This document shows, in pieces, positions 1 to 64,000 of a DNA stretch of 64,000 bases. The number at the start of each line of letters is the position of its first letter. Position 1 is the first letter of the stretch. Made by a program: the position numbers and the translations under genes. Source of the DNA: Pseudo-nitzschia pungens (taxonomy: Eukaryota > Bacillariophyta > Bacillariophyceae > Bacillariales > Bacillariaceae); assembly GCA_037355855.1 (NCBI GenBank), contig CM074758.1:5367001-5431000 (forward strand), in the 5' to 3' direction. The notes below the pieces were generated by a model. That model did no database searches, had not been told where the DNA came from, and saw only the letters and a list, made by a program, of their open reading frames with translations.

Positions 1-2
1 AA

Positions 3-740
3 GCTGCCCACAGGGAGTTTAACTATGCCTCCATAGTTGGACAGTTGAATTACTTAGCAGGACACTCTCGATGCGACATAGCCATGGCAACGTCACAGGT
101 TGCGCGTTATGTCCATTCTCCAAAACAGTCTCACGAGCTAGCGCTTATACAGATTGGTCGATACTTGAAGGGAACACTGGACAAAGGGTTGATTCTCAAG
201 CCAAGGGTAACTGGATCACTTGATCTAGATATTTATGTGGATGCAGCGTTTGCCTGTGGCTGGGGAACTGAAGACTGCACTAACCCCGAGTCAGTAAAGT
301 CCCGAACCGGATACATTATAGAGATTGCCGGATGTCCAGTCCTGTGGATATCAAAGCTGCAGTCGACTATAGCAACCAGCACAATGGAATCAGAGTACAC
401 GGCACTCTCAATGGCCCTGCGAGCAGCAATACCAATGCTTGAAGTATTCAAGTCAGTTCTCAAAGGGCTCCAATACAGCAACACGCAAAAGATCACCTTT
501 AAGGCAACTGTCCACGAGGACAACCAGGGTGCACTCATACTGGCAAAGCTAGAGCCAGGTAGGCACACGGTGAGATCGAAGTTCTATGCCCTTCGGCTAC
601 ACTGGTTTCGATCCTGGATTAAGGCCAGATCAATTCACTTGGAATTTATTGAAACAGCAAAGCAGAAGGCAGACTTCCTAACGAAACCCTTATCACCGAG
701 ACAATTGGAGAGCAATCGCAAGCTGTCAATGGGATGGTAG
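3..740 (+). CDS. Ty1/copia polyprotein, C-terminal end of RT and RNase H (5' truncated by window)
   Basis: The frame is open from base 3, the window edge, to the TAG at 738-740, so this is the 3' part of a longer ORF. It begins with the copia signature IVGQLNYLAG that closes the reverse-transcriptase module. The RNase H module follows, with YVDAAFA, SRTGYII and the TMESEYTAL motif, then HEDNQGALILA, and the typical C-terminal motifs RSKFYALRLHWFR and ADFLTKPL. In the family this enzyme removes RNA from the RNA/DNA hybrid during reverse transcription. There is no frameshift or internal stop, so the copy could be intact. Gag, protease, integrase and the 5' LTR lie outside the window. Confidence 0.93.
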   Translation, partial: AAHREFNYASIVGQLNYLAGHSRCDIAMATSQVARYVHSPKQSHELALIQIGRYLKGTLDKGLILKPRVTGSLDLDIYVDAAFACGWGTEDCTNPESVKSRTGYIIEIAGCPVLWISKLQSTIATSTMESEYTALSMALRAAIPMLEVFKSVLKGLQYSNTQKITFKATVHEDNQGALILAKLEPGRHTVRSKFYALRLHWFRSWIKARSIHLEFIETAKQKADFLTKPLSPRQLESNRKLSMGW

Positions 741-2476
741 TAAAGCCCAAGGGAGCAGCAGCGATTGCGAGGGAGAATCGACCGAACCGTGATTGAAAGA
801 ACATTCCAAACGGGAATGAAACAGTTGAAGTGAAATTAGCATATCTTAGAAGTACATGTGAAAGAAGAAGAAGATTTTAGTAAAAGAGAGAACCCCAGAT
901 GGATCGACTCAATGTTATAATTTAAAGAAAACTCTTTGTTATCAACCTAATTCCCTCACGCAGTAGTCGAATCTACTGAAATTCTCCGTTGGGGGGAGAA
1001 CTTCGGAGAGTAACTTTGTATTCTAGAGCAATCATTGCAATTACTTAGAACTAAAAATAATAATACTGACAAAGAAAGTAGTAATAAATAGACGACAATC
1101 GCCATGGGATTCCCTGTCGTATTGGAAATTGAAAGGAATAAGCATCAACGTCCAGCACACTGGACGTCTAAACTGACCGATGAATTTGTGGAGCAAGAGC
1201 TCGATACGGAGCTTTCCGGACTCGCATTCCAACTCCTTTGAATCGGGGTAGTTAGGCGATTTGATGATTCAATGGATAATGGAATGATGCTACACGGAGA
1301 TAATGAAAACGGATTATGGAAGAATGGAAGACGAAAGAATAGACGGAACGATTTAACGGAGAAATGAATCAACGAGCAGACAATGGAATGATTTATGGAA
1401 TACGGGTTAAATGATTGAACGGTCGGTACGCAATGCTGAGTTTAAACGACACCCGGTTGATCAATCGAATGACAATACAACGAAGGAATGAAGAAAGATC
1501 AATGCGACGGAGTATGTTTCGATCGCATGGAAGAAAAATGACTGACAGTATGGAAAACGGAGTAATTGAACGGTGGATATATCGGATCAAAATGCGGAGG
1601 AGTAGCATGATGTATCGATTGTAACGAGGATCGGTCGTGATTGCATGGATCGGTCGTAACATGATGATGAAGCGATTTGATTGTATGAAAGATTGATTGT
1701 AACATGGAGTGATGTGATTGTACGAAGAAAGACAACAATTAAAATGAATTGATTGATACTAGTATTAAAGAGACAAGAATAATACGAAATGAGTGTGCGA
1801 GTGATGGATGAGACAAAGATCACTCGATTGGCAACAGGAAGGAAAGGACGGAAAGATTACAAAAGGAAAGGAATTTTACAAAGAGTTTGAGAGTTGAATG
1901 AATACAAAGATTGAAACAGAAGATGTAACGATATCCAATGGATTGGTCGCGAAACGTCAAGAAGGATTTGATCAACGGAAGTGCGATTCAAGAAGAAAGT
2001 GTGATTCAAAAGTCTTTGAAGCAGGGTAATCTTAATCTTAGTGTGTTTGGACGTGATATTCGGACATTCGATATGCACGAATGATATGCTTCGTAAGACC
2101 ATTGAATAAGACTATTGAATATGGACCGGGAATGAGAATGAGAATGACCGGGACTAGAGACATACCAGATTTGCGTAAGATTACCGAATTCATCCCCGTT
2201 TTGGTTTTTTACCGGATTAGCGTACAATACCAATCAAAGAATTCCAACTCGAAATACCCTATCTGCGTTCCCTTCGACTTCGATTGTCGTATCTGCGTTC
2301 CAGGCTCCTTGTGCCGAGTGCTTTGTATTTGTATTTGTATTTGTCTTTGTCGAGCATCGTGTTGTGATCGTGATTATGGTTGTCCTTGCGGTTGTCCAAA
2401 ACAAACAAGGATTGATGATATGATAATATTATATTATATGTTGTATGCTGTCGATTCATTCATTCCTCCATCGAAT
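741..2476. other. Downstream flank of the copia ORF; no gene seen
   Basis: The 3' LTR of the copia element should lie in roughly the first 300 bases. A purine-rich stretch at 822-875 could hold the polypurine tract, but without the 5' LTR no boundary can be set. From about 1250 to 1900 the DNA is full of degenerate ATGGAATGAT / GATTGAT-like motifs. The ORFs there are short, overlap on both strands and have no recognisable domains. I see no gene before the stop of the next gene at 2477. Confidence 0.4.
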
Positions 2477-4520
2477 CTACGGAATCTCGACGAGATATTC
2501 GTGCCCATAGCTCGTGGTGGAATCCACAAAGGGCAGAGTGTTGTATTGCTCAGAAAAATCACGAGGACTGTATTGCTGCGACTTGAATTCGTCCGTGATG
2601 AGTCCCCATCGCATCATTGCTTCCGCAACAAAACTGGCGCAATAAAACGTTTTTCCCTCATCTTCCTTCGGCAAATCGGCACCCGTGAGACCAAGGAGGT
2701 AAAGCGGAATCATTCCCCAGTCCTTGGCGTATTCGATGCCATGGGTTTCTTCGACGAATTTGTAGAGGGATTGGAGCATTTTTTTCTCTTCTTCCTCGCT
2801 TTTCTTTTCGCGAGTCAGACGGCGGAAGGCAAGGCAACCCGGGTCGTCTCTTCCGGTAACCCATTCCTCCTGTTTTGACGTGCGCGTATCGTGTTCGAGT
2901 TAGATGAAGAAAATAACCAAAAAAAAAAAGTAACCGATACAATAACAAAGCTAAGCTTTGAAGGTTTGTTTGTCGAGCGGGACTTACCTTCCACTCTGTC
3001 ATGTAGTGACCAATATCGTTTACTTGAATGCCACCGATTCTCTTCTTGGAGATCAGGTCAAAGTATTCACTCGCGCCAGCTTGCAACATTACGAGGTTTC
3101 CATCGAGAAAGTCGGGCTCTCGAACGCACATGATTGCGTGAGAATAAGGAGATTGGGTAAATGTTCGAATTTGATAAGATCCTCTCGCCACTCCGGAGGC
3201 GAGGATCAAGTCACCGGTCTGGGCCGTGGCGAGAATTTCGTCCATGGTTATGGACGGCATCTTGTCCTTGGGCGGGGGAACGACGCTCCACCACATGGGT
3301 ATGGGCAGTTGGCCTTGGGGGTTTCGGTTTCGTTTTCGTTTTCGTTTTGGTCCGGTGAAAAACAGTCGGGTGGTGGTGAGAAACAACAACGTCGAAACGA
3401 AACGAAACGAATCGCTATGCCATGCTACGCTACTCTACTCGTGCTACTATACTATACTATACCATTCTCTCACCTACGCCTCCCAATCCGGACAAGACCT
3501 GCGGCTTCATTTCGTTGCCCTCGGCGTCAACGAGCAGGGGCGTTGCCTTGCGAAGCAGGTACATCCGGTTGAAGTCATCCACCCAATGCTGTTGGGCCTT
3601 GCAAACTTGTTGCAATTTCGCCGTTGCCATTGCCTCCACGACGGAGGTCAGTTTTCCCGCGATTATCGAAGTGACCCGTCCCTTCAGCAACGGAGCGAGG
3701 ACATCGAAGAGCCAGCTGCCCTCGAGGTCGGTCTCGAGGTTTCCGATCGAGAACTTCGATTCGTCCTCGACAACGGTCAGCGTTGGCTCGTACAGTTCGG
3801 GAAAGTCGAGCTCCAAAACAAAATCCAGAGAAATATCGGAGAAGGTAACCGTTAGTTCTCTGTCCATCTTCGTAACGTCCTTCTCTCGGAAGAGCACCTT
3901 CACCGTGCCCTCTCGGTCGTAGTCTTCTGTAGCTGCGCGGCGAGACGAATGAACGAGAACAATCATTAATTATTCGTGAGTGAGTGAGTTCGAACGAGCA
4001 CGATGCAAGATGCAGAACAATCAAGAAAAAACAAACTCTGCGGAAATGCAAATGCGCGAATGCTATAGTCTATAGTCTTACATAGCTGGAGCGAATCGAT
4101 GTGGAAGGACATTCCAACTCTGAATTCTCTAAAGTCGACGGTGGGCTCGGAGGTCATTCTGATAGAATCAAATCCCGTGATGACGGCATCGTTGAATGTC
4201 AATTCCAAATCCACATCTTTGTTCTTGATCGGCACGGAGATCGTGCCGGCATTGAACGGATCGAGAGGGGGGATCTTGTATTCCGGAAGATCAAGCCCGT
4301 GCTTCACAACCGCATGAAACTTTTCCGCCGCCTCGGTGAGCACTTCTTCGAGGGTGTGTATCTCGTAGGGACTCGGGTCTACATTGGGAGCAACGGTTTC
4401 GCAGAGACGAGAGGACGAGGGCAACACGACGGTGCTACGAGTCGGGGGAGTGGAAGGCGCAAAGGCAGACGCGACACCTGCCGTGGCTGCTAGCGCAACC
4501 AGCCTCATGAAAAGCACCAT
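2477..4520 (-). CDS. Predicted plastid-targeted TULIP (takeout/JHBP-like) plus NlpC/P60-like fusion protein, four exons
   Basis: Proposed exons are 4520-4082, 3932-3474, 3313-2988 and 2869-2477 (1617 nt, 538 aa). The introns are 149, 160 and 118 bp, with GTAAGA, GTGAGA and GTAAGT donors, and all phases agree. The N-terminus (MVLFMRLVALAATAG...) is a signal peptide followed by ASAFAP, the diatom bipartite plastid presequence motif. Residues about 50-290 resemble takeout/juvenile-hormone-binding TULIP domains: an LPEYKIPPLDPF motif, then alternating beta strands and a late helical segment. Such domains bind lipids in a hydrophobic tube. Residues about 320-538 look like a permuted NlpC/P60 (YiiX-type) papain fold: TGDLILASG, SPYSHAIMCV (His) and FYCASFVAEAM (nucleophile Cys). 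The weakest join is intron 2, whose acceptor has a poor pyrimidine tract. If it is wrong, there are two adjacent genes, ending at 3457 and starting near MWWSVVPPP at about 3290. Confidence 0.72.
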
Positions 4521-5471
4521 GGTGATATCTTTTGCCTTGGCTTGGTGAGAGAAGAAGGAGAGATTATTTATTTGTGACCGCTGGTGGTAATTACGAAAGC
4601 ATATCTTTTCGTAATACGACGTATCATGTGCGTTATTATGAAGAGAAATTGCAAAAAATACAATAAGTATTTTGGATCAGAACTACAAAGCGATCTTTTC
4701 GGTTTCAACAAACAATAGTAATATTCCCGAAATAACGCGCTCGCCATCCAATCACAATCGACGACGGTGGATCTACAATAGCCCTTAATTGCAGATTTAC
4801 CATGATACTACGGCTTTTGACGTAGCGAATACTCTAGTAGTAAACCTTACGGAACTCGTACGTACTGTTTTTTGTTTCTGTACTAAGCTTACTAGCTCCG
4901 GTCAAAACGGGGCAATACGATGAACATTTTTGCACGTGCGACGATCGATTTTCAACCAATTCATATGACGATTCTTTTTGGGTGGAACTCTCCTCACCAA
5001 CAAACTCCATGCGCCTGGTTAGACACTATTACGGTAGATAGTAAATGGCTGATCGTATTGGTCTATCTTTCATTGGGACTCAAAGAAGAAGTTACTAGCT
5101 TTTACTGCTCTGCTGGAAGGTAGAAATGTGATTTTACTGGTTGAAAGAAGAACAACAACAAGAAGCAAGGCTTCCACCGCCGGTCATTTGAACCTCTGGA
5201 AAGTTTGCCCAGCAAGCTAGTAAGACAATAACAAAATCCTTTTCTGAATGTACTATAATTAGTAGTAGTGTGAACCAGAAGAGTGTTCTTGGTGACAATA
5301 CTTGTCTTCCAAATTGAGCCACTTTTTGCTCAACTGACACTGAAAACAGTGTGATAGTGGTAGTGGTAGTAGTAGTAGTAATTTGATTTTGTGTGTGTTT
5401 TTCTAACAGTGATTTTGATGCACACCTATTTAAAGTTCTGGTGGGTAGTAGTAGTACAAATTATACACCTT
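4521..5471. other. Intergenic, 5' side of the TULIP-NlpC gene
   Basis: This stretch is AT-rich with no convincing ORF. It should contain the promoter of the divergently placed minus-strand gene, but I recognise no element. A TAG/GTG trinucleotide run lies at about 5350-5385. The last two bases, TT, are the left target-site duplication of element 1. Confidence 0.4.
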
Positions 5472-5495
5472 CGTCCGAAAACTGGTTCGCGACCC
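5472..5495 (+). repeat. Element 1 left terminal inverted repeat
   Basis: This 24-bp sequence begins CGTCCGAAAACTGGTTCGCG. It matches the inverse of 20900-20923 and both ends of element 2. It is preceded by TT, the 2-bp target duplication. Confidence 0.92.
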
Positions 5496-6075
5496 CTCCC
5501 AAGAATTTATTTAGGGGGGTCGCGATTTCTCCCTGGCTCATTTTGACGTAGCTCCATTCGTAGCTCTCTCCCGATTTGCAACCCCCAATCGCGACCCAGT
5601 AACTACCTCAATTACGAGAAAAAAAAATAAAAAAAATAAAATTCAAACTCGACCCGATTTTTTTTAAGACTCGAATTTTTTCTTCAGTCACTTAATCAAA
5701 TTAATCAACATTTTAAAAAAAAAATATTTGTTTTCTCAAAATAATCCACCGCTTCCCCCAATTTTTTTTTTAATCTGACTCATTATTACCGACCCTACCA
5801 ACATTATATAATATGAGACTGTTGCAGAAATTCACTCCCAAAAATTGATTTCTCATCCCGACCCGAAGTATTTCCCATCACACCCCTCAAGAAATTCATC
5901 ACCAAAATCACAATTATTACCCGAATTACAGGAATCGCGACCCCCATGAAAAAAAATTTTGAAACACTATGATGCAAAATATAAGTCTTTCTTTTGATAA
6001 ATATTGATACTACTATAATAATTGTTTATTCTCTGTTCAGTTTTCTCACACACTCACACACAAATTTTGGTTCGA
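5496..6075. promoter_or_regulatory. Element 1 left subterminal region
   Basis: About 600 bp from the tip to just before the first gene is conserved, inverted, in element 2 at 55885-56347. Element 1 carries an extra stretch of about 80 bp. The region contains repeated TCGCGA/GTCGCGA motifs near the tip and again at about 5935. Such subterminal motifs are the known transposase-binding sites of CACTA elements; that role here is inferred. The inner part is A/T-rich and may hold the 3' end of the 6089-7746 transcript. Confidence 0.6.
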
Positions 6076-6088
6076 TCTCTAACAATTT

Positions 6089-7746
6089 TTAAAGACTGGC
6101 CAACGCGATCTCGTTACTGCCAGTAAAGTCCTCCTCATCTTCATTTACATCTAGCAAAGCTTGTAGCTCCGGACTAATGTATTCAGTAACTTCTTCCTCC
6201 TGCACCCAGTCCTCATCGCACGGACTGTTGTTGTTGTCATCGTTTTCACTCTCGCGATGGAGCCTCTCTCTCAATCTTTCCTCAAACTCTCTACCCGTTC
6301 TCGGATCTTTCCTCAGCACATCAATCTCCCTGCACAAGTTATTGAACAGTGCTAGACCTTCCTTCGACCATGATTGCTCCTCTCCACTGTATTGGTCACA
6401 AAATTTCTTTTTCTTCCTCCTTCTCACAATCCTTGCTCCGCCGTTCCTCTTTTGCTCAACATGATTCACCCAAACATCATACTCATTATGAATCATCATC
6501 AATGCAAATGCTTCATCGCTTTCTGTGAATATTTCACTCAGCAAACATGTCGTCTTTTTGCATCTGTAGCCCCTCTCTAATGGAGAGATGCTTGATAGAA
6601 TCCGAGTCACAAAGTAATAAAAATCATCATTTTCACTGTTGTTGTCATACCTTCTGTACCCTGGGTTGAGTCCCAGCTTCTTTCTAGTACTAGTTCCACT
6701 ACTACTAGTACTCTCCCGCATCACAATCTCCACTTTACCTGGAAAGGAATCTGGCACAATGCCTTCACGATCGCGTGTGTCCTCTAGTACGACGCGTACA
6801 CAGCAGTAGAAAGTGTTAGAGTAGCAGGGGAGGATATAGTACCATCAATCTCAACCAAGCAGTAATAGCAACCAATTTATTCACTTAGTAAGCACGTACC
6901 GAGAAAATGTTTTCTAGCCAAAGTTTGAGCATTGTGCCGCAGCGTGGAAAGACCCTTGTACACCAACCTTCTGTTAAACCCATAAAAAATTTCAAATGAA
7001 ATACCATGGGGTGGAACCACAGCTCGGGACGCAATCGCTTTCTTCAAAATTTTTTTGACCTTACTCTCATCCATGATAAACTTCAATTCACGAAACCAAC
7101 TATTTCTTATGTGCCGTGTCAACTGTGCTTCCAAACCCGCGTCTTTTTGATGTTTCTTAAGTGTATCCGATTGCGCCTTAGTTATCTCCAATTTTGCTTC
7201 ACTTACGGTTCGTACCATCTGTGGCTTTGGCTTCTTCCCTGTTGTAGTTGCCTCCAGCGTGGGCTCTTCTTTTTTTGTATCCTTCTGCAGTGTTGTCATA
7301 TCCCTCTCTAAAGAAGCTACTTTCTGCTGGCTCTCTTTTAGCTGTTGTAGCAATGCTTCGTATGTGGGTCTTGGTGTTGTTTTGGTACCGGTCGTAATCG
7401 GTCTTGGTGTAACAACACCCGGGGCGGCGGGGGGTTTGTTGTTTGGTGGTGTGGTACCAACGAAAACCGCGGTCGGGTTGTTCTTGGTTCTTTTATTTTT
7501 TTCATCAGCACCACCTGAGGTGGGTGGTAGTTTTCGACTTGTCTTTGGGTTCGATTTCGTATGGGTAATACTAGCAGTAGTATCCTCACCTGTATTAGCA
7601 TTGGATACAATTTTTCCACTTCGATTCTTTCTTGGTGCATTGCAATCTGCTTTCTTTTCTATTTGCTGATACTCATCATATACGGTAGGCATTTTTTCGG
7701 GCGTCGGAAGTAAAAAAAATACGAAGACAAAATTATGTGAAGCCAT
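6089..7746 (-). CDS. Element 1 accessory protein A, two exons, unknown function
   Basis: Exon 1 is 7746-6900 and exon 2 is 6783-6089 (1542 nt, 513 aa). They are separated by a 116-bp intron with a GTACGT donor and a CTAG acceptor, and the phases agree. A second ATG (MPTVYDEYQQIEKK, about 7692) is an alternative start. Residues about 30-150 are Thr/Pro/Lys-rich and low in complexity. Next comes a predicted helical stretch with LKESQQKVASLERDM (coiled-coil-like). A folded region with RHIRNSWFRELKFIMDE and EIFYGFNRRLVYKGL follows. The second exon has a basic patch RRRKKKKFC, then WSKEGLALFNNLCREI, and an acidic tail. I do not recognise the family. Its place inside the transposon suggests a DNA-binding or assembly partner of the transposase, by analogy with TnpA of CACTA elements; this is inference. 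Confidence 0.75.
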
Positions 7747-8470
7747 AAAATTGTGAACACAGTTTTTTCACTACTAACAAAAAACCTGTTAATCATTTTC
7801 CTCTCACCATCCCCGCAACTTGTAATGTCATACACTTCACTATGGAAATTGTAGGTGACGTGGCCAAATGTTTAAGAGGATTCCCACCCGCGCCATAATT
7901 TTTTTCTATCCACCTGTGCACATCTCTGTTCATTCTCTACTGTACCCATATTCACTACTGATTGCTGTATTGTTGGCTCTACTATTCCCCGCTGTACAGT
8001 AGGCAATAATTACTAATAGTACTACTACTACACAAGTATACCAGCAGCACCACCGGTTCAAGTATGAGTTGTACGAGGGATAGTACTGGCTGTGATAGAT
8101 TCACATATATAATGACAATATCCATAGCTATGACAAAAGGATCGTACAGTCTCTGTGGTACCCTTATGACCATAAGGGTCAGATGTGGTAGGATGGAGTC
8201 CTTCACAAGAATTATATTTTTCTTTGCCAATGGGCTAGATTACTATTTCTTTTGTCAGATTTTTCATCCTGCTTTATTCTATTTTATATTCTTGGACATA
8301 CCAGTAACCAAACAATCATCATTATCTTACATAGCCACTTGTGTATCCATGCATTTTTAACACTCTAAGACAAGAAAACATTGGTCAGTATGATGCCCGT
8401 TCCGGAAAAAAGCATATTTTGGGGTGGATTTTGGTCAACCGAGGATTTTTTTTACAAAGCAAGTGTCACA
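7747..8470. other. Element 1 spacer between gene A and the 181-bp satellite
   Basis: No credible ORF is present. A short TAC/TAG-rich stretch lies at about 8010-8045. The region must contain the promoter of gene A, but no specific motif stands out. Confidence 0.4.
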
Positions 8471-9085
8471 TCCAAAATATAAGTTGCAGCAACTTTATAC
8501 CCTTTTAGTATTCTAATAGATGCATATACTAACCATTATTCAGTTCAGAACACAAATAATCTAGGACAATTTCACCCATGCACAGGAAATATGCACATTC
8601 TGTGCTGTAATTTTGTGTACCCAGAATTTCTCTCAGAAATCAGAACTTACATCCGAAATATAATTGGTAGCAACTTTATACCCTTTTAGTATTCTAATTG
8701 ATGCATATACTGACCATTATTCACTGCGGAACACAAATAATCTAGGACAATTTCACCCATCCACAGGAAATATGCACACTCTGTGCTGTAGTTTTGTGTA
8801 CCCAGAATTTCTCTCAGAAATCAGAACTTACATCCGAAATATAATTGGTAGCAACTTTATACCCTTTTAGTATTCTAATTGATGCATATACTGACCATTA
8901 TTCAGTGCGGAACACAAATAATCTAGGACAATTTCACCCATGCACAGGAAATATGCACATTATGTGCTGTAATTTTGTGTACCCAGAATTTCTCTAAGAA
9001 ATCAGAACTTACATCCGAAATATAATTGGTAGCAACTTTATACCCTTTTAGTATTCTAATTGATGCATATACTGACCATTATTTA
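8471..9085. repeat. 181-bp tandem repeat, about 3.3 copies
   Basis: The landmark AACTTTATACCC recurs at 8491, 8672, 8853 and 9034, exactly 181 bp apart each time. The copies differ by only a few substitutions. It lies in element 1 just downstream of gene B, on the 3' side. Element 2 carries a repeat array of the same period at 53500-54720. Confidence 0.95.
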
Positions 9086-9235
9086 AAGTATTCAAAAAAA
9101 AGTATTCAAACATTGCGAATTATTCACAATTTATTAGATAAAATTACAAAATCACATTATACTATCTTTTATAATATTCCATTACACGCCCGTTGTCTTC
9201 CTTTTCTTGTTGGGTGTACCAAATTTTGCAGACTC

Positions 9236-11512
9236 CTACTTCTGTTGTGCCCTTGCTGGAGGCTTTCTCTCTGGCTTCGGTGGACCTGGTGGAGGATGCT
9301 TCTTCATATGAGGTGGAAGGTTTGACGTTGAGTTCTGTATCCTCTTCCCCTTTTTTTTCCTTTTCTTCTTTTTCACTCTGTCTTGTTCAGTCTCCTGTTC
9401 CTTGTTTTGAACACTATTACTGAGGCTTGCTACTTTCTTCTTCTCGTCCCCCCTTCTTTTCTGGTTGACGTTCTCGTGGGCGACTACAAAACAATTTTTC
9501 TTTCCTTCACGGACCGCACCATTCCCTTTCTTCTTGTAGCGTTGCTGCTCGCCCATCACAGCATTCACCGAGCGACGGAACAACCCTTTTTCTTCTGTTG
9601 TCATAGCTTTAGTCTCCTCCCGAACGATATCTTCCATCTGTTTCTCCGTCCACTTTTCTATTTCAGAGGGGGACACACTCTTGATGTCATCACGTTTGAA
9701 TTTCCCATTTGTTGCCGGCGCAGCATCACCGAAGTTCCTATCGAAATAATCTTCCACAGTTTGCGTGTGATATGGTCCTGTCTCTTTACATTCGTTCTCC
9801 TTAAACCAATTGCCAGCACTGATTAATTGATCACCAATTTGTTTTCTATATAGGTCAAATGCGGGATCGACAAGAAAGGTGAGTTTTGGTCCTTTCTTTC
9901 TCTGATAGTCCCAATCGGACTCAAAATTTGATTTAGCACTTGTTCTTGGAATGATGTCGTCGTAGGAACCCAAAAAGTTAATAAAGCCGGGACTTTTTTT
10001 TTGTTTATCCATATCTCCATAGGTGCTGCAAAACTGAAGTTCTTTTACGTTTTTTGCAACCGTTGTTAGTTTTCCTCTAACGCCTTTGTCTTTCATGTTC
10101 TTGGCATTTTTTGGCTGTGTACTTTGTTTGCGGCCGAGCCTGCGTTCAATCCGTACCTCGTCATTGTCATAGTCGATTTTTTTGTTTTTTTTTGGGTTTG
10201 TGGCTTCGTTCGCTTTAGGAACGTCGTCCTCCACAGCCCCGATGGCTTTGTTTTGGTTTGTGGCTTCGTTCGCTTTAGGCTCGTCGTCTTCCCCACCCCT
10301 GTCGTTGGCTTCGGCATCGTCGTCTTCGCTCGAATCATCGTCCTCGCTCAAAGAATTGTTGGTTTTTCGGTCATCGTTGCCCTTGGCCCCGACGGGAGGA
10401 TTACCTTTCTTTTCCTTTCGGTCCTTGTCTTCGTCATCGCTCGAATCGTCGTCTTCGCTTGAATCGTCGGCACCATGAGCCTCGAAAGAATTGTTGGTTT
10501 TGCGGTCGTCGTTGCCCTTGGCCCCGACGGGAGGATTAACTTTCTTTTCCTTTCGATCCTTGTCTTCGTCCTGGCTCGAATCGTCGTCTTCGCTTAAATC
10601 GTCGTCATTATCTTTCTTTTCGGTTCGGGCCTTGTCTTCTTCTTGGCTCGAATCGTCGACACCACTAGGACCGTCGTCTTTCCCACCCCCGATGTCTTTG
10701 TTTCGGTTTGTGTCTTCGTTCGCTTTAGGACCGTCGTCTTCCCCACCCCCATCTCTCGAATCGTCGTCATTATTTTCCTTTTCGTTTCGGTCCCTGTCTT
10801 CGTCCTCGCTGAAATCGTCGGCACCGCGAGCCCCGAACGAATTGTTGGTCTGGGCCGGAGGATGCCGAAGAACCTCCTGCAAAGTGATATTTGTTATCTC
10901 ACTTACCCAGTCTTGGTCATTGTCAGGATCGTCGGTTCCCTTAGCCCCGACGGAAGGATTAGTTTTATTTTTTGCGTTCTCTTCATTATCCGCCAAATCG
11001 TCGATTTCCTTAGCCCCGACGACAGGACTAATTTTATTTTGTTCATCATCTTCGCCTTCGTTATCTTTGGGATCGTCGGCTCCCTTAGCCCTGACGGGAG
11101 TAGGATTTGTTTGGGTTGTTTCGTCATTTTTCTCCCATGGGAAGTCAGGCATTCGCGGATGGGTGTCACGTTGCGATTCCCGGTCGTTGTCTTCATCCTC
11201 AGTGTCTTCATTCTCACTTTCCGAATCACTGTCTTCATTCTCACTTTCCGATTCTCCATCAGAAGATTCTTCAGTGTCGGTGGAATCTTGCTCAAGTTCC
11301 TCCTCATTCTCCGATACTGGTGGAGGTACATATTGGTCACGAGCAGGTACTGCTTCAGCACCATCATCACTGCTAGATGAATCCTCACGATAGTTTCGTT
11401 CGGGGGGTGAACGGGGTGATCTTCTCGGAGGATTTGTTCGTCGCCGTCTGGACCGATATGGATTTCCAGACCGACGAGATGGTGAATCTCTATTCCTTTT
11501 GTGCCTTGCCAT
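9236..11512 (-). CDS. Element 1 accessory protein B, long acidic repeat protein, unknown function
   Basis: A single exon of 758 aa starts at an ATG. The N-terminus (residues 1-40) is Arg/Ser-rich. Residues about 45-420 are extremely acidic and rich in Asp, Glu, Ser and Lys, with imperfect internal repeats that reuse units such as NPPVGAKGNDDRK and SSEDDDSSDDEDKDRKEKK. Residues about 455-640 look folded, with FINFLGSYDDIIPRTSAK, DWDYQRKKGPKLTFLVDPAF and TVEDYFDRNFGD. The C-terminus is strongly basic (KKKKRKKKGKR), then Pro-rich. The family is not recognised. The layout of an acidic disordered part, a folded core and a basic tail resembles nucleic-acid or chromatin-binding proteins, but this is only suggestive. 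No stops or frameshifts interrupt it, so the gene appears functional. Confidence 0.8.
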   Translation of the reverse strand: MARHKRNRDSPSRRSGNPYRSRRRRTNPPRRSPRSPPERNYREDSSSSDDGAEAVPARDQYVPPPVSENEEELEQDSTDTEESSDGESESENEDSDSESENEDTEDEDNDRESQRDTHPRMPDFPWEKNDETTQTNPTPVRAKGADDPKDNEGEDDEQNKISPVVGAKEIDDLADNEENAKNKTNPSVGAKGTDDPDNDQDWVSEITNITLQEVLRHPPAQTNNSFGARGADDFSEDEDRDRNEKENNDDDSRDGGGEDDGPKANEDTNRNKDIGGGKDDGPSGVDDSSQEEDKARTEKKDNDDDLSEDDDSSQDEDKDRKEKKVNPPVGAKGNDDRKTNNSFEAHGADDSSEDDDSSDDEDKDRKEKKGNPPVGAKGNDDRKTNNSLSEDDDSSEDDDAEANDRGGEDDEPKANEATNQNKAIGAVEDDVPKANEATNPKKNKKIDYDNDEVRIERRLGRKQSTQPKNAKNMKDKGVRGKLTTVAKNVKELQFCSTYGDMDKQKKSPGFINFLGSYDDIIPRTSAKSNFESDWDYQRKKGPKLTFLVDPAFDLYRKQIGDQLISAGNWFKENECKETGPYHTQTVEDYFDRNFGDAAPATNGKFKRDDIKSVSPSEIEKWTEKQMEDIVREETKAMTTEEKGLFRRSVNAVMGEQQRYKKKGNGAVREGKKNCFVVAHENVNQKRRGDEKKKVASLSNSVQNKEQETEQDRVKKKKRKKKGKRIQNSTSNLPPHMKKHPPPGPPKPERKPPARAQQK

Positions 11513-11869
11513 GATGTTTCACAGTGAACTGATGCTCCTGTGTGAAAATTGAAATTATGTTTGTTCATCTTAAAGGCTCCGAAGCATGAATTCATTAGGC
11601 AATTGCTTGATCGTAACAATTGATCTCGAAATGTTTAAAATGTAAACACGATGTGATCCTTTTTTTCACCGTGGAACAAAACAAGTTTGAACTGAATGTT
11701 TTGGAAACTGAAAAAAAACCGTTGTCCATAGGCATTACTAACAGTCAGGGGTCGGTCATGCGTCGTGTGCAAGGTTTTGTTTAGCGGGTAATAATAATGA
11801 TAGGAATAACGTATTGGTTTGCAAAGAAATCAATGTTACTCCCACCACTTTCTGTTCGCATCGTGTTAA

Positions 11870-12650
11870 AATGTATTGTAGTACAGCCTACTGCAAGCAA
11901 CATACAGTGGTCACTACTAGCAAATAATATTACAGCCTAGTAGTGCTAACAACATACAGTGGGCACTATTATGATGCTAGCAAATAATATTACAGCCTAG
12001 TAGTGCTAGCGACATACAGTGGGCACTATTATGATGCTAGCAAATAATATTACAGCCGAGTGCTAGCAAGCAACATAAAGTGGGCACTATTATGATGCTA
12101 GCAAATAATATTACAGCCGAGTGCTAGCAACATAGAGTGGGCAGTATTATGATGCTAGCAAATAATATTACAGCCTAGTAGTGCTAGCAACATACAGTGG
12201 GCACTATTACGATGCTAGCAAATAATATTACAGCCTAGTAGTGCTAGCAACATACAGTGGGCACTATTACGATGCTAGCAAATAATATTACAGCCTAGTA
12301 GTGCTAGCAACATGTAGTAGTGCTAGCAACATAGAGTGGGCAGTATTATGATGCTAGCAAATAATATTACAGCCTAGTAGTGCTAGCAACATAGAGTGGG
12401 CACTATTATGATGCTAGCAAATAATATTACAGCCGAGTGCTAGCAACACAGAGTGGGCAGTATTATGATGCTAGCAAATAATATTACAGCCTAGTAGTGC
12501 TAGCAACATACAGTGGGCACTATCGTAGTGCTAGCAACATACAGTGGGCACTATTACGATGCTAGCAAATAATATTACAGCCTAGTAGTGCTAGCAACAT
12601 AGAGTGGGCAGTATTATTACAGCCCGGTGCTAGTAAATAATGTTACAGCC
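11870..12650. repeat. 60-bp tandem repeat, about 12 copies
   Basis: The unit contains TGCTAGCAAATAATATTACAGCC and CATACAGTGGGCACTATTA-type segments and recurs every 60 bp (for example the line-exact copies at 11941-12000 and 12001-12060). Some copies are shortened to about 56 bp. It lies between genes B and C, upstream of the gene B start. Element 2 lacks it. Confidence 0.93.
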
Positions 12651-12679
12651 TAATGCCACTAGTATGATGCTCTCATACA

Positions 12680-13270
12680 TACCAACCCTGGACAACCAAC
12701 CACCACTTCGCGCCAAAAGATTTCTACCAGTACCGTACGTACAGTGTACACAGTACTGGAAACCTACACATCTCCTGCGTACAAGCTATACACACCAGTC
12801 ATTTTTTGCGCGTCATTTTTTCTTTCACTCAGCCTGTAGACTTAGTACCATAATGTAGGTACGTGGATGTCTTATTTTTCCTTACCTGTAAAAACAGTAC
12901 TGTCATGTACAGTATATAATGTTATTTTTTCTTGGCCTGTACAAACAGTACTGGCACGTACATACTTTATGTGCATTATTGCGGTGACTTTTGATGATCA
13001 TCACAAAATCGATTTTCCGCCCCACATCGCCCTCGTCAAAATTTTCATAATTTTCATTTTTGTTTCGGTGTTGGAATTTTCTGGCCGGTCCAGTTGAAAG
13101 TGAACCACGAGGCGCCTGGTACCATCTTGGAGAGACAAACGGCAAAGAAAGTATAGAACTGGCCACTCTTGAAATCTTTGTTACCGTTTTCTTTTGCTAT
13201 CAAGGTAGGGTGGGCTGCAGTCCTCGAATCACCTGGCTTACCCAGATATCTACGAGTACGACGCTACGGA
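12680..13270. other. Element 1 conserved internal block shared with element 2
   Basis: This non-coding block corresponds, inverted, to 52690-53270 in element 2. Shared landmarks are CCACTTCGCGCCAAAAGATTT, CAGCCTGTAGACTTAGTACC-like segments, ATCGATTTTCCGCCCCACAT, TTCTGGCCGGTCCAGTT and CTGGCTTACCCAGATAT. Its survival in a copy that has lost all genes suggests a cis-acting role or a recent common ancestor. Confidence 0.75.
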
Positions 13271-13299
13271 CAACAAATATCGATCGTAGGAGGGACGAC

Positions 13300-14190
13300 G
13301 ACAACAGGAGGTACGTACTTCACTTGAACCGATCGGGACGAAGAGGGAAGACGCAGAAAATCCTAACTAACGGTCTGTTGTTGATTTTGTTTTGTACATT
13401 CGGAATAGTGAGGGACGACGACGCCCATCGGAACGAGGAGGGACGACGACGCCCATCGGAACGAGGAGGGACGACGACGCCCATCGGAACGAGGAGGGAC
13501 GACGAAGCAAGGTACTTCACTTGAACCGATCGGGACGAAGAGGGACGACTCAGAAAATCGTAACTAATGGTCTGTTGTTGATTTTGTTTTGTACATTCGG
13601 AACAGTGAACGGCGACGACGATTGGAACGAGGAACGATCGGAAAAGGTATGCATAGTTTCCTAAAAATATTTTCATATTTTCTGCCTTTAAGATGTAGGT
13701 GAATCGTGTATTTTTGATTTAGACTCATTACTAGTACTAACATTTTTCACATCTATCCACCGCTTGTCGCCTAACACGATCGGAACAAAGAGCGACGACG
13801 ATTTCGACGAAGACGATTGTAGCGAAGAGCGACGACGATTTCAGGGTCGACGACAAAGACGATCGAAACATAGCACGACGACGATCTCAGGGACGACGAA
13901 GACGATCGAAGCGAAGAGGGAAGCGAAGGGCGACGACGATTTCGATCGTAGCGAAGAGCAACGACGATTTCAGGGACGACGACAAAGACGATCGAAACGT
14001 AGCACAACGACGATCTCAGGGACGACGAAGGGCGACGACGATTTCGATCGTAGCGAAGAGCGACGACGATTTTAGGGACGACGACAAAGACGATCGAAAC
14101 GTAGCACAACGACGATCTCAGGGACGACGAAGACGATCGAAGCGAAGAGCAACGACGATTTCAGGGACGACGAAGACGACCGAAGTGAAG
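13300..14190. repeat. GACGAC-rich degenerate repeats upstream of gene C
   Basis: Two direct copies of a roughly 100-bp unit lie at about 13311-13410 and 13510-13608; they share GAACCGATCGGGACGAAGAG and GGTCTGTTGTTGATTTTG. From 13790 to 14190 there are further units built on CGATCGAAGCGAAGAGCAACGACG-like text. The same kind of repeat returns after gene C (16381-17045) and in element 2 (55570-55875). Overlapping short ORFs here are side effects of the triplet-like composition. Confidence 0.8.
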
Positions 14191-14208
14191 AGCAACGACC
14201 CTCACATA

Positions 14209-16380
14209 ATGACACGATCCACATCTTCCAAGAGGAACAAAAAAATTGGGACCGACCTTGTTGAAAACAAGGAGATAAGGCAGGAGAGGTTGAGGAGAAA
14301 GGACGAGCAGAAAAGTAAGGACAATTCGTGCCGGTGCAATTTGGGTCGCATAGCGACGTTGACGCAGGCAAGTACAAGGGGGAAGAAGGGCACTAAGAAC
14401 TGTCGACGCACCTCTGATGGAATTGTTTGCACAAGGTGTAACACATTTTCTTGCAGAAAATGCTTGCAGTCTATTTTTAGACTCATAGAAAAAAGGACAG
14501 GCGGTAGCAGCGTCGATCTGCCTGATGGGATCAAACAAATGAAAAATGCTTTGATTGATAACCGGAGAGAGGTATCAGTTTGTCACGGCTGTATTTTTGT
14601 TGATCAAAGAGAGGAGGTACTGAGGTCCCATCGTCATTTCATTCATGTGGAATGCAGACAAGTGCAACTTAGGTTTGATGGTTACATCGTGTTACCAGAG
14701 TACAATGTGATAATCGACACCCCTCTTATCTCGGAGAATGTCATTGATTGCCATGGATTCGGGAAGGAGCCAAACCTTGCTGGAGTGAAACATTTTGTCG
14801 TGGGGTACAATCTTGCTAGAGAAGCTGCAGCAATGGATGTTAGACCCATCAAACTTACCAACAATTCCGACACGGTGAAAACAAGTGTGGTGAATGTCAT
14901 GTGTCCCGGGATTGCCAATCCAAATAAAAAAAGAATGTACAGGGTGCAACTCATCGTAGTACATGGTTCCCAGTGTACCAAAGGCATCAATGAAGTTCCG
15001 GAATATACAGCGGCATCACTCAGCAATTCCAGGGTGTTCTCAGTTCAGGATCGTGGAGAAGAATGTGACGTTACCATCATTGTTGGAAGTTTTTCTGGAT
15101 CACCTAAATTGGGACAGAAACAGAACCTGCTTTTGGCTCGGTTCTATCATGGAAGTGATGCTCTTCAAATGAAGCAGAAGGAGGTTCGATCGTTGTTTCT
15201 GGAAGTTCAGAAAATGACGAGAACTAACCACATAGAAAGGAGTCGTTCTGGGGGCAGCAGTGGAGTATACACTGGACCAACTCGAGCCCTCTTCCAGATG
15301 CTTGAAAACCCGAGTGTTACACCTAGGAAGGGAAATGCAACCTTCGTTGTTCCAGACGGGCACAAAATACGTGTGTTTTACATCAACAGAAGAGGACGTC
15401 CAATTCATTGGGCATATTCCAACCCTCAGTATGGAGGACAGATCGGGCCGATCACCAAGGATTTGTTTTCGCGATACAAATTCTTTCAGCCATTCACAGC
15501 GTCGAAGATAGTCAGTGCGTTACTTCTGAGAGAGCTGAGCAACATTGTTGTTGAAGGAATGGAAGGGGTGCTGAATGTGGTACCTCTTGCTGTTGCGCGA
15601 GAGTTGAGAAACCACAAGAAAGCCACGACCCGTGCAGGTTCGAATGACATTGGTGAAATTTTGTATCAGTTTTGTTCCCTTAATTCCACAACACTTGTGC
15701 AACACCCGGTCGGTCTTCACTATGACAAATTTGGTACAGACGAAGAAGGTACTGTTTTCAGTCTGGAGAACAAGGTTGGTTTTGCCACCAAAAACCCTGA
15801 ATTTCACAGAAAATACGGAATGGGAAGGGGAGGTCGTGGTCCAGAAACATTTGTGTTCTGTTTGCTTGATTGGGGCAAACACAGAAGAGCAAGACGTGCG
15901 GCCGAAGTTAATTTGCAGGCAGCGCAAGTAGAGCTCGCGCAACGACAGGCTGAGTGGCAAGCTGCGTTGGACCGTTGGATAGAAATCGATGAGAATCAAA
16001 ATGCCACTCAGGATGAAAGGTATGAGGCAGAGGCGGAAGAAATGGCAACCCAAGCAGCTCATGATGAAGCCGTGGCAGCCAGAGACGCTGCCCAAGTTGC
16101 CTTTGATCAAGCAGATGCGGCCGTTGCTGAGGCTGATGCTGGAGCCAATAATCCCCCTGGGAATGACGATGAGGATGCTGGTGATGCTGGTTCTGATGCG
16201 GCCGTTGATGGGGCTGATGCTGGAGCCAATAATCCCCCTGGGAATGACGATGAGAATGCTGGTGATGCTGGTTCTGATTCAGATTCAGATTCGGATGCGG
16301 AATTCTACGACTCCGATTTGGAACTTTCGGAATCAGACACGGAGGCAGAGGACGTTTCAGAGTTCAGGCGGAACGACTGA
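14209..16380 (+). CDS. Element 1 accessory protein C, Cys-rich N-terminus, acidic tail, unknown function
   Basis: This is a 723-aa ORF from the ATG at 14209; the frame is open a little further upstream but without an ATG. Residues about 40-120 hold a Cys cluster (CRC, NC, VCTRC, SCRKC, VCHGC) that looks like a zinc-binding module. Residues about 130-560 form a long unrecognised region with VPEYNVIIDTPLISENV, FVVPDGHKIRVFYINRRG and SALLLRELSNIVVEG. Residues about 575-645 are Ala/Glu/Gln-rich and probably coiled coil. The tail repeats GANNPPGNDDE twice and ends in an Asp/Ser run. It is the only element 1 gene on the plus strand, tail-to-tail with the transposase. A role in transposition is inferred from location alone. 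Confidence 0.82.
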   Translation: MTRSTSSKRNKKIGTDLVENKEIRQERLRRKDEQKSKDNSCRCNLGRIATLTQASTRGKKGTKNCRRTSDGIVCTRCNTFSCRKCLQSIFRLIEKRTGGSSVDLPDGIKQMKNALIDNRREVSVCHGCIFVDQREEVLRSHRHFIHVECRQVQLRFDGYIVLPEYNVIIDTPLISENVIDCHGFGKEPNLAGVKHFVVGYNLAREAAAMDVRPIKLTNNSDTVKTSVVNVMCPGIANPNKKRMYRVQLIVVHGSQCTKGINEVPEYTAASLSNSRVFSVQDRGEECDVTIIVGSFSGSPKLGQKQNLLLARFYHGSDALQMKQKEVRSLFLEVQKMTRTNHIERSRSGGSSGVYTGPTRALFQMLENPSVTPRKGNATFVVPDGHKIRVFYINRRGRPIHWAYSNPQYGGQIGPITKDLFSRYKFFQPFTASKIVSALLLRELSNIVVEGMEGVLNVVPLAVARELRNHKKATTRAGSNDIGEILYQFCSLNSTTLVQHPVGLHYDKFGTDEEGTVFSLENKVGFATKNPEFHRKYGMGRGGRGPETFVFCLLDWGKHRRARRAAEVNLQAAQVELAQRQAEWQAALDRWIEIDENQNATQDERYEAEAEEMATQAAHDEAVAARDAAQVAFDQADAAVAEADAGANNPPGNDDEDAGDAGSDAAVDGADAGANNPPGNDDENAGDAGSDSDSDSDAEFYDSDLELSESDTEAEDVSEFRRND

Positions 16381-17045
16381 TTCAAATAGAAGATCGAGGC
16401 AGAGGACGTTTCAGAGTTCGGGCGGAACGACTGATTCAGATAGAAGATCGAAAACGAAGACGATCGAAGCGAGGAGCAACGACGACTTCGAAGACAATCG
16501 AAGCGAAGAGCAACGACGACTTTAGGGAGGACGACGAAGAGAAAGGCTAGACGAAGAGGAAGGCCATCGGAGCGAAAAGCAACGACGATTTCTAGGACGA
16601 CGAAGACAATCAAATCGAAGAGCGACGACGATTTCAAGGACGAAGAGAAAGGCTATCAGAGCGAAAAGCAACGACGATTTTAGGAAGGACGACGAAGAGA
16701 AAGGCTAGACGAAGAGGAAGGCCATCAGAGCGAAAAGCAATGACGATTTCAGAGAGGACGACAAAGAGAAAGGCTAGACGAAGAGGAAGACCATCGGAGC
16801 GAAAAGCAACGACGATTTCTAGGACGACGAAGACAATCAAATCGAAGAGCGACGACGATTTCAAGGACGAAGAGGAAGGTTATCAGAGCGAAGAGCCACG
16901 ACGATTTTAGGAAGGACGACGAAGCGAAAGGCAATCGTAGCGAAGAGCAACGACGATTTCAATGACGACGAAGACAATCGAATTGAAGAGCGACGACGAG
17001 TTTAATGACGACGAAGACAATCGATTTCAATCACGACGGAAGCAA
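16381..17045. repeat. GACGACGA-type degenerate repeats downstream of gene C
   Basis: Imperfect units contain GAAAAGCAACGACGATTT, GGACGACGAAGAGAAAGG and CTAGACGAAGAGGAAGG. They fill the space between the stop codons of gene C and the transposase. They are close relatives of 13790-14190 and of 55570-55875 in element 2. Confidence 0.82.
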
Positions 17046-17095
17046 ATGATACAAAGATTTTATATTGTTTAGTTACCTGCCTAGTGTAGAATGGT

Positions 17096-20000
17096 TCATT
17101 CAGCAATGCCGGTGCTGTCTGATTCCTCTCGTTGTACAGGACAAGAGGAGTAGAGGCTCTCGTAGGTAGTATATGTCATAGAATTATTTCTCTTTTCAAA
17201 GAATGCGAGCCATTGCAATCGATTGTGAACAACCAACCACCGACCATTGTTTATTGGTTCTGCATTCTCGTCCAGTTCAGGAACAACTGCCAGTTCCGAA
17301 AGAATAGTGTCAGTGTTAAATAAATATAAAGTATTGTCGAGATAGCCACTTTTTACAAAGTGAGATGATGTAGACATTGGATCTTCTCTAAACTTTCTGA
17401 CAACCGCGTAGATGCCATCGGAATCGACATTGTATCCATTCACAGCCGATGTGGGTTGTTTCAAATCTGTCACGTGCAGAAAACACAGCATTTGACAGGG
17501 GATTTCAGTGTTATCGTCGACTGCAAACATTGCCCAGTCAAACCATACACTGTTAACTTGGCCTGAATCAGACCTGTATGAGGGGTGACATCGGAACAGG
17601 TAGTTGACGCGATTCACAGAATCCCATCTGTTGTGTTCGGTGAACCCAAATATGCTGGATGTGTCGTTGAGCAAAGGAAGGACAGAGTCACAAACAAAAT
17701 CTAGTACAATTGATGAATGAAATGGTTTGTTGTAGTTCCGTTGTCTGATCCATCTCATCGAACTTTTGGTTCCATCCAGAAAAATGGTGAAACGGGCACC
17801 ATACTGTGTAGGACGGGGGGAAATGACTTTAGGATCACCACCCACTTTCTTCAACTTGTAATGAGAGGTTGCGAGTCGAAGGAGAGATGCTTCTTCTTTC
17901 CGACGGGTTGTCTGATGGACTAAGGTTGCGGCATTTTGTTGAGTATTTTTGGACGGTGCTTTTATTTCAGTCTTGTGGTGACTTTCACTGTATGCAGAAT
18001 CGAAACCTAATGTTGGACCCCACAGACTGATGTACTTCGGAATGTGAAAGTAGAGGTGATTTTTGATAAGTTTTGTTCCCATTCCCTTCCTAAGGCAGGT
18101 GCCATTGATAGTGTTGAGGAAATGAATAATGGTTTTGGGAAGATTTTTGATGCACTTTGTGGTAGGACGGCCGTGTTTGAGAAATTCTTCCATAGAGATG
18201 ATTTGTTCGATAACATCAATGTGCTTCTTCACAAATGAGTTGTCCCTCAAAATTGCAATGCCGGATTCAGAAACCAATGTTAGAAGAATCGAAATCAGCA
18301 TACCACTGTAATCGTGCCCCTCTTTTTTAGTGACAGATAGAAGATTGGAGCTGAATTTAGTTCTGGGAAAGTCGCGATCCGACTGCCTTGAGAGAAGGGC
18401 TCCATATTTTTGAGAGACATGCCCAATTGTATTTACTGTGGAAACACCGGTCTTTAGGTGATCAGCATACGGGCATGGTATTGAACCCTTCATCAGTTGC
18501 TCCAGGGATTCTACCTCTCGTTTGGCACACCCGAGCTGGTGCATGTGGAGGCATTCACCGGGCGTGGCTAGGTGGATGTTGTTTACATTGGTACCAAAGT
18601 TGAGACTGTGGAATGCATTTCTGATTTGGTGGTGAGAAATATTGTTGAAATATTCCTTGGTGGTGGTGGCATCTGAGTCTGGAAATGTATGAAAATCTGA
18701 TGGGACCCAAAGAGAGGCTGTTTGTTGTGCTGATGGAATATTTATGTCCTTGGTGGAACAGTTACAGTGACGGCAAAGCTTTTGTACACCACCCGACCGG
18801 GAACCATATTTGCCACATAATTTATCATGCAGTTCTGTGTCACCGATGACATAGGCTATTGCAAATTTCATTTTGACTTGCCACAATTGGCCGGCATAAG
18901 GGAGAAAATCCCATTGGATGCCTTCCTGGGTGGACTCGCATGCTTCTTTGAAAGATCGGAGCGCCACTTCTAGGGCATTGTGCAGGTTTTGGATTGATTC
19001 TTTTGGAGATGGTTTTCTTGAATGGTGGATGCTCTCCAAATCTGAGTCAGGATGAAAATAGATTGTTGTCCATGCTTCCGGCCTTTTCCTGGTTTCGATG
19101 TTGAATATGCCTAGGGTCATGTTGAGTGGAGTCAGTGATAGTCTTCCGTGCGCATCCAAGCTAATTCCATCCATGTAAAAAATGATGGGAACAAGGATTT
19201 CAGAATTTTCTTCTATGCAGAGGGATCTCCAGGAATCCGACCACCATGATCCGTGGTGCAACTCAGTGATAGGACAAGAATCAGTTCGAACCGGGAAATG
19301 CTCTGGTGACAAGGGGGTATTGCTGTTGGGGAATGACAAATTTTCTTCCATCATTAAATCTGGGTTCGACAGAAGGGAATACAAAGCATCCAGAAAAGAG
19401 CGGACGTAGATTTGGGAGGGTTTGTTGTCGGGAAGCCAATTCACAATTTTGGGCTCAAATTTTGGTTCGGAAGATATGCCAAGATTTTTTTTTATTTCTT
19501 GGAAAATTGCGTCACGTTTTCTTGTTGGTGTAACCTTGAAATCGAAACCAGGAAGATTGTAGCTGTCTTTCGCCCAGTTGAAAATGGTTTGATAAGTGGA
19601 AAGAGGTAGCTTGTGTTGTGATATAATGTTGAGGAGGTTGATTTCAGCAATAAGTTCCGGACGGGGTGGGAACAGAGTGCGATTCCGGAATGTTTCCTCT
19701 CTTTCGTTTATGGAAATGGTGGTGCTTTTCATGATTTCGGAATCAGATATTTCGGTGTCAGAACTGGCATCAAAATTGTCAGGTACATCAACATCGGAAT
19801 CGATTGCATTCATTTGTTCCTCATTTTCAGCCATATGCGATTCGATTGCCTGTCTGTCCATGGGTGGGATGAGTACATTGGCGATCACTTGAGGATTGAG
19901 TGAGGTATGGATAGAAGTTGTTGCGGCGGTGTTCGTTTCGGCAAGGGAGGGGGGGATTTGTGGTCCATTCTGTGTCGTTGTCAGTCCATACTGTGATGGT

Positions 20001-20305
20001 GTGTGTCGGACCAAAGGGAGGGTGACTTCGGCTTTCGCAGAAGAAATAAAATCCATAAGATCGTTCTTAACATAATAAGTTCGGCAATCATTGTTGGAAT
20101 AGAGATGCCTGGAGAGGCCTTGAGATACGTATCGGTAGGTGTGAAAGTGGCTCGATTCTTGTTTGTATCCCTTGAAGGATTGCTGTGATTTTCTCCTTCT
20201 TCCGGAGGCAATGCAGTTGCGACAATGGAATGTCTTGGGTATTCTGGGCTCATTGGCAAAGTGCCTTGGGTCCGACGACGCTTTCGACAAGGAAGCTTTC
20301 GGCAT
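17096..20305 (-). CDS. Element 1 DDE transposase, CACTA/Plavaka-like
   Basis: An uninterrupted ORF of 1069 aa starts at ATG (MPKASLSKASS). The N-terminus has a zinc-finger-like pattern, CRNC ... GLSRHLYSNNDC (about residues 28-80). Residues about 365-410 carry the core PIIFYMDGISLDAHGRLSL, with the first likely catalytic Asp. It is followed by VIGDTELHDKLC (about 490), likely the second Asp, and CRHCNC, a Cys/His insert typical of CACTA/Plavaka-type transposases. Near 582 comes GECLHMHQLG, the region of the conserved HxxxLG segment. In the family these enzymes cut and paste the element at its TIRs. Assignment rests on motif recall, not on a search; KDZ-type transposases are the main alternative. 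No disabling change is seen, so this copy may be autonomous. Confidence 0.78.
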   Translation of the reverse strand: MPKASLSKASSDPRHFANEPRIPKTFHCRNCIASGRRRKSQQSFKGYKQESSHFHTYRYVSQGLSRHLYSNNDCRTYYVKNDLMDFISSAKAEVTLPLVRHTPSQYGLTTTQNGPQIPPSLAETNTAATTSIHTSLNPQVIANVLIPPMDRQAIESHMAENEEQMNAIDSDVDVPDNFDASSDTEISDSEIMKSTTISINEREETFRNRTLFPPRPELIAEINLLNIISQHKLPLSTYQTIFNWAKDSYNLPGFDFKVTPTRKRDAIFQEIKKNLGISSEPKFEPKIVNWLPDNKPSQIYVRSFLDALYSLLSNPDLMMEENLSFPNSNTPLSPEHFPVRTDSCPITELHHGSWWSDSWRSLCIEENSEILVPIIFYMDGISLDAHGRLSLTPLNMTLGIFNIETRKRPEAWTTIYFHPDSDLESIHHSRKPSPKESIQNLHNALEVALRSFKEACESTQEGIQWDFLPYAGQLWQVKMKFAIAYVIGDTELHDKLCGKYGSRSGGVQKLCRHCNCSTKDINIPSAQQTASLWVPSDFHTFPDSDATTTKEYFNNISHHQIRNAFHSLNFGTNVNNIHLATPGECLHMHQLGCAKREVESLEQLMKGSIPCPYADHLKTGVSTVNTIGHVSQKYGALLSRQSDRDFPRTKFSSNLLSVTKKEGHDYSGMLISILLTLVSESGIAILRDNSFVKKHIDVIEQIISMEEFLKHGRPTTKCIKNLPKTIIHFLNTINGTCLRKGMGTKLIKNHLYFHIPKYISLWGPTLGFDSAYSESHHKTEIKAPSKNTQQNAATLVHQTTRRKEEASLLRLATSHYKLKKVGGDPKVISPRPTQYGARFTIFLDGTKSSMRWIRQRNYNKPFHSSIVLDFVCDSVLPLLNDTSSIFGFTEHNRWDSVNRVNYLFRCHPSYRSDSGQVNSVWFDWAMFAVDDNTEIPCQMLCFLHVTDLKQPTSAVNGYNVDSDGIYAVVRKFREDPMSTSSHFVKSGYLDNTLYLFNTDTILSELAVVPELDENAEPINNGRWLVVHNRLQWLAFFEKRNNSMTYTTYESLYSSCPVQREESDSTGIAE

Positions 20306-20695
20306 GGTGGTGTGTGTTTTTGTGATACGATTCTTACGCCATGTCCCGGGATTCTTAGCTGGGGTACCGGTATGTGATGTGACACCACTGAAAAAAAAAG
20401 TTCACAAAGGTGCACGACGTAACACTTTGGTGTGATTGAGGTAAATTGGATTTAAAATTATTTGTTGTGTTGAGTCAAGTGTGTCAAATGTGGAAGCTTT
20501 CGGCATGGTGAAAATAAAATAAATTGAAATAATTGTTTGTTGTGATGCGAAGGGAGGATTCTTAGCTGGGGTACCGGTATGTTAGGTGACACCACTTAAA
20601 AAAAAAGTTTTACAACGGTGCGCGATGTAACTGTTGTGTGATTGAAGATGATCTGATTAAAAATTATTTGTTATATTGAGTCAAATGTGTCAAAT
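20292..20695. repeat. Tandem duplication (about 201 bp x 2) of the transposase start and upstream region
   Basis: Copy 1 (20292-20492) and copy 2 (20493-20695) both begin with GAAGCTTTCGGCATGGTG. Both contain TTCTTAGCTGGGGTACCGGT, an A-run, and end in GTCAAATGTGTCAAATGTG-like sequence. The duplication therefore repeats the transposase start codon context and its presumed promoter. Copies differ at many sites, so the event is not very recent. Confidence 0.88.
20402..20506 (-). CDS. Possible 34-aa upstream ORF created by the start-region duplication
   Basis: The second copy of the transposase start (CACCATGCCGAAAGCTTCC) lies 201 bp upstream of the first. It opens a 34-codon ORF that begins MPKAS, like the transposase, and then ends at a TGA. 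If transcription starts above it, this would be a decoy start that lowers transposase translation. Nothing shows that it is translated. Confidence 0.3.
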   Translation of the reverse strand: MPKASTFDTLDSTQQIILNPIYLNHTKVLRRAPL

Positions 20696-20699
20696 GTGT

Positions 20700-20899
20700 A
20701 AAATGGAATGAAAAGGTGACGAGGGACTGAATATCAGGGTCTAGATCAGAACATTTTCCAGAAACCGATGCAGAGATGGAGAAAAAAAAGGAATAAGGTT
20801 GAGAATAGTGGAAAAAAGGTTGTGAAATAAAAAATTGTGGTCGCGTTTTTCTGAGAAAAGTCGCGATTGGGTTGCGATCGGGTCGCGATGGGTCGCGAT
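20700..20899. promoter_or_regulatory. Element 1 right subterminal region with TCGCGA repeats
   Basis: Next to the right TIR, GGGTCGCGAT-type units are repeated about four times (20849-20899), with palindromic TCGCGA cores. The same region, inverted, forms the left end of element 2 (49971-50220) with high identity. These are the best candidates for transposase-binding sites. Confidence 0.65.
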
Positions 20900-20923
20900 G
20901 GGTCGCGAACCAGTTTTCGGACG
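20900..20923 (-). repeat. Element 1 right terminal inverted repeat
   Basis: This is the exact inverse of the 24-bp left TIR, ending ...CAGTTTTCGGACG. It is followed by TT, the target duplication. Confidence 0.92.
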
Positions 20924-22905
20924 TTTCTAAGCTAAATAATAATAATAATACAGTATTTAGGAATGGATACGGAAGAGTCATTGGTCCAGAAATTTCAACC
21001 AGAGGTAGAATATCCACTTCAACAGCTGTAGTATTTATTTTTAAATGCAGCTGAAACTGGGTTTAAGCTGATAGGTCCTAAGGCAAGCTTGGAGATATAC
21101 AGCAAGAGCAATGGCATGCAGATAAGAAGAAAAAAATGGGAAGCATTCAGAGTACACCTAATAGAATAAATTCTTTGACAATAGCATGAGAAATTAGAAT
21201 GGGTTTGATTGATGAATTGTTTGCAAAAATATTTGAGTCTTTCAACCATAAATAAATCCTGACCATCCCAAAAAGTTTCCGAAAAGGGGGTTGAGAACCA
21301 GATCTTGAATGGAAGGTGGAACAGCAACTGAAATATGGTGCAATAGCAACTGATATATTATGATGCAACAGCAACTGAAATGTAATCTGGTGGCAACCGA
21401 AAAGCAGTTTGGAGAAATATTTGGTAGCAGTCAGAATGGTACTAGTGGCTCTTAACCTCAATAATAGTGTAATATCCTCATGTGATTCTTAGACTGGTAG
21501 ATTATGACAAAAAAGACTGATGAATTATGAGAACACAGTGTGAGAAATTATGAGGACAGAGCCTGAAAAATATGAGAACAGAGCATGAGGAATTATGAGG
21601 ATGGAGTGTGAGAAATTAAGGGCATGGGGACTGAAAAAATAAGACTGCAGGGTGAAAATTTTCTTGAAGGTATGCACAAAAATAGAGGATCAAGAAGGTT
21701 TGAATATGGGTTGATATTTTAGATCCATTTGACCCAGGGTCAAAAGCATTTTAAGGGGGGGGACCAAAAACAGTTATCTAATGTAGTACTAGTCGTAGTA
21801 GTAGAAAGTAGTAGAACTAGTAGTAGTAGCTGCCCATACCATTATAGGAGGGAGGAAAGAGAAATATCATGATAGTACTACTAGTAAATAACAATGCAAT
21901 GAATGCGTTGATATTTGCTCGTCAGCAATCTTCGTAGATTTAATCGATCCGTAGATAAATCGTCTTGTACTCCTGCGTACTGGAAAATAGGGGAAAGCCC
22001 TAACAATAATAACACGTATATTCCTGGCAAATGGTGAGACTACAGCGGCACTGTTCAAGTTCTATTGCATACACTTAGTTACTACAAGGTACTTCCCTAG
22101 AGGTAGTACATCGGAATCAATCGTAAGGGGAGGGCATGATAGGCGTTTAATTTAGAATAAGAAAGAGTGAATACAGCAGGGAGCTGAGCGCAGCTCAGCT
22201 CTGTATCGTATCGTGACAGCGTTCCGATAACTCGTATAATAACAGAGCTCTGTAGCTCCGTTACTATTTTCTACGGGTAGCCCACGGAGTAGCGTAGCGT
22301 AACTCCGATTCGTAGCGTAGCTCCGCTTAATTAGATTCAAACGTGTGCTAGCGCGTTGGGTAACTGTCTGGGTCAGGTATCCGGTCATAGTACATATTAT
22401 ACACCAATGACCCGACCCCGGCGGTAGCATAGTATCTTAGCATGGTATCATGGTAGGTTAGCATCTCCAGTATCTCGTAGCATTAGCAACCCTAACCCTG
22501 TAGCATTTAGCTACACCATTACAGGTGCTATACTCGGGGTACGTACGATTGGTACAAATCGTACGCGACGGCCCTAGTAACTTCTGTTAGCACCCATACT
22601 AAGCAGGATAGGTCTGTTGCTAAGCCTGTTGCTAAGCCTGTTGCTAAGCCTGTTGCTAACCATTTAGCACACAGCTCAGCACTCAGCTCAGCACCTGTTA
22701 GTAGTCAGCTACTGGATGCTGCTGCCTGTAGCCCCAGTACCTCTCCTACACAGGAGCCTTAGCACAGATCATAGCACCCTGGATATCTTCATATGAAGTC
22801 AGTGCAAGTATGTCATCTGAAACATTGTGCCAGGAGGGATAGATGATCCTTCCTCACATACTAGGAGGCACCGCATGGCAGCACAACATTTTTTGACAAA
22901 GTACC
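20924..22905. other. Intergenic repeats and microsatellites; no gene
   Basis: Degenerate CAACTGAAATAT-type repeats lie at 21330-21410. GAATTATGAG / GTGAGAAATTATGAGG repeats lie at 21520-21640. A TAG-rich run lies at about 21785-21835. Inverted CAGCTC/GAGCTG-rich DNA lies at 22175-22330. A 12-bp minisatellite CTGTTGCTAAGC occurs four times at 22614-22661. ORFs here are short and lack domains. Confidence 0.5.
22614..22661. repeat. 12-bp minisatellite, four copies
   Basis: CTGTTGCTAAGC is repeated four times in tandem; the last copy ends ACC instead of AGC. It is followed by AGCTCAGCACTCAGCTCAGC. Confidence 0.9.
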
Positions 22906-23095
22906 TGCCGTGCACCAAAATACAGTCACGAGCGCACACGGGACTGGATTAAGGATAGGGATAAAAACAATCGGCGAGTCGACAGAATCGCTGATTCGGA
23001 GGGCTCTTAGAACTGTAGCAAATGGACTAATCAATAGAGCTCACAATTTTGCATATCACTACTATTCTAATCACTAGTAGACCCGGGGTATGGCA
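22906..23095 (+). repeat. Gypsy-2 5' LTR (190 bp)
   Basis: It starts TGCCGTGCACCAAAATACAG and ends GGGGTATGGCA. It differs from the 3' LTR by one substitution (ATTTTGC versus ATGTTGC) and a 3-bp deletion in the CTACTAGTAG stretch. Confidence 0.95.
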
Positions 23096-23210
23096 TGATT
23101 TTAAAATCAAGCTGAGTGCTGATGACCATCAGCAGAAAGAGATCGATCGGCCAAGGCGCCGACGAGATCGAAAGACTGCCAGAAAATGGGGGCACAGAGA
23201 GGCAAAACAG

Positions 23211-23746
23211 GAACATTATGGAAAAAAAAACTTTTCTGGAAAATTTCCATTTTCATGCGCATTGTGCGCGCGACTACTCTCAAAAAATCTTAGGGCAATA
23301 ACGGCTCTTCTATATTTAAAGAAGAGCGACCATAATTTAACGGTCTTCAACCGTCATCTTTGTCCTCAAAAAACGATTGTCCTCAAAAAGTGTCCTCAAC
23401 GATTTTGTCCTCAACAGACTGTCCTCAACCATTATGTCCTCAAAAATTATGTCCTCAACGTTTTGTCCTCAACCTCAACGTTGAAGTCATAGAGGTTGAG
23501 GACAAAACGTTGAGGACATAATTTTTGAGGACATAATGGTTGAGGACAGTCTGTTGAGGACAAAATCGTTGAGGACACTTTTTGAGGACACGTTTTGAGG
23601 ACAGTTTTGAGGACACTCTGCGTACTCGTACAGCCGTTAAAGTGGATATTCAACAAAAAACAGCCGTTAAAAATACATCAATTTTATTGCGCGCAACGCG
23701 CATGAATATGGAAATTTTCTCAAAAAAACTTTTTTCCATAATGTTC
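23211..23746. mobile_element. 536-bp foldback/MITE inserted in the gypsy-2 leader
   Basis: The ends are inverted copies starting GAACATTATGGAAAAAA, flanked by CAG (23208-23210 and 23747-23749), a possible 3-bp target duplication. The outer arms also pair through GAAAATTTCCAT and CATGCGC. The centre (23359-23605) is a long hairpin whose arms are built from many short units starting GTCCTCA on one side and TGAGGAC on the other. The loop is only a few bases around TTGAAGTCATAGA. There is no coding capacity. It sits between the 5' LTR and gag, so the full-length RNA would carry this hairpin. Confidence 0.78.
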
Positions 23747-24382
23747 CAGGGAGAAGGATATCCAGTGTCTGCAGCACAAGGAAGACCGACCCCAGCGACT
23801 GTTGGCTCCAGTATAAGGGAGCAACAGCAGCAACAGAGACACCTAAGGACCCAAACAGGCCCATGGTCGACAACAGAAATAATCGAAAAATACAGAAATA
23901 TGTGCTGAAAAAGTGACACATAATCCAGTGATTGGACTAATTGGACCAACACTGAGTGGATGGACAGACCACAGGTGGATGCCAACCAAAACCGAAATAT
24001 ACGGATATCCGGAAAGGTATATAACCAAATACCTGAACACCAGCACTAATCCCACGGGAAACGGGAAGTGGGACCGGCCCGGTGACCGCTTAACAGAGAA
24101 GCAACGCCGGAGAACCACGGGAATCGAATCCCACAAAATAAAAACAGAAACAACTCCGGGGAACCACAGGATTCCCGTGAGCTAAAGAGAGGGACAACTC
24201 CCACCACTGGACAAACCAGGGGGAAAATCAGTTATAACACGAGTTATCACGAGAGCAATGAAAATCCAGCAAGAAAAACTGGAGGAACTGAGCAATCACT
24301 TTTTGCTCAATCTCACCACAAGCAGTGAAATAACAGAAATAGTGTAACTAAAGTAACTTAATAAACAACTGATTAAACCACC

Positions 24383-25822
24383 ATGGCGACCAAAGGAACC
24401 AAGTTGAAACCTTTCAACATCACACGGGAGGACTGGCCGGAAGACGCCACCACCGTAAAGATGAATGTAGACAGCGAACAAGGTGGAGTCGCATTCAGCG
24501 ACTACCTGAAGGTTCTCAACGGTACTGAAAGACCAGAACTCTTCCTTATCTGGAAGAGAGACTTTGACCAGAAAATTGCTGGCAATGACAAACTCCACGG
24601 AGACCAGAAATTGGAGGTTCTACAGAGAATCCTCTCTAAGGAAGCACTCGCACTTGTCCAGCGAACGCTCACTCGGACCTACTTGGCCGAACCGACCCAC
24701 AAGGTCCACCAAACCAGACGCGTACAGAAAAAGATCCAGGAAATCGAGCAAAGGGACCAAGCAAACATCCTACTATCAATGGGGCACAACGCCACCGAAA
24801 CTCCCACGGGAGCCTCCAAGGAGAAGGCAAAGGAGAAATCTCCAAACGCCGACAAAACCGACACAGCCACGGCGAGATCGGACAAAGAATCAGAGACCGA
24901 CAACCTCGAGTCCCCAATCCCAAAGAAAAAGGTCGCAAGCGCCCTCACCCAGTACTACCAATCCCAGGAGTACAGGAAGGATATCATGGAGGAGTGCATG
25001 CATGTCCTCAAGCTCAAAATCTTTGGCAATGACCAAAACGGCAAGCGCTCGTATATCGTCCTCCGACGATTCATGCGAGGCATGCGCGTGGACCTCAAAC
25101 ATGGCATTAGAGCCTGGGCCAATCGAATGGCCGAACTCCAAAGCTATCTCCCAGAATGCCTCTGGGAATGTGGCAGTGACCAAATGGAAACACCAAGAAG
25201 TTTCACCCAAGGAGAAATGAAGGAAATCTTGGATTCCAACATGACCCACTCCCAACGCGAGAAACTGGAGCACATTAGTTGGGACCTCTACACCCACTCC
25301 TTTAACACCACTATCGACAAGCTCGAAAACCTGGAAATCACCATCCGGAAGGAAGCAATAATGCAACAACGCATCACCGACCTCGAAAAGCAGACCGGTG
25401 TCACCAAGAAGACTCCCAAGGCCGCATCTGGGGGAGGAACCCACCACGGGAAATCCCCTGGCAAAAAGAAGCGCCCTGTGGACAACAGCAACAAACAGCT
25501 ATGCAAGACCTGTGGCAAGGTCCATGCCGGCAAATGCTGGAAACTAACCGGTGGTCCCTCCAAGAAGGGGAAGTTTGACCGGGAAACCATCAACCTGCTC
25601 AAGGAGCACTTTGTGGCAAAAGAACAAGACTCAGACGCTGAGCAACACTCCAAACCCCACTGGGGAAGGAATCTATCGAACCACGAGTACTCTTATGTAC
25701 TGGCCACGGCCCAAGCTGACCACGACGTCTCTGATGACGAGATCGACATCTCCGAACGGGAACTCAAAGAGTACAGAAGAAAGTACAGAAAGACCTTTAA
25801 AAAGAAAGGCTCCCACAACTGA
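24383..25822 (+). CDS. Gypsy-2 Gag (479 aa)
   Basis: The start has a strong context, ACCACCATGG. The protein begins MATKGTKLKPFN. It is Lys/Glu-rich and largely helical, with capsid-like segments around residues 40-110 and 200-330. Near residue 374 is a zinc-knuckle-like motif, CKTCGKVHAGKC, the nucleic-acid-binding part of Gag. An acidic C-terminus (DDEIDISERELKEY) follows. The ORF ends in UGA, and pol starts at the very next codon in the same frame. In the family Gag packages the RNA into virus-like particles. Confidence 0.92.
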   Translation: MATKGTKLKPFNITREDWPEDATTVKMNVDSEQGGVAFSDYLKVLNGTERPELFLIWKRDFDQKIAGNDKLHGDQKLEVLQRILSKEALALVQRTLTRTYLAEPTHKVHQTRRVQKKIQEIEQRDQANILLSMGHNATETPTGASKEKAKEKSPNADKTDTATARSDKESETDNLESPIPKKKVASALTQYYQSQEYRKDIMEECMHVLKLKIFGNDQNGKRSYIVLRRFMRGMRVDLKHGIRAWANRMAELQSYLPECLWECGSDQMETPRSFTQGEMKEILDSNMTHSQREKLEHISWDLYTHSFNTTIDKLENLEITIRKEAIMQQRITDLEKQTGVTKKTPKAASGGGTHHGKSPGKKKRPVDNSNKQLCKTCGKVHAGKCWKLTGGPSKKGKFDRETINLLKEHFVAKEQDSDAEQHSKPHWGRNLSNHEYSYVLATAQADHDVSDDEIDISERELKEYRRKYRKTFKKKGSHN

Positions 25823-28800
25823 ATGGCTGATACCATCCACACGGGACCCCGCATCATCAACAGATTTGCGGACGTCTGTGTGGAGGTATTGGACCACAAG
25901 GGAAGGGGAAGGATGCTCCGGGGACTACTAGACTCCGGTTGCTCCAAATCCATCATACTACAACAGTTTGTCGACCGAAGTCAACTAACGAACCGAGACC
26001 AAAGATCTGTCACCTATAATACTTACGGGGGCAAGTTCCAAACCAAGTCTGCGGCTTCAGTGGGACTGAGGTTGATAGAATTTTCAAACTCCAAGACCAT
26101 TAAATGGACCTTCCAAGTGGATGAATATCATCACCACGAGGAAGTACCCTATGACATGATCATAGGATCAGACCTGATGGCACAACTGAGACTGGATATA
26201 AAATACAGTTCCCGAACAATCGAGTGGCAGGGTGACTCCATCCCCATGAAGGGACTGGGGGAGCTTACTGACCCGGACAAATGTGAGGCAGTATTCTTCG
26301 CCAACACACAGAGTCCAATCCTCCAACAGGAGGAAGAGAGGCAATCCAAAATTCTGGATGCAGACTACTCCAAAGTCGATATAGACGCTATGGTCAATGA
26401 CCTGGAGATTACAGACGCGTCCAAGGCAGCCTTGAAGAAAACGCTAAAGAAATTCCCAACCCTCTTTGGAGGAGGATTGGGTCTTCTCAAAAACATAGAA
26501 CCGGTGTCCATTGAGCTCCAACCAGGGGTCAAACCGGTCCGGCAGAGGTACTATTCTGTACCCCATGCCTTTGAACAAGCCCTCCGGAAGGAGATTACTA
26601 GGCTCTGCGATATTGGAGTCCTGGAAAAACTCCCTCACGATGATGACTCTCCATGGGCATCTCCTACTTTTTGCCAACCCAAAAAGACAGGGGACATTCG
26701 CGTTCTAACGGACTTCCGGAAGATGAATGCAGCCATCCAGAGGAAACCGTTTCCACTACCACGAATAGGGGAAACAATCCAATGGCTCCAGAAATTCCAA
26801 TCAGCCACGGCACTGGACTTATCCCAAGGCTATTATACAATCCCCATCTGCAAGGAGAGCCAAAAGATTTGCTCTACCATTCTACCATGGGGGAAGTATG
26901 CCTACAAGAGACTGGCAATGGGAATCGCATGTGCGCCCGATATCTTCCAATCAGTCATGATGAACCTCCTAGGGGATCTGGACTACGTCCTTGTCTATAT
27001 TGATGATATCCTAATCATCCAGAGAGAAGGGGAATCTGAACAGGATCACCTCGACAAAATCGATACAGTCCTACAAAGACTGGATGACGCCGGCTTTCGA
27101 GCCAACCTCAGAAAATCCTTCTTCATGCAAAAAGAAGTGGAATACCTGGGATTTCTGTTAACAACAGAGGGCATTCAGCCCCAGCCAAAGAAACTGGAGG
27201 CGATGAAGCGTCTGGAAGCCCCCAAGAACACTAAGCAACTCAAGATGTTTCTTGGAATGGTAAATTTCTACCGGGACATGTGGAAGCGCCGCTCCCACAT
27301 CCTAGCCCCCCTGAACAAACTAGCAGGGAAAAAGGGAAAAATGAACTGGTACTGGGGTCCAGCAGAGCAGAAAGCTTTCATGGAGGCGAAGAGGATGCTC
27401 GCAGACGAAGCAAAGCTTGCATTCCCAGACTTTACGAAACCATTTCATCTCTACTCAGACGCCAGCGATAGGCAACTGGGAGCCACCGTGTGCCAAGATG
27501 GCAAACCCCTTGGTTTCTACACCCGGAAACTGAACTCAGCGCAGCTCAACTACACTGTCGGAGAAAAAGAACTCCTGGGCATAGTCGAAGGCCTAAAGGC
27601 GTTCGAAGGAATCCTACGAGGACAAGACGTGATTATCCACATGGATCACCTCAATCTACTGTACCAGCAGATGCCCACCCAGCGGATGGTACGGTGGAGA
27701 CTCCTTATGGAGGAGTTCCACCCGGTAGTCAAACATGTTGCTGGCAAAGACAATGATGCAGCAGACGCGCTGTCTCGCCTGGACATTACGGATGATCCGG
27801 CAGATACAGTGGAATGGCTACCACCAAATAAGCCCCTCACCTATGCAGATGAGGAAGAGCACCTCCGGCAACTACTATTCCCACTTGGAGAAGCACCGGA
27901 AGAATTCCAGGGCAATAGTGCATTCCCACTTGCCCCGGACATGATCCAGTTCTACCAGCAAAAGGACACGGGAATCGTGAATGCTCTGGAAAAAGACAAT
28001 CGACTGACCACCAAAATGGTGGAAGGTTACAACTTCTTAATCCATAAAGAAGGAAAGATTCTCGTCCCGAACAAACTCAAAGACAGAGTCATGGAATGGT
28101 ACCACAGCATGCTGGTCCATCCCGGCGAGAAGAGAATGGAACAGAGCATACGCTCAGTGTTCACCTGGAGAGGCCTGAGGAAGGACGTCCAGGACCTCTG
28201 TAAACACTGTCACACGTGCCAGATGTTCAAAAAGAGTGGCCGGAAGAAGTATGGACTACTACCGGAGAAAGCAGTGGAGGTCACCAAATGGCAGAGGGTC
28301 AATGTGGACCTCTGGGGACCTGCAACTGTCCACAATAAAAATGGTAAAGACTACCACATCCATGTCCTCACCATGGTAGATCCAGTGACCGGATGGTTTG
28401 AACTGGCTCACCTGAAGGACTCCCCAAATGCAGCAGAAACTCAACGGTTGCTAGACAGTACATGGCTAGCAAGGTATCCGCGCCCAAAGGAAATTGGCTT
28501 TGATGGGGGGAGTGAGTTCAAAGCAGAGTTCCAAGAGCTCTGTGACAACATGGGGATGAAAAGAAAGCCCAGTGGCGCCTGGAACCCACAGTCCAACTCA
28601 GTGCTGGAGAGGATCCATCAGGTCCTGAAGGACTGTCTACTGTCCTTTAACCTGGAACAAAGAGACCTCCATGAGAAGGATCCCTTTGAGGAGTTCACCA
28701 CCAAGGCGGCGTACGCCATCAGAAGTGCCATCCACACCACCCTGGGATATTCCCCAGCGCAATTGGTGTTTGGAAGGGACATGTTCATGCCTGTGAATTT

Positions 28801-29089
28801 CCCAGTGGATTGGGAAGCAATCCAAGCAAGGAAACAGAAGAGTATCCACAAGAGTAATATTCGGGAGAATCAGAAGAGGATTCCCCATGTCTACAAGGAA
28901 GGAGACTATGTCACTCTGGAAAGGAAGGGCATTGTTCCGAAACTATCCTTCCCACGACAAGGACCTTACAAGGTGGTCAAGGCCCATGACAATGGAACTG
29001 TAACTATTGAAACTGCTCCCTTTGTAACCGACCGGGTTAACATTAGGAGAGTGCACCCTTATTATTGCAGGGATCCTATTAAATCGTAA
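25823..29089 (+). CDS. Gypsy-2 Pol: protease, RT, RNase H, integrase (1088 aa)
   Basis: Aspartic protease LLDSGCSKSI is near residue 36. RT runs from about 200 to 430, with LDLSQGYYTIPI, LAMGIACAPDIFQ and the catalytic YIDD near 392. RNase H starts at LYSDASDRQLGA (about 544). Integrase has an HHCC finger (H...H, CKHCHTCQ) from about 758, then the catalytic Asp in NVDLWGP, FDGGSEFK, and the Glu in NSVLERIHQ. A GPY/F-like module (RQGPYKVVKAHDNGTV) follows near 1045. The first codon ATG directly follows the gag UGA in frame, so expression may use read-through or reinitiation. No internal stop is seen. Confidence 0.95.
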   Translation: MADTIHTGPRIINRFADVCVEVLDHKGRGRMLRGLLDSGCSKSIILQQFVDRSQLTNRDQRSVTYNTYGGKFQTKSAASVGLRLIEFSNSKTIKWTFQVDEYHHHEEVPYDMIIGSDLMAQLRLDIKYSSRTIEWQGDSIPMKGLGELTDPDKCEAVFFANTQSPILQQEEERQSKILDADYSKVDIDAMVNDLEITDASKAALKKTLKKFPTLFGGGLGLLKNIEPVSIELQPGVKPVRQRYYSVPHAFEQALRKEITRLCDIGVLEKLPHDDDSPWASPTFCQPKKTGDIRVLTDFRKMNAAIQRKPFPLPRIGETIQWLQKFQSATALDLSQGYYTIPICKESQKICSTILPWGKYAYKRLAMGIACAPDIFQSVMMNLLGDLDYVLVYIDDILIIQREGESEQDHLDKIDTVLQRLDDAGFRANLRKSFFMQKEVEYLGFLLTTEGIQPQPKKLEAMKRLEAPKNTKQLKMFLGMVNFYRDMWKRRSHILAPLNKLAGKKGKMNWYWGPAEQKAFMEAKRMLADEAKLAFPDFTKPFHLYSDASDRQLGATVCQDGKPLGFYTRKLNSAQLNYTVGEKELLGIVEGLKAFEGILRGQDVIIHMDHLNLLYQQMPTQRMVRWRLLMEEFHPVVKHVAGKDNDAADALSRLDITDDPADTVEWLPPNKPLTYADEEEHLRQLLFPLGEAPEEFQGNSAFPLAPDMIQFYQQKDTGIVNALEKDNRLTTKMVEGYNFLIHKEGKILVPNKLKDRVMEWYHSMLVHPGEKRMEQSIRSVFTWRGLRKDVQDLCKHCHTCQMFKKSGRKKYGLLPEKAVEVTKWQRVNVDLWGPATVHNKNGKDYHIHVLTMVDPVTGWFELAHLKDSPNAAETQRLLDSTWLARYPRPKEIGFDGGSEFKAEFQELCDNMGMKRKPSGAWNPQSNSVLERIHQVLKDCLLSFNLEQRDLHEKDPFEEFTTKAAYAIRSAIHTTLGYSPAQLVFGRDMFMPVNFPVDWEAIQARKQKSIHKSNIRENQKRIPHVYKEGDYVTLERKGIVPKLSFPRQGPYKVVKAHDNGTVTIETAPFVTDRVNIRRVHPYYCRDPIKS

Positions 29090-29107
29090 CAGTACCATGG
29101 AGGAGTA

Positions 29108-29300
29108 TGCCGTGCACCAAAATACAGTCACGAGCGCACACGGGACTGGATTAAGGATAGGGATAAAAACAATCGGCGAGTCGACAGAATCGCTGATTCG
29201 GAGGGCTCTTAGAACTGTAGCAAATGGACTAATCAATAGAGCTCACAATGTTGCATATCACTACTATTCTAATCACTACTAGTAGACCCGGGGTATGGCA
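29108..29300 (+). repeat. Gypsy-2 3' LTR (193 bp)
   Basis: This is the direct repeat of 22906-23095. It is followed by GTACC, the target duplication. Confidence 0.95.
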
Positions 29301-31289
29301 GTACCAGCAATTCTTCTTTGTCTATGGGGGTACTACTAGTACTACTACTTGTACTGCATACTGCCTACTACTACTAATACCAATACCAAACTACTTCTTG
29401 TGATTGTGTTAATTGTTACTACTACTACTACTACTACTACTACTAGTTGTAGTACTTCCTCTAGTGGTGCCACCCACAAGTACTAATAAGGATAAGAATG
29501 CAGACAACAAGGACAAGGACAGGGATGGGGATGGGGATGGGGTAGCTAATGAGTACTATATTGCTATTTTGATTGTTTTATCTTCTTAAAATTTGTGAAC
29601 AGTACGATAGTTTCTTAGAACTGGCTTGACATCTTCACAATCTTGGACCAAACATATTGGTACTCACTAGTACACACATTAATATCCCAATACGAATGAC
29701 CTAAAATTAGTTTGAAAACAAAGATAAAGAGTTTCCCCTGCCCCTCTTAAATGAGTGATGCCCAAAAACATATTTTGCATTGAATAACGGTTGACACACA
29801 TGTAAATTTAGGTTTTCGGGTGACAATTTTGTCTCTCTTAGTAAGAATGCGAAATATGAAGTATGCAAATTCTGAACCAAATCTGATTAGTACAAAGTAA
29901 GGTTGAATCTGCTACACCCAATTCCCAGGCGCCATCTTGTCTGGCCAGCAACTACCGATCTGAGGTGTTGTGTTGCTTGTGGACCAACCTTCCTGGGAGC
30001 TATGGGACCTGCGGTCCTATGTATCATACTGGGTATACTAGTAGTAACTATTAGACATACTAGGTTGGCGGGCTAACAAAGCTGCTAGAGAGAAAGTGTG
30101 ATTGCATTTGCAATTGTATACAGCAGGGCTAAAGTCCCATGCTAGTAGCAGTGTAAAGGTGCATCACAAGGGTGGGAAGGGTGGGAACTTTTCTCAGACC
30201 GCCGCCATTGTCGGTCATTCACGTAGACAGCTTTTAGGCTCGCTCTTTGCAAAAACAATGAGACGAATAGTATCCATACCAAAGACCCCTGCTCTGCAAC
30301 CTTGCCTCCTCTACATTCTACTGTACCTTCTCATTCCTCACTGTTCAGCTCTTGTTCGCTACAGCACTGGACAATGGTAGGCTTGGGTCAATGGTACGTA
30401 ATTACTACTACTAATTAAGGTTACCGAAAGTTTGAACATAAAATAATACTACGTAAGAATACTGTAAGATCTTACTACGTACTATGTTTCGTTGATGCGT
30501 GCGATGACTGACTGACATGCGTCGATGACTAAAATTTAGATCGGTTTTTCGATTCTTAGGTTGAGAGAGAGAATTGGGCGTGAACAAATCCATCCATCAT
30601 TTTCGGAAATGGAATGGAATGGGGCAACGTTCGAGCCCGAGTTGATAGAATTGTGCGGTAAATATTCATTGCTCTGCGCATGTACGTAAATCTATGTTTA
30701 TTGTTTCTGCGTGTGTATCGTTCATTTCGGCCCAGTTTGACGATCCTCGCGCTAGTTCGGGCACTCCGGCGACCCCCAGCAGTATCCCGGGTCATTCGAA
30801 CGGGATCCAACCCATCGACCGACCCGCGGAGGTCGTCACAACCTAGTACTCATTTCCGATGCGTATCTCCGGCTGCAACAACAAGGGGCGAGAGCCGATT
30901 CGATTCGTGTCGAGCAACGTTCATCCGGTGTTGCACGGTGCACGGTGCATGGTGCATGGTGCATGGTGCATGTTTTTCTAGATCCTGCGACCTGCTCGTA
31001 CTAGCTTGGTCTTCGTTTCGAACCACCGGCCCTTCCGTGGTAGTAGCAGTCATGCCGCAGCGGTCACGGTCTGATCGTGTTTCTGGAGTTCACCGGATGG
31101 AAATGGCGATGCGTAGTAGCCATCGACGAGCGCGATCCGCTGCTGGAAGCACCACCAACTGTTTCAGAATTGCAGAGCACGCACTCATCGTTCCGGAGTC
31201 GCTCGGAGGCGCATCTCGAAGGCCCGAAAATTCCGGGTTGCGACAGCGTCCGCGATCCGCTCGTTTCCCCCGAGTCGATCGGAAGCGCA
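29301..31289. other. Intergenic; microsatellites, no supported gene
   Basis: An ACT run lies at 29418-29443 and a GGGGAT run at 29525-29541. A TGCATGG-type 7-10-bp repeat lies at 30935-30970. ORFs up to about 220 codons on the plus strand (30680-31348) run antisense into the DUF4116 gene and have no domains. A small ORF at 30102-30380 has no support. Confidence 0.45.
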
Positions 31290-32099
31290 TCATCGCAAGG
31301 TCACGGCATTCTGTGCTGCGGCGAGAACAATCCGCAAATTGTCCTTGAGTTCCGCGGAGGCACACCGCAGGGCGTCGGCATCCCGTTGAACCGCAGCAAG
31401 CACGATCTGCTCGTTGTTCTTGAGTCCATCGGATGCGTATTGCAATGCCCATCCGTCTCGTTGAACCGCAGCCAGCACGACCTCGTTGTTGTTCTTTAGT
31501 CTGTTGGATGCCAAGTTCAAGGCCATGCCATCCTGTTTCACTGCCGCGAGCATGATCTGCTTGTTGTCCTTGAGTTTTTTGGATGCTAAGGTCAGTGCCC
31601 GGTCATCCCGTTCGACCGCAGCGAGCACGATCTGCTCGTTGTCCTTGAGTCTATCGGATGCAAGGGTCAATGCGAGTCCATCCTCTTCGACCGCAGCGAG
31701 GACGATCTGTTCGTTGGTCTTGAGTCTGCTGGATGCAAAGGACAAGGCCAGGCCATTCTGTGTTACGGCAGCAAGAACGATCTGCTCGTTGTTCTTGAGT
31801 CTATTGGAGGCATCATACAAGGCCATGCCATTCTGTGTTACGGCAGCGAGCACGATCTGCTCGTTGTTCTTTAGTCTGTTGGATGCATCGCACAAAGCCA
31901 TGCCATTCTGTGTTACGGCAGCGAGCACGATCTGCTCGTTGTTCTTGAGTTCACTGGACGCATATTCCAAGTCCAGGCCATTCTCTGTAACGGCACTCAT
32001 TACGTATGCGAACTTCTTCTTCATCTTTTCGGATGCTTTTCGCAATTTTGAAGGAGTCCTTTCCTTGGCTTTTATATTGTTCCTGTTGCAGTTCCCCAT
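31290..32099 (-). CDS. DUF4116 tandem-repeat protein with MGNC N-terminus
   Basis: A single-exon ORF of 269 aa. After a basic N-terminal part of about 35 residues come nine tandem 25-residue repeats of the pattern AVxxNGxALxxASxxLKNNEQIVLA. This is the DUF4116 motif, common in diatoms and in some large DNA viruses, with unknown function; it probably forms a helical solenoid. The first residues, MGNCNRNN, fit an N-myristoylation site with an adjacent Cys for palmitoylation, which would place the protein on a membrane. Repeats 2 and 3 are almost identical, pointing to recent expansion. The product ends soon after the ninth repeat without another domain. Confidence 0.88.
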   Translation of the reverse strand: MGNCNRNNIKAKERTPSKLRKASEKMKKKFAYVMSAVTENGLDLEYASSELKNNEQIVLAAVTQNGMALCDASNRLKNNEQIVLAAVTQNGMALYDASNRLKNNEQIVLAAVTQNGLALSFASSRLKTNEQIVLAAVEEDGLALTLASDRLKDNEQIVLAAVERDDRALTLASKKLKDNKQIMLAAVKQDGMALNLASNRLKNNNEVVLAAVQRDGWALQYASDGLKNNEQIVLAAVQRDADALRCASAELKDNLRIVLAAAQNAVTLR

Positions 32100-34544
32100 C
32101 TCGTTGCTAGTAATACTACTAATGGATAGTACTACTGTTGTTATCGTTGCAATTTCTTCTTGCTGTCACTTTGATTGGCGGTACTACCGGTACTACTGCA
32201 AGGACTACTGCCTAGTACTACTAGTAGTGGTTGAAATTCTTGCTGTTGCTGCTGCTGCCCTTTATGACCACATGAGGAGGACGAGCATGATGCTTCTTGT
32301 TGTTGGATTCTTCGATAACAGCGTAAAATATCCTTAACTAAAAATGACACGGAAGAAAACTAGTAAGAGCAGCTGCCTATTTCTACATGAACTACATCGA
32401 ACGGCATGACCAAGAACGACTGCTGCTGGAAGAGATGAATAAGTTGAGAGGCGTACCGTATTTTCCTGATGAGAGAAAAAGGCCACCACTTCAGCCTGAC
32501 TCGTACCGGTATCGCACGTACCGGTAAACCTTACTAACACCGGATCAGAATTTTGGTATCGAACCATCCGATGCCAGTGCACGACTCCATCCACGAATGC
32601 GTCGAGTCTCGAGCCAAAATCTAATACGAAGTACTTCGTAGCGGGTTACGTTGTTCTTGTACTGTATATTACGAAGTATAATCCTTTCGACGTACACAAG
32701 ACAATTACGACGCAATCTTGGCCAAGACTATGGGCTTAAACAAGGATGTATATAGGTCTGTCAGCTGGTTCGTTCGAAGTAGTACTAAACTTACGTGTAC
32801 GAGTAACCTTAAGGGGTGTAAGTATCATGACCTGGTACGACCTAGAACAATGGTGCTGCCAGTCACACTTACATCAAGGACATACATCAGTCACAGAACA
32901 GTAGATGAGAGATTGAGTCATTTCTTTCTCCGGTTAGTTCTTGGTAATTGTGAAGAAGCCCTCACCTTTTAGAAAATCCTCAACTGCGACACCGCAAACA
33001 AATACTTCGTTCCTATCAGCTGTCCCCCGGTTTCCGTTGAAATTAGTAGTTGAGGATGTAGAACCGGGGGACAGCTGATAGGAACTTTGTAGTAAACCTT
33101 ACTCTACGAACGGTAGTACCGTACCATATACGTAATTCGTCGAACGAAGCAAAACCAACCACCCACCGCTCCGGACTACCATACGGTACCGAACTCATTA
33201 CGACGCAAACAGTACCACATTCGAAAGCCCTCGTTAACGTTGCTTCCTGCGCTCGATGGGTGAGAAGATGATGTCTCTCGAACGGAAGAATTCGAGCATG
33301 GACAGTATTTTTGCACGAGAAGAACAACATCGTGTGTATTGTGTGCTGAATTTGAGTCGGGATTGTAGTCGAGAAGGCCTTCGAATCTCGATTCTCAAGC
33401 GCCAAACGCCGACGCGTTGTCGTTGTCGTTGTCGTTGTCATTGTCGTTGTCGTTAACGTTGTCGTTGTCATTGTTGGCGTTGGCGTTGGCGCCCAATGAG
33501 CAGTTGCGGTCGCGTCGTCCGATATGATCAATGATCCCGATTCCTTGGGCCCACAATGGACGCTTCGGCACTAGTTGCCTCCGCGAGGAGACTCCGCAGC
33601 ACCATCCGATGGTTTTCGGGGGGCTTGTTGGCTGCTGATGCTGATGACAATACTACCGTGTAATGGTTTAGGCATCCGTGCAAATCCGTTCCGTGCACAT
33701 CCGGTCCGTGCACCTCTTCTTTATTTAAAAATTCTACATATTTCCTACACAAAGCAACAGTTCAGAACGTCATGGGACGCGCTCATCGCTCATCGCTCAT
33801 CGCTCGTCGCTCGTCGAAGTGAATAACAATCGGAGAGCAAAATATTATCAGAAAGAAAAGTATTCGTATTTTCCCCCGTGAGAGATAACATTAGAAGTGA
33901 GGAACACGACTTACTACACCCAAAATTATTTACGTACATTTTCAACCTGCTACTACTACTACTATTCTAACAGAATCAGCACACGCCACTGCTATTATTT
34001 CCACCTTGATTGAGTTTTTGCTCATTATTATGATTACTAGTAGTAGTAGTATTTGATTGTGCCACTACTACTACTACTACTACTAGGGGCTCTTGCTAAG
34101 AATTTCTTGTTGTGTTGTCCTCGTCTCTGCAACAAGCCATACAATTCTTACTGGAAGAATCAAAACTTTGAATACATTTCAAAACACATTCATTGCTATG
34201 ATTTGGTAATTGAGAACATAGAATTATTCATTACTAGTACTGAACCAAGAACGTTCTTACTTCTGGTACTAATTACTACTAGTAGTAGTGTACCTACTAC
34301 TAGCGGTTTACACCACGGAATCTTCACCAAAAGCTGAGACACCACACTTGATCTCAAGAAGCAAAAAAACTTGCTGATGGGTATTTCATTGGGGATGGTA
34401 CTCTAGTAGTAGTAGGGTGGTGGCAACATGATTTGGGAATAAAAAGCCAGCATTGCAGTCCTTTGTCGGGGTCCCCTTCTCGAGCTTTTTGTCAGCAGCA
34501 ATCCAGACACCACCTGACCGGATTTGTACTAGTAGCACTGGATA
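32100..34544. other. Intergenic; no supported gene
   Basis: It contains TAC/TAG-rich tracts (32110-32230, 33950-34090, 34265-34300), a GTCGTT run at 33419-33475, a TCATCGC run at 33781-33812 and the strong hairpin at 33010-33084. ORFs on either strand are short and repetitive. The 33043-33531 minus ORF owes its Thr runs to the microsatellite. Confidence 0.45.
33010..33084. repeat. Perfect 23-bp inverted repeat with 29-nt loop
   Basis: The arm 33010-33032 (TTCCTATCAGCTGTCCCCCG...) is matched without error by 33062-33084. Sequence outside the arms (TACTTCG / CTTTGTAGTA) pairs partly as well. It could be a tiny MITE remnant or a structured RNA; no gene lies next to it. Confidence 0.85.
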
Positions 34545-34979
34545 CTACTCTAGTGATGCTCGTGGTGCTGGTGTCCCCTCCAGATACATGATGATTCTTC
34601 TTCTCGAAAAACACTTCTTGCTAGTAGTACTATCGAAGGAGTTGAGTTCGTGCTGATAGCAGAAGATGATGCTATCGATGATGGTGCTGTTTCTGTTTTT
34701 TAAAGCAGCGAACGCCTGCGTGAGCGCAACAGTGACCCGGGAGGGGCTCTGTTTGACAATTGAGAGTCCTTGTTCTTCCTTTGGTAAATTCGCCACGCCC
34801 TCCTCTTTCTTGTTGAGCAGAGCTACTACATTCGACCAGGTATCTATCGCATGCGTGGGAAAGAATGTAGTAGGGCTTTCCGTGTCGTGCGACAACGTGG
34901 GGCTAGTGGTGGGAGAATTGGTTGGCTCCAAAGAATGAGTCATCGTTGGGTTCGTTTCCGAATCGATCCAACCAACCAA
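34545..34979 (-). CDS. Possible exon or small gene, Ser/Thr/Pro-rich start, unknown
   Basis: The open frame of about 144 codons has no ATG at its 5' end. An ATG occurs at THSLEPTNSP (about 34943). It begins with SPT-type repeats (NSPTTSPTLSHDTESPTTFFPT), then a less biased stretch (HAIDTWSNVVALLNKK, VTVALTQAFAALKNRN). The SPT motif recalls the Ser-Pro protein encoded just upstream on the same strand, so it might be a distal exon of that gene. I could not find a convincing donor/acceptor pair. It may also be chance. Confidence 0.3.
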   Translation of the reverse strand: MVGWIDSETNPTMTHSLEPTNSPTTSPTLSHDTESPTTFFPTHAIDTWSNVVALLNKKEEGVANLPKEEQGLSIVKQSPSRVTVALTQAFAALKNRNSTIIDSIIFCYQHELNSFDSTTSKKCFSRRRIIMYLEGTPAPRASLE

Positions 34980-35229
34980 TCAACCAACCTACCGTTCCTC
35001 CATCAATCCATCGATCGGTTCCTCCAACGACGGGAGTGCTGTTTCGATCGGCGTTGCCTCTTGGCGGTCGCGCTGGGGTTGGCGTCGTCCCGCGCTGTTC
35101 CTTCCGGGTTGCAGTCCGGGACACCAACCCGAGCGAGCGCGGTGAAACGCGGTGTGCGAATCGTCGTCGTTGTCGTCACCGTCCTGCTCGGTTTAGTTCC
35201 GGCGCTGCTCGCTGTTGCGTCGTCCGCCG

Positions 35230-36235
35230 ATGGATTTGCCGTTGGGTTTGCCTATGGGTTTCTCGTGGGGTTAGCATTGTGTCTGCCGTTGGGTTTGACA
35301 TTGGGTTTGACATTTGGTCTCCCATCGGGTTTGGCGTTGGGTTTGGAATTGGGTTTGTTGTGTTTCCCGTTTCGTTTGCTGTTAGGTTTGCTGTTAGGTT
35401 TGCCGTTGGGTTTGCCGTTGGGTTTGGCATTGAGTTTGTTGTGTTTCAAATTTTTTTTGCAAGTTTGGTTTCAAGTTTGGTTTCCCGTTTGGTTTGGCGT
35501 TTGGTTTGGCGTTGGGTTTGGAATTGGGTTTGTTGTGTTTCCCATAGTGTTTGCCGTTGTGTCTGGAATTGGGTTTGGAATCGGGTTTGGAATTGGGTTT
35601 GTTGTGTTTCCCGTTTCGTTTCCCGTTTTGTTTGCTGTTAGGTTTGCCGTTGGGTTTGGCATTGAGTTTGTTGTGTTTCAAATTTTTTTGCAAGTTTGGT
35701 TTCAAGTTTGGTTTCAAGTTTGGTTTCAAGCTTGGTTTCAAGTTTGGTTTCCCGTTTGGTTTGGCGTTGGGTTTGGAATTGGGTTTGTTGTGTTTCCCAA
35801 AGTGTTTGCCGTTGTGTCTGGAATTGGGTTTGGAATCGGGTTTGTTGTGTTTCCCGTTGTGTTTGGCATTGGCTTTGTTGTGTTTCCCGTTGTGTTTCCC
35901 GTTGTGTTTCCCGTCGGGTTTGGCGTTGGGTTTGGAATTGGGTTTGTTGTTCTTCCCGTTGGGTTTGACATTGGGTTTAGTATTGTGTCTCCCATCGGGT
36001 TTGGCGTTGGGTTTCATGTTGGGTTTGCCGTTGGGCTTAGCATTGGGTTTTCTGTTGGGTTTTCTGTTGGGTTTTCTGTTGGGTTTTCTGTTGGGTTTAC
36101 CGTTGCGTCTGCCATCGGGTTTGACTTCGGGTTTGGCATTGGGTTTGCGGTTGCGTCTGCCGTAGGGTTTCTCGTTTGGTTCAACGTTGGGTTTGGCACT
36201 GGGCTTGCGGTTTGGTTTGCCGTTGCGCTTTCCCT
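35230..36235. repeat. Coding minisatellite for the Lys-Pro-Asn tetrapeptides
   Basis: 12-bp units (plus strand GTTGGGTTTGGC-like) are repeated about 80 times. They also form larger duplicated blocks: the segment around TTTGTTGTGTTTCAAATTTT occurs at about 35429 and 35669. On the minus strand they encode [KR]-[PH]-N-x. Confidence 0.85.
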
Positions 36236-39200
36236 GACCTCCTGCAGGTCGGCGGTGGCGGTGGCGGTGGCGGACAACCGTAGTGAGCTCGTTGTCGGGA
36301 ATGCCCGTGGCATAGTTGTTCGGTGCGGGGGGGGTGGTGACAAGCATGGAACCCGTCGGACTAGGAGCAACCGTTGGAACGTTCGACCAATCATTGCCGG
36401 GGGTCTTCGGGGCGGCAGATTTGTTTCCTCTGTTACCACCATTGGTAGCGCTTTTTCTCATCTTCTTGGTCATGCGCTTGCTCTTGCTTTTTGTGCGCTT
36501 TCGCATTCCGCCCATGGTAGCGTTTTTTCTCTTCTTCCTGGTCATGCGCTTGCCCTTGCTTTTTGTGCCCTTTTGCTTTCCGTCCTTGCCCTTGGCGTCC
36601 TTCGTCGTGCTACCCTTACCCGTGCTCTTGCTACCCTTACCCTTACCCGTGCCCTTGCTACCCTTACCCTTGCCCTTGCTACCTTTGCCCTTGCCCTTGC
36701 TACCTTTGCCCTTACCCTTTGCCGAAGGTGCGTCCGATTCTTCACCACCTGGAGGTTTAACTGAAGGTTGAGGCGTACGTCGACTTCGGGAAGGTACATC
36801 CGAGGGACTTGACGAAGGTGCGGCTGATACGGAAGGTTTTGCTGTAGGTACATCCGAGGGACTCGCCGAAGGTATGGCTGAGACCGAGGGACTTGCGGAA
36901 GGTACATCCGAGGGACTCGACGACGGTGCGGTTGAAACTGAGGGACCTGCGGAAGGTAAATCAGAGGGGTTTGACGAAGGTAGGGCTGAGACTGAAGGTT
37001 TTGCGGAAGGTTTACTGGAGGGACTCACCGAAGGTAGGTCTGAGACGGAGGGACTTGCGGAAGGCACATCCGAGGGACTCGCTGAGGGTGAGGCTGAGAC
37101 TGTGGGACTCGCTGAAGGTAAAAAACTTGCCGAAGGAGCTGTTGAGACAGTGGGCCTTCCTGAAGGTACATCCGAGGGACTCGCCGAAGGCATGGCCGAG
37201 AAAGAGGGACGTGCTGAAGGTATGGGACTCATTGAGGGTGGATCTGGAATCGAGGGACTTGCTGAGGGTGCATTGGTGGTGGGACTAATTGAGGGTACGG
37301 CTGAAACCGAGGGAGTAGCTGAAGGCATGCTACTGTCAGAGGGTGGATTTGAGATTGAAGGACTTGCTGAAGGCAAAGAACTTGCTGTAGGTTTATTTGA
37401 GACCGAAGGACTTGCTGAAGGTTCATCGGTGGGACTGACTGAAGGTATGGCTGAGATCGTGGGACTTGCTGTAGGTACATCTGAGGGACTTGCCGAAGGT
37501 GCGTCTGAGACCGTGGGACTTGCTGTAGGTACAACCGAAGGCGTTGCTGAAGGTATGACTGAGACCGAGGGACTTGCTGAAGGCACAGAACTTGCTGAAG
37601 GTTGATTTGAGACCGAAGGACTGACTGATGGCACATTGGTAGGACTAACAGATGGTGAAGCTGAAACCGAGGGAGTAGCTGAAGGCATGTAAGTCACTGA
37701 AGGTGGATATGAGACAGAAGGACTTGCTGAAGGCACAGAACTTGCTGTAGGTTGATTTGAGACAGATGGACTTGCTGATGGCACATTGGTAGGACCAACA
37801 GAAGGTATAGATGAGACTGAGGGAGTAGCTGAAGGCATGCTACTGTCAGAGGGTGGATTTGAGATTGAAGGACTTGCTGAAGGCATAGAACTTGCTGTAG
37901 GTTTATTTGAGACCGAAGGACTTGCTGAAGGTTCATCGGTTGGACTGACTGAAGGTATGGCTGAGATCGTGGGACTTGCTGTAGGTACATCTGAGGGACC
38001 TGCCGAAGGTGCGTCTGAGACTGTGGGACTTGCTGTAGATACAACCGAAGGCGTTGCTGAAGGTATGACTGAGACCGAGGGACTTGCTGAAGGCACAGAA
38101 CTTGCTGAAGGTTGATTCGAGACTGAAGGACTGACTGATGGCACATTGGTAGGACTAACAGATGGTGAAGCTGAAACCGAGGGAGTAGCTGAAGGCATGT
38201 AAGTCACTGAAGGTGGATATGAGACAGAAGGACCTGCCGAAGGCACAGAACTTGCTGTAGGTTGATTTGAGACAGATGGACTTGCTGATGGCACATTGGT
38301 AGGACCAACAGAAGGTATAGATGAGACTGAGGGAGTAGCTGAAGGCATGCTACTGTCAGAGGGTGGATTTGAGATTGAAGGACTTGCTGAAGGCACAGAA
38401 CTTGCTGAAGGTTGATTTGAGACCGATGGACTGACTGATGGCACATTGGTAGGACTAACAGATGGTGAAGCTGAAACCGAGGGAGTAGCTGAAGGCATGT
38501 AAGTCACTGAAGGTGGATATGAGATTGAAGGACTTGCTGAAGGCACAGAACTTGCTGTAGGTTGATTTGAGACTGTAGGCCTTGCTGATGGAACATTGGT
38601 AGGACCAACAGAAGGTTTAGATGAGACAGAGGGAGTAGCCGAAGGCATGCTACTGTCAGAGGGTGGATTTGAGATTGAAGGACTTGCTGAAGGCATAGAT
38701 CTTGCTGTAGGTTTATTTGAGACCGAAGGACTTGCTGAAGGTTCATCGGTTAGACTAATTGAAGGTATGGCTGAGATCGTGGGACTTGCAGAATCTTCAG
38801 GACTGGCTGTTGGTATGGCTGAGAACGATGGACTTGCTGAAGGTACGGGACTAGCAGAAGGTGGATTTGAGACTGATGGACTTGCTGAAGGCACAGAACT
38901 TGCTGAAGGTTGATTCGAGACCGAAGGACTGACTGATGGCACATTGGTAGGACTAACAGATGGTGAAGCTGAAACCGAGGGAGTAGCTGAAGGCATGTAA
39001 GTCACTGAAGGTGGATATGAGACAGAAGGACTTGCTGAAGGCACAGAACTTGCTGTAGGTGGATTTGAGACTGTAGGCCTTGCTGATGGCACATTGGTAG
39101 GACCAACAGAAGGTATAGATGAGACCGAGGGAGTAGCTGAAGGCATGCTACTGTCAGAGGGTGGATTTGAGACCGAAGGACTTGCTGAAGGCATAGAACT

Positions 39201-42200
39201 TGCTGTAGGTTTATTTGAGACCGAAGGACTTGCTGAAGGTTCATCGGTTGGACTGACTGAAGGTATGGCTGAGATCGTGGGACTTGCAGAATCTTCAGGA
39301 CTGGCTGTTGGTATGGCTGAGATCGATGGACTTGCTGAAGGTATGGGACTAGCAGAAGGTGGATTTGAGACTGATGGACTTGCTGAAGGCATAGAACTTG
39401 CTGTAGGTTGATTTGAGACTGATGGACTTGCTGAAGGTCTTTCGGTGGGACTAACAGATGGTGAAGCTGAAACCGAGGGAGTAGCTGAAGGCATGTAAGT
39501 CACTGAAGGTGGATATGAGACAGAAGGACTTGCTGAAGGCACAGAACTTGCTGTAGGTTGATTTGAGACAGATGGACTTGCTGATGGAACATTGGTAGGA
39601 CCAACAGAAGGTATAGATGAGACTGAGGGAGTAGCTGAAGGCATGCTACTGTCAGAGGGTGGATTTGAGATTGAAGGACTTGCTGAAGGCATAGAACTTG
39701 CTGTAGGTTTATTTGAGACCGAAGGACTTGCTGAAGGTTCATCGGTTGGACTGACTGAAGGTATGGCTGAGATCGTGGGACTTGCTGTAGGTACATCTGA
39801 GGGACTTGCCGAAGGTGCGTCTGAGACTGTGGGACTTGCTGTAGGTACAACCGAAGGCGTTGCTGAAGGTATGACTGAGACCGAGGGACTTGCTGAAGGC
39901 ACAGAACTTGCTGAAGGTTGATTCGAGACTGAAGGACTGACTGATGGCACATTGGTAGGACTAACAGATGGTGAAGCTGAAACCGAGGGAGTAGCTGAAG
40001 GCATGTAAGTCACTGAAGGTGGATATGAGACAGAAGGACTTGCTGAAGGCACAGAACTTGCTGTAGGTGGATTTGAGACAGATGGACTTGCTGATGGCAC
40101 ATTGGTAGGACCAACAGAAGGTATAGATGAGACCGAGGGAGTAGCTGAAGGCATGCTACTGTCAGAGGGCGTATTTGAGATTGAAGGACTTGCTGAAGGC
40201 ACAGAACTTGCTGTAGGTTTATTTGAGACCGAAGGACTTGCTGAAGGTTCATCGGTGGGTCTGACTGAAGGTATGGTTGAGATCGTGGGACTTGCTGTAG
40301 GTACATCTGAGGGACTTGCCGAAGGTGCGTCTGAGACCGTGGGACTTGCTGTAGGTACAACCGAAGGCGTTGCTGAAGGTATGACTGAGACCGAGGGACT
40401 TGCTGAAGGTACGGGACTCGCTGAAGGTAGTGCTGAGACCGAGGGGTTTACAGAAGGTGTTGCTGATGGTTGTGTGGAAGGCGTATCCGCGAGAGCTCGC
40501 TGGCATCTTTCTCGGTAAGTTTGCTGTAAACAAATGACAGAAGGCGTCTGTTAGATGTTGAATGAAGACCACTAACGTTCCAAAAAGAAGGTATGACACA
40601 CGAGACAGTGAAGAAAATAATTCGCATCGTGTCGACGCGAGTTCATAACGATGATCGAAATTTCTTGATTCAGAACGCAACAGCAAGCACCTCACTTACA
40701 CAAATCAAGTAATCGGCAATGTCGATTTGTTGTTTTTTCTTCCGTTTCATTTTTGACATGGTTTCTGCCGTACTCTTTGCCGATCCGTAGTACCAAGTAT
40801 GTGTAGTTAATCCATCGGCGCCTCCTTTGCCGTACCCGTTTCCTTCGTTTCCGAAGTGTTGGGGTTTTCCATCATCATTTCCTTTGGTCCCTTTGCGTTT
40901 GCCATTGGTCCCTTTGCGTTTGCCTTTCGTTCCTTTGTTTTTGCCCTTGACTTTCGTTCCTTTGTTTTTGCCTTCGCCTTTGGTTCCTTTGTTTTTGCCT
41001 TCGCCTTTCGTTCCTTTGCTATTGCCTTTGCCTTTCGTTCCTTTGACTTTGGTTCCTTTGCCTTTGCCTTTCGTTCCTTTGCCTTTGCCTTTCGTTCCTT
41101 TGCCCTTTGTGGGCGTGGGTTTCGGGGAATGTGTCGGAACAAGTGTCGGAACGAGTGTCGGAACAAGTGTCGGTTCCGTTGACGGCGGAACTGAGCGCGG
41201 GTAATCCGTCGGTTCTCTTGACGGTGGCAACGTCTCTGTATCCGAGACACATATGCTGTTCTTTGAGGGAGCAAAGGCCCCGAGATCCACATCCATGATT
41301 TCCTGAAAGGTCTTTTCGAGCTTTTCCGAGGGACGAATGTCGAAATGCACGCGGTTGGTTGACACACACAAACACACACACACACATACACAACACACAA
41401 CACACAACACACACACGGGGAAACACATTCCGCGAAAACAAGATTCGAAGAATCGAAACGTCAGTGACTCCGTCCAGGAGAGCAACAACACGGTTGAAAA
41501 AAGCATCGCTAGGTATGGGTGACTGACTCACGTTCTTGTTCCCTCTCTTGGAAAGTTCGAGAAACGAAAAGGGTGGCTCATCCTTTGCCACGGGTTCGAT
41601 GCCGTCTCGGTTTCGTTTTCGTTTTCGTCGTCTTTTTCCCAGCAACCGACCGATGGATTGCGGTCGTTCGTCTTCGTCGTCCTCGTCAACACCTTCCTCG
41701 TTTTCAAAACCATCGTCCTCGTCGTCCTCGTCTTCTTCGTGATCACAACCAGGAACGTCGCAAGCGATGATGTTGATGTCGTCGGAGACTGTCTCTGTTT
41801 CGGTGGAAGGGACGTTTGTTTCTTGGGAACCAACACCTGGCAACAATTGTCGATTCTTTGAGTTTGTTCTTTTCTTCCTGTTCTTGTTGTCGCCTTTCTT
41901 GTTGTTGTTGTTGTTGTTGTTGTTTCTTTCGCCACGAATGAATGGCACGACGTTCTCGATCAGTTCCAGGCGCAGTTTTGCGAGTCGCTCGGCATTTCCG
42001 TACCTGCCGTCAAAGATAGTCTCGTAATCCTCAATGGTCGGAGAGACGGGGAGACCAAATCTGTTGGCCTCCGACTCTTCCAGCGTTCCAACGAACAACC
42101 CACCACAGACAAAATCGGGAATGTCTGGGTCCGGAGAATCGAGGACAAGCTCGTCGTAATCCGCCGGATCGTACCTCGTCCGCGTCCGCGTCCGCGTCCG

Positions 42201-43454
42201 CGTTCTCGTTCTCGTTCTCGTTCTCGTTCTCGTTCTCGTTCTCGTTCTCGTCGTTCTCTTCCCAATTTTCGGTGTTTGGGTTCGTTTCGTTGCGGAACTC
42301 CTCCTCCCGGACTCGTTGTTGTTGCTGGATTTCTTTTTCCTCTTGCCCAGCACACCGAATTCCCGAGCCATTGCCTCAACAAAATGCTCGGTCTCCTCTT
42401 CATCGATCCGGTCAGAGTTTTCTTCGGCGTCAACCTCTTGCTCGTAGTAGTAGTCGTCGTCGTCGCCGTCGATCGAGGCAGGGATGCCATGGTTCCGAGC
42501 GGCGTTGTTGTTGTTGCTGCTGCTGCTGCTGTCGTTGTTGTTCTCAAACCATCCGGGGACTACCACCACGGGTTGTTCGTTCTCCGAGTGGGCATCTTCC
42601 GGGGGTGTGGACGCTTGCCAGTGGCCGTTGTCGAGGCGGAGGGTTCGCGGTGGTGGTGGTAGCGGTGCCACGGCCACCGGTGCGGGATCGGGAGGGCCCT
42701 GCCGGCAAGCCCGGTCACGGGTTGGAGATGGAACGGGAAGAAAGGAACGGGAAGAAAGGAACGGGAAGAAAGGAACGGAAACGCGGACAAAATGCCCGGT
42801 GGCAACGCAACGAAGAGCAAAGCAAGCAAACAGATAGACACAGACTGCGTGAGGATTGTTTGCCTCGGGAGTGACAGACAGAAAGACAGCGAGGGATGAT
42901 GTGACATGGGATGCGATGCGATGCGATGCGATGCGATTCGATTCGATTCGATTCGATTCGATTCGATTCGATTCGATTCGATTCGACGCAAGACAAGACA
43001 AGACAAGACAAGACAAGACAAGACAAAACCAACCACACATTTGCTTTTGCCGCTGGCGTTATCGTTGTCACTCTCCGCAAAATTCGCTGTTTTTTTTTTG
43101 CTGCTGCTGCTGCTGCTGCTGCTGTTTGTCGCTGTTGGCGGTGGTGTTCGTGCGGTGCTGCCAATCCAATCGTACGGTGCGTACCTCGATGGCCTCGATG
43201 GCAGAACCTGCGACGTTCTTGGTGGTATCGGTGGTGCTGGTGGTATTGGTGGTGGTATTGGTCTTGCCGTTGGTGGTGCCGAACCACGAATTGCTCCGAT
43301 CGAAATCGAGATCGAGATCGAACATTGCCCCGGCCGGGACACCCCCCGGCAGAACCAGGATCAGGGCAACTAGCAGCGTTGCCCTCCCAGCGGCGGGAAG
43401 GAACCTCCCGCGAGACTCGTGGTGGGCGGCCTTTCCCCGGGCTCTTGCGGCCAT
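35394..43454 (-). CDS. Large secreted Ser/Pro-, Lys/Gly- and Lys/Pro/Asn-repeat protein (candidate wall or biosilica protein)
   Basis: Proposed exons are 43454-43185, 42698-41532, 41320-40700 (or from 41302) and 40523-35394. All junctions are phase 0, giving about 2,395 aa. Exon 1 encodes an Arg-rich start, then the hydrophobic ATLLVALILVLPGGVPAGA, a likely signal peptide. Exon 2 is acidic, with poly-Asn, poly-Glu/Asp and a Thr-Arg run. Exon 3 carries a KGKGTKGKGKGTK repeat. Exon 4 opens QTYRERCQRALADTPS and then has over 1,200 residues of PSASPSVS-type repeats, a KGKGSKG block, and KPNxKPN / KHNG tetrapeptides. Lys/Ser-rich secreted proteins of diatoms (silaffin and related) guide silica formation; sequence identity to them is not claimed. 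The tail is shifted by an extra T in a T-run at 35451. Exact splice sites, mainly the exon 3 acceptor, are uncertain. Confidence 0.7.
36860..40480. repeat. Coding Ser-Pro repeat array with about 500-bp higher-order units
   Basis: Short coding units of about 30-36 bp are organised into larger blocks. The landmark GTCACTGAAGGTGGATATGA recurs at about 37694, 38204, 38504, 39002, 39500 and 40010. The spacings are 510, 300, 498, 498 and 510 bp, all multiples of three. The frame is kept throughout, which indicates selection on the protein. Confidence 0.9.
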
Positions 43455-43580
43455 GGTGGACGACGATGACGATGTCGATGGGTGCGTTGTGATTCTTTCC
43501 TTGTCGGGTCCGTTCAACGAGCGTTCAACGAGCTTTCTTGGGTGCCGGCAGGTAGATTCGCATGTATATAGTATGAATAT

Positions 43581-43611
<31 letters not shown>

Positions 43612-44704
43612 GGTATTCGTATTCGTATTCGTATTCGTATTCGTATTCGAAGACGCTCCAAAAGCAACCACTGAAGAATTTTGTGACAACCGTTGTCGTC
43701 GTCGTCGTCATCCTCCTCATCCTCTTTCTCTCTCAGTCACACACACAGACAGAGAGACACACACACACAACGGACGAATCCAAAGGCATCTTCAATCTTG
43801 CGTTTGGGATTTTGTTTTGTTTTGTTTTGTTTTGTTTTGTTTAATTGGAATCCCTGGTTTGTTCGGCGGGGCGAAAACTCCTTTTCGTCGGGGTTTGGGA
43901 CTCCCAAAAAATTCCGGTGTGTGTCGTTCGTTCGTTCGTTCGTGTTTCTCTCCGAGAAACAATCGGGGCGTGAATTCCTTTCCTCCGCGGTGTCGCTGTG
44001 GCAATGGCCGTGGCCGTGGGGCGCAATCGGCAGCCCTCGCGAGGGGCGCAGAACGCGGTCCGTGTTCGAACCGGGATCCATCGTCGGGGAAGGACGAGAC
44101 GAGGCGTGTCAGACAAAAGAACGTTCCGAGGATCGGCTGGATTTGTCACCGGTGTCGGGACTAAGGAAAGGAAGGAAGGGAAGGGAAAGGAAGGGAAAGG
44201 AATGAAGGGTTGAATCTCAAGCAGCAAACAACGGTGGCGGAAAATCCTTGCTCTCTGTCTCTCTCTCGAGACAATCGGTAATAAATCTTACTTTCGGAGA
44301 AACATTATTACGAAGTAAGCCTTACTATATTTATAGTATTTACGAAGTAGAAGTATTCATTATTTATTGGGCCTTTGGGAACGAAAAAGCTTGGACATTG
44401 GTCCCAATTTTAGGGAGCAACAAAATACACATGCCCGGCGATCGGTCATTGCCTTCGGATATGAGGATATTATTTCTTCTGGGTGCACAAGTATCTATGT
44501 CCAGCATGAACGAGTTATTCCAAAGGGCATAAGGGTAATTGTTAAATAATGTGCATCTTTTTGTGTGGAATCTTGCAAAAATGCAAAAGGCAATATTGTA
44601 CCAAACCAAAAAAGGCAACTGTGAATCGAACCTTTTCGGTCGTGGGATACCGTAGATATATTTTTTCACCTTTTTTGTTCGAATCTTGCAACGTTTTTGG
44701 AGTG
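43455..44704. other. Upstream region of the Ser-Pro protein gene
   Basis: Adjacent hexamer runs GCTCGT and ATTCGT lie at 43585-43655. A TTTTG run lies at 43812-43841, a GTTC run at 43925-43945 and a GGAAA-type run at 44160-44200. No convincing gene is seen on either strand. The promoter is presumably here. The last bases are the TTTGG duplication of gypsy-1 (44705-44709). Confidence 0.45.
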
Positions 44705-44709
44705 TTTGG

Positions 44710-45061
44710 TGTCGTATCTCTGGAAACCAGAAGAAAACGACCGAAGATAGAAGATAGAAATAGTTGTGTTGATAATTTCTGAATTAAGGAATTATGAATG
44801 AAATTAGATAAAAGATAAAATAGAATGTTTCTCGTACAAAGCCGTGTTGAAAGAATTCAAACAGACGTAGAGAAACTCGGAATGGTCTTGAAGAACATAA
44901 AGAACAGTTCTTCAAAGAACCTAGAGTCATAGAGAACCTGAGTCGGGGACATCAGTCATAGAGAACCTTGAAGTTGATAGAAACATTGTTTTGTTTCTTA
45001 AATTATAAATGGTTTGTTTCTTGTATATTTCTTGTGTGTCGTAGTTTTGGGACATACGACA
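44710..45061 (-). repeat. Gypsy-1 3' LTR (352 bp)
   Basis: This is the direct copy of 56445-56796, adjacent to TTTGG at 44705-44709. The polyprotein stop lies 45 bases inside its inner edge. Confidence 0.96.
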
Positions 45062-45105
45062 TTATCTTTCTTCTCGAGATAGATCTTGTTGAACTTGGAA
45101 AGATC

Positions 45106-48100
45106 TCATGGGGAATGATAAGGCTTGATACGTCTGAGATTAATCCGTTCAATGATATGCTCATTGCGAAGGAAAGATACAGTACCATTGGTGTGGACTT
45201 GAGTGATGGTAAATGGGCCAATTGCTCTGGAACCAAGCGCATCAGTCTTGTAGTTGAAGATCATGATCTGATCACCAATGTTGTAGTCATGGTGTTTACG
45301 ACGCTTGTTTTCTCTGAGCGCATTCTGATCAATAACAGATTGGCGTTTGGATCTGAGGAGTTTGATATCAGTGATGATAGGGATTGGAAGGAACATATCA
45401 CGATGGAAGGCAATAGCTCCAGGTGAAACACCAAATGTTTTATGCACAGTGCATCTGACAGCAAATTGAGCAGAGGCAAAAACATTGTCAATGAGGTCAA
45501 TAGCTTGTTGCAAATCCTGAGGAGGATTAGCATGAAGTTCAGTGCGCATGGCGGATTTCATAGTATCATGCACACGTTCCAAAACAGCATTGGCTTGAGG
45601 ATTTTTGACTGTGGTTGGAACAGGCTTGATGTCAAGGTTAATAAGGTGAGATTGAAAATCAACATTGAGGTATTCAGAACCTTGATCAAAAATGCATCTG
45701 CTGGGTTTTGGATAGCGAGAAAGCCATGCATCGTTTAATGCATAGATGGACATTTTACCTGAGGGATTCATTTGTGGAGCACGTTTGATTTCAAGGAGGT
45801 TAGTGCACATATCCATAATGGTGAAACCATTAAATTCAACATTACCAATATTTGGGATATTGACATTCCAAGGGCCAATGGTGTCAATTGCAATAGTTTC
45901 CCAAGGGATGGAGAGTTCTTCACGAGTTGCAAGATGCCCATAAGAAATGTGGGTATTTTTGTGGCGTTGACAAGCATCACAAGTCTTGCAATATTCAGCA
46001 ACAGCATCCTTGAGGCCTGGAGAATAAATGTGGATGGATATAGTTCGTGTCAAACGTTCAGCGCCTGCATGACCAAGTACATGATGATACCAGTTGATGG
46101 TGTCTTGGACAAGCGCATTTGGAAGGACAATTTTGGTTTGGTTGTTTTTAGAATAAACCTTGAGTTCAGTACCAGCGAAATCTTTGGTAGAATAATGCTT
46201 GGTGTTCTGGATGGTGGAATCTGCTGCTTGAGCCTTGGAGAGAGCATCAAAACGCAGAGGATATGCAGGAAGATCTGCAGGGTAATTGATAAAAAGATCA
46301 GCAATGGAAAGATCGGAAGTGTCAACCTTGGAGATTGGCTGAGTGTTTGGATCTTTGGAATCTTTGGAAGGAGAAACAGAAGGCAAACCCTGCTCCTCCT
46401 CCAAGGGAAGGCGCGAGAGGGCATCAGCGAGGATGTTGTCTTTGCCTTGGATGAACTTGAAAACAGGACTGAAATCTTCAAGGAGCATGCGCCAGGTCAT
46501 AATTCTGTTGGATTGGAGATTTTGACGAGTGAGGTTTTCATGGTCAGTGTAAACAATAATAATTGCACCCCAAAGAATAGTCCGGTATTCTTTGAAGACT
46601 TCCACAATGCAAAGCATTTCTTTGTCAATGGTTGGATATTTGAGTTGAGTGGAAGTGAGTTTCCTGGAGAAGCATGCAATAATTTTACCATTTTGAATAA
46701 TCACAGCACCAAGTTGATAATCGGAGGCATCAGTGTAGACATCATAAGGGAGATTAGGATCAGGATATGGGAGGAGAATTTCCTCAGCAATCATGGTTTT
46801 GGCAGCTTTGAAGGCAGCAAGCAATTCAGGAGTTGGCTTGACCGGTCCACGAGCCTTGCCAGAGAGGGCAGTGAGAGGAGCCAAAATCTCAGCGCGCTTG
46901 CGCCAATGAGCCCGATAAAAATTAATCATGCCAATGAAGGAACGCAGATCAGTGGTGCTTTGTGGGAAAGCAAGTTTCAAAATGGGAGCAATCTTGTTGG
47001 GATTTGGAAGAATGCCAGTGGTGGTGATGATATGTCCAAGCCAAGGAGCGCGTTGTTGGAACCAGTGGCATTTGGCAGGCTTAACAGAGAAGTTGTTGGC
47101 TTGCAGGATGGACAAAACAGTGGAGACAGTTTTGCAGTGAGATTGAAAGGTATCGGAGAAGATACCAATGTCATCAATATAGACTTCAACACTGTTGAGG
47201 TTGATAAAAAGGGATTCCATACAGCCTTGCGCCCAGCTTGGAGAGTTGAGGAAGCCCATTGGGAGTCGGAGCAATCTGAATTTGCCAAAAGGAGTGACAA
47301 GCACACAGAGCCAAGTGGAAGGCTCATCCAATTTGAAGGTATGGAATTGCATGCTGACATCAATAAGGGTGACATATTTGAACCCACGGCGTCGATGAAA
47401 GATATCCTGGATCTTGGGCAATGGATAGTGGAGTTTTTTGGTGACTTTGTTAAGCTCTCGAAAATCAGAAATGATTCTGCAGGAGCCATCCGGCTTGGGG
47501 ACAACAAATGTGGGCATACCCCATTCAGTTGCATAGCAGCGTTCAAGAATGCCAAGTTTTACCTGCCGAAGGAGTTCAGTTTTAACAGCGTCCTGTTGGT
47601 GGATAGGGATACTGTAGGGCTGCTTGATATGATATGGTTTTGCACCCGGTTGGAGTTCAATGTGGAATTCCTTGTGGGGGAAAATCCCAAGTTCTCTGTG
47701 AGAGAGACCTTCAAACAGAGGATGGTGTTTGGAGAGAATCTGAAGCAACTGGGATTGTTGGTCACTGGAAAGATGGTTTTGGTTGGAAACCAGTTCTTGC
47801 AAATCAGTTTTCTCATATTTGGTTGCACTATCAACGTAGGATTGAGAGGTTTGCGCGATGTAGGCTTCAGCAATGGAGTAGGGTTCATTGCTGATGATCT
47901 TCTGAACCAAGGTTTGATTGGTGAAGTAGGATCTTGGATGGAAGGGCATATCCTTATCAAACCAAGAAACAAGGGAGGCTTCAAAATCCATTTTGATGGC
48001 AAGCTTCTTCATAGTGGCACGTCCGATGATCAAATCGTAGTACATGTTGTCAACCACAAAACAAGTCAAGTGCTTAACACGCCTGGAATAAGAGAGTTCT

Positions 48101-49647
48101 GGAAACATAATGTCAGTAAGATAAACATATTCAGCGCATTTAAACTTGCCATTGGGAGTATCCAATCCAATTGGAGATTCAAGGACATGGATGGGAATGT
48201 TTGAGGGGATCTGCTTTTTGGAGATTAATTCAAATGTGGAGCCACTATCAAAGAGGGTTTTGAAATAAAATTTGCCGGAGATATCGTTGATGGATTTGCA
48301 TGTAGTCAATGTAGTGGGAGCCAAATCAGTGCAAGGTTTGGAAATCAGTGGTTCAAATGGTTCAGGATTTGGATCTGGTGGAGCTGGAGATAGAACAATG
48401 GAAGGATCATGTGGATCAGCAGGGGCTGTGAACACTTCAGCAAGAGGTGTATCATCAGCAGTGGATGGTTGAATTGGAAAGCGTTGGAGATCCTGATGAT
48501 AATAGGTGTCATCAATTTCAGCGTTGACATGAAAGAGGTCAACCCAAACGTCTTCAGATGGAGAAATAAAGGTGCAAACATGACCATCACCAGAAGAAGG
48601 CGGATTGCTGGGACCAGTTGTCACTGAAGAAGGGCGAGAGCTGTTTGCAGAGCCTGTTGCTGCGTTTGCATCAGCTGAAGACCGATTGTTGTTGTTGTTG
48701 TTAGAAGGACCACGACGCTTGCCATTAGGATTGTCAATGTTTTTGAAACATTGACCCCAAGTATGGTTGCTACCAGGATGAATAGGACATGGGTCTGTAT
48801 CTTTGATTCTGTTGTTAGAGTTGGCGGCAGAATTCTGTGAGGAATTGTTGTTGTTTGAATGTCGAGCATTGTTGTTGTTATTGTTGTTGTTGCCAGAACG
48901 ACGGTTGTTGTTGTTCCGATTTTTGCCAGTTTGTCTGTTGGAGGACTTGTTGGAATTGTTGGTGTTGTTGCTGTTGTTGTTGTTCCTACGATTGGCCTTG
49001 GTACAATAACGTTCCATTCTGGTGATAATATCAGCAAGAGTATCATCATAGGGTGAATGATGATCTTCGTAGGTGTCTTTCCAATCAGATGGCATGGAAT
49101 CGTAAATGAGGCTTTTAAAATCATCCTCAGGAATGATGGCATCTGCAGCAGTGGTTGGAGCACCAGGTAACAAGGGAAGCACCACATTGTTATGGTAAGT
49201 GACCAAGGAAACAAAGCTGGAAACAGTCATGGAAGTGGTCTTTTTGATCTGAGAAAGGAATCGTTTGTGGTTTCGATAGACGTCATCGTTGTTAGAGAAC
49301 TTGAACCGAATGAAGGCACGAACGTCGTCGTCAAAATGAGGCACCGTTTCAGTATGTCCAATGATGTTGGTTCTCCACCAAGTCTTATCAGAATAGTTTC
49401 GTAGAATGTCTGGGAACTTGGCATAGAGTTTTGGGCCTGTTGTCCAACCCATGGCATGACGCGCTTCAGTAAATTCATAAATAGAATGAAGCAATTGTAA
49501 GAGAGTGGACGTTGTAGTGATAAAGGATACCTTTATCTTAGTTGTTTCAGTTTCAGTTTCAGTGGTTATAACACGTTTGTACTCAGCCTTTTCAAGTTCT
49601 TCTGGTTCGAAGTCGAACTTAAATGGAAGAGGTGTAATAGAAGACAT
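45106..49647 (-). CDS. Gypsy-1 Gag-Pol polyprotein (1513 aa, single ORF)
   Basis: The start is the ATG at 49647 (MSSITPLPFKFDF); the frame is open a further 40 codons upstream without ATG. The Gag part includes a long poly-Asn stretch and an unusual Cys/His motif, CPIHPGSNHTWGQCF, near residue 315. Protease LFDSGSTFELI is near 464. RT has YPLPKIQDIF, FLNSPSWAQGCME and YIDD near 821. RNase H starts at VYTDASDYQLGAV (about 972). Integrase has an HHCC finger from about 1190 (GHAGAERL, CKTCDACQ), then IAIDTIGPW, FDQGSEY and the Glu in NAVLERVHD (about 1355). The end carries RAIGPFTITQV, a GPY/F-like module. There is no stop or frameshift, so the protein is probably functional, although element 2 splits its leader. 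Confidence 0.95.
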   Translation of the reverse strand: MSSITPLPFKFDFEPEELEKAEYKRVITTETETETTKIKVSFITTTSTLLQLLHSIYEFTEARHAMGWTTGPKLYAKFPDILRNYSDKTWWRTNIIGHTETVPHFDDDVRAFIRFKFSNNDDVYRNHKRFLSQIKKTTSMTVSSFVSLVTYHNNVVLPLLPGAPTTAADAIIPEDDFKSLIYDSMPSDWKDTYEDHHSPYDDTLADIITRMERYCTKANRRNNNNSNNTNNSNKSSNRQTGKNRNNNNRRSGNNNNNNNNARHSNNNNSSQNSAANSNNRIKDTDPCPIHPGSNHTWGQCFKNIDNPNGKRRGPSNNNNNNRSSADANAATGSANSSRPSSVTTGPSNPPSSGDGHVCTFISPSEDVWVDLFHVNAEIDDTYYHQDLQRFPIQPSTADDTPLAEVFTAPADPHDPSIVLSPAPPDPNPEPFEPLISKPCTDLAPTTLTTCKSINDISGKFYFKTLFDSGSTFELISKKQIPSNIPIHVLESPIGLDTPNGKFKCAEYVYLTDIMFPELSYSRRVKHLTCFVVDNMYYDLIIGRATMKKLAIKMDFEASLVSWFDKDMPFHPRSYFTNQTLVQKIISNEPYSIAEAYIAQTSQSYVDSATKYEKTDLQELVSNQNHLSSDQQSQLLQILSKHHPLFEGLSHRELGIFPHKEFHIELQPGAKPYHIKQPYSIPIHQQDAVKTELLRQVKLGILERCYATEWGMPTFVVPKPDGSCRIISDFRELNKVTKKLHYPLPKIQDIFHRRRGFKYVTLIDVSMQFHTFKLDEPSTWLCVLVTPFGKFRLLRLPMGFLNSPSWAQGCMESLFINLNSVEVYIDDIGIFSDTFQSHCKTVSTVLSILQANNFSVKPAKCHWFQQRAPWLGHIITTTGILPNPNKIAPILKLAFPQSTTDLRSFIGMINFYRAHWRKRAEILAPLTALSGKARGPVKPTPELLAAFKAAKTMIAEEILLPYPDPNLPYDVYTDASDYQLGAVIIQNGKIIACFSRKLTSTQLKYPTIDKEMLCIVEVFKEYRTILWGAIIIVYTDHENLTRQNLQSNRIMTWRMLLEDFSPVFKFIQGKDNILADALSRLPLEEEQGLPSVSPSKDSKDPNTQPISKVDTSDLSIADLFINYPADLPAYPLRFDALSKAQAADSTIQNTKHYSTKDFAGTELKVYSKNNQTKIVLPNALVQDTINWYHHVLGHAGAERLTRTISIHIYSPGLKDAVAEYCKTCDACQRHKNTHISYGHLATREELSIPWETIAIDTIGPWNVNIPNIGNVEFNGFTIMDMCTNLLEIKRAPQMNPSGKMSIYALNDAWLSRYPKPSRCIFDQGSEYLNVDFQSHLINLDIKPVPTTVKNPQANAVLERVHDTMKSAMRTELHANPPQDLQQAIDLIDNVFASAQFAVRCTVHKTFGVSPGAIAFHRDMFLPIPIITDIKLLRSKRQSVIDQNALRENKRRKHHDYNIGDQIMIFNYKTDALGSRAIGPFTITQVHTNGTVSFLRNEHIIERINLRRIKPYHSP

Positions 49648-49944
49648 GGTTGTTGCTGGGTACTGCTGGGTATGTGTAGGTATATATGTGTTGGTATATA
49701 TATATATAAGTGAGAAGGTATTGGTGGATACCTTAGACAACTTGTAGTTAAGGGAAGTAGTTGTCAAGTGTTGTCGGAGAACCTTAAGCTTGTTTGCTTA
49801 AGTATAAAAAATAAACTTAAAAAATAAATGACCAAAGGTATGAATGACCGAAGGTATGGATGATCGAAGGTTGGTATGATGTTGGTAACCTTAACCTTGG
49901 AAGGTATGGTATGGTACGTGTTGAGGTACCGTAAGGTTAAATGG
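49648..49944 (-). other. Gypsy-1 leader, part next to gag
   Basis: This non-coding leader lies between the gag start and the element 2 insertion. It has a TATATA run at 49691-49710. The rest of the leader is at 56350-56444 on the other side of element 2. Confidence 0.7.
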
Positions 49945-49946
49945 TA

Positions 49947-49970
49947 CGTCCGAAAACTGGTTCGCGACCC
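49947..49970 (+). repeat. Element 2 left TIR
   Basis: 24 bp beginning CGTCCGAAAACTGGTTCGCG, identical to the element 1 tips. It is followed by TCGCGA-rich subterminal repeats at 49971-50012. Confidence 0.92.
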
Positions 49971-50261
49971 ATCGCGACCAATCGCGACCGGATCGCGACC
50001 CAATCGCGACTTGTCTCAGAAAAATGCGACCCCAATTTTTTATTTCACAACCTTTTTTCCATTATTCTCAACCTTATTTCTCCTTTTTCTCGATCCCCGC
50101 ATCGTTTTCAGGAAAATGTTCTGATCTAGACCCTGATATTCAGTCCCTCGTCACCCTTTCATTCCATTTTACACATTTGACACATTTGACTCAACATAAC
50201 AAATAATTTTTAATCAGATGTACTTCAATCATCAATCACACAAAAGTGACAGCATGCAGCA

Positions 50262-51990
50262 ACCAACGCGTCGATAATACAGGGGGGACAGCAAGCAACA
50301 GCAATGCGTCGATAATACAAACGCGTCGATAATACAGGGGGGGACAGCAAGCAGCAGCAGCGCTTCGATAATACAGCAGGGGGGACAGCAAGCAGCAACG
50401 CGTCGATAATACAGCAGGGGGGACAGCAAGCAGCAACGCGTCGATAATACAGCAGGGGGGACAGCAAGCAGCAGCAAGCAGCGACGTGTCGGTAATACAT
50501 GGGGGACAGCAAGCAGATAGAGGTGCTGAGTGAATGAGCCAATCAAAAAAATCGATTTTCCAGTACAAATTGTACAGGGATTTATGTAGAAAAAAAATCT
50601 AACACAGGGTGGACAGCGAGCAACGCGTCAATAATACAGGGGGGACAGCAAGCAGCAGCAACGCGTCGATAACACAAGGGGGGACAGCAAGCAGCAACAC
50701 GTCGATAATACAGGGGGGACAGCAAGCAGCAACGCGTCGATAATACAGGGGGGACAGCAAACAGCAAACAGCAACGCGTCGATGATACAGGGGGGACAGC
50801 AAGCAGCAAACAGCAACGCGTCGATAATACAGGGGGGGACAACAAGCAGCAGCAAGCAGCAGCAAGGCGTCGATAATACAGGGGGGGACAACAAGCAGCA
50901 GCAAGCAGCAGCAAGGCGTCGAAAATACAGGGGGGACAGCAAGCAGCAAGCAGCAACGAACGCGTCGATAATACAGGGGGGACAGCAAACAGCAGCAAAG
51001 CGTCGATAATACAGGAGGGGACAGCAATTAGCAATTAGCAAGCAGCAACGAACGCGTCGACAATACAGGGGGGACAGCAATTTTCAACGAACGCGTCGAA
51101 AATACAGGGGGGACAGCAAGCAGCAACACGTCGATAATACAGGGGGGACAGCAAGCAGCAGCAACGCGTCGATAATACAGGGGGGGACAGCAGCAAACAG
51201 CAGCAAGCAGCAACGCGTCGATAATACAGGGGGGACAGCAAACAGCAACGCGTCGATGATACAGGGGGGACAGCAAACAGCAAACAGCAACGCGTCGATA
51301 ATACAGGGGGGGACAACAAGCAGCAGCAAGCAGCAGCAAGGCGTCGATAATACAGGGGGGACAGCAAGAAGCAGCAACGCGTCGATAATACAAACAGCAA
51401 CGCGTCGATAATACAGGGGGGGGACAGCAAGCAGCAGCAATGGGTCGATAATACAAACGCGTCGATAATACAGGGGGGGGGACAGCAAGCAGCAGCAACG
51501 CGTCGATAATACAAACGCGTCGATAATACAGGGGGGACAGCAAACAGCAAACAGCAACGCGTCGATAATACAGGGGGGGACAGCAAGCAGCAACGCGTCG
51601 ATAATACAGGGGGGGACAGCAATTAGCAAGCAGCAACGAACGCGTTGATAATACGGGGGGGGACAGCAAGCAGCAACGCGTCGATAATACAGGGGGGACA
51701 GCAAGCAGCAACCAACGCGTTGATATTACAGGGGGGGGGGACAGCAAGCAGCAACGAACGCGTCGACAATACAGGGGGGGGGACAGCAGTCAGCAAGCAG
51801 CAATGAACACGTCGAAAATACAGGGGGGGGGACAGCAAGCAGCAACGAACGCGTCGAAAATACAGGGGGGGGGACAGCAAGCAGCAGCAACGCGTCGATA
51901 ATACAGGGGGGACAGCAAGCAGCAACGAACGCGTCGAAAATACAGGGGGGGGGACAGCAAGCAGCAACCAACGCGTCGATAATACAGGGG
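50262..51990. repeat. G-run satellite of about 35 bp, over 40 copies
   Basis: Units follow ACGCGTCGATAATACAG, then a run of 6 to 10 G, then ACAGCAAGCAGCA with a variable number of AGC triplets. Length varies from about 29 to 50 bp. A non-repeat gap lies at about 50515-50610. It is not present in element 1. Overlapping minus-strand ORFs full of Cys, Leu and Pro are artefacts of the repeat. Confidence 0.93.
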
Positions 51991-52229
51991 GGATAATACA
52001 CGAGAATATTTTTAAAGAACTCTTGCCGTGGTCGTCTTTCCTTGTCAGTGATCGTATCGGTCGTTCCCCTTTTCAGCAATCGTATCGGTCGTTCCCCTCC
52101 GTCTCCGTCGTTCGTCTCGTTCGTCTCACTGGTAGGGATTATTTCGATCCGTCGCTCCTTTTCGCAACAACCGAAAATTGTAGGGGTGTCGTTTTTCTCT
52201 GGAAAGACGAAATTTAAAAAAACAACGAC

Positions 52230-52620
52230 AAACCGTTAGTACCCTCGTCGTCCCCGTCCGAAGCGATCGTAGCGATCGTACCCTCGTCGTCCCCGTCCGA
52301 AGCGATCGTAGCGATCGTACCCTCGTCGTCCCCGTCCGAAGCGATCGTAGCGATCGTACCCTCGTCGTCCCCGTCCGAAGCGATCGTAGCGATCGTACCC
52401 TCGTCGTCCCCGTCCGAAGCGATCGTAGCGATCGTACCCTCGTCGTCCCTGTCGTTTTTCTCTGGAAAGACGAAATTCAAAAAACAACAACGACAAACTG
52501 TTAGTACCCTCGTCGTCCCCGTCCGAAGCGATCGTAGCGATCGTACCCCCATCGTCCCTCTCTGGAGCGATTGTACCCCCGTCGGCCATCTCTGGAGCGA
52601 TCGTACCTTCGTCGTCGTCG
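52230..52620. repeat. 39-bp satellite, about five copies plus degenerate copies
   Basis: The unit GTACCCTCGTCGTCCCCGTC plus CGAAGCGATCGTAGCGATC is 39 bp long and repeats from about 52239 to 52440. A flanking segment with TTTTTCTCTGGAAAGACGAAA occurs on both sides (52192 and 52456). Because 39 is a multiple of three, long ORFs appear in several frames; none resembles a gene. Confidence 0.9.
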
Positions 52621-52689
52621 TCGTCGTCGTCCGTCTCCGCACCAATCGGTTGTGATTTTCGTCTTCGTTGTTTTCAATATCAGTACGTC

Positions 52690-53270
52690 GTATATCTGGG
52701 TAAGCCAGGTAGTTCCAGGACTTCAACACACCCAACCTCCGTGATATGAATCAGACAACAGAGCAGAAAGCAAGAGCGGCCGTTCTCAAGCTCCCCACAG
52801 CATGTGTGTCTTTTTCAAAAGAGATGGTCCCGGTGCCTGATGGCTAGGTTAAACTGGACCGGCCAGAATATTCCGATGCAAGAATTGAAACGAAAATGAA
52901 AATGGAAATGAAAATTATGACACATCCTGTACGAGGGAGATGTGGGGCGGAAAATCGATCTGCCACTGTGACGTAGTGCTTTAGTGCTTTATTACGTGCT
53001 TTACGGTACTGTGTGTACAGGCTGAGTGGAAAAAATGACAGCAATGTACGTACTTTACAGTACTAAGTGTACAGGCTGAGAAAAAGAAAAAATGACAGGT
53101 CTGTGCATACCCGTTCCTAGTAGGTACCGACAGTACGTACAGGCTGGGGATATGTAGGTTTTTTGTAAACGGAAACGGTACGTATAAACTGTACGTATGG
53201 TACTGGTACAAATCTTTTGGCGCGAAGTGGTGGAGGTACGGTAACTTAGTGTTGGTACATATTATACAGC
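52690..53270. other. Element 2 conserved block shared with element 1
   Basis: Inverted counterpart of 12680-13270. It shares CTGGGTAAGCCAGGTAGTTC-like, AACTGGACCGGCCAGAATAT, ATGTGGGGCGGAAAATCGAT and CTTTTGGCGCGAAGTGGTGG-like segments. Confidence 0.75.
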
Positions 53271-53499
53271 AGGATGAGCCTTCCCCGAGATGGTGGTAGC
53301 ATTAAAACATGGAGAGAACACCTGTTTAGCAGCAGTAGACAGTAATAGTGGCACTACTGGATTGTATGCAGTTGGTATTGTTGGTTCGAGTCCCATCACG
53401 GGAATGTCTTTTGCTACATCACGATGCAATAGAAATATTTTTGCTGCGAAGCATTTGTCACCAGGTGATCTATTCAGTTATTCAATGGTGACATCCATA

Positions 53500-54720
53500 C
53501 CATTGGTGATTTTTGAATACTTCTTTTTGCATACTCTTGCCCATGCATAGGATGAGAAATATTCACACTGGAATCACAAAATATTGACTAGATTCATTCA
53601 CATATTTGATTTTACAGCAGTTTCTACTAAATGCTGCGGTACTGGGCCAAATATTAATTATTCAGTGGTGACATCCAAATTATTGGTGATTTTTGAATAC
53701 TTCTTTTTGCATACTCTTGCCCATGCATAGGATGAGAAATATTCACACTGGAATCACACAAATATTGGCCAGATTCATTCTGATATGTGATTTGGTACTT
53801 TTTTCTAGTAAATTCTCCAGTAGTTGGCCAAATATTAATTATTCTGTGGTGACACCCAAATTATTGGTGATTTTTGAATACTTCTTTTTGAATAGTCTTG
53901 CCCATGCACAGGATGAGAAATATTCACACTGGAATCACACAAATATTGGCCAGATTCATTCTGATATGTGATTTGGTACTTTTTTCTAGTAAATTCCGCA
54001 GTAGTGGAACAAATATTAATTATTCAGTGGTGACACCCAAATTATAGGTGATTTTTGAATACTTCTTTTTGAATAGTCTTGCCCATGCACAGGATGAGAA
54101 ATATTCACACTGGAATCACACAACTATTGGCCGCATTCATTCAGATATGTGATTTGGTACTTTTTTCTAGTAAATTCCGCAGTAGTGGAACAAATATTAA
54201 TTATTCAGTGGTGACACCCAAATTATTGGTGATTTTTGAATACTTCTTTTTGCATACTCTTGCCCATGCACAGTATGAGGAATATTCACACTGGAATCAC
54301 ACAACTATTGGCCAGATTCATTCAGATATGTGATTTGCTACTTTTTTCTAGTGAATTCCGCAGTAGTTGACCAAATATTAATTATTCAGTGGTGACACCC
54401 ATACCATTTGTGATTTTTGAATACTTCTTTTTGCATACTCTTGCCCATGGATAGGATGAGAAATATTCAAACTGGAATCACACAAAGATTGGCCAGATTC
54501 ATTCAGATATGTGATTTTACAGTATTTTCTAGTAAATTCCGCAGTAGTGGGCCAACTACTAATTATTCAGTGGTGACATCCAAATTATTGGTGATTTTTG
54601 AATACTTCTTTTTGAATAGTCTTGCCCATGCATAGGATGAGAAATATTCACACTGGAATCACACAAAGAATGGCCAGATTCATTCAGATATTTGATTTGA
54701 TGGTATATTCACTGAGGTAG
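53500..54720. repeat. 181-bp tandem repeat, about seven copies
   Basis: The landmark TTTTGAATAC recurs at 53511, 53691, 53872, 54053, 54234, 54415 and 54596. Spacings are 180 once and 181 five times. The period equals that of the element 1 array at 8471-9085, but I could not align the two units convincingly. Confidence 0.95.
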
Positions 54721-54979
54721 TACTATTCTTGCTGCTTGTAGTAGTAGTACAGTTATACACTGCTGCTACATACTACTGCAGTGCGTAGGTAGTAGTACAT
54801 AAGAGGCAGTCCAAAATTATGGCGCAGCGGGGCTGGCTCTCTGTGGTTTAGGTGGCGCGCGATATCACCATCATCAGCTTTCTACTGGTTTCTACTATTA
54901 CTTCAGTACGGTACATACTACTAGTAGTAACTCTACTGCTATCATGTAGAAGAAATCAATTCTCGGCAAACACATGCAT

Positions 54980-55550
54980 GACAGAAAATGCATGTGTCGT
55001 AAATCTTACTTCACATAATTTTGGGTCGAAATGGAACAAGAAAGACGGCAACTGAAATATAATGAGATGGAAATGGTAAGTGAACCACATCAAGGTTGGA
55101 GGAGGTATTAATAATGGATTTTGATTCGTCTAACTGTGCATCATTGACTTGCCTGCTTGCTCCTAATAGGGAGGCGACCGCAACTGCTGATGAAATAGGA
55201 TGCAACGGCAAATGAAATATAATGCAACGGTGAGTGAAGCACATCAAGATCTGGGGTATTGATAATGGATTTCAATTGTTCTAATTCTGCATTGAGTTGC
55301 CTGCTTGCTACTGATAGGGAAGAATCAACTTTAATTCGACGGGGCAACTGAAAAATGATGTGAAAAATGATGCGAAAAATGATGCGACGGGGCAACTGAC
55401 ACATATTGCGATCGCAAGACAAATATGATGGGATCGCAACTGACAAAATGATGCGATTGCAACTGATGAAATATGATGCGATGTGAGGAGACCTTTACTG
55501 GCAGTACAGATACCGGTATGGATGAAATTATCACGATGACCATTATTTAA
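54980..55550. repeat. Degenerate CAACTGAAA/TATGATGCGA repeats in element 2
   Basis: Two imperfect copies (about 55030-55200 and 55200-55340) share GAGTGAAGCACATCAAG-like, ATTGATAATGGATTT and TTGCCTGCTTGCT segments. Runs of GCAACTGA...AAATGATGCGA follow to 55490. Similar CAACTGAAATATAATG motifs occur outside the element at 21330-21410. Confidence 0.7.
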
Positions 55551-55569
55551 AAATCGTTTGAACCAAAAT

Positions 55570-55880
55570 TTGTGTGGTGTGCATGAGGACGAAGACGATC
55601 GGAGCAAAGAGCAACGACGATTTCAAGGACGACGAAGACGATCGAAGCGAAGAGCAACAACGATTTCAGAGAGGACGACGAAGCCAATCGAAGCAAAGAG
55701 CAACGACAATTTCAGGGAGGACGACGAAGAGGAAGGCAATTTGGAGCGAAGAGCAATGACGACTTCAGGGAGGACGAAGACGATCGAAGCGAGAAGCAAC
55801 GACGACTTCAAGGACGACGCAGACAAGGACGATCGAAACGAAGAGCGACAACGATTTCAAGGACGACTTCTTCTTTTAAC
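55570..55880. repeat. GACGAC-type repeats in element 2
   Basis: Units such as CGATCGAAGCGAAGAGCAAC and TTCAGGGAGGACGACGAAG are like those at 13790-14190 and 16381-17045 in element 1. Together with the ends, they tie the two elements to one family. Confidence 0.85.
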
Positions 55881-56323
55881 GAACCAAAATTTGTGTGTGC
55901 GTGTGTGAGAAAATTGAACAGAGAATAAACAATTATTAGAGTAATATCAATATTTATCAAAAGAAAGACTTATATTTTGCATCATAGTGTTTCAAAATTT
56001 TTTTTCATGGGGGTCGCGATTCCTGGGCTTCGGGTAATAATTGTGATTTTTGTGATGAATTTCTTGAGGGGTGTGATGGGAAATACTTTGTGTCGGGATG
56101 AGAAATCAATTTTTGGGAGTGAATTTCTGCAACAGTCTCATAATATATAATGATGGTAGGGTCGGTAATAATGAGTCAGATTGAAAAAAAAATTGGGTCG
56201 AGTTTGAATTTTATTTTTTTTTCTCGTATTTTCTCGTAATTGAGGTAGTTAGGCGGTCGCGATTGAGGTTGGTCAAAATGAGCCAGGAATAAATCGCGAC
56301 CCCCCTAAATAAATTCTTGGGAG

Positions 56324-56347
56324 GGGTCGCGAACCAGTTTTCGGACG
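56324..56347 (-). repeat. Element 2 right TIR
   Basis: Exact inverse of the left TIR, followed by TA, the target duplication. The inner 440 bp (55885-56323) match the left end of element 1. Confidence 0.92.
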
Positions 56348-56444
56348 TATGAGTAGGTTAATTATCCGGATGAAGATAGGTTAAGAATTATAATCAATTC
56401 AAAGAATTGACAATGGTGGTCATCGTAATCGACTGTAATTACAG

Positions 56445-56796
56445 TGTCGTATCTCTGGAAACCAGAAGAAAACGACCGAAGATAGAAGATAGAAATAGTT
56501 GTGTTGATAATTTCTGAATTAAGGAATTATGAATGAAATTAGATAAAAGATAAAATAGAATGTTTCTCGTACAAAGCCGTGTTGAAAGAATTCAAACAGA
56601 CGTAGAGAAACTCGGAATGGTCTTGAAGAACATAAAGAACAGTTCTTCAAAGAACCTAGAGTCATAGAGAACCTGAGTCGGGGACATCAGTCATAGAGAA
56701 CCTTGAAGTTGATAGAAACATTGTTTTGTTTCTTAAAATATAAATGGTTTGTTTCTTGTATATTTCTTGTGTGTCGTAGTTTTGGGACATACGACA
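56445..56796 (-). repeat. Gypsy-1 5' LTR (352 bp)
   Basis: Direct copy of 44710-45061. It is followed on the plus strand by TTTGG. Confidence 0.96.
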
Positions 56797-56801
56797 TTTG
56801 G

Positions 56802-57611
56802 TAAGGTACGGTAGGGGGCGCTTTCACGAAAACTACCGGTATTTATGAATAGACCCCGACAATTAACAAATTAGCCCACCCACTCGCTTTTAGTGCAGCC
56901 CGGTCAAGGGTTGGGGTCATTGTACCGAACGTACGTAGTAAATTAAGTACCGTATGTATGTATGTATGTATGTGAGTAAGGTTACAATACCGGTATTATG
57001 GTTTCATACCGTATCAGTCCGAGAATGATACCGGTACCGGTATGGCTCTAACTTCGCAGTAAACTTACGTAAGACCTTACCTACGGTACAGGATCGTACC
57101 TGTACACTTATTCCTTACAAATAACGATGAGTGATTCCTAAAAATCAAATCACATAACTTACACATAAGATCTTACCCGGTAATATACTACTATATTTGG
57201 TCGCAACTTGATCTGATTAAAAAACATACTAGTAAGGTTTACTGTAGGTCCTCGAATCATCGCCGGTTTTAATGACAACAATACTTTGAGTCTGCGGGAA
57301 ATCATATTATTTTCCTACCCTCCAAAAAACATGTGTTGCGAGAATCGAAACTACATTGTTTAAGGGAAAAAAAACGAAGAAATTCCCTCAACTGTGAAAA
57401 AAATTCCCGCAGAAGCAAAAAACGCTCCTGCAGAGGCAGAAAACGCTCCCACCATTTTTGAAAAAAAAATTCTTGTTGTCTGCAGGAATAAAAAAAATCC
57501 AGCAGGCTGCAGGAAAGTAAGGAAAAAATTGGATCAGGTTAAAAATAAATTGGAGCAAGCTCCAACACTGGTGGAGCAAGCTCAAATACACTGGAGTAAG
57601 CTTAAAATGCT
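56802..57611. other. Intergenic; no gene
   Basis: A GTAT run lies at 56954-56971, with many ACCGGTA/TACCGGT motifs at 56985-57050. The short ORF at 57394-57618 is A-rich with no start context or domain. Confidence 0.5.
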
Positions 57612-58690
57612 CCTCTAGTACTCAATTTGAACGTAATTCAGTGTAGGATCAATTGTGCTCTATCGTGCTCTGTTTTGAAACTCCTCTGTTCGCACCTCTC
57701 TCTTTATCATTCTTCTTTTGACAACACCTTCTTGTTTCAACCCAGGCCATGGTGGTTGCCCAAATCCTGTTGCAACACGCCCATTGAACCCAATTTTCTT
57801 CTCCAGAGCGACGCTTGCATCGAGAGTGTATCTCGTCACCATCGGCCAATTGCTCCACCATAGTAGGTCCCCCGGATCCATGAGCACCATGATCAATTTT
57901 GATTCCCACTATCATTGTTGCTTGTTGCTGATTGTCAATTGTCACGTCTCCACTATTGGCAATTGTCATGTCTCCACCATTGTTGATTGTCGATTGTCGC
58001 GTCAGCATCCCCACCATTGTCAATTGTATATTGTTGTGTCTCCACCATTGTCAGAGACCAAGTCGCTGTTGTTGTTGTTGTTGCTGCTGCTGTTTGCTGT
58101 TTGCAAAAATACTAGAAATAATGAAAGCACTTGCTGCTTGCTGGATCAATCGATTTCTTACAAGAGCAATCAATTGATTCGTGTTTTAGTGTTCAGGTTT
58201 TCATGTAACATATGTTCGATGTCCACACCTGTAAATGAATAATAACTGAAGACAACTCCAGATTACAAGCACGTTGGTTTTCAATCCTATCAGTTATAGA
58301 GACCTGGTGGGAATGAGGTTGACTGACGTGTCCAAGTATAGAAGGTCACCTCTCTTTAGCTATCGCAGACCTGCAGGTCTGGATATCGAACATACCGGTA
58401 CATGAAAGTCTTTGTGGGAATGAGGTCAACGGACGCGTCCAAGTATAGAAGAACACCTCTCTTTCGCTATTGCAGGCCTACAAGTCTGGATATCAAACAT
58501 ACTGGTACATGAAAGTCCAGATCACAAAACACAACTTCAATCCCACCATCTGGACGTCCAAGGTTTTCTAGTGTACCTATGTTCGATATCCACCAAAGGA
58601 GATGAATATAATCCTCGAATCCCACAAGTGTTCAATACTTAGATGTGGGAGTGATCGACTGCTGGCAGCGATAATTGCGAACAGCAACAG

Positions 58691-58722
<32 letters not shown>

Positions 58723-59226
58723 ACAACAAAACACGATCCATTGATTGATCCAGCAGCAGCAGTAGCAGCAGTAGTGCTCAGCACACCGCTTCTTCATAAT
58801 TTCTAATTCTGCAAACAACAAACAGCAAATAGCAGACAGCAGACAGCAACAACAACAGCGACGTGGTCACTGACAATGGTGGTGGTGGTGGTGGTGGTGT
58901 ATCCAACAATAAACAAGAATGGTGGATTGCCATTCACCATGGTGGAATTGTTGGATTGTCAGATTCTCGTCATTGTCTGCTAAATCAGAAGCAGCTCAAA
59001 AAATCACTTTGCGAGGTCAATTTTCCATCAGAAAAAAGGCTCAAATACATTCTCAATACAAGGGTTGCTCTGGACAAGAAAAATGAATTCAAAGGACCTG
59101 TTGCAACAGGATTTGGGCAACCACCATGGTCCCAGTCAAATGAGAAGCAGAGCAGGTGTGTTGGTGTCAAAAAAGAAGAAGACTAGATCCTACACTGAAT
59201 TAGGTAGAATTAAAGTACTAAGAGGC
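57612..59226. mobile_element. Foldback-type inverted-repeat element, about 1.6 kb
   Basis: Two long imperfect inverted arms pair 57612-58180 with 58640-59226. Matching pieces include CCTCTAGTACT / AGTACTAAGAGG at the tips, TAATTCAGTGTAGGATC (57634 region and its inverse at 59185-59201) and CCATGGTGGTTGCCCAAATC with its inverse near 59112-59131. GATCAATCGATTTCTT / TGGATCAATCAATGGATCG-type pieces lie by the centre. The middle holds two tandem copies of a unit of about 115 bp (58297-58523, with GTCCAAGTATAGAAG and GTCTGGATATC). No coding capacity and no clear target duplication are seen. Confidence 0.7.
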
Positions 59227-60297
59227 CAGGGGATCAATCCATACCGGTAGTACTAGTACATCGATGGATAAGGTCACTCTGCATATTCAGGCGATAGATC
59301 GAGTGTGTTACTACATTTAACCGTTCCCGAAGCATTACTATAGACAGGATGCTGGGCCCTGTACCACCAGATCTACATCCTCCATCTCTTAGCAGTCATC
59401 CGTTACCTTACTACTACTACTACTACTACTACTAGTAGTAGTATAAGATAATATACAGGGTGCAAATGGAGTATGATATTTGCTTGCCAGAAATATCAAT
59501 AATAATTCTAATAATAAGAAGAATATTTTTATTTTCTAGTAATCGTAGTAGTATACTGGTGTAATATTACCACCAGTAGTACTACTACTAGTATTTCTTA
59601 CTACATTGATTGTCATTGGTTCATCGAGCGTAATGTTCCTAGTACTAGTCGTAAACGTGCAGATCGAACCAGTGGTTGTTGGGTTGGATTGGATTGGATT
59701 GGATTGGATTGGGATGGTACGGAGTCGGTGGTGGTGGACGGGTTCCGTTCCGTGTGTGGTGTTGTGTGAGGAGGAAGAACAATGCAGGACGTGTACAACC
59801 CATACATACTAAAGCAAAATGCGATTCCTGCTGCTGGTGTTTGTTGCCGGCGTTTGGTTTCTTTTCGTTGGATTCGGTAGTAGGATGCGATATGCGATAT
59901 GTGATGTGTGATGCGATTGGATTCGGTAGGATGTAGTAATGTGATGTAGTGTAATGTGATGTGTGATGCGATTGGATTCGGTAGGATGTAATGTGATGTA
60001 GTGTAATGTGATGCGATTGGATTTCATTTATTTCATTTCGTTGGCTTTTTCCAAACGATCATCGATTCATTCGAGCACGAACGTGCCGCAGAGATGGGTG
60101 TCGTTGTGATGGAAAGCAATGAGTTCGTTCCGACCGTCGGACTCGATCGCATTTCTGTGGCTGCCGTTCGGTTGGATCGTTAAGGTTGCTCCGTACTAGT
60201 ACCGTACTACAGTAGTACTAGCACCGAACAGCAGACGCTTTTGACGACGCGAACGAACGAACGAACAAACCAATCCTTTTGGGGCTGGCGTTTCTCC
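59227..60297. other. Intergenic; simple repeats
   Basis: TAC and TAG runs lie at 59405-59445, a GGATT run at 59676-59702, and a duplicated unit of about 60 bp (GTGATGCGATTGGATTCGGTAG) at 59900-60030. No supported gene is present. The end contains the 3' flank of the next minus-strand gene. Confidence 0.45.
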
Positions 60298-61248
60298 CTA
60301 TGGTTTCTTTGCACGCCAGCGCCACAACGGATCGATCCAATCGATGGGTTTGTCATTCGGGTCCCGGTCGGTGGAGTCCCTCGTTGTTGTTGTTGTTCCA
60401 AAGTGGACGTTGATAACATCGAGGGAATGCTGCTGCCCGCGATCTTCTTCCTCTTTGCCGTTGTCCTTGTCGTTGTCCTTGTCGTTGTCCTTGTCGTTGT
60501 CCTTGTTGTGGCCCGGTCCGAGAGTCTCGGTGCCGATCGGTTCCAGGAGCATGGCCGCTGGAGGATCGTTGTTCCTGTATTTTTTTTTCTCGCGTTCCTC
60601 CTCGTTCGGGGAATCGTGCGCGTAACCACTGTTGTCCTCCCCGTCCCTTCCAAAATGGACGTGGATGACCTCGAGGGGACGGTCCGCGGCGTCATTACTA
60701 GTTGCATCTGCATCTGTAGTTGCGCCTGCATCTGCAGTTGCGCCTGCATCTGTAGTTGCATCTGTATCTGCAGTTGCATCTGTATCTGTAGTTGCATCTG
60801 CATCTGCAGTTGCAGTTGCGCCTGCATCTGTACGTGCCTTGGTGGTGCTGGTCGTTTTCTTCTGGGTGGGAGTTGCTGTTTCCGAGTCGGAGGAAGCTTC
60901 TGTATTCTTCTTCATCGTCTCGAGGAGGACCATCCTCGGCGGCTCCGGGGGAATGATTGTTGCAGCCGTTCTATACCGGTGCGAGTGAAAGTGAAAGTGA
61001 AAGTGCGAGTTCGAGTAACGGTGCGAGGTTGCCGGAGCAAAGGCCCGAACCACAAGCGCACCTCCGGAGCAGCAGTAGTTGTAGTTGTAGTTGTAGTAGC
61101 AGCCGAAGAGAAGGAATCCCACGCAGATCCCGGTCCACGAGCGTCCGGAGCGGTGCAAGTAGTACCTGTAGTGCTCGTACCCGTTCCCGTACTCGTTCCC
61201 GTACTCGTTCCCCTGACCCGATGATGGGGAGCAATTCGGCTTGGTCAT
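60298..61248 (-). CDS. Low-complexity protein with possible plastid presequence, unknown function
   Basis: A 316-aa single-exon ORF from an ATG. Residues about 36-70 hold a hydrophobic stretch (GICVGFLLFGCYYNYNYNYC) followed by VVRAFAPATSHRYS. AFAP with Phe at the predicted cleavage site resembles the diatom plastid presequence, though ASA is replaced by VRA. A His/Phe repeat (SHFHFHFHSHRY) follows, then an Ala-Asp-Thr repeat (TDADATTDAGATADA-like, residues about 140-190) and a DNDKDNDKDN run. Two copies of one motif, LEVIHVHFG and LDVINVHFG, bracket the charged region and are the only signs of conserved structure. The family is not recognised. Some of the low complexity comes from 6-bp and 12-bp DNA repeats. 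Confidence 0.55.
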   Translation of the reverse strand: MTKPNCSPSSGQGNEYGNEYGNGYEHYRYYLHRSGRSWTGICVGFLLFGCYYNYNYNYCCSGGALVVRAFAPATSHRYSNSHFHFHFHSHRYRTAATIIPPEPPRMVLLETMKKNTEASSDSETATPTQKKTTSTTKARTDAGATATADADATTDTDATADTDATTDAGATADAGATTDADATSNDAADRPLEVIHVHFGRDGEDNSGYAHDSPNEEEREKKKYRNNDPPAAMLLEPIGTETLGPGHNKDNDKDNDKDNDKDNGKEEEDRGQQHSLDVINVHFGTTTTTRDSTDRDPNDKPIDWIDPLWRWRAKKP

Positions 61249-62085
61249 CGTGGTGTGTGTGTGTGTGTGTGTGTGTGTGTGGTCGATGTCCGTTGGAATC
61301 GAAACACTGCAATGTCATGCGAGGCCATGAGATGTTATGAGATGTTCTGTTCTGTTCTGTTCTGTTCTGCGATGCTGTACGATCCGGCGATCGGAAAGGG
61401 ATTCGGCAACGAACTGCGTGAACAGCGACGCAATACAAGTAAGTAAGGTTACCGAGCGAATACGAATGAATCATGCTTCCCGATTGATTGATTGATTGAT
61501 TGATTTATTGATCGATTGATTCCTTGTGACAGCGACACAACACACGGGCTTCGCTTCGGTGTTCGAGTAATTTACCGTGCTGTTATGATGATGGATCGAT
61601 GGATTTCGAATGATCGATTCATTTTTTTTTAGTGATTCAGTTATTCATTCATCGATTCAGTGATTCACAGCGTAACCTTACTCGTACCGTACAGCATACG
61701 TGTACCGGTATTATTATTGTTATTGAAGTAAGTTACGTGTAACCTTAGCTGTACCGGTACTCTCGTTCATTACTACCTACAAGTAGAAGTAAGGTTACAG
61801 TAATTAAGATTACTCGTAGTCTTACCGGTACTTCGGAACTTACTTCGTACAAGTAGGGCTTATTTACTACGAAGTAGGATTACTTCTAATTACTGTAAGT
61901 TAATTACTTCGTATTAGTAGTAAGATTAGCCTTAGTAACTACGTACCGTAAGTTGTCCTTCTGCTGATTTTTCAACTGATGTCTGTCCTTTTTCCGCTGC
62001 TCGCTCTGGAGAGCATCTGTCTGAATCGAATGAATCGAATCGATGACCGACTCTTCTGTCCTTCTTCATCCAAAAAAACCTGTGA
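61249..62085. other. Intergenic between two minus-strand genes
   Basis: A GT run lies at 61251-61280, a GTTCT run at 61341-61368 and a GATT run at 61480-61520. The stretch 61670-61945 is dense in AAGGTTAC / TAAGGTTACAG and TACTTCGTA-like motifs. It must include the promoter of the 60298-61248 gene; nothing specific is identifiable. Confidence 0.45.
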
Positions 62086-64000
62086 TCAAAACCGTATCCG
62101 TAAGATCTTATCCGTATCTTCTTCCAAGGGGCATTCCAAATGACACCACGGTCCAACCGATGGGTTTGGGTCCTTGGTGTCGGGACAGGCGGTCCCCTGA
62201 AACATGTTCGTCACTTCCACGCTAACATTAAGGTTACTCGTATCGAAAGTCTTGTTGTTGGAAGCCCAACTCGACAGACACTGAGAAAACGCCGACGCCT
62301 CTCGGAACATTCCCGACATCACGCGCACCCTGGCAACGTTCCATTCGTCCAGGGGCTGGTTGAAACTGGTTGCAGCCGCAAACATGCTCTTGGTGTCGGT
62401 GACCGACGTAACGTTCCAGCTCCGGAGCGGCTGGTTGAACGAGGATGCGCTCTGGAACATCCCCGCCATCTTTTGGACCCTTGCTACGTTCCACCGCTGG
62501 TTGAAGGCTTTGGCACCGGCAAACACGGAGGTCAATGTCGTCGCTCTGGAAACGTCCCAGTCGTTCAGAGGCTGGTCGAAGGAAGATGCTCCGTCAAAGA
62601 TTCCCGCCATCCTCCGGACGCGCCCCACCCTCCACTTTTCCAGGGGCTGATTGAACCGCTCCGCCCCCCAAAACATGGACGTCATGTAGGTCACCTTGGA
62701 CACGTCCCAGTTTTCCAGGGGCTGGTCGAACGCGGAAGCGTGCTCGAACATGCCCGGCATCTTGCGAACGCGGCTCGTGTTCCAGTGGTCGAGGGGCTGA
62801 TTGAACACGGTGGCGTTCGAAAACATGTGCGTCGTCGCGGTGACGTGCCGGACGTTCCAGTCGTTCAGGGGCTGGTTGAACGAAGACGCGCGCTCGAACA
62901 TGCCCGACATTTTCTTGACCTTTTGGACGTTCCACCCTTCGAGGGGTTGGTTGAAGGACTTTGCCTCGGAAAACATGGACGTCGTGCTGGTGACGCTCCG
63001 GGTGTCCCAGCGGTCGAGGGGCTGGTTGAAGGCGGAAGCGCGCTGGAACATGCCGGGCATTTTTCTGACCTTTTGGACGTTCCACTGTTCGAGGGGTTGG
63101 TTGAATTGCTCGGCGTGGGAAAACATGGACGTCATGCTCGTGACGCCGGCGACATTCCAGCTGCCGAGGGGACGATTGAATCCGGTGCATTTGTAGAACA
63201 TGCGCATCGTTTCTCTCAGGCGCGGACTCGTCGTCCACGAATCGATTGGTTGGTCGAAGGAAGATGCGGAAGAAAACATGTCATTCATGCTTTCCACGCT
63301 TGCCACGTCCCAGTAATGGAGAGGTTGGTTGAAGGAAGCCGCACCCGCAAACATGCCGTCCATGACCGTCACACGTGATGTATCCCAGCACTCGACGGAT
63401 TGGTCGAACAACGACAGGCCGGAAAAAGCACCAGTCATATCGGTAACCATCGAAGTATTCCAGCAGTTCAAGGGCAACTGGAAACCGTAGCTGCAGACCT
63501 TGCCGTAGAGACAATCGGAAATGGCCTTTTGCAAGTCCGCACCGTTGAGTCGGACCGAGGGGCGTTCTCCGCCGCAAGTTTGCAAACAATGCTCGTATTT
63601 TTGTGTGAGTTGGAGTTCGGGTTGCAGACCCCGCCGCAACCATCGGACGGTTGTGCCGCTGCGTGTAGCAGAAATAGGAGAAGTACCGGTAGGAAAAGTA
63701 GGAGAAATGCTCGATAACAACGCTGGTGGGTCCGGGGGGTCTTCCCGCGTGGCAAACCTCCCAAACTTTTTCGGAGTGGTACCGGCAGGGTACGGGTGCG
63801 TGGAGTAGAGACCGTGTGTGTCTTGGTGCGAACCATACACGTGCCAAGAAGAAGAAGAAGAACTCTCGTACTCAATAGCCTCATCCGACGTAACTCTGCT
63901 CGTAGCCGTGTCGGCACCGAATCGAAATCGAAAAGCGTCGACATCAGCATTGTAGAAATAATATCCATTGTCAACTGCACTCGCATCATCAGAAGCAAAA
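62086..64000 (-). CDS. BspA-like (DUF285) repeat protein, 5' end beyond window
   Basis: The frame is open from the right window edge (FASDDASAVDNGYYFY...) to the stop at 62086, about 637 residues seen; the start is missing. After a Pro/Ser-rich stretch and a segment with two Cys (HCLQTCGG) come about 16 tandem 25-residue repeats of the pattern WNVxxVxxMxxMFxxAxxFNQPL. This is the BspA/Mycoplasma DUF285 leucine-rich-like repeat, found on surface proteins and abundant in diatoms. Repeats alternate between two types (SMTSMFSxA and KMPGMFxxA), so the array grew by two-repeat units. One repeat lacks three codons (FNQRWNV). The tail has three Cys (ACPDTKD, WCHLECPL) that could form disulfides. A secreted or surface location is likely, but the signal peptide is out of view. 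Confidence 0.9.
   Translation of the reverse strand, partial: FASDDASAVDNGYYFYNADVDAFRFRFGADTATSRVTSDEAIEYESSSSSSWHVYGSHQDTHGLYSTHPYPAGTTPKKFGRFATREDPPDPPALLSSISPTFPTGTSPISATRSGTTVRWLRRGLQPELQLTQKYEHCLQTCGGERPSVRLNGADLQKAISDCLYGKVCSYGFQLPLNCWNTSMVTDMTGAFSGLSLFDQSVECWDTSRVTVMDGMFAGAASFNQPLHYWDVASVESMNDMFSSASSFDQPIDSWTTSPRLRETMRMFYKCTGFNRPLGSWNVAGVTSMTSMFSHAEQFNQPLEQWNVQKVRKMPGMFQRASAFNQPLDRWDTRSVTSTTSMFSEAKSFNQPLEGWNVQKVKKMSGMFERASSFNQPLNDWNVRHVTATTHMFSNATVFNQPLDHWNTSRVRKMPGMFEHASAFDQPLENWDVSKVTYMTSMFWGAERFNQPLEKWRVGRVRRMAGIFDGASSFDQPLNDWDVSRATTLTSVFAGAKAFNQRWNVARVQKMAGMFQSASSFNQPLRSWNVTSVTDTKSMFAAATSFNQPLDEWNVARVRVMSGMFREASAFSQCLSSWASNNKTFDTSNLNVSVEVTNMFQGTACPDTKDPNPSVGPWCHLECPLEEDTDKILRIRF

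Follow-up and report, generated by a model that had tools for sequence, protein, structure and literature searches.

A candidate RAG1-like cut-and-paste transposon of Pseudo-nitzschia pungens whose partner genes appear exchanged between transposon families

The DNA between positions 5472 and 20923 of the window (the whole stretch of 64,000 nucleotides analysed here) raises the question of whether its inverted ends enclose one mobile element, and whether the proteins encoded beside its transposase are integral to that element or incidental cargo. We consider it highly probable that this is a cut-and-paste transposon of the CMCT clade, with a RAG1-like DDE transposase, 2-bp target-site duplications and the partner genes P45, P2 and P3, and that genes move between at least three families of such elements. 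In the following, W denotes the window element and the W family all elements with its tips; labels such as C1_a or C7_a denote copies or stretches elsewhere in the genome.

Element ends and target sites

W is one DNA transposon with four open genes and exact 24-bp terminal inverted repeats, CGTCCGAAAACTGGTTCGCGACCC, at 5472..5495 (plus strand) and 20900..20923 (minus strand), with TT on both flanks (5470..5471 and 20924..20925). The complete 15.45-kb transposon with identical ends described in an earlier note on this DNA was thereby confirmed. TCGCGAC/GTCGCGA motifs, which are putative binding sites, lie in the left subterminal region (5472..5600, plus strand), the first 300 bp of the element holding two TCGCGAC and one GTCGCGA, and TCGCGAC occurs four times within the 64 bp of the right subterminal region (20860..20923, minus strand); 11.4 kb of interior sequence hold no TCGCGAC and one GTCGCGA. 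Searching the whole assembly (66.9 Mb, 28 contigs) for the tips, as the earlier note had proposed, returned 217 forward and 216 reverse occurrences of CGTCCGAAAACTGGTTCGCGACCC with at most 2 mismatches, and none for a reversed-pattern control. DNA searches with each end, for which the best 40 of 246 and the best 40 of 229 candidates were scored, give lower bounds.

At each of the 31 tip pairs that were read on both sides, the duplication measured exactly 2 bp, and nowhere did it reach 3 bp (0/31); TA was the duplicated dinucleotide in 11 of these insertions. As a background rate, pairing the left flank of one element with the right flank of another gave identity at 2 bp in 150/930 cases. The sample comprises 20 pairs of adjacent convergent tips, chosen by eye among the first listed of the 433 tips, the 2 window elements, and 9 insertions from seven larger stretches, 2 of the 9 being nested inserts; C4_a and C5_a, with a single end visible each, were left out of this count. 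For 5/31 insertions, the joined flanks matched an uninterrupted site without gaps when compared with the genome stretches read: the insert nested in C1_b against C1_a (200/200 bases, 100%), the insert nested in C9_a against C7_a (200 bases, 99.5%), L042/L043 against C9_a (200 bases, 98.5%), C1_a against C4_a (176 bases, 98.9%), and C1_b against L029 (200 bases, 92%). The joined flanks of L042/L043 also match window positions 28808-29007 (91%), inside a Gypsy-like frame. The remaining joined flanks gave a partial match, a gapped match or no match among the stretches read. The search for empty sites suggested previously was thus successful for five insertions, and no uninterrupted site for W itself was found among these stretches.

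The second element with the same tips that had been reported in the window is likewise present, at 49947-56347 (minus strand), with TA on both flanks. It is non-autonomous, its sole gene match being 41 residues to a transposase relative (E 5e-4), and it contains satellites in common with a sister family described below. Furthermore, W, C2_a and C6_a are near-identical copies at different sites, which suggests recent movement of the family.

Transposase and partner genes

The transposase of 1069 aa (17096..20305, minus strand) has a predicted RAG1/Transib-like core at about residues 215-822, followed by a predicted BAH-like fold at 830-1022. Its proposed catalytic residues, all encoded on the minus strand, are D379 (19169..19171), found as D in 59/60 relatives with a gap in the remaining one, D489 (18839..18841; 60/60) and E774 (17984..17986; 59/60), and conservation extends to C511 (60/60), C514 (59/60), H750 and H754 (both 60/60). 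These residues bear out the DDE transposase proposed earlier. The frame has at least 43 matches in the genome (43 of 249 candidates scored), 29 of them full length without a stop, and its dN/dS between W-family copies is 0.09-0.32. Named relatives are diatom gene models, from Cylindrotheca fusiformis and from 'Psemu1', which we take to be Pseudo-nitzschia multiseries; others lie on unnamed contigs. Judging from its open genes, W is probably autonomous.

The best profile match of the transposase is Pfam Plavaka (PF18759), at 25.0 bits and below the cut-off of 26.3; the same profile exceeded the cut-off in 5/7 relatives picked among those marked Plavaka and in 0/9 picked among those not so marked. 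The structure check that had been called for yielded a predicted RAG1-like fold: among solved structures, the model (compared by VIA-align of Foldseek candidates) best matches Transib, ProtoRAG (BbRAGL) and RAG1, at a sequence identity of 7-12%. Sequence and model together support the transposase as a DDE enzyme of the CACTA/EnSpm-Plavaka-Transib-RAG1 clade. The C-terminal part of the model (830-1022) matches chains of ZMET2, ORC1, DNMT1 and BAHCC1, some of which are annotated as BAH-domain in the structure listing, and the others are BAH-domain proteins as well. Sequence profiles gave no support for a BAH domain in the transposase, and we treat the BAH-like C-terminal fold as a lead only.

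The long intact reading frames of the earlier note stood as described, except that those at 6877-7746 and 6089-6757 (289 and 222 aa) are two exons of one spliced gene, P45, because a relative has both parts consecutively in one frame and the gap between them is a GT..AG intron of variable length. On the minus strand, exon 1 occupies 6900..7692, with Met19 of the frame 6877-7746 as the likely start; the intron (GTACGT..GTGAAG, 137 bp in W) occupies 6763..6899 and varies in length between copies; and exon 2 occupies 6089..6762 and is 35-46% identical to relatives in two other families. In C1_b, the intron was hit by an element insertion, and in C4_a, exon 2 is W-like up to residue 57 and divergent beyond. 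Three Psemu1 gene models are related to P45 (32-39% identity), and the numbering of one of them, 43790, directly after transposase model 43789 suggests that the two are genomic neighbours.

P2 (758 aa; 9236..11512, minus strand) is of acidic/basic low complexity, with residues about 445-650 recurring in other copies and families. P3 (723 aa; 14209..16380, plus strand, position 14209 being a conserved start) is an orphan with a Cys-rich N-terminus and a helical and acidic C-terminus: no protein relative was found at E 0.001 among the best 8000 candidates by shared words, no sequence match to solved structures was worth keeping, and the predicted model was unusable (pLDDT 38). A reading of P3 as a dioxygenase, based on the H-x-D triplet HYD504-506, was dropped, as no later histidine is invariant or nearly so. 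None of P45, P2 and P3 has a profile match above the cut-off, and none matches a TET/JBP profile at the thresholds used. The three additional proteins therefore remain as unrecognised as the earlier note had found them; its view of them as an unusual feature of one element did not hold, since the set recurs in two other families.

The internal satellites reported previously are tandem arrays of 181-, 60- and 43-46-bp units. The 181-bp satellite lies between P45 and P2 (8468..9083) and occurs also in the element at 49947-56347 and in other families; the 60-bp satellite lies between P2 and P3 (11917..12616); and the 43-46-bp satellite is located directly before P3 (13805..14199, plus strand) and again after it (16454..17024, plus strand), in the same orientation as the upstream array. 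None of them was found in the window outside its two elements. W, C7_a and C1_a have the 43-46-bp satellite on either side of P3 in one orientation. Near P3 of C8_a and of a third-family element (B, see below), no 43-bp unit was detected, and the sister element has it once only, upstream.

Gene mosaics within and between families

Fully read W-family copies mostly agree at 95-99% identity in their arms and transposase, and at 57-100% in P3. By position, the left 2.5 kb and the region from 12 to 14.5 kb of the element show mostly 95-99% identity among the copies compared, the last kilobase shows 85-90% in several copies, the first kilobase of C4_a is without a match, and the middle ranges from 100% down to no nucleotide match. 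Between W and other subgroups, transposase dS is 0.060-0.096; P3 dS against W is 0.42 for C1_a, 0.71 for C7_a and 1.58 for C4_a, leaving out C6_a, whose P3 is cut short with its frame running into unrelated sequence, and C5_a, whose P3 has a stop. The relation is reversed between W and C9_a, with a dS of 0.087 for the transposase and 0.013 for P3. For 32/43 transposase matches, a P3 match lies convergently downstream within 12 kb, using 48 of 65 P3 rows; the identities of the two genes are uncorrelated (rho 0.09) over 25 long-match pairs with rounded values in a narrow range. Moreover, there is no single fixed cassette, because P2 of C7_a is W-like while its P3 is not. Comparisons between P3 types that have a finite dS give a dN/dS of 0.12-0.29. 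Among copies of the W type (W, C2_a and C9_a, with few changes) it is 0.53-1.15, and for the P45 exons it is noisy and up to 0.84; at such values, we claim no constraint on within-type P3 or on the P45 exons.

A sister family has the tips CGTCTGTYAACTGTTTTTCGA (22 forward and 19 reverse; 0 in the control). Its only element read whole, C11:725957-744707, is flanked by an AA duplication and carries P45, a transposase with one in-frame stop, P3 and P2, in an order that differs from W, and no W tips (at most 4 mismatches) were found within it. Its transposase is 55-56% identical to that of W, with synonymous sites saturated, and its P3 is 93.6% identical to P3 of the W-family copy C7_a (dS 0.148), the common block opening 62 bp upstream of the start codon and ending with the final base of the stop codon. 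P3 matches inside long intervals between sister tips on C5, C7 and C12 were not used as proof, as they may belong to nested elements. Sister tips also bound a 7.7-kb element that has a P45-like frame of 498 aa and no transposase, P2 or P3 match.

Transposases of a third family are about 75% identical to that of the sister family; 16 of 53 transposase rows are near-full-length matches at this level, 15 of these without stops, and the tips CGTCTGATAACTG and CGTCTAATAACTG together occur 65 times forward and 58 times reverse. One member, B, has a P2-P3 block colinear with that of the W-family copy C8_a, at 83.8% over a 7.2-kb alignment. Another, A, is 93.4% identical to B over 5406 bp and has no P2 or P3 match within 9 kb; we do not claim that third-family elements can lack P2 and P3, as A was partly read and L087 has an unread frame at a comparable place.

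Phylogenetic trees reject the descent of P3 together with the transposase. In the transposase tree, ten W-family rows form one clade (100/100), and joining C7_a with the sister is rejected (p-AU 0.0016). In the P3 tree, C7_a groups with the sister (100/100), a seven-member clade (100/100) includes C4_a and C8_a along with B, and a tree that keeps 11 W-family rows in one group apart from the sister and B is worse by 763 log units (p-AU 3.4e-57); the groups tested, including the P3 clade, were named after the mosaic pattern had been seen. The elements thus appear to be gene mosaics, with partner genes exchanged between distinct transposon families.

The likeness between families might instead stem from donor genomes, the P3 types having arrived separately by horizontal transfer, and the scatter of transposase relatives over diatom gene models and unnamed contigs would fit such acquisition. 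However, P3 would still have to move between families in some genome, it is without a relative among the candidates scored, and the common P3 block is gene-sized within otherwise different elements; we regard this explanation as unlikely. Homogenisation, by which gene conversion in an old and diverged W family would level the ends, P45 and the transposase but not the P2-P3 centre, agrees with arms of mostly 95-99% identity around variable centres and with the many tips that belong to copies able to act as conversion donors. It does not account for a P3 of 93.6% identity (dS 0.148) between C7_a and an other-family element with a saturated transposase, nor for the 84% P2-P3 block in common with the third family, and it is also disfavoured by the tree tests; while it may well act in addition to exchange, it is distinctly improbable in its place. 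DNA transposons do capture genes, and captured host genes might, like P2, P3 and P45, lack any above-cut-off match to a known family. Yet a mere passenger role is very doubtful given one gene set in three families that differ in their ends and in gene order, P3 frames kept at a dN/dS of 0.12-0.29 between types, and P45 relatives in Psemu1 models, one numbered beside a transposase model; P45, P2 and P3 are a recurring set in three families of one genome rather than one-off passengers. Finally, a chance inverted repeat around unrelated genes can be dismissed in view of 433 tips against 0 in the control and 2-bp duplications in 31/31 pairs.

We therefore return to cut-and-paste transposition combined with gene exchange. 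Recognition of the 24-bp CGTCCG tips and of the subterminal TCGCGAC repeats would be the task of the 1069-aa transposase, probably assisted by P45; the RAG1-like DDE active site of the transposase would cut the element out, and insertion through a 2-bp staggered cut would leave the 2-bp duplications. Directly supported are the ends, the duplications, some uninterrupted sites, the DDE, C(2)C and H(3)H residues, and the RAG1-like fold as a prediction. P45, P2 and P3 would be conserved partner genes, P2 and P3 with putative functions, in a genome that holds at least three such families, and recombination would carry genes from element to element and from family to family, most of all P3, either by itself or together with P2. 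The repeated occurrence of the gene set, the low dN/dS of the transposase and between P3 types, and the mosaic descent of P3 are direct support as well. The satellites that flank genes and are common to elements are perhaps the route of this recombination, and by their position could be crossover sites.

Relation to known transposons and implications

The transposase resembles that of EnSpm/CACTA (CMC) elements as a DDE enzyme with C(2)C and H, and EnSpm/CACTA elements have subterminal repeats and partner genes, as does W. Unlike EnSpm/CACTA proper, W is without CAC..GTG ends, and 3-bp duplications were found in 0/31 insertions. Likeness to Transib, ProtoRAG (BbRAGL) and RAG1 lies in the structural matches of the model, and its two D residues, C(2)C, H and E are spaced much as they are in RAG1. 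Transib/RAG1-type duplications are 5 bp long; W differs in its 2-bp duplications, the additional BAH-like C-terminal fold, other partner genes and the sequence identity of 7-12%.

A published account (PMC12730594) lists conserved catalytic, C(2)C and H(3)H residues for CMCT transposases, which the W transposase has (59-60/60 relatives), and 2-bp duplications, which were found at 31/31 pairs. It gives the termini as CA..TG "in most cases", a wording that still allows membership of W with its CGTCC..GGACG ends. Plavaka is the best, though below-cut-off, profile match of the W transposase, and Plavaka elements of fungi (PlavakaA and PlavakaB) resemble W in having 2-bp duplications, in placing C(2)C and H(3-4)H between the second D and the last E, and in being able to carry partner genes; their ends as given there, TGT..ACA (A) and CATCA..TGATG (B), differ from those of W, which in addition has three partner proteins without a TET/JBP profile match and named relatives in diatoms. 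Kyakuja/Zisupton (KDZ) elements differ by duplications of 7-8 bp (PMC12730594). In diatoms, EnSpm is among the superfamilies of Cyclotella cryptica, according to PMC7466962. The CACTA/Plavaka-like diatom family proposed earlier was thus upheld as to clade and diatom relatives and not as to ends, which are neither CACTA nor either published Plavaka type. Because the CMCT features other than CA..TG ends are present and the Plavaka and EnSpm end types are not, we file W and its sisters as a putative new group of families within the CMCT clade. On profile scores, which stay below the cut-off, Plavaka comes closest to it, and on comparison of the predicted model with solved structures, RAG1/Transib does.

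Gene-by-gene mosaicism is well known in phages and plasmids, and the nearest eukaryotic cut-and-paste case in our search comes from fungi, where TET/JBP genes have passed from one DNA transposon lineage to another (PMC12730594); among the papers listed on Plavaka, diatom CACTA/EnSpm, mosaic DNA transposons, BAH transposases and Pseudo-nitzschia transposases, none looked like the present one. Both systems pass a partner gene between transposon lineages; the fungal genes encode a known kind of enzyme, whereas P3 is an orphan, and here exchange involves an ORF-sized or 7-kb block at a divergence low enough for mapping of edges. Tentatively, and with less than even confidence, the elements might be viewed as a phage-like, recombining diatom population of RAG1/Transib-type transposons, with a mobility core of transposase, P45 and tips, and swappable partners serving the element, for example against host silencing; a BAH reader could then steer insertion or aid action in silenced chromatin. 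Related families with open, partly near-identical copies in one genome make the units and edges of exchange mappable, and the recent movement suggested above makes activity directly testable. Furthermore, the transposase would add a RAG1-like lineage with different partners, which bears on how RAG/Transib-type recombinases gain helpers and chromatin readers.

Retrotransposons and other repeats around W

Besides the transposon W (5472-20923), the window contains two Gypsy-like retrotransposon polyproteins with reverse transcriptase, RNase H and integrase (25823-29089 and 45106-49767), and a relative of the former was struck by one insertion. Furthermore, a very long tandem-repeat region of 48-54-bp and 150-bp units (35226-40445) contains a 1602-aa reading frame built from these units. 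A 584-aa frame at 62086-63840 shows strong DUF285 repeats (E 1.2e-152).

Variants of the partner genes

A P45-like frame of 498 aa (L078:1852-3345, corresponding to C8:477351-478844 of the same genome) stands by itself on a 7.7-kb element with the tips of the sister family and a TA duplication. Including this frame, 13 stop-free P45-like frames of 495-498 aa were found among the matches listed. The first exon of P45 was also identified in three tandem copies at C4:6301987-6309118, spaced by approximately 3.1 kb and each carrying one stop. In C4_a, a W-family copy, the second P45 exon resembles that of W up to residue 57, beyond which identity is approximately 45%; this break possibly represents a further exchange, within a gene.

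One element of the third family shows no match to P3; where that gene might sit, a different frame opens (L087:3946-4461).

Satellites of the second window element

The element at 49947-56347 has W tips and is non-autonomous. Its interior contains satellites of a 181-bp unit and of a 42-bp type in which GGGGGGACAGCAAGCAG is abundant, and both also occur in the 7.7-kb element of the sister family (L078:1028-8704). Thus, the composite make-up appears to extend even to elements without genes.
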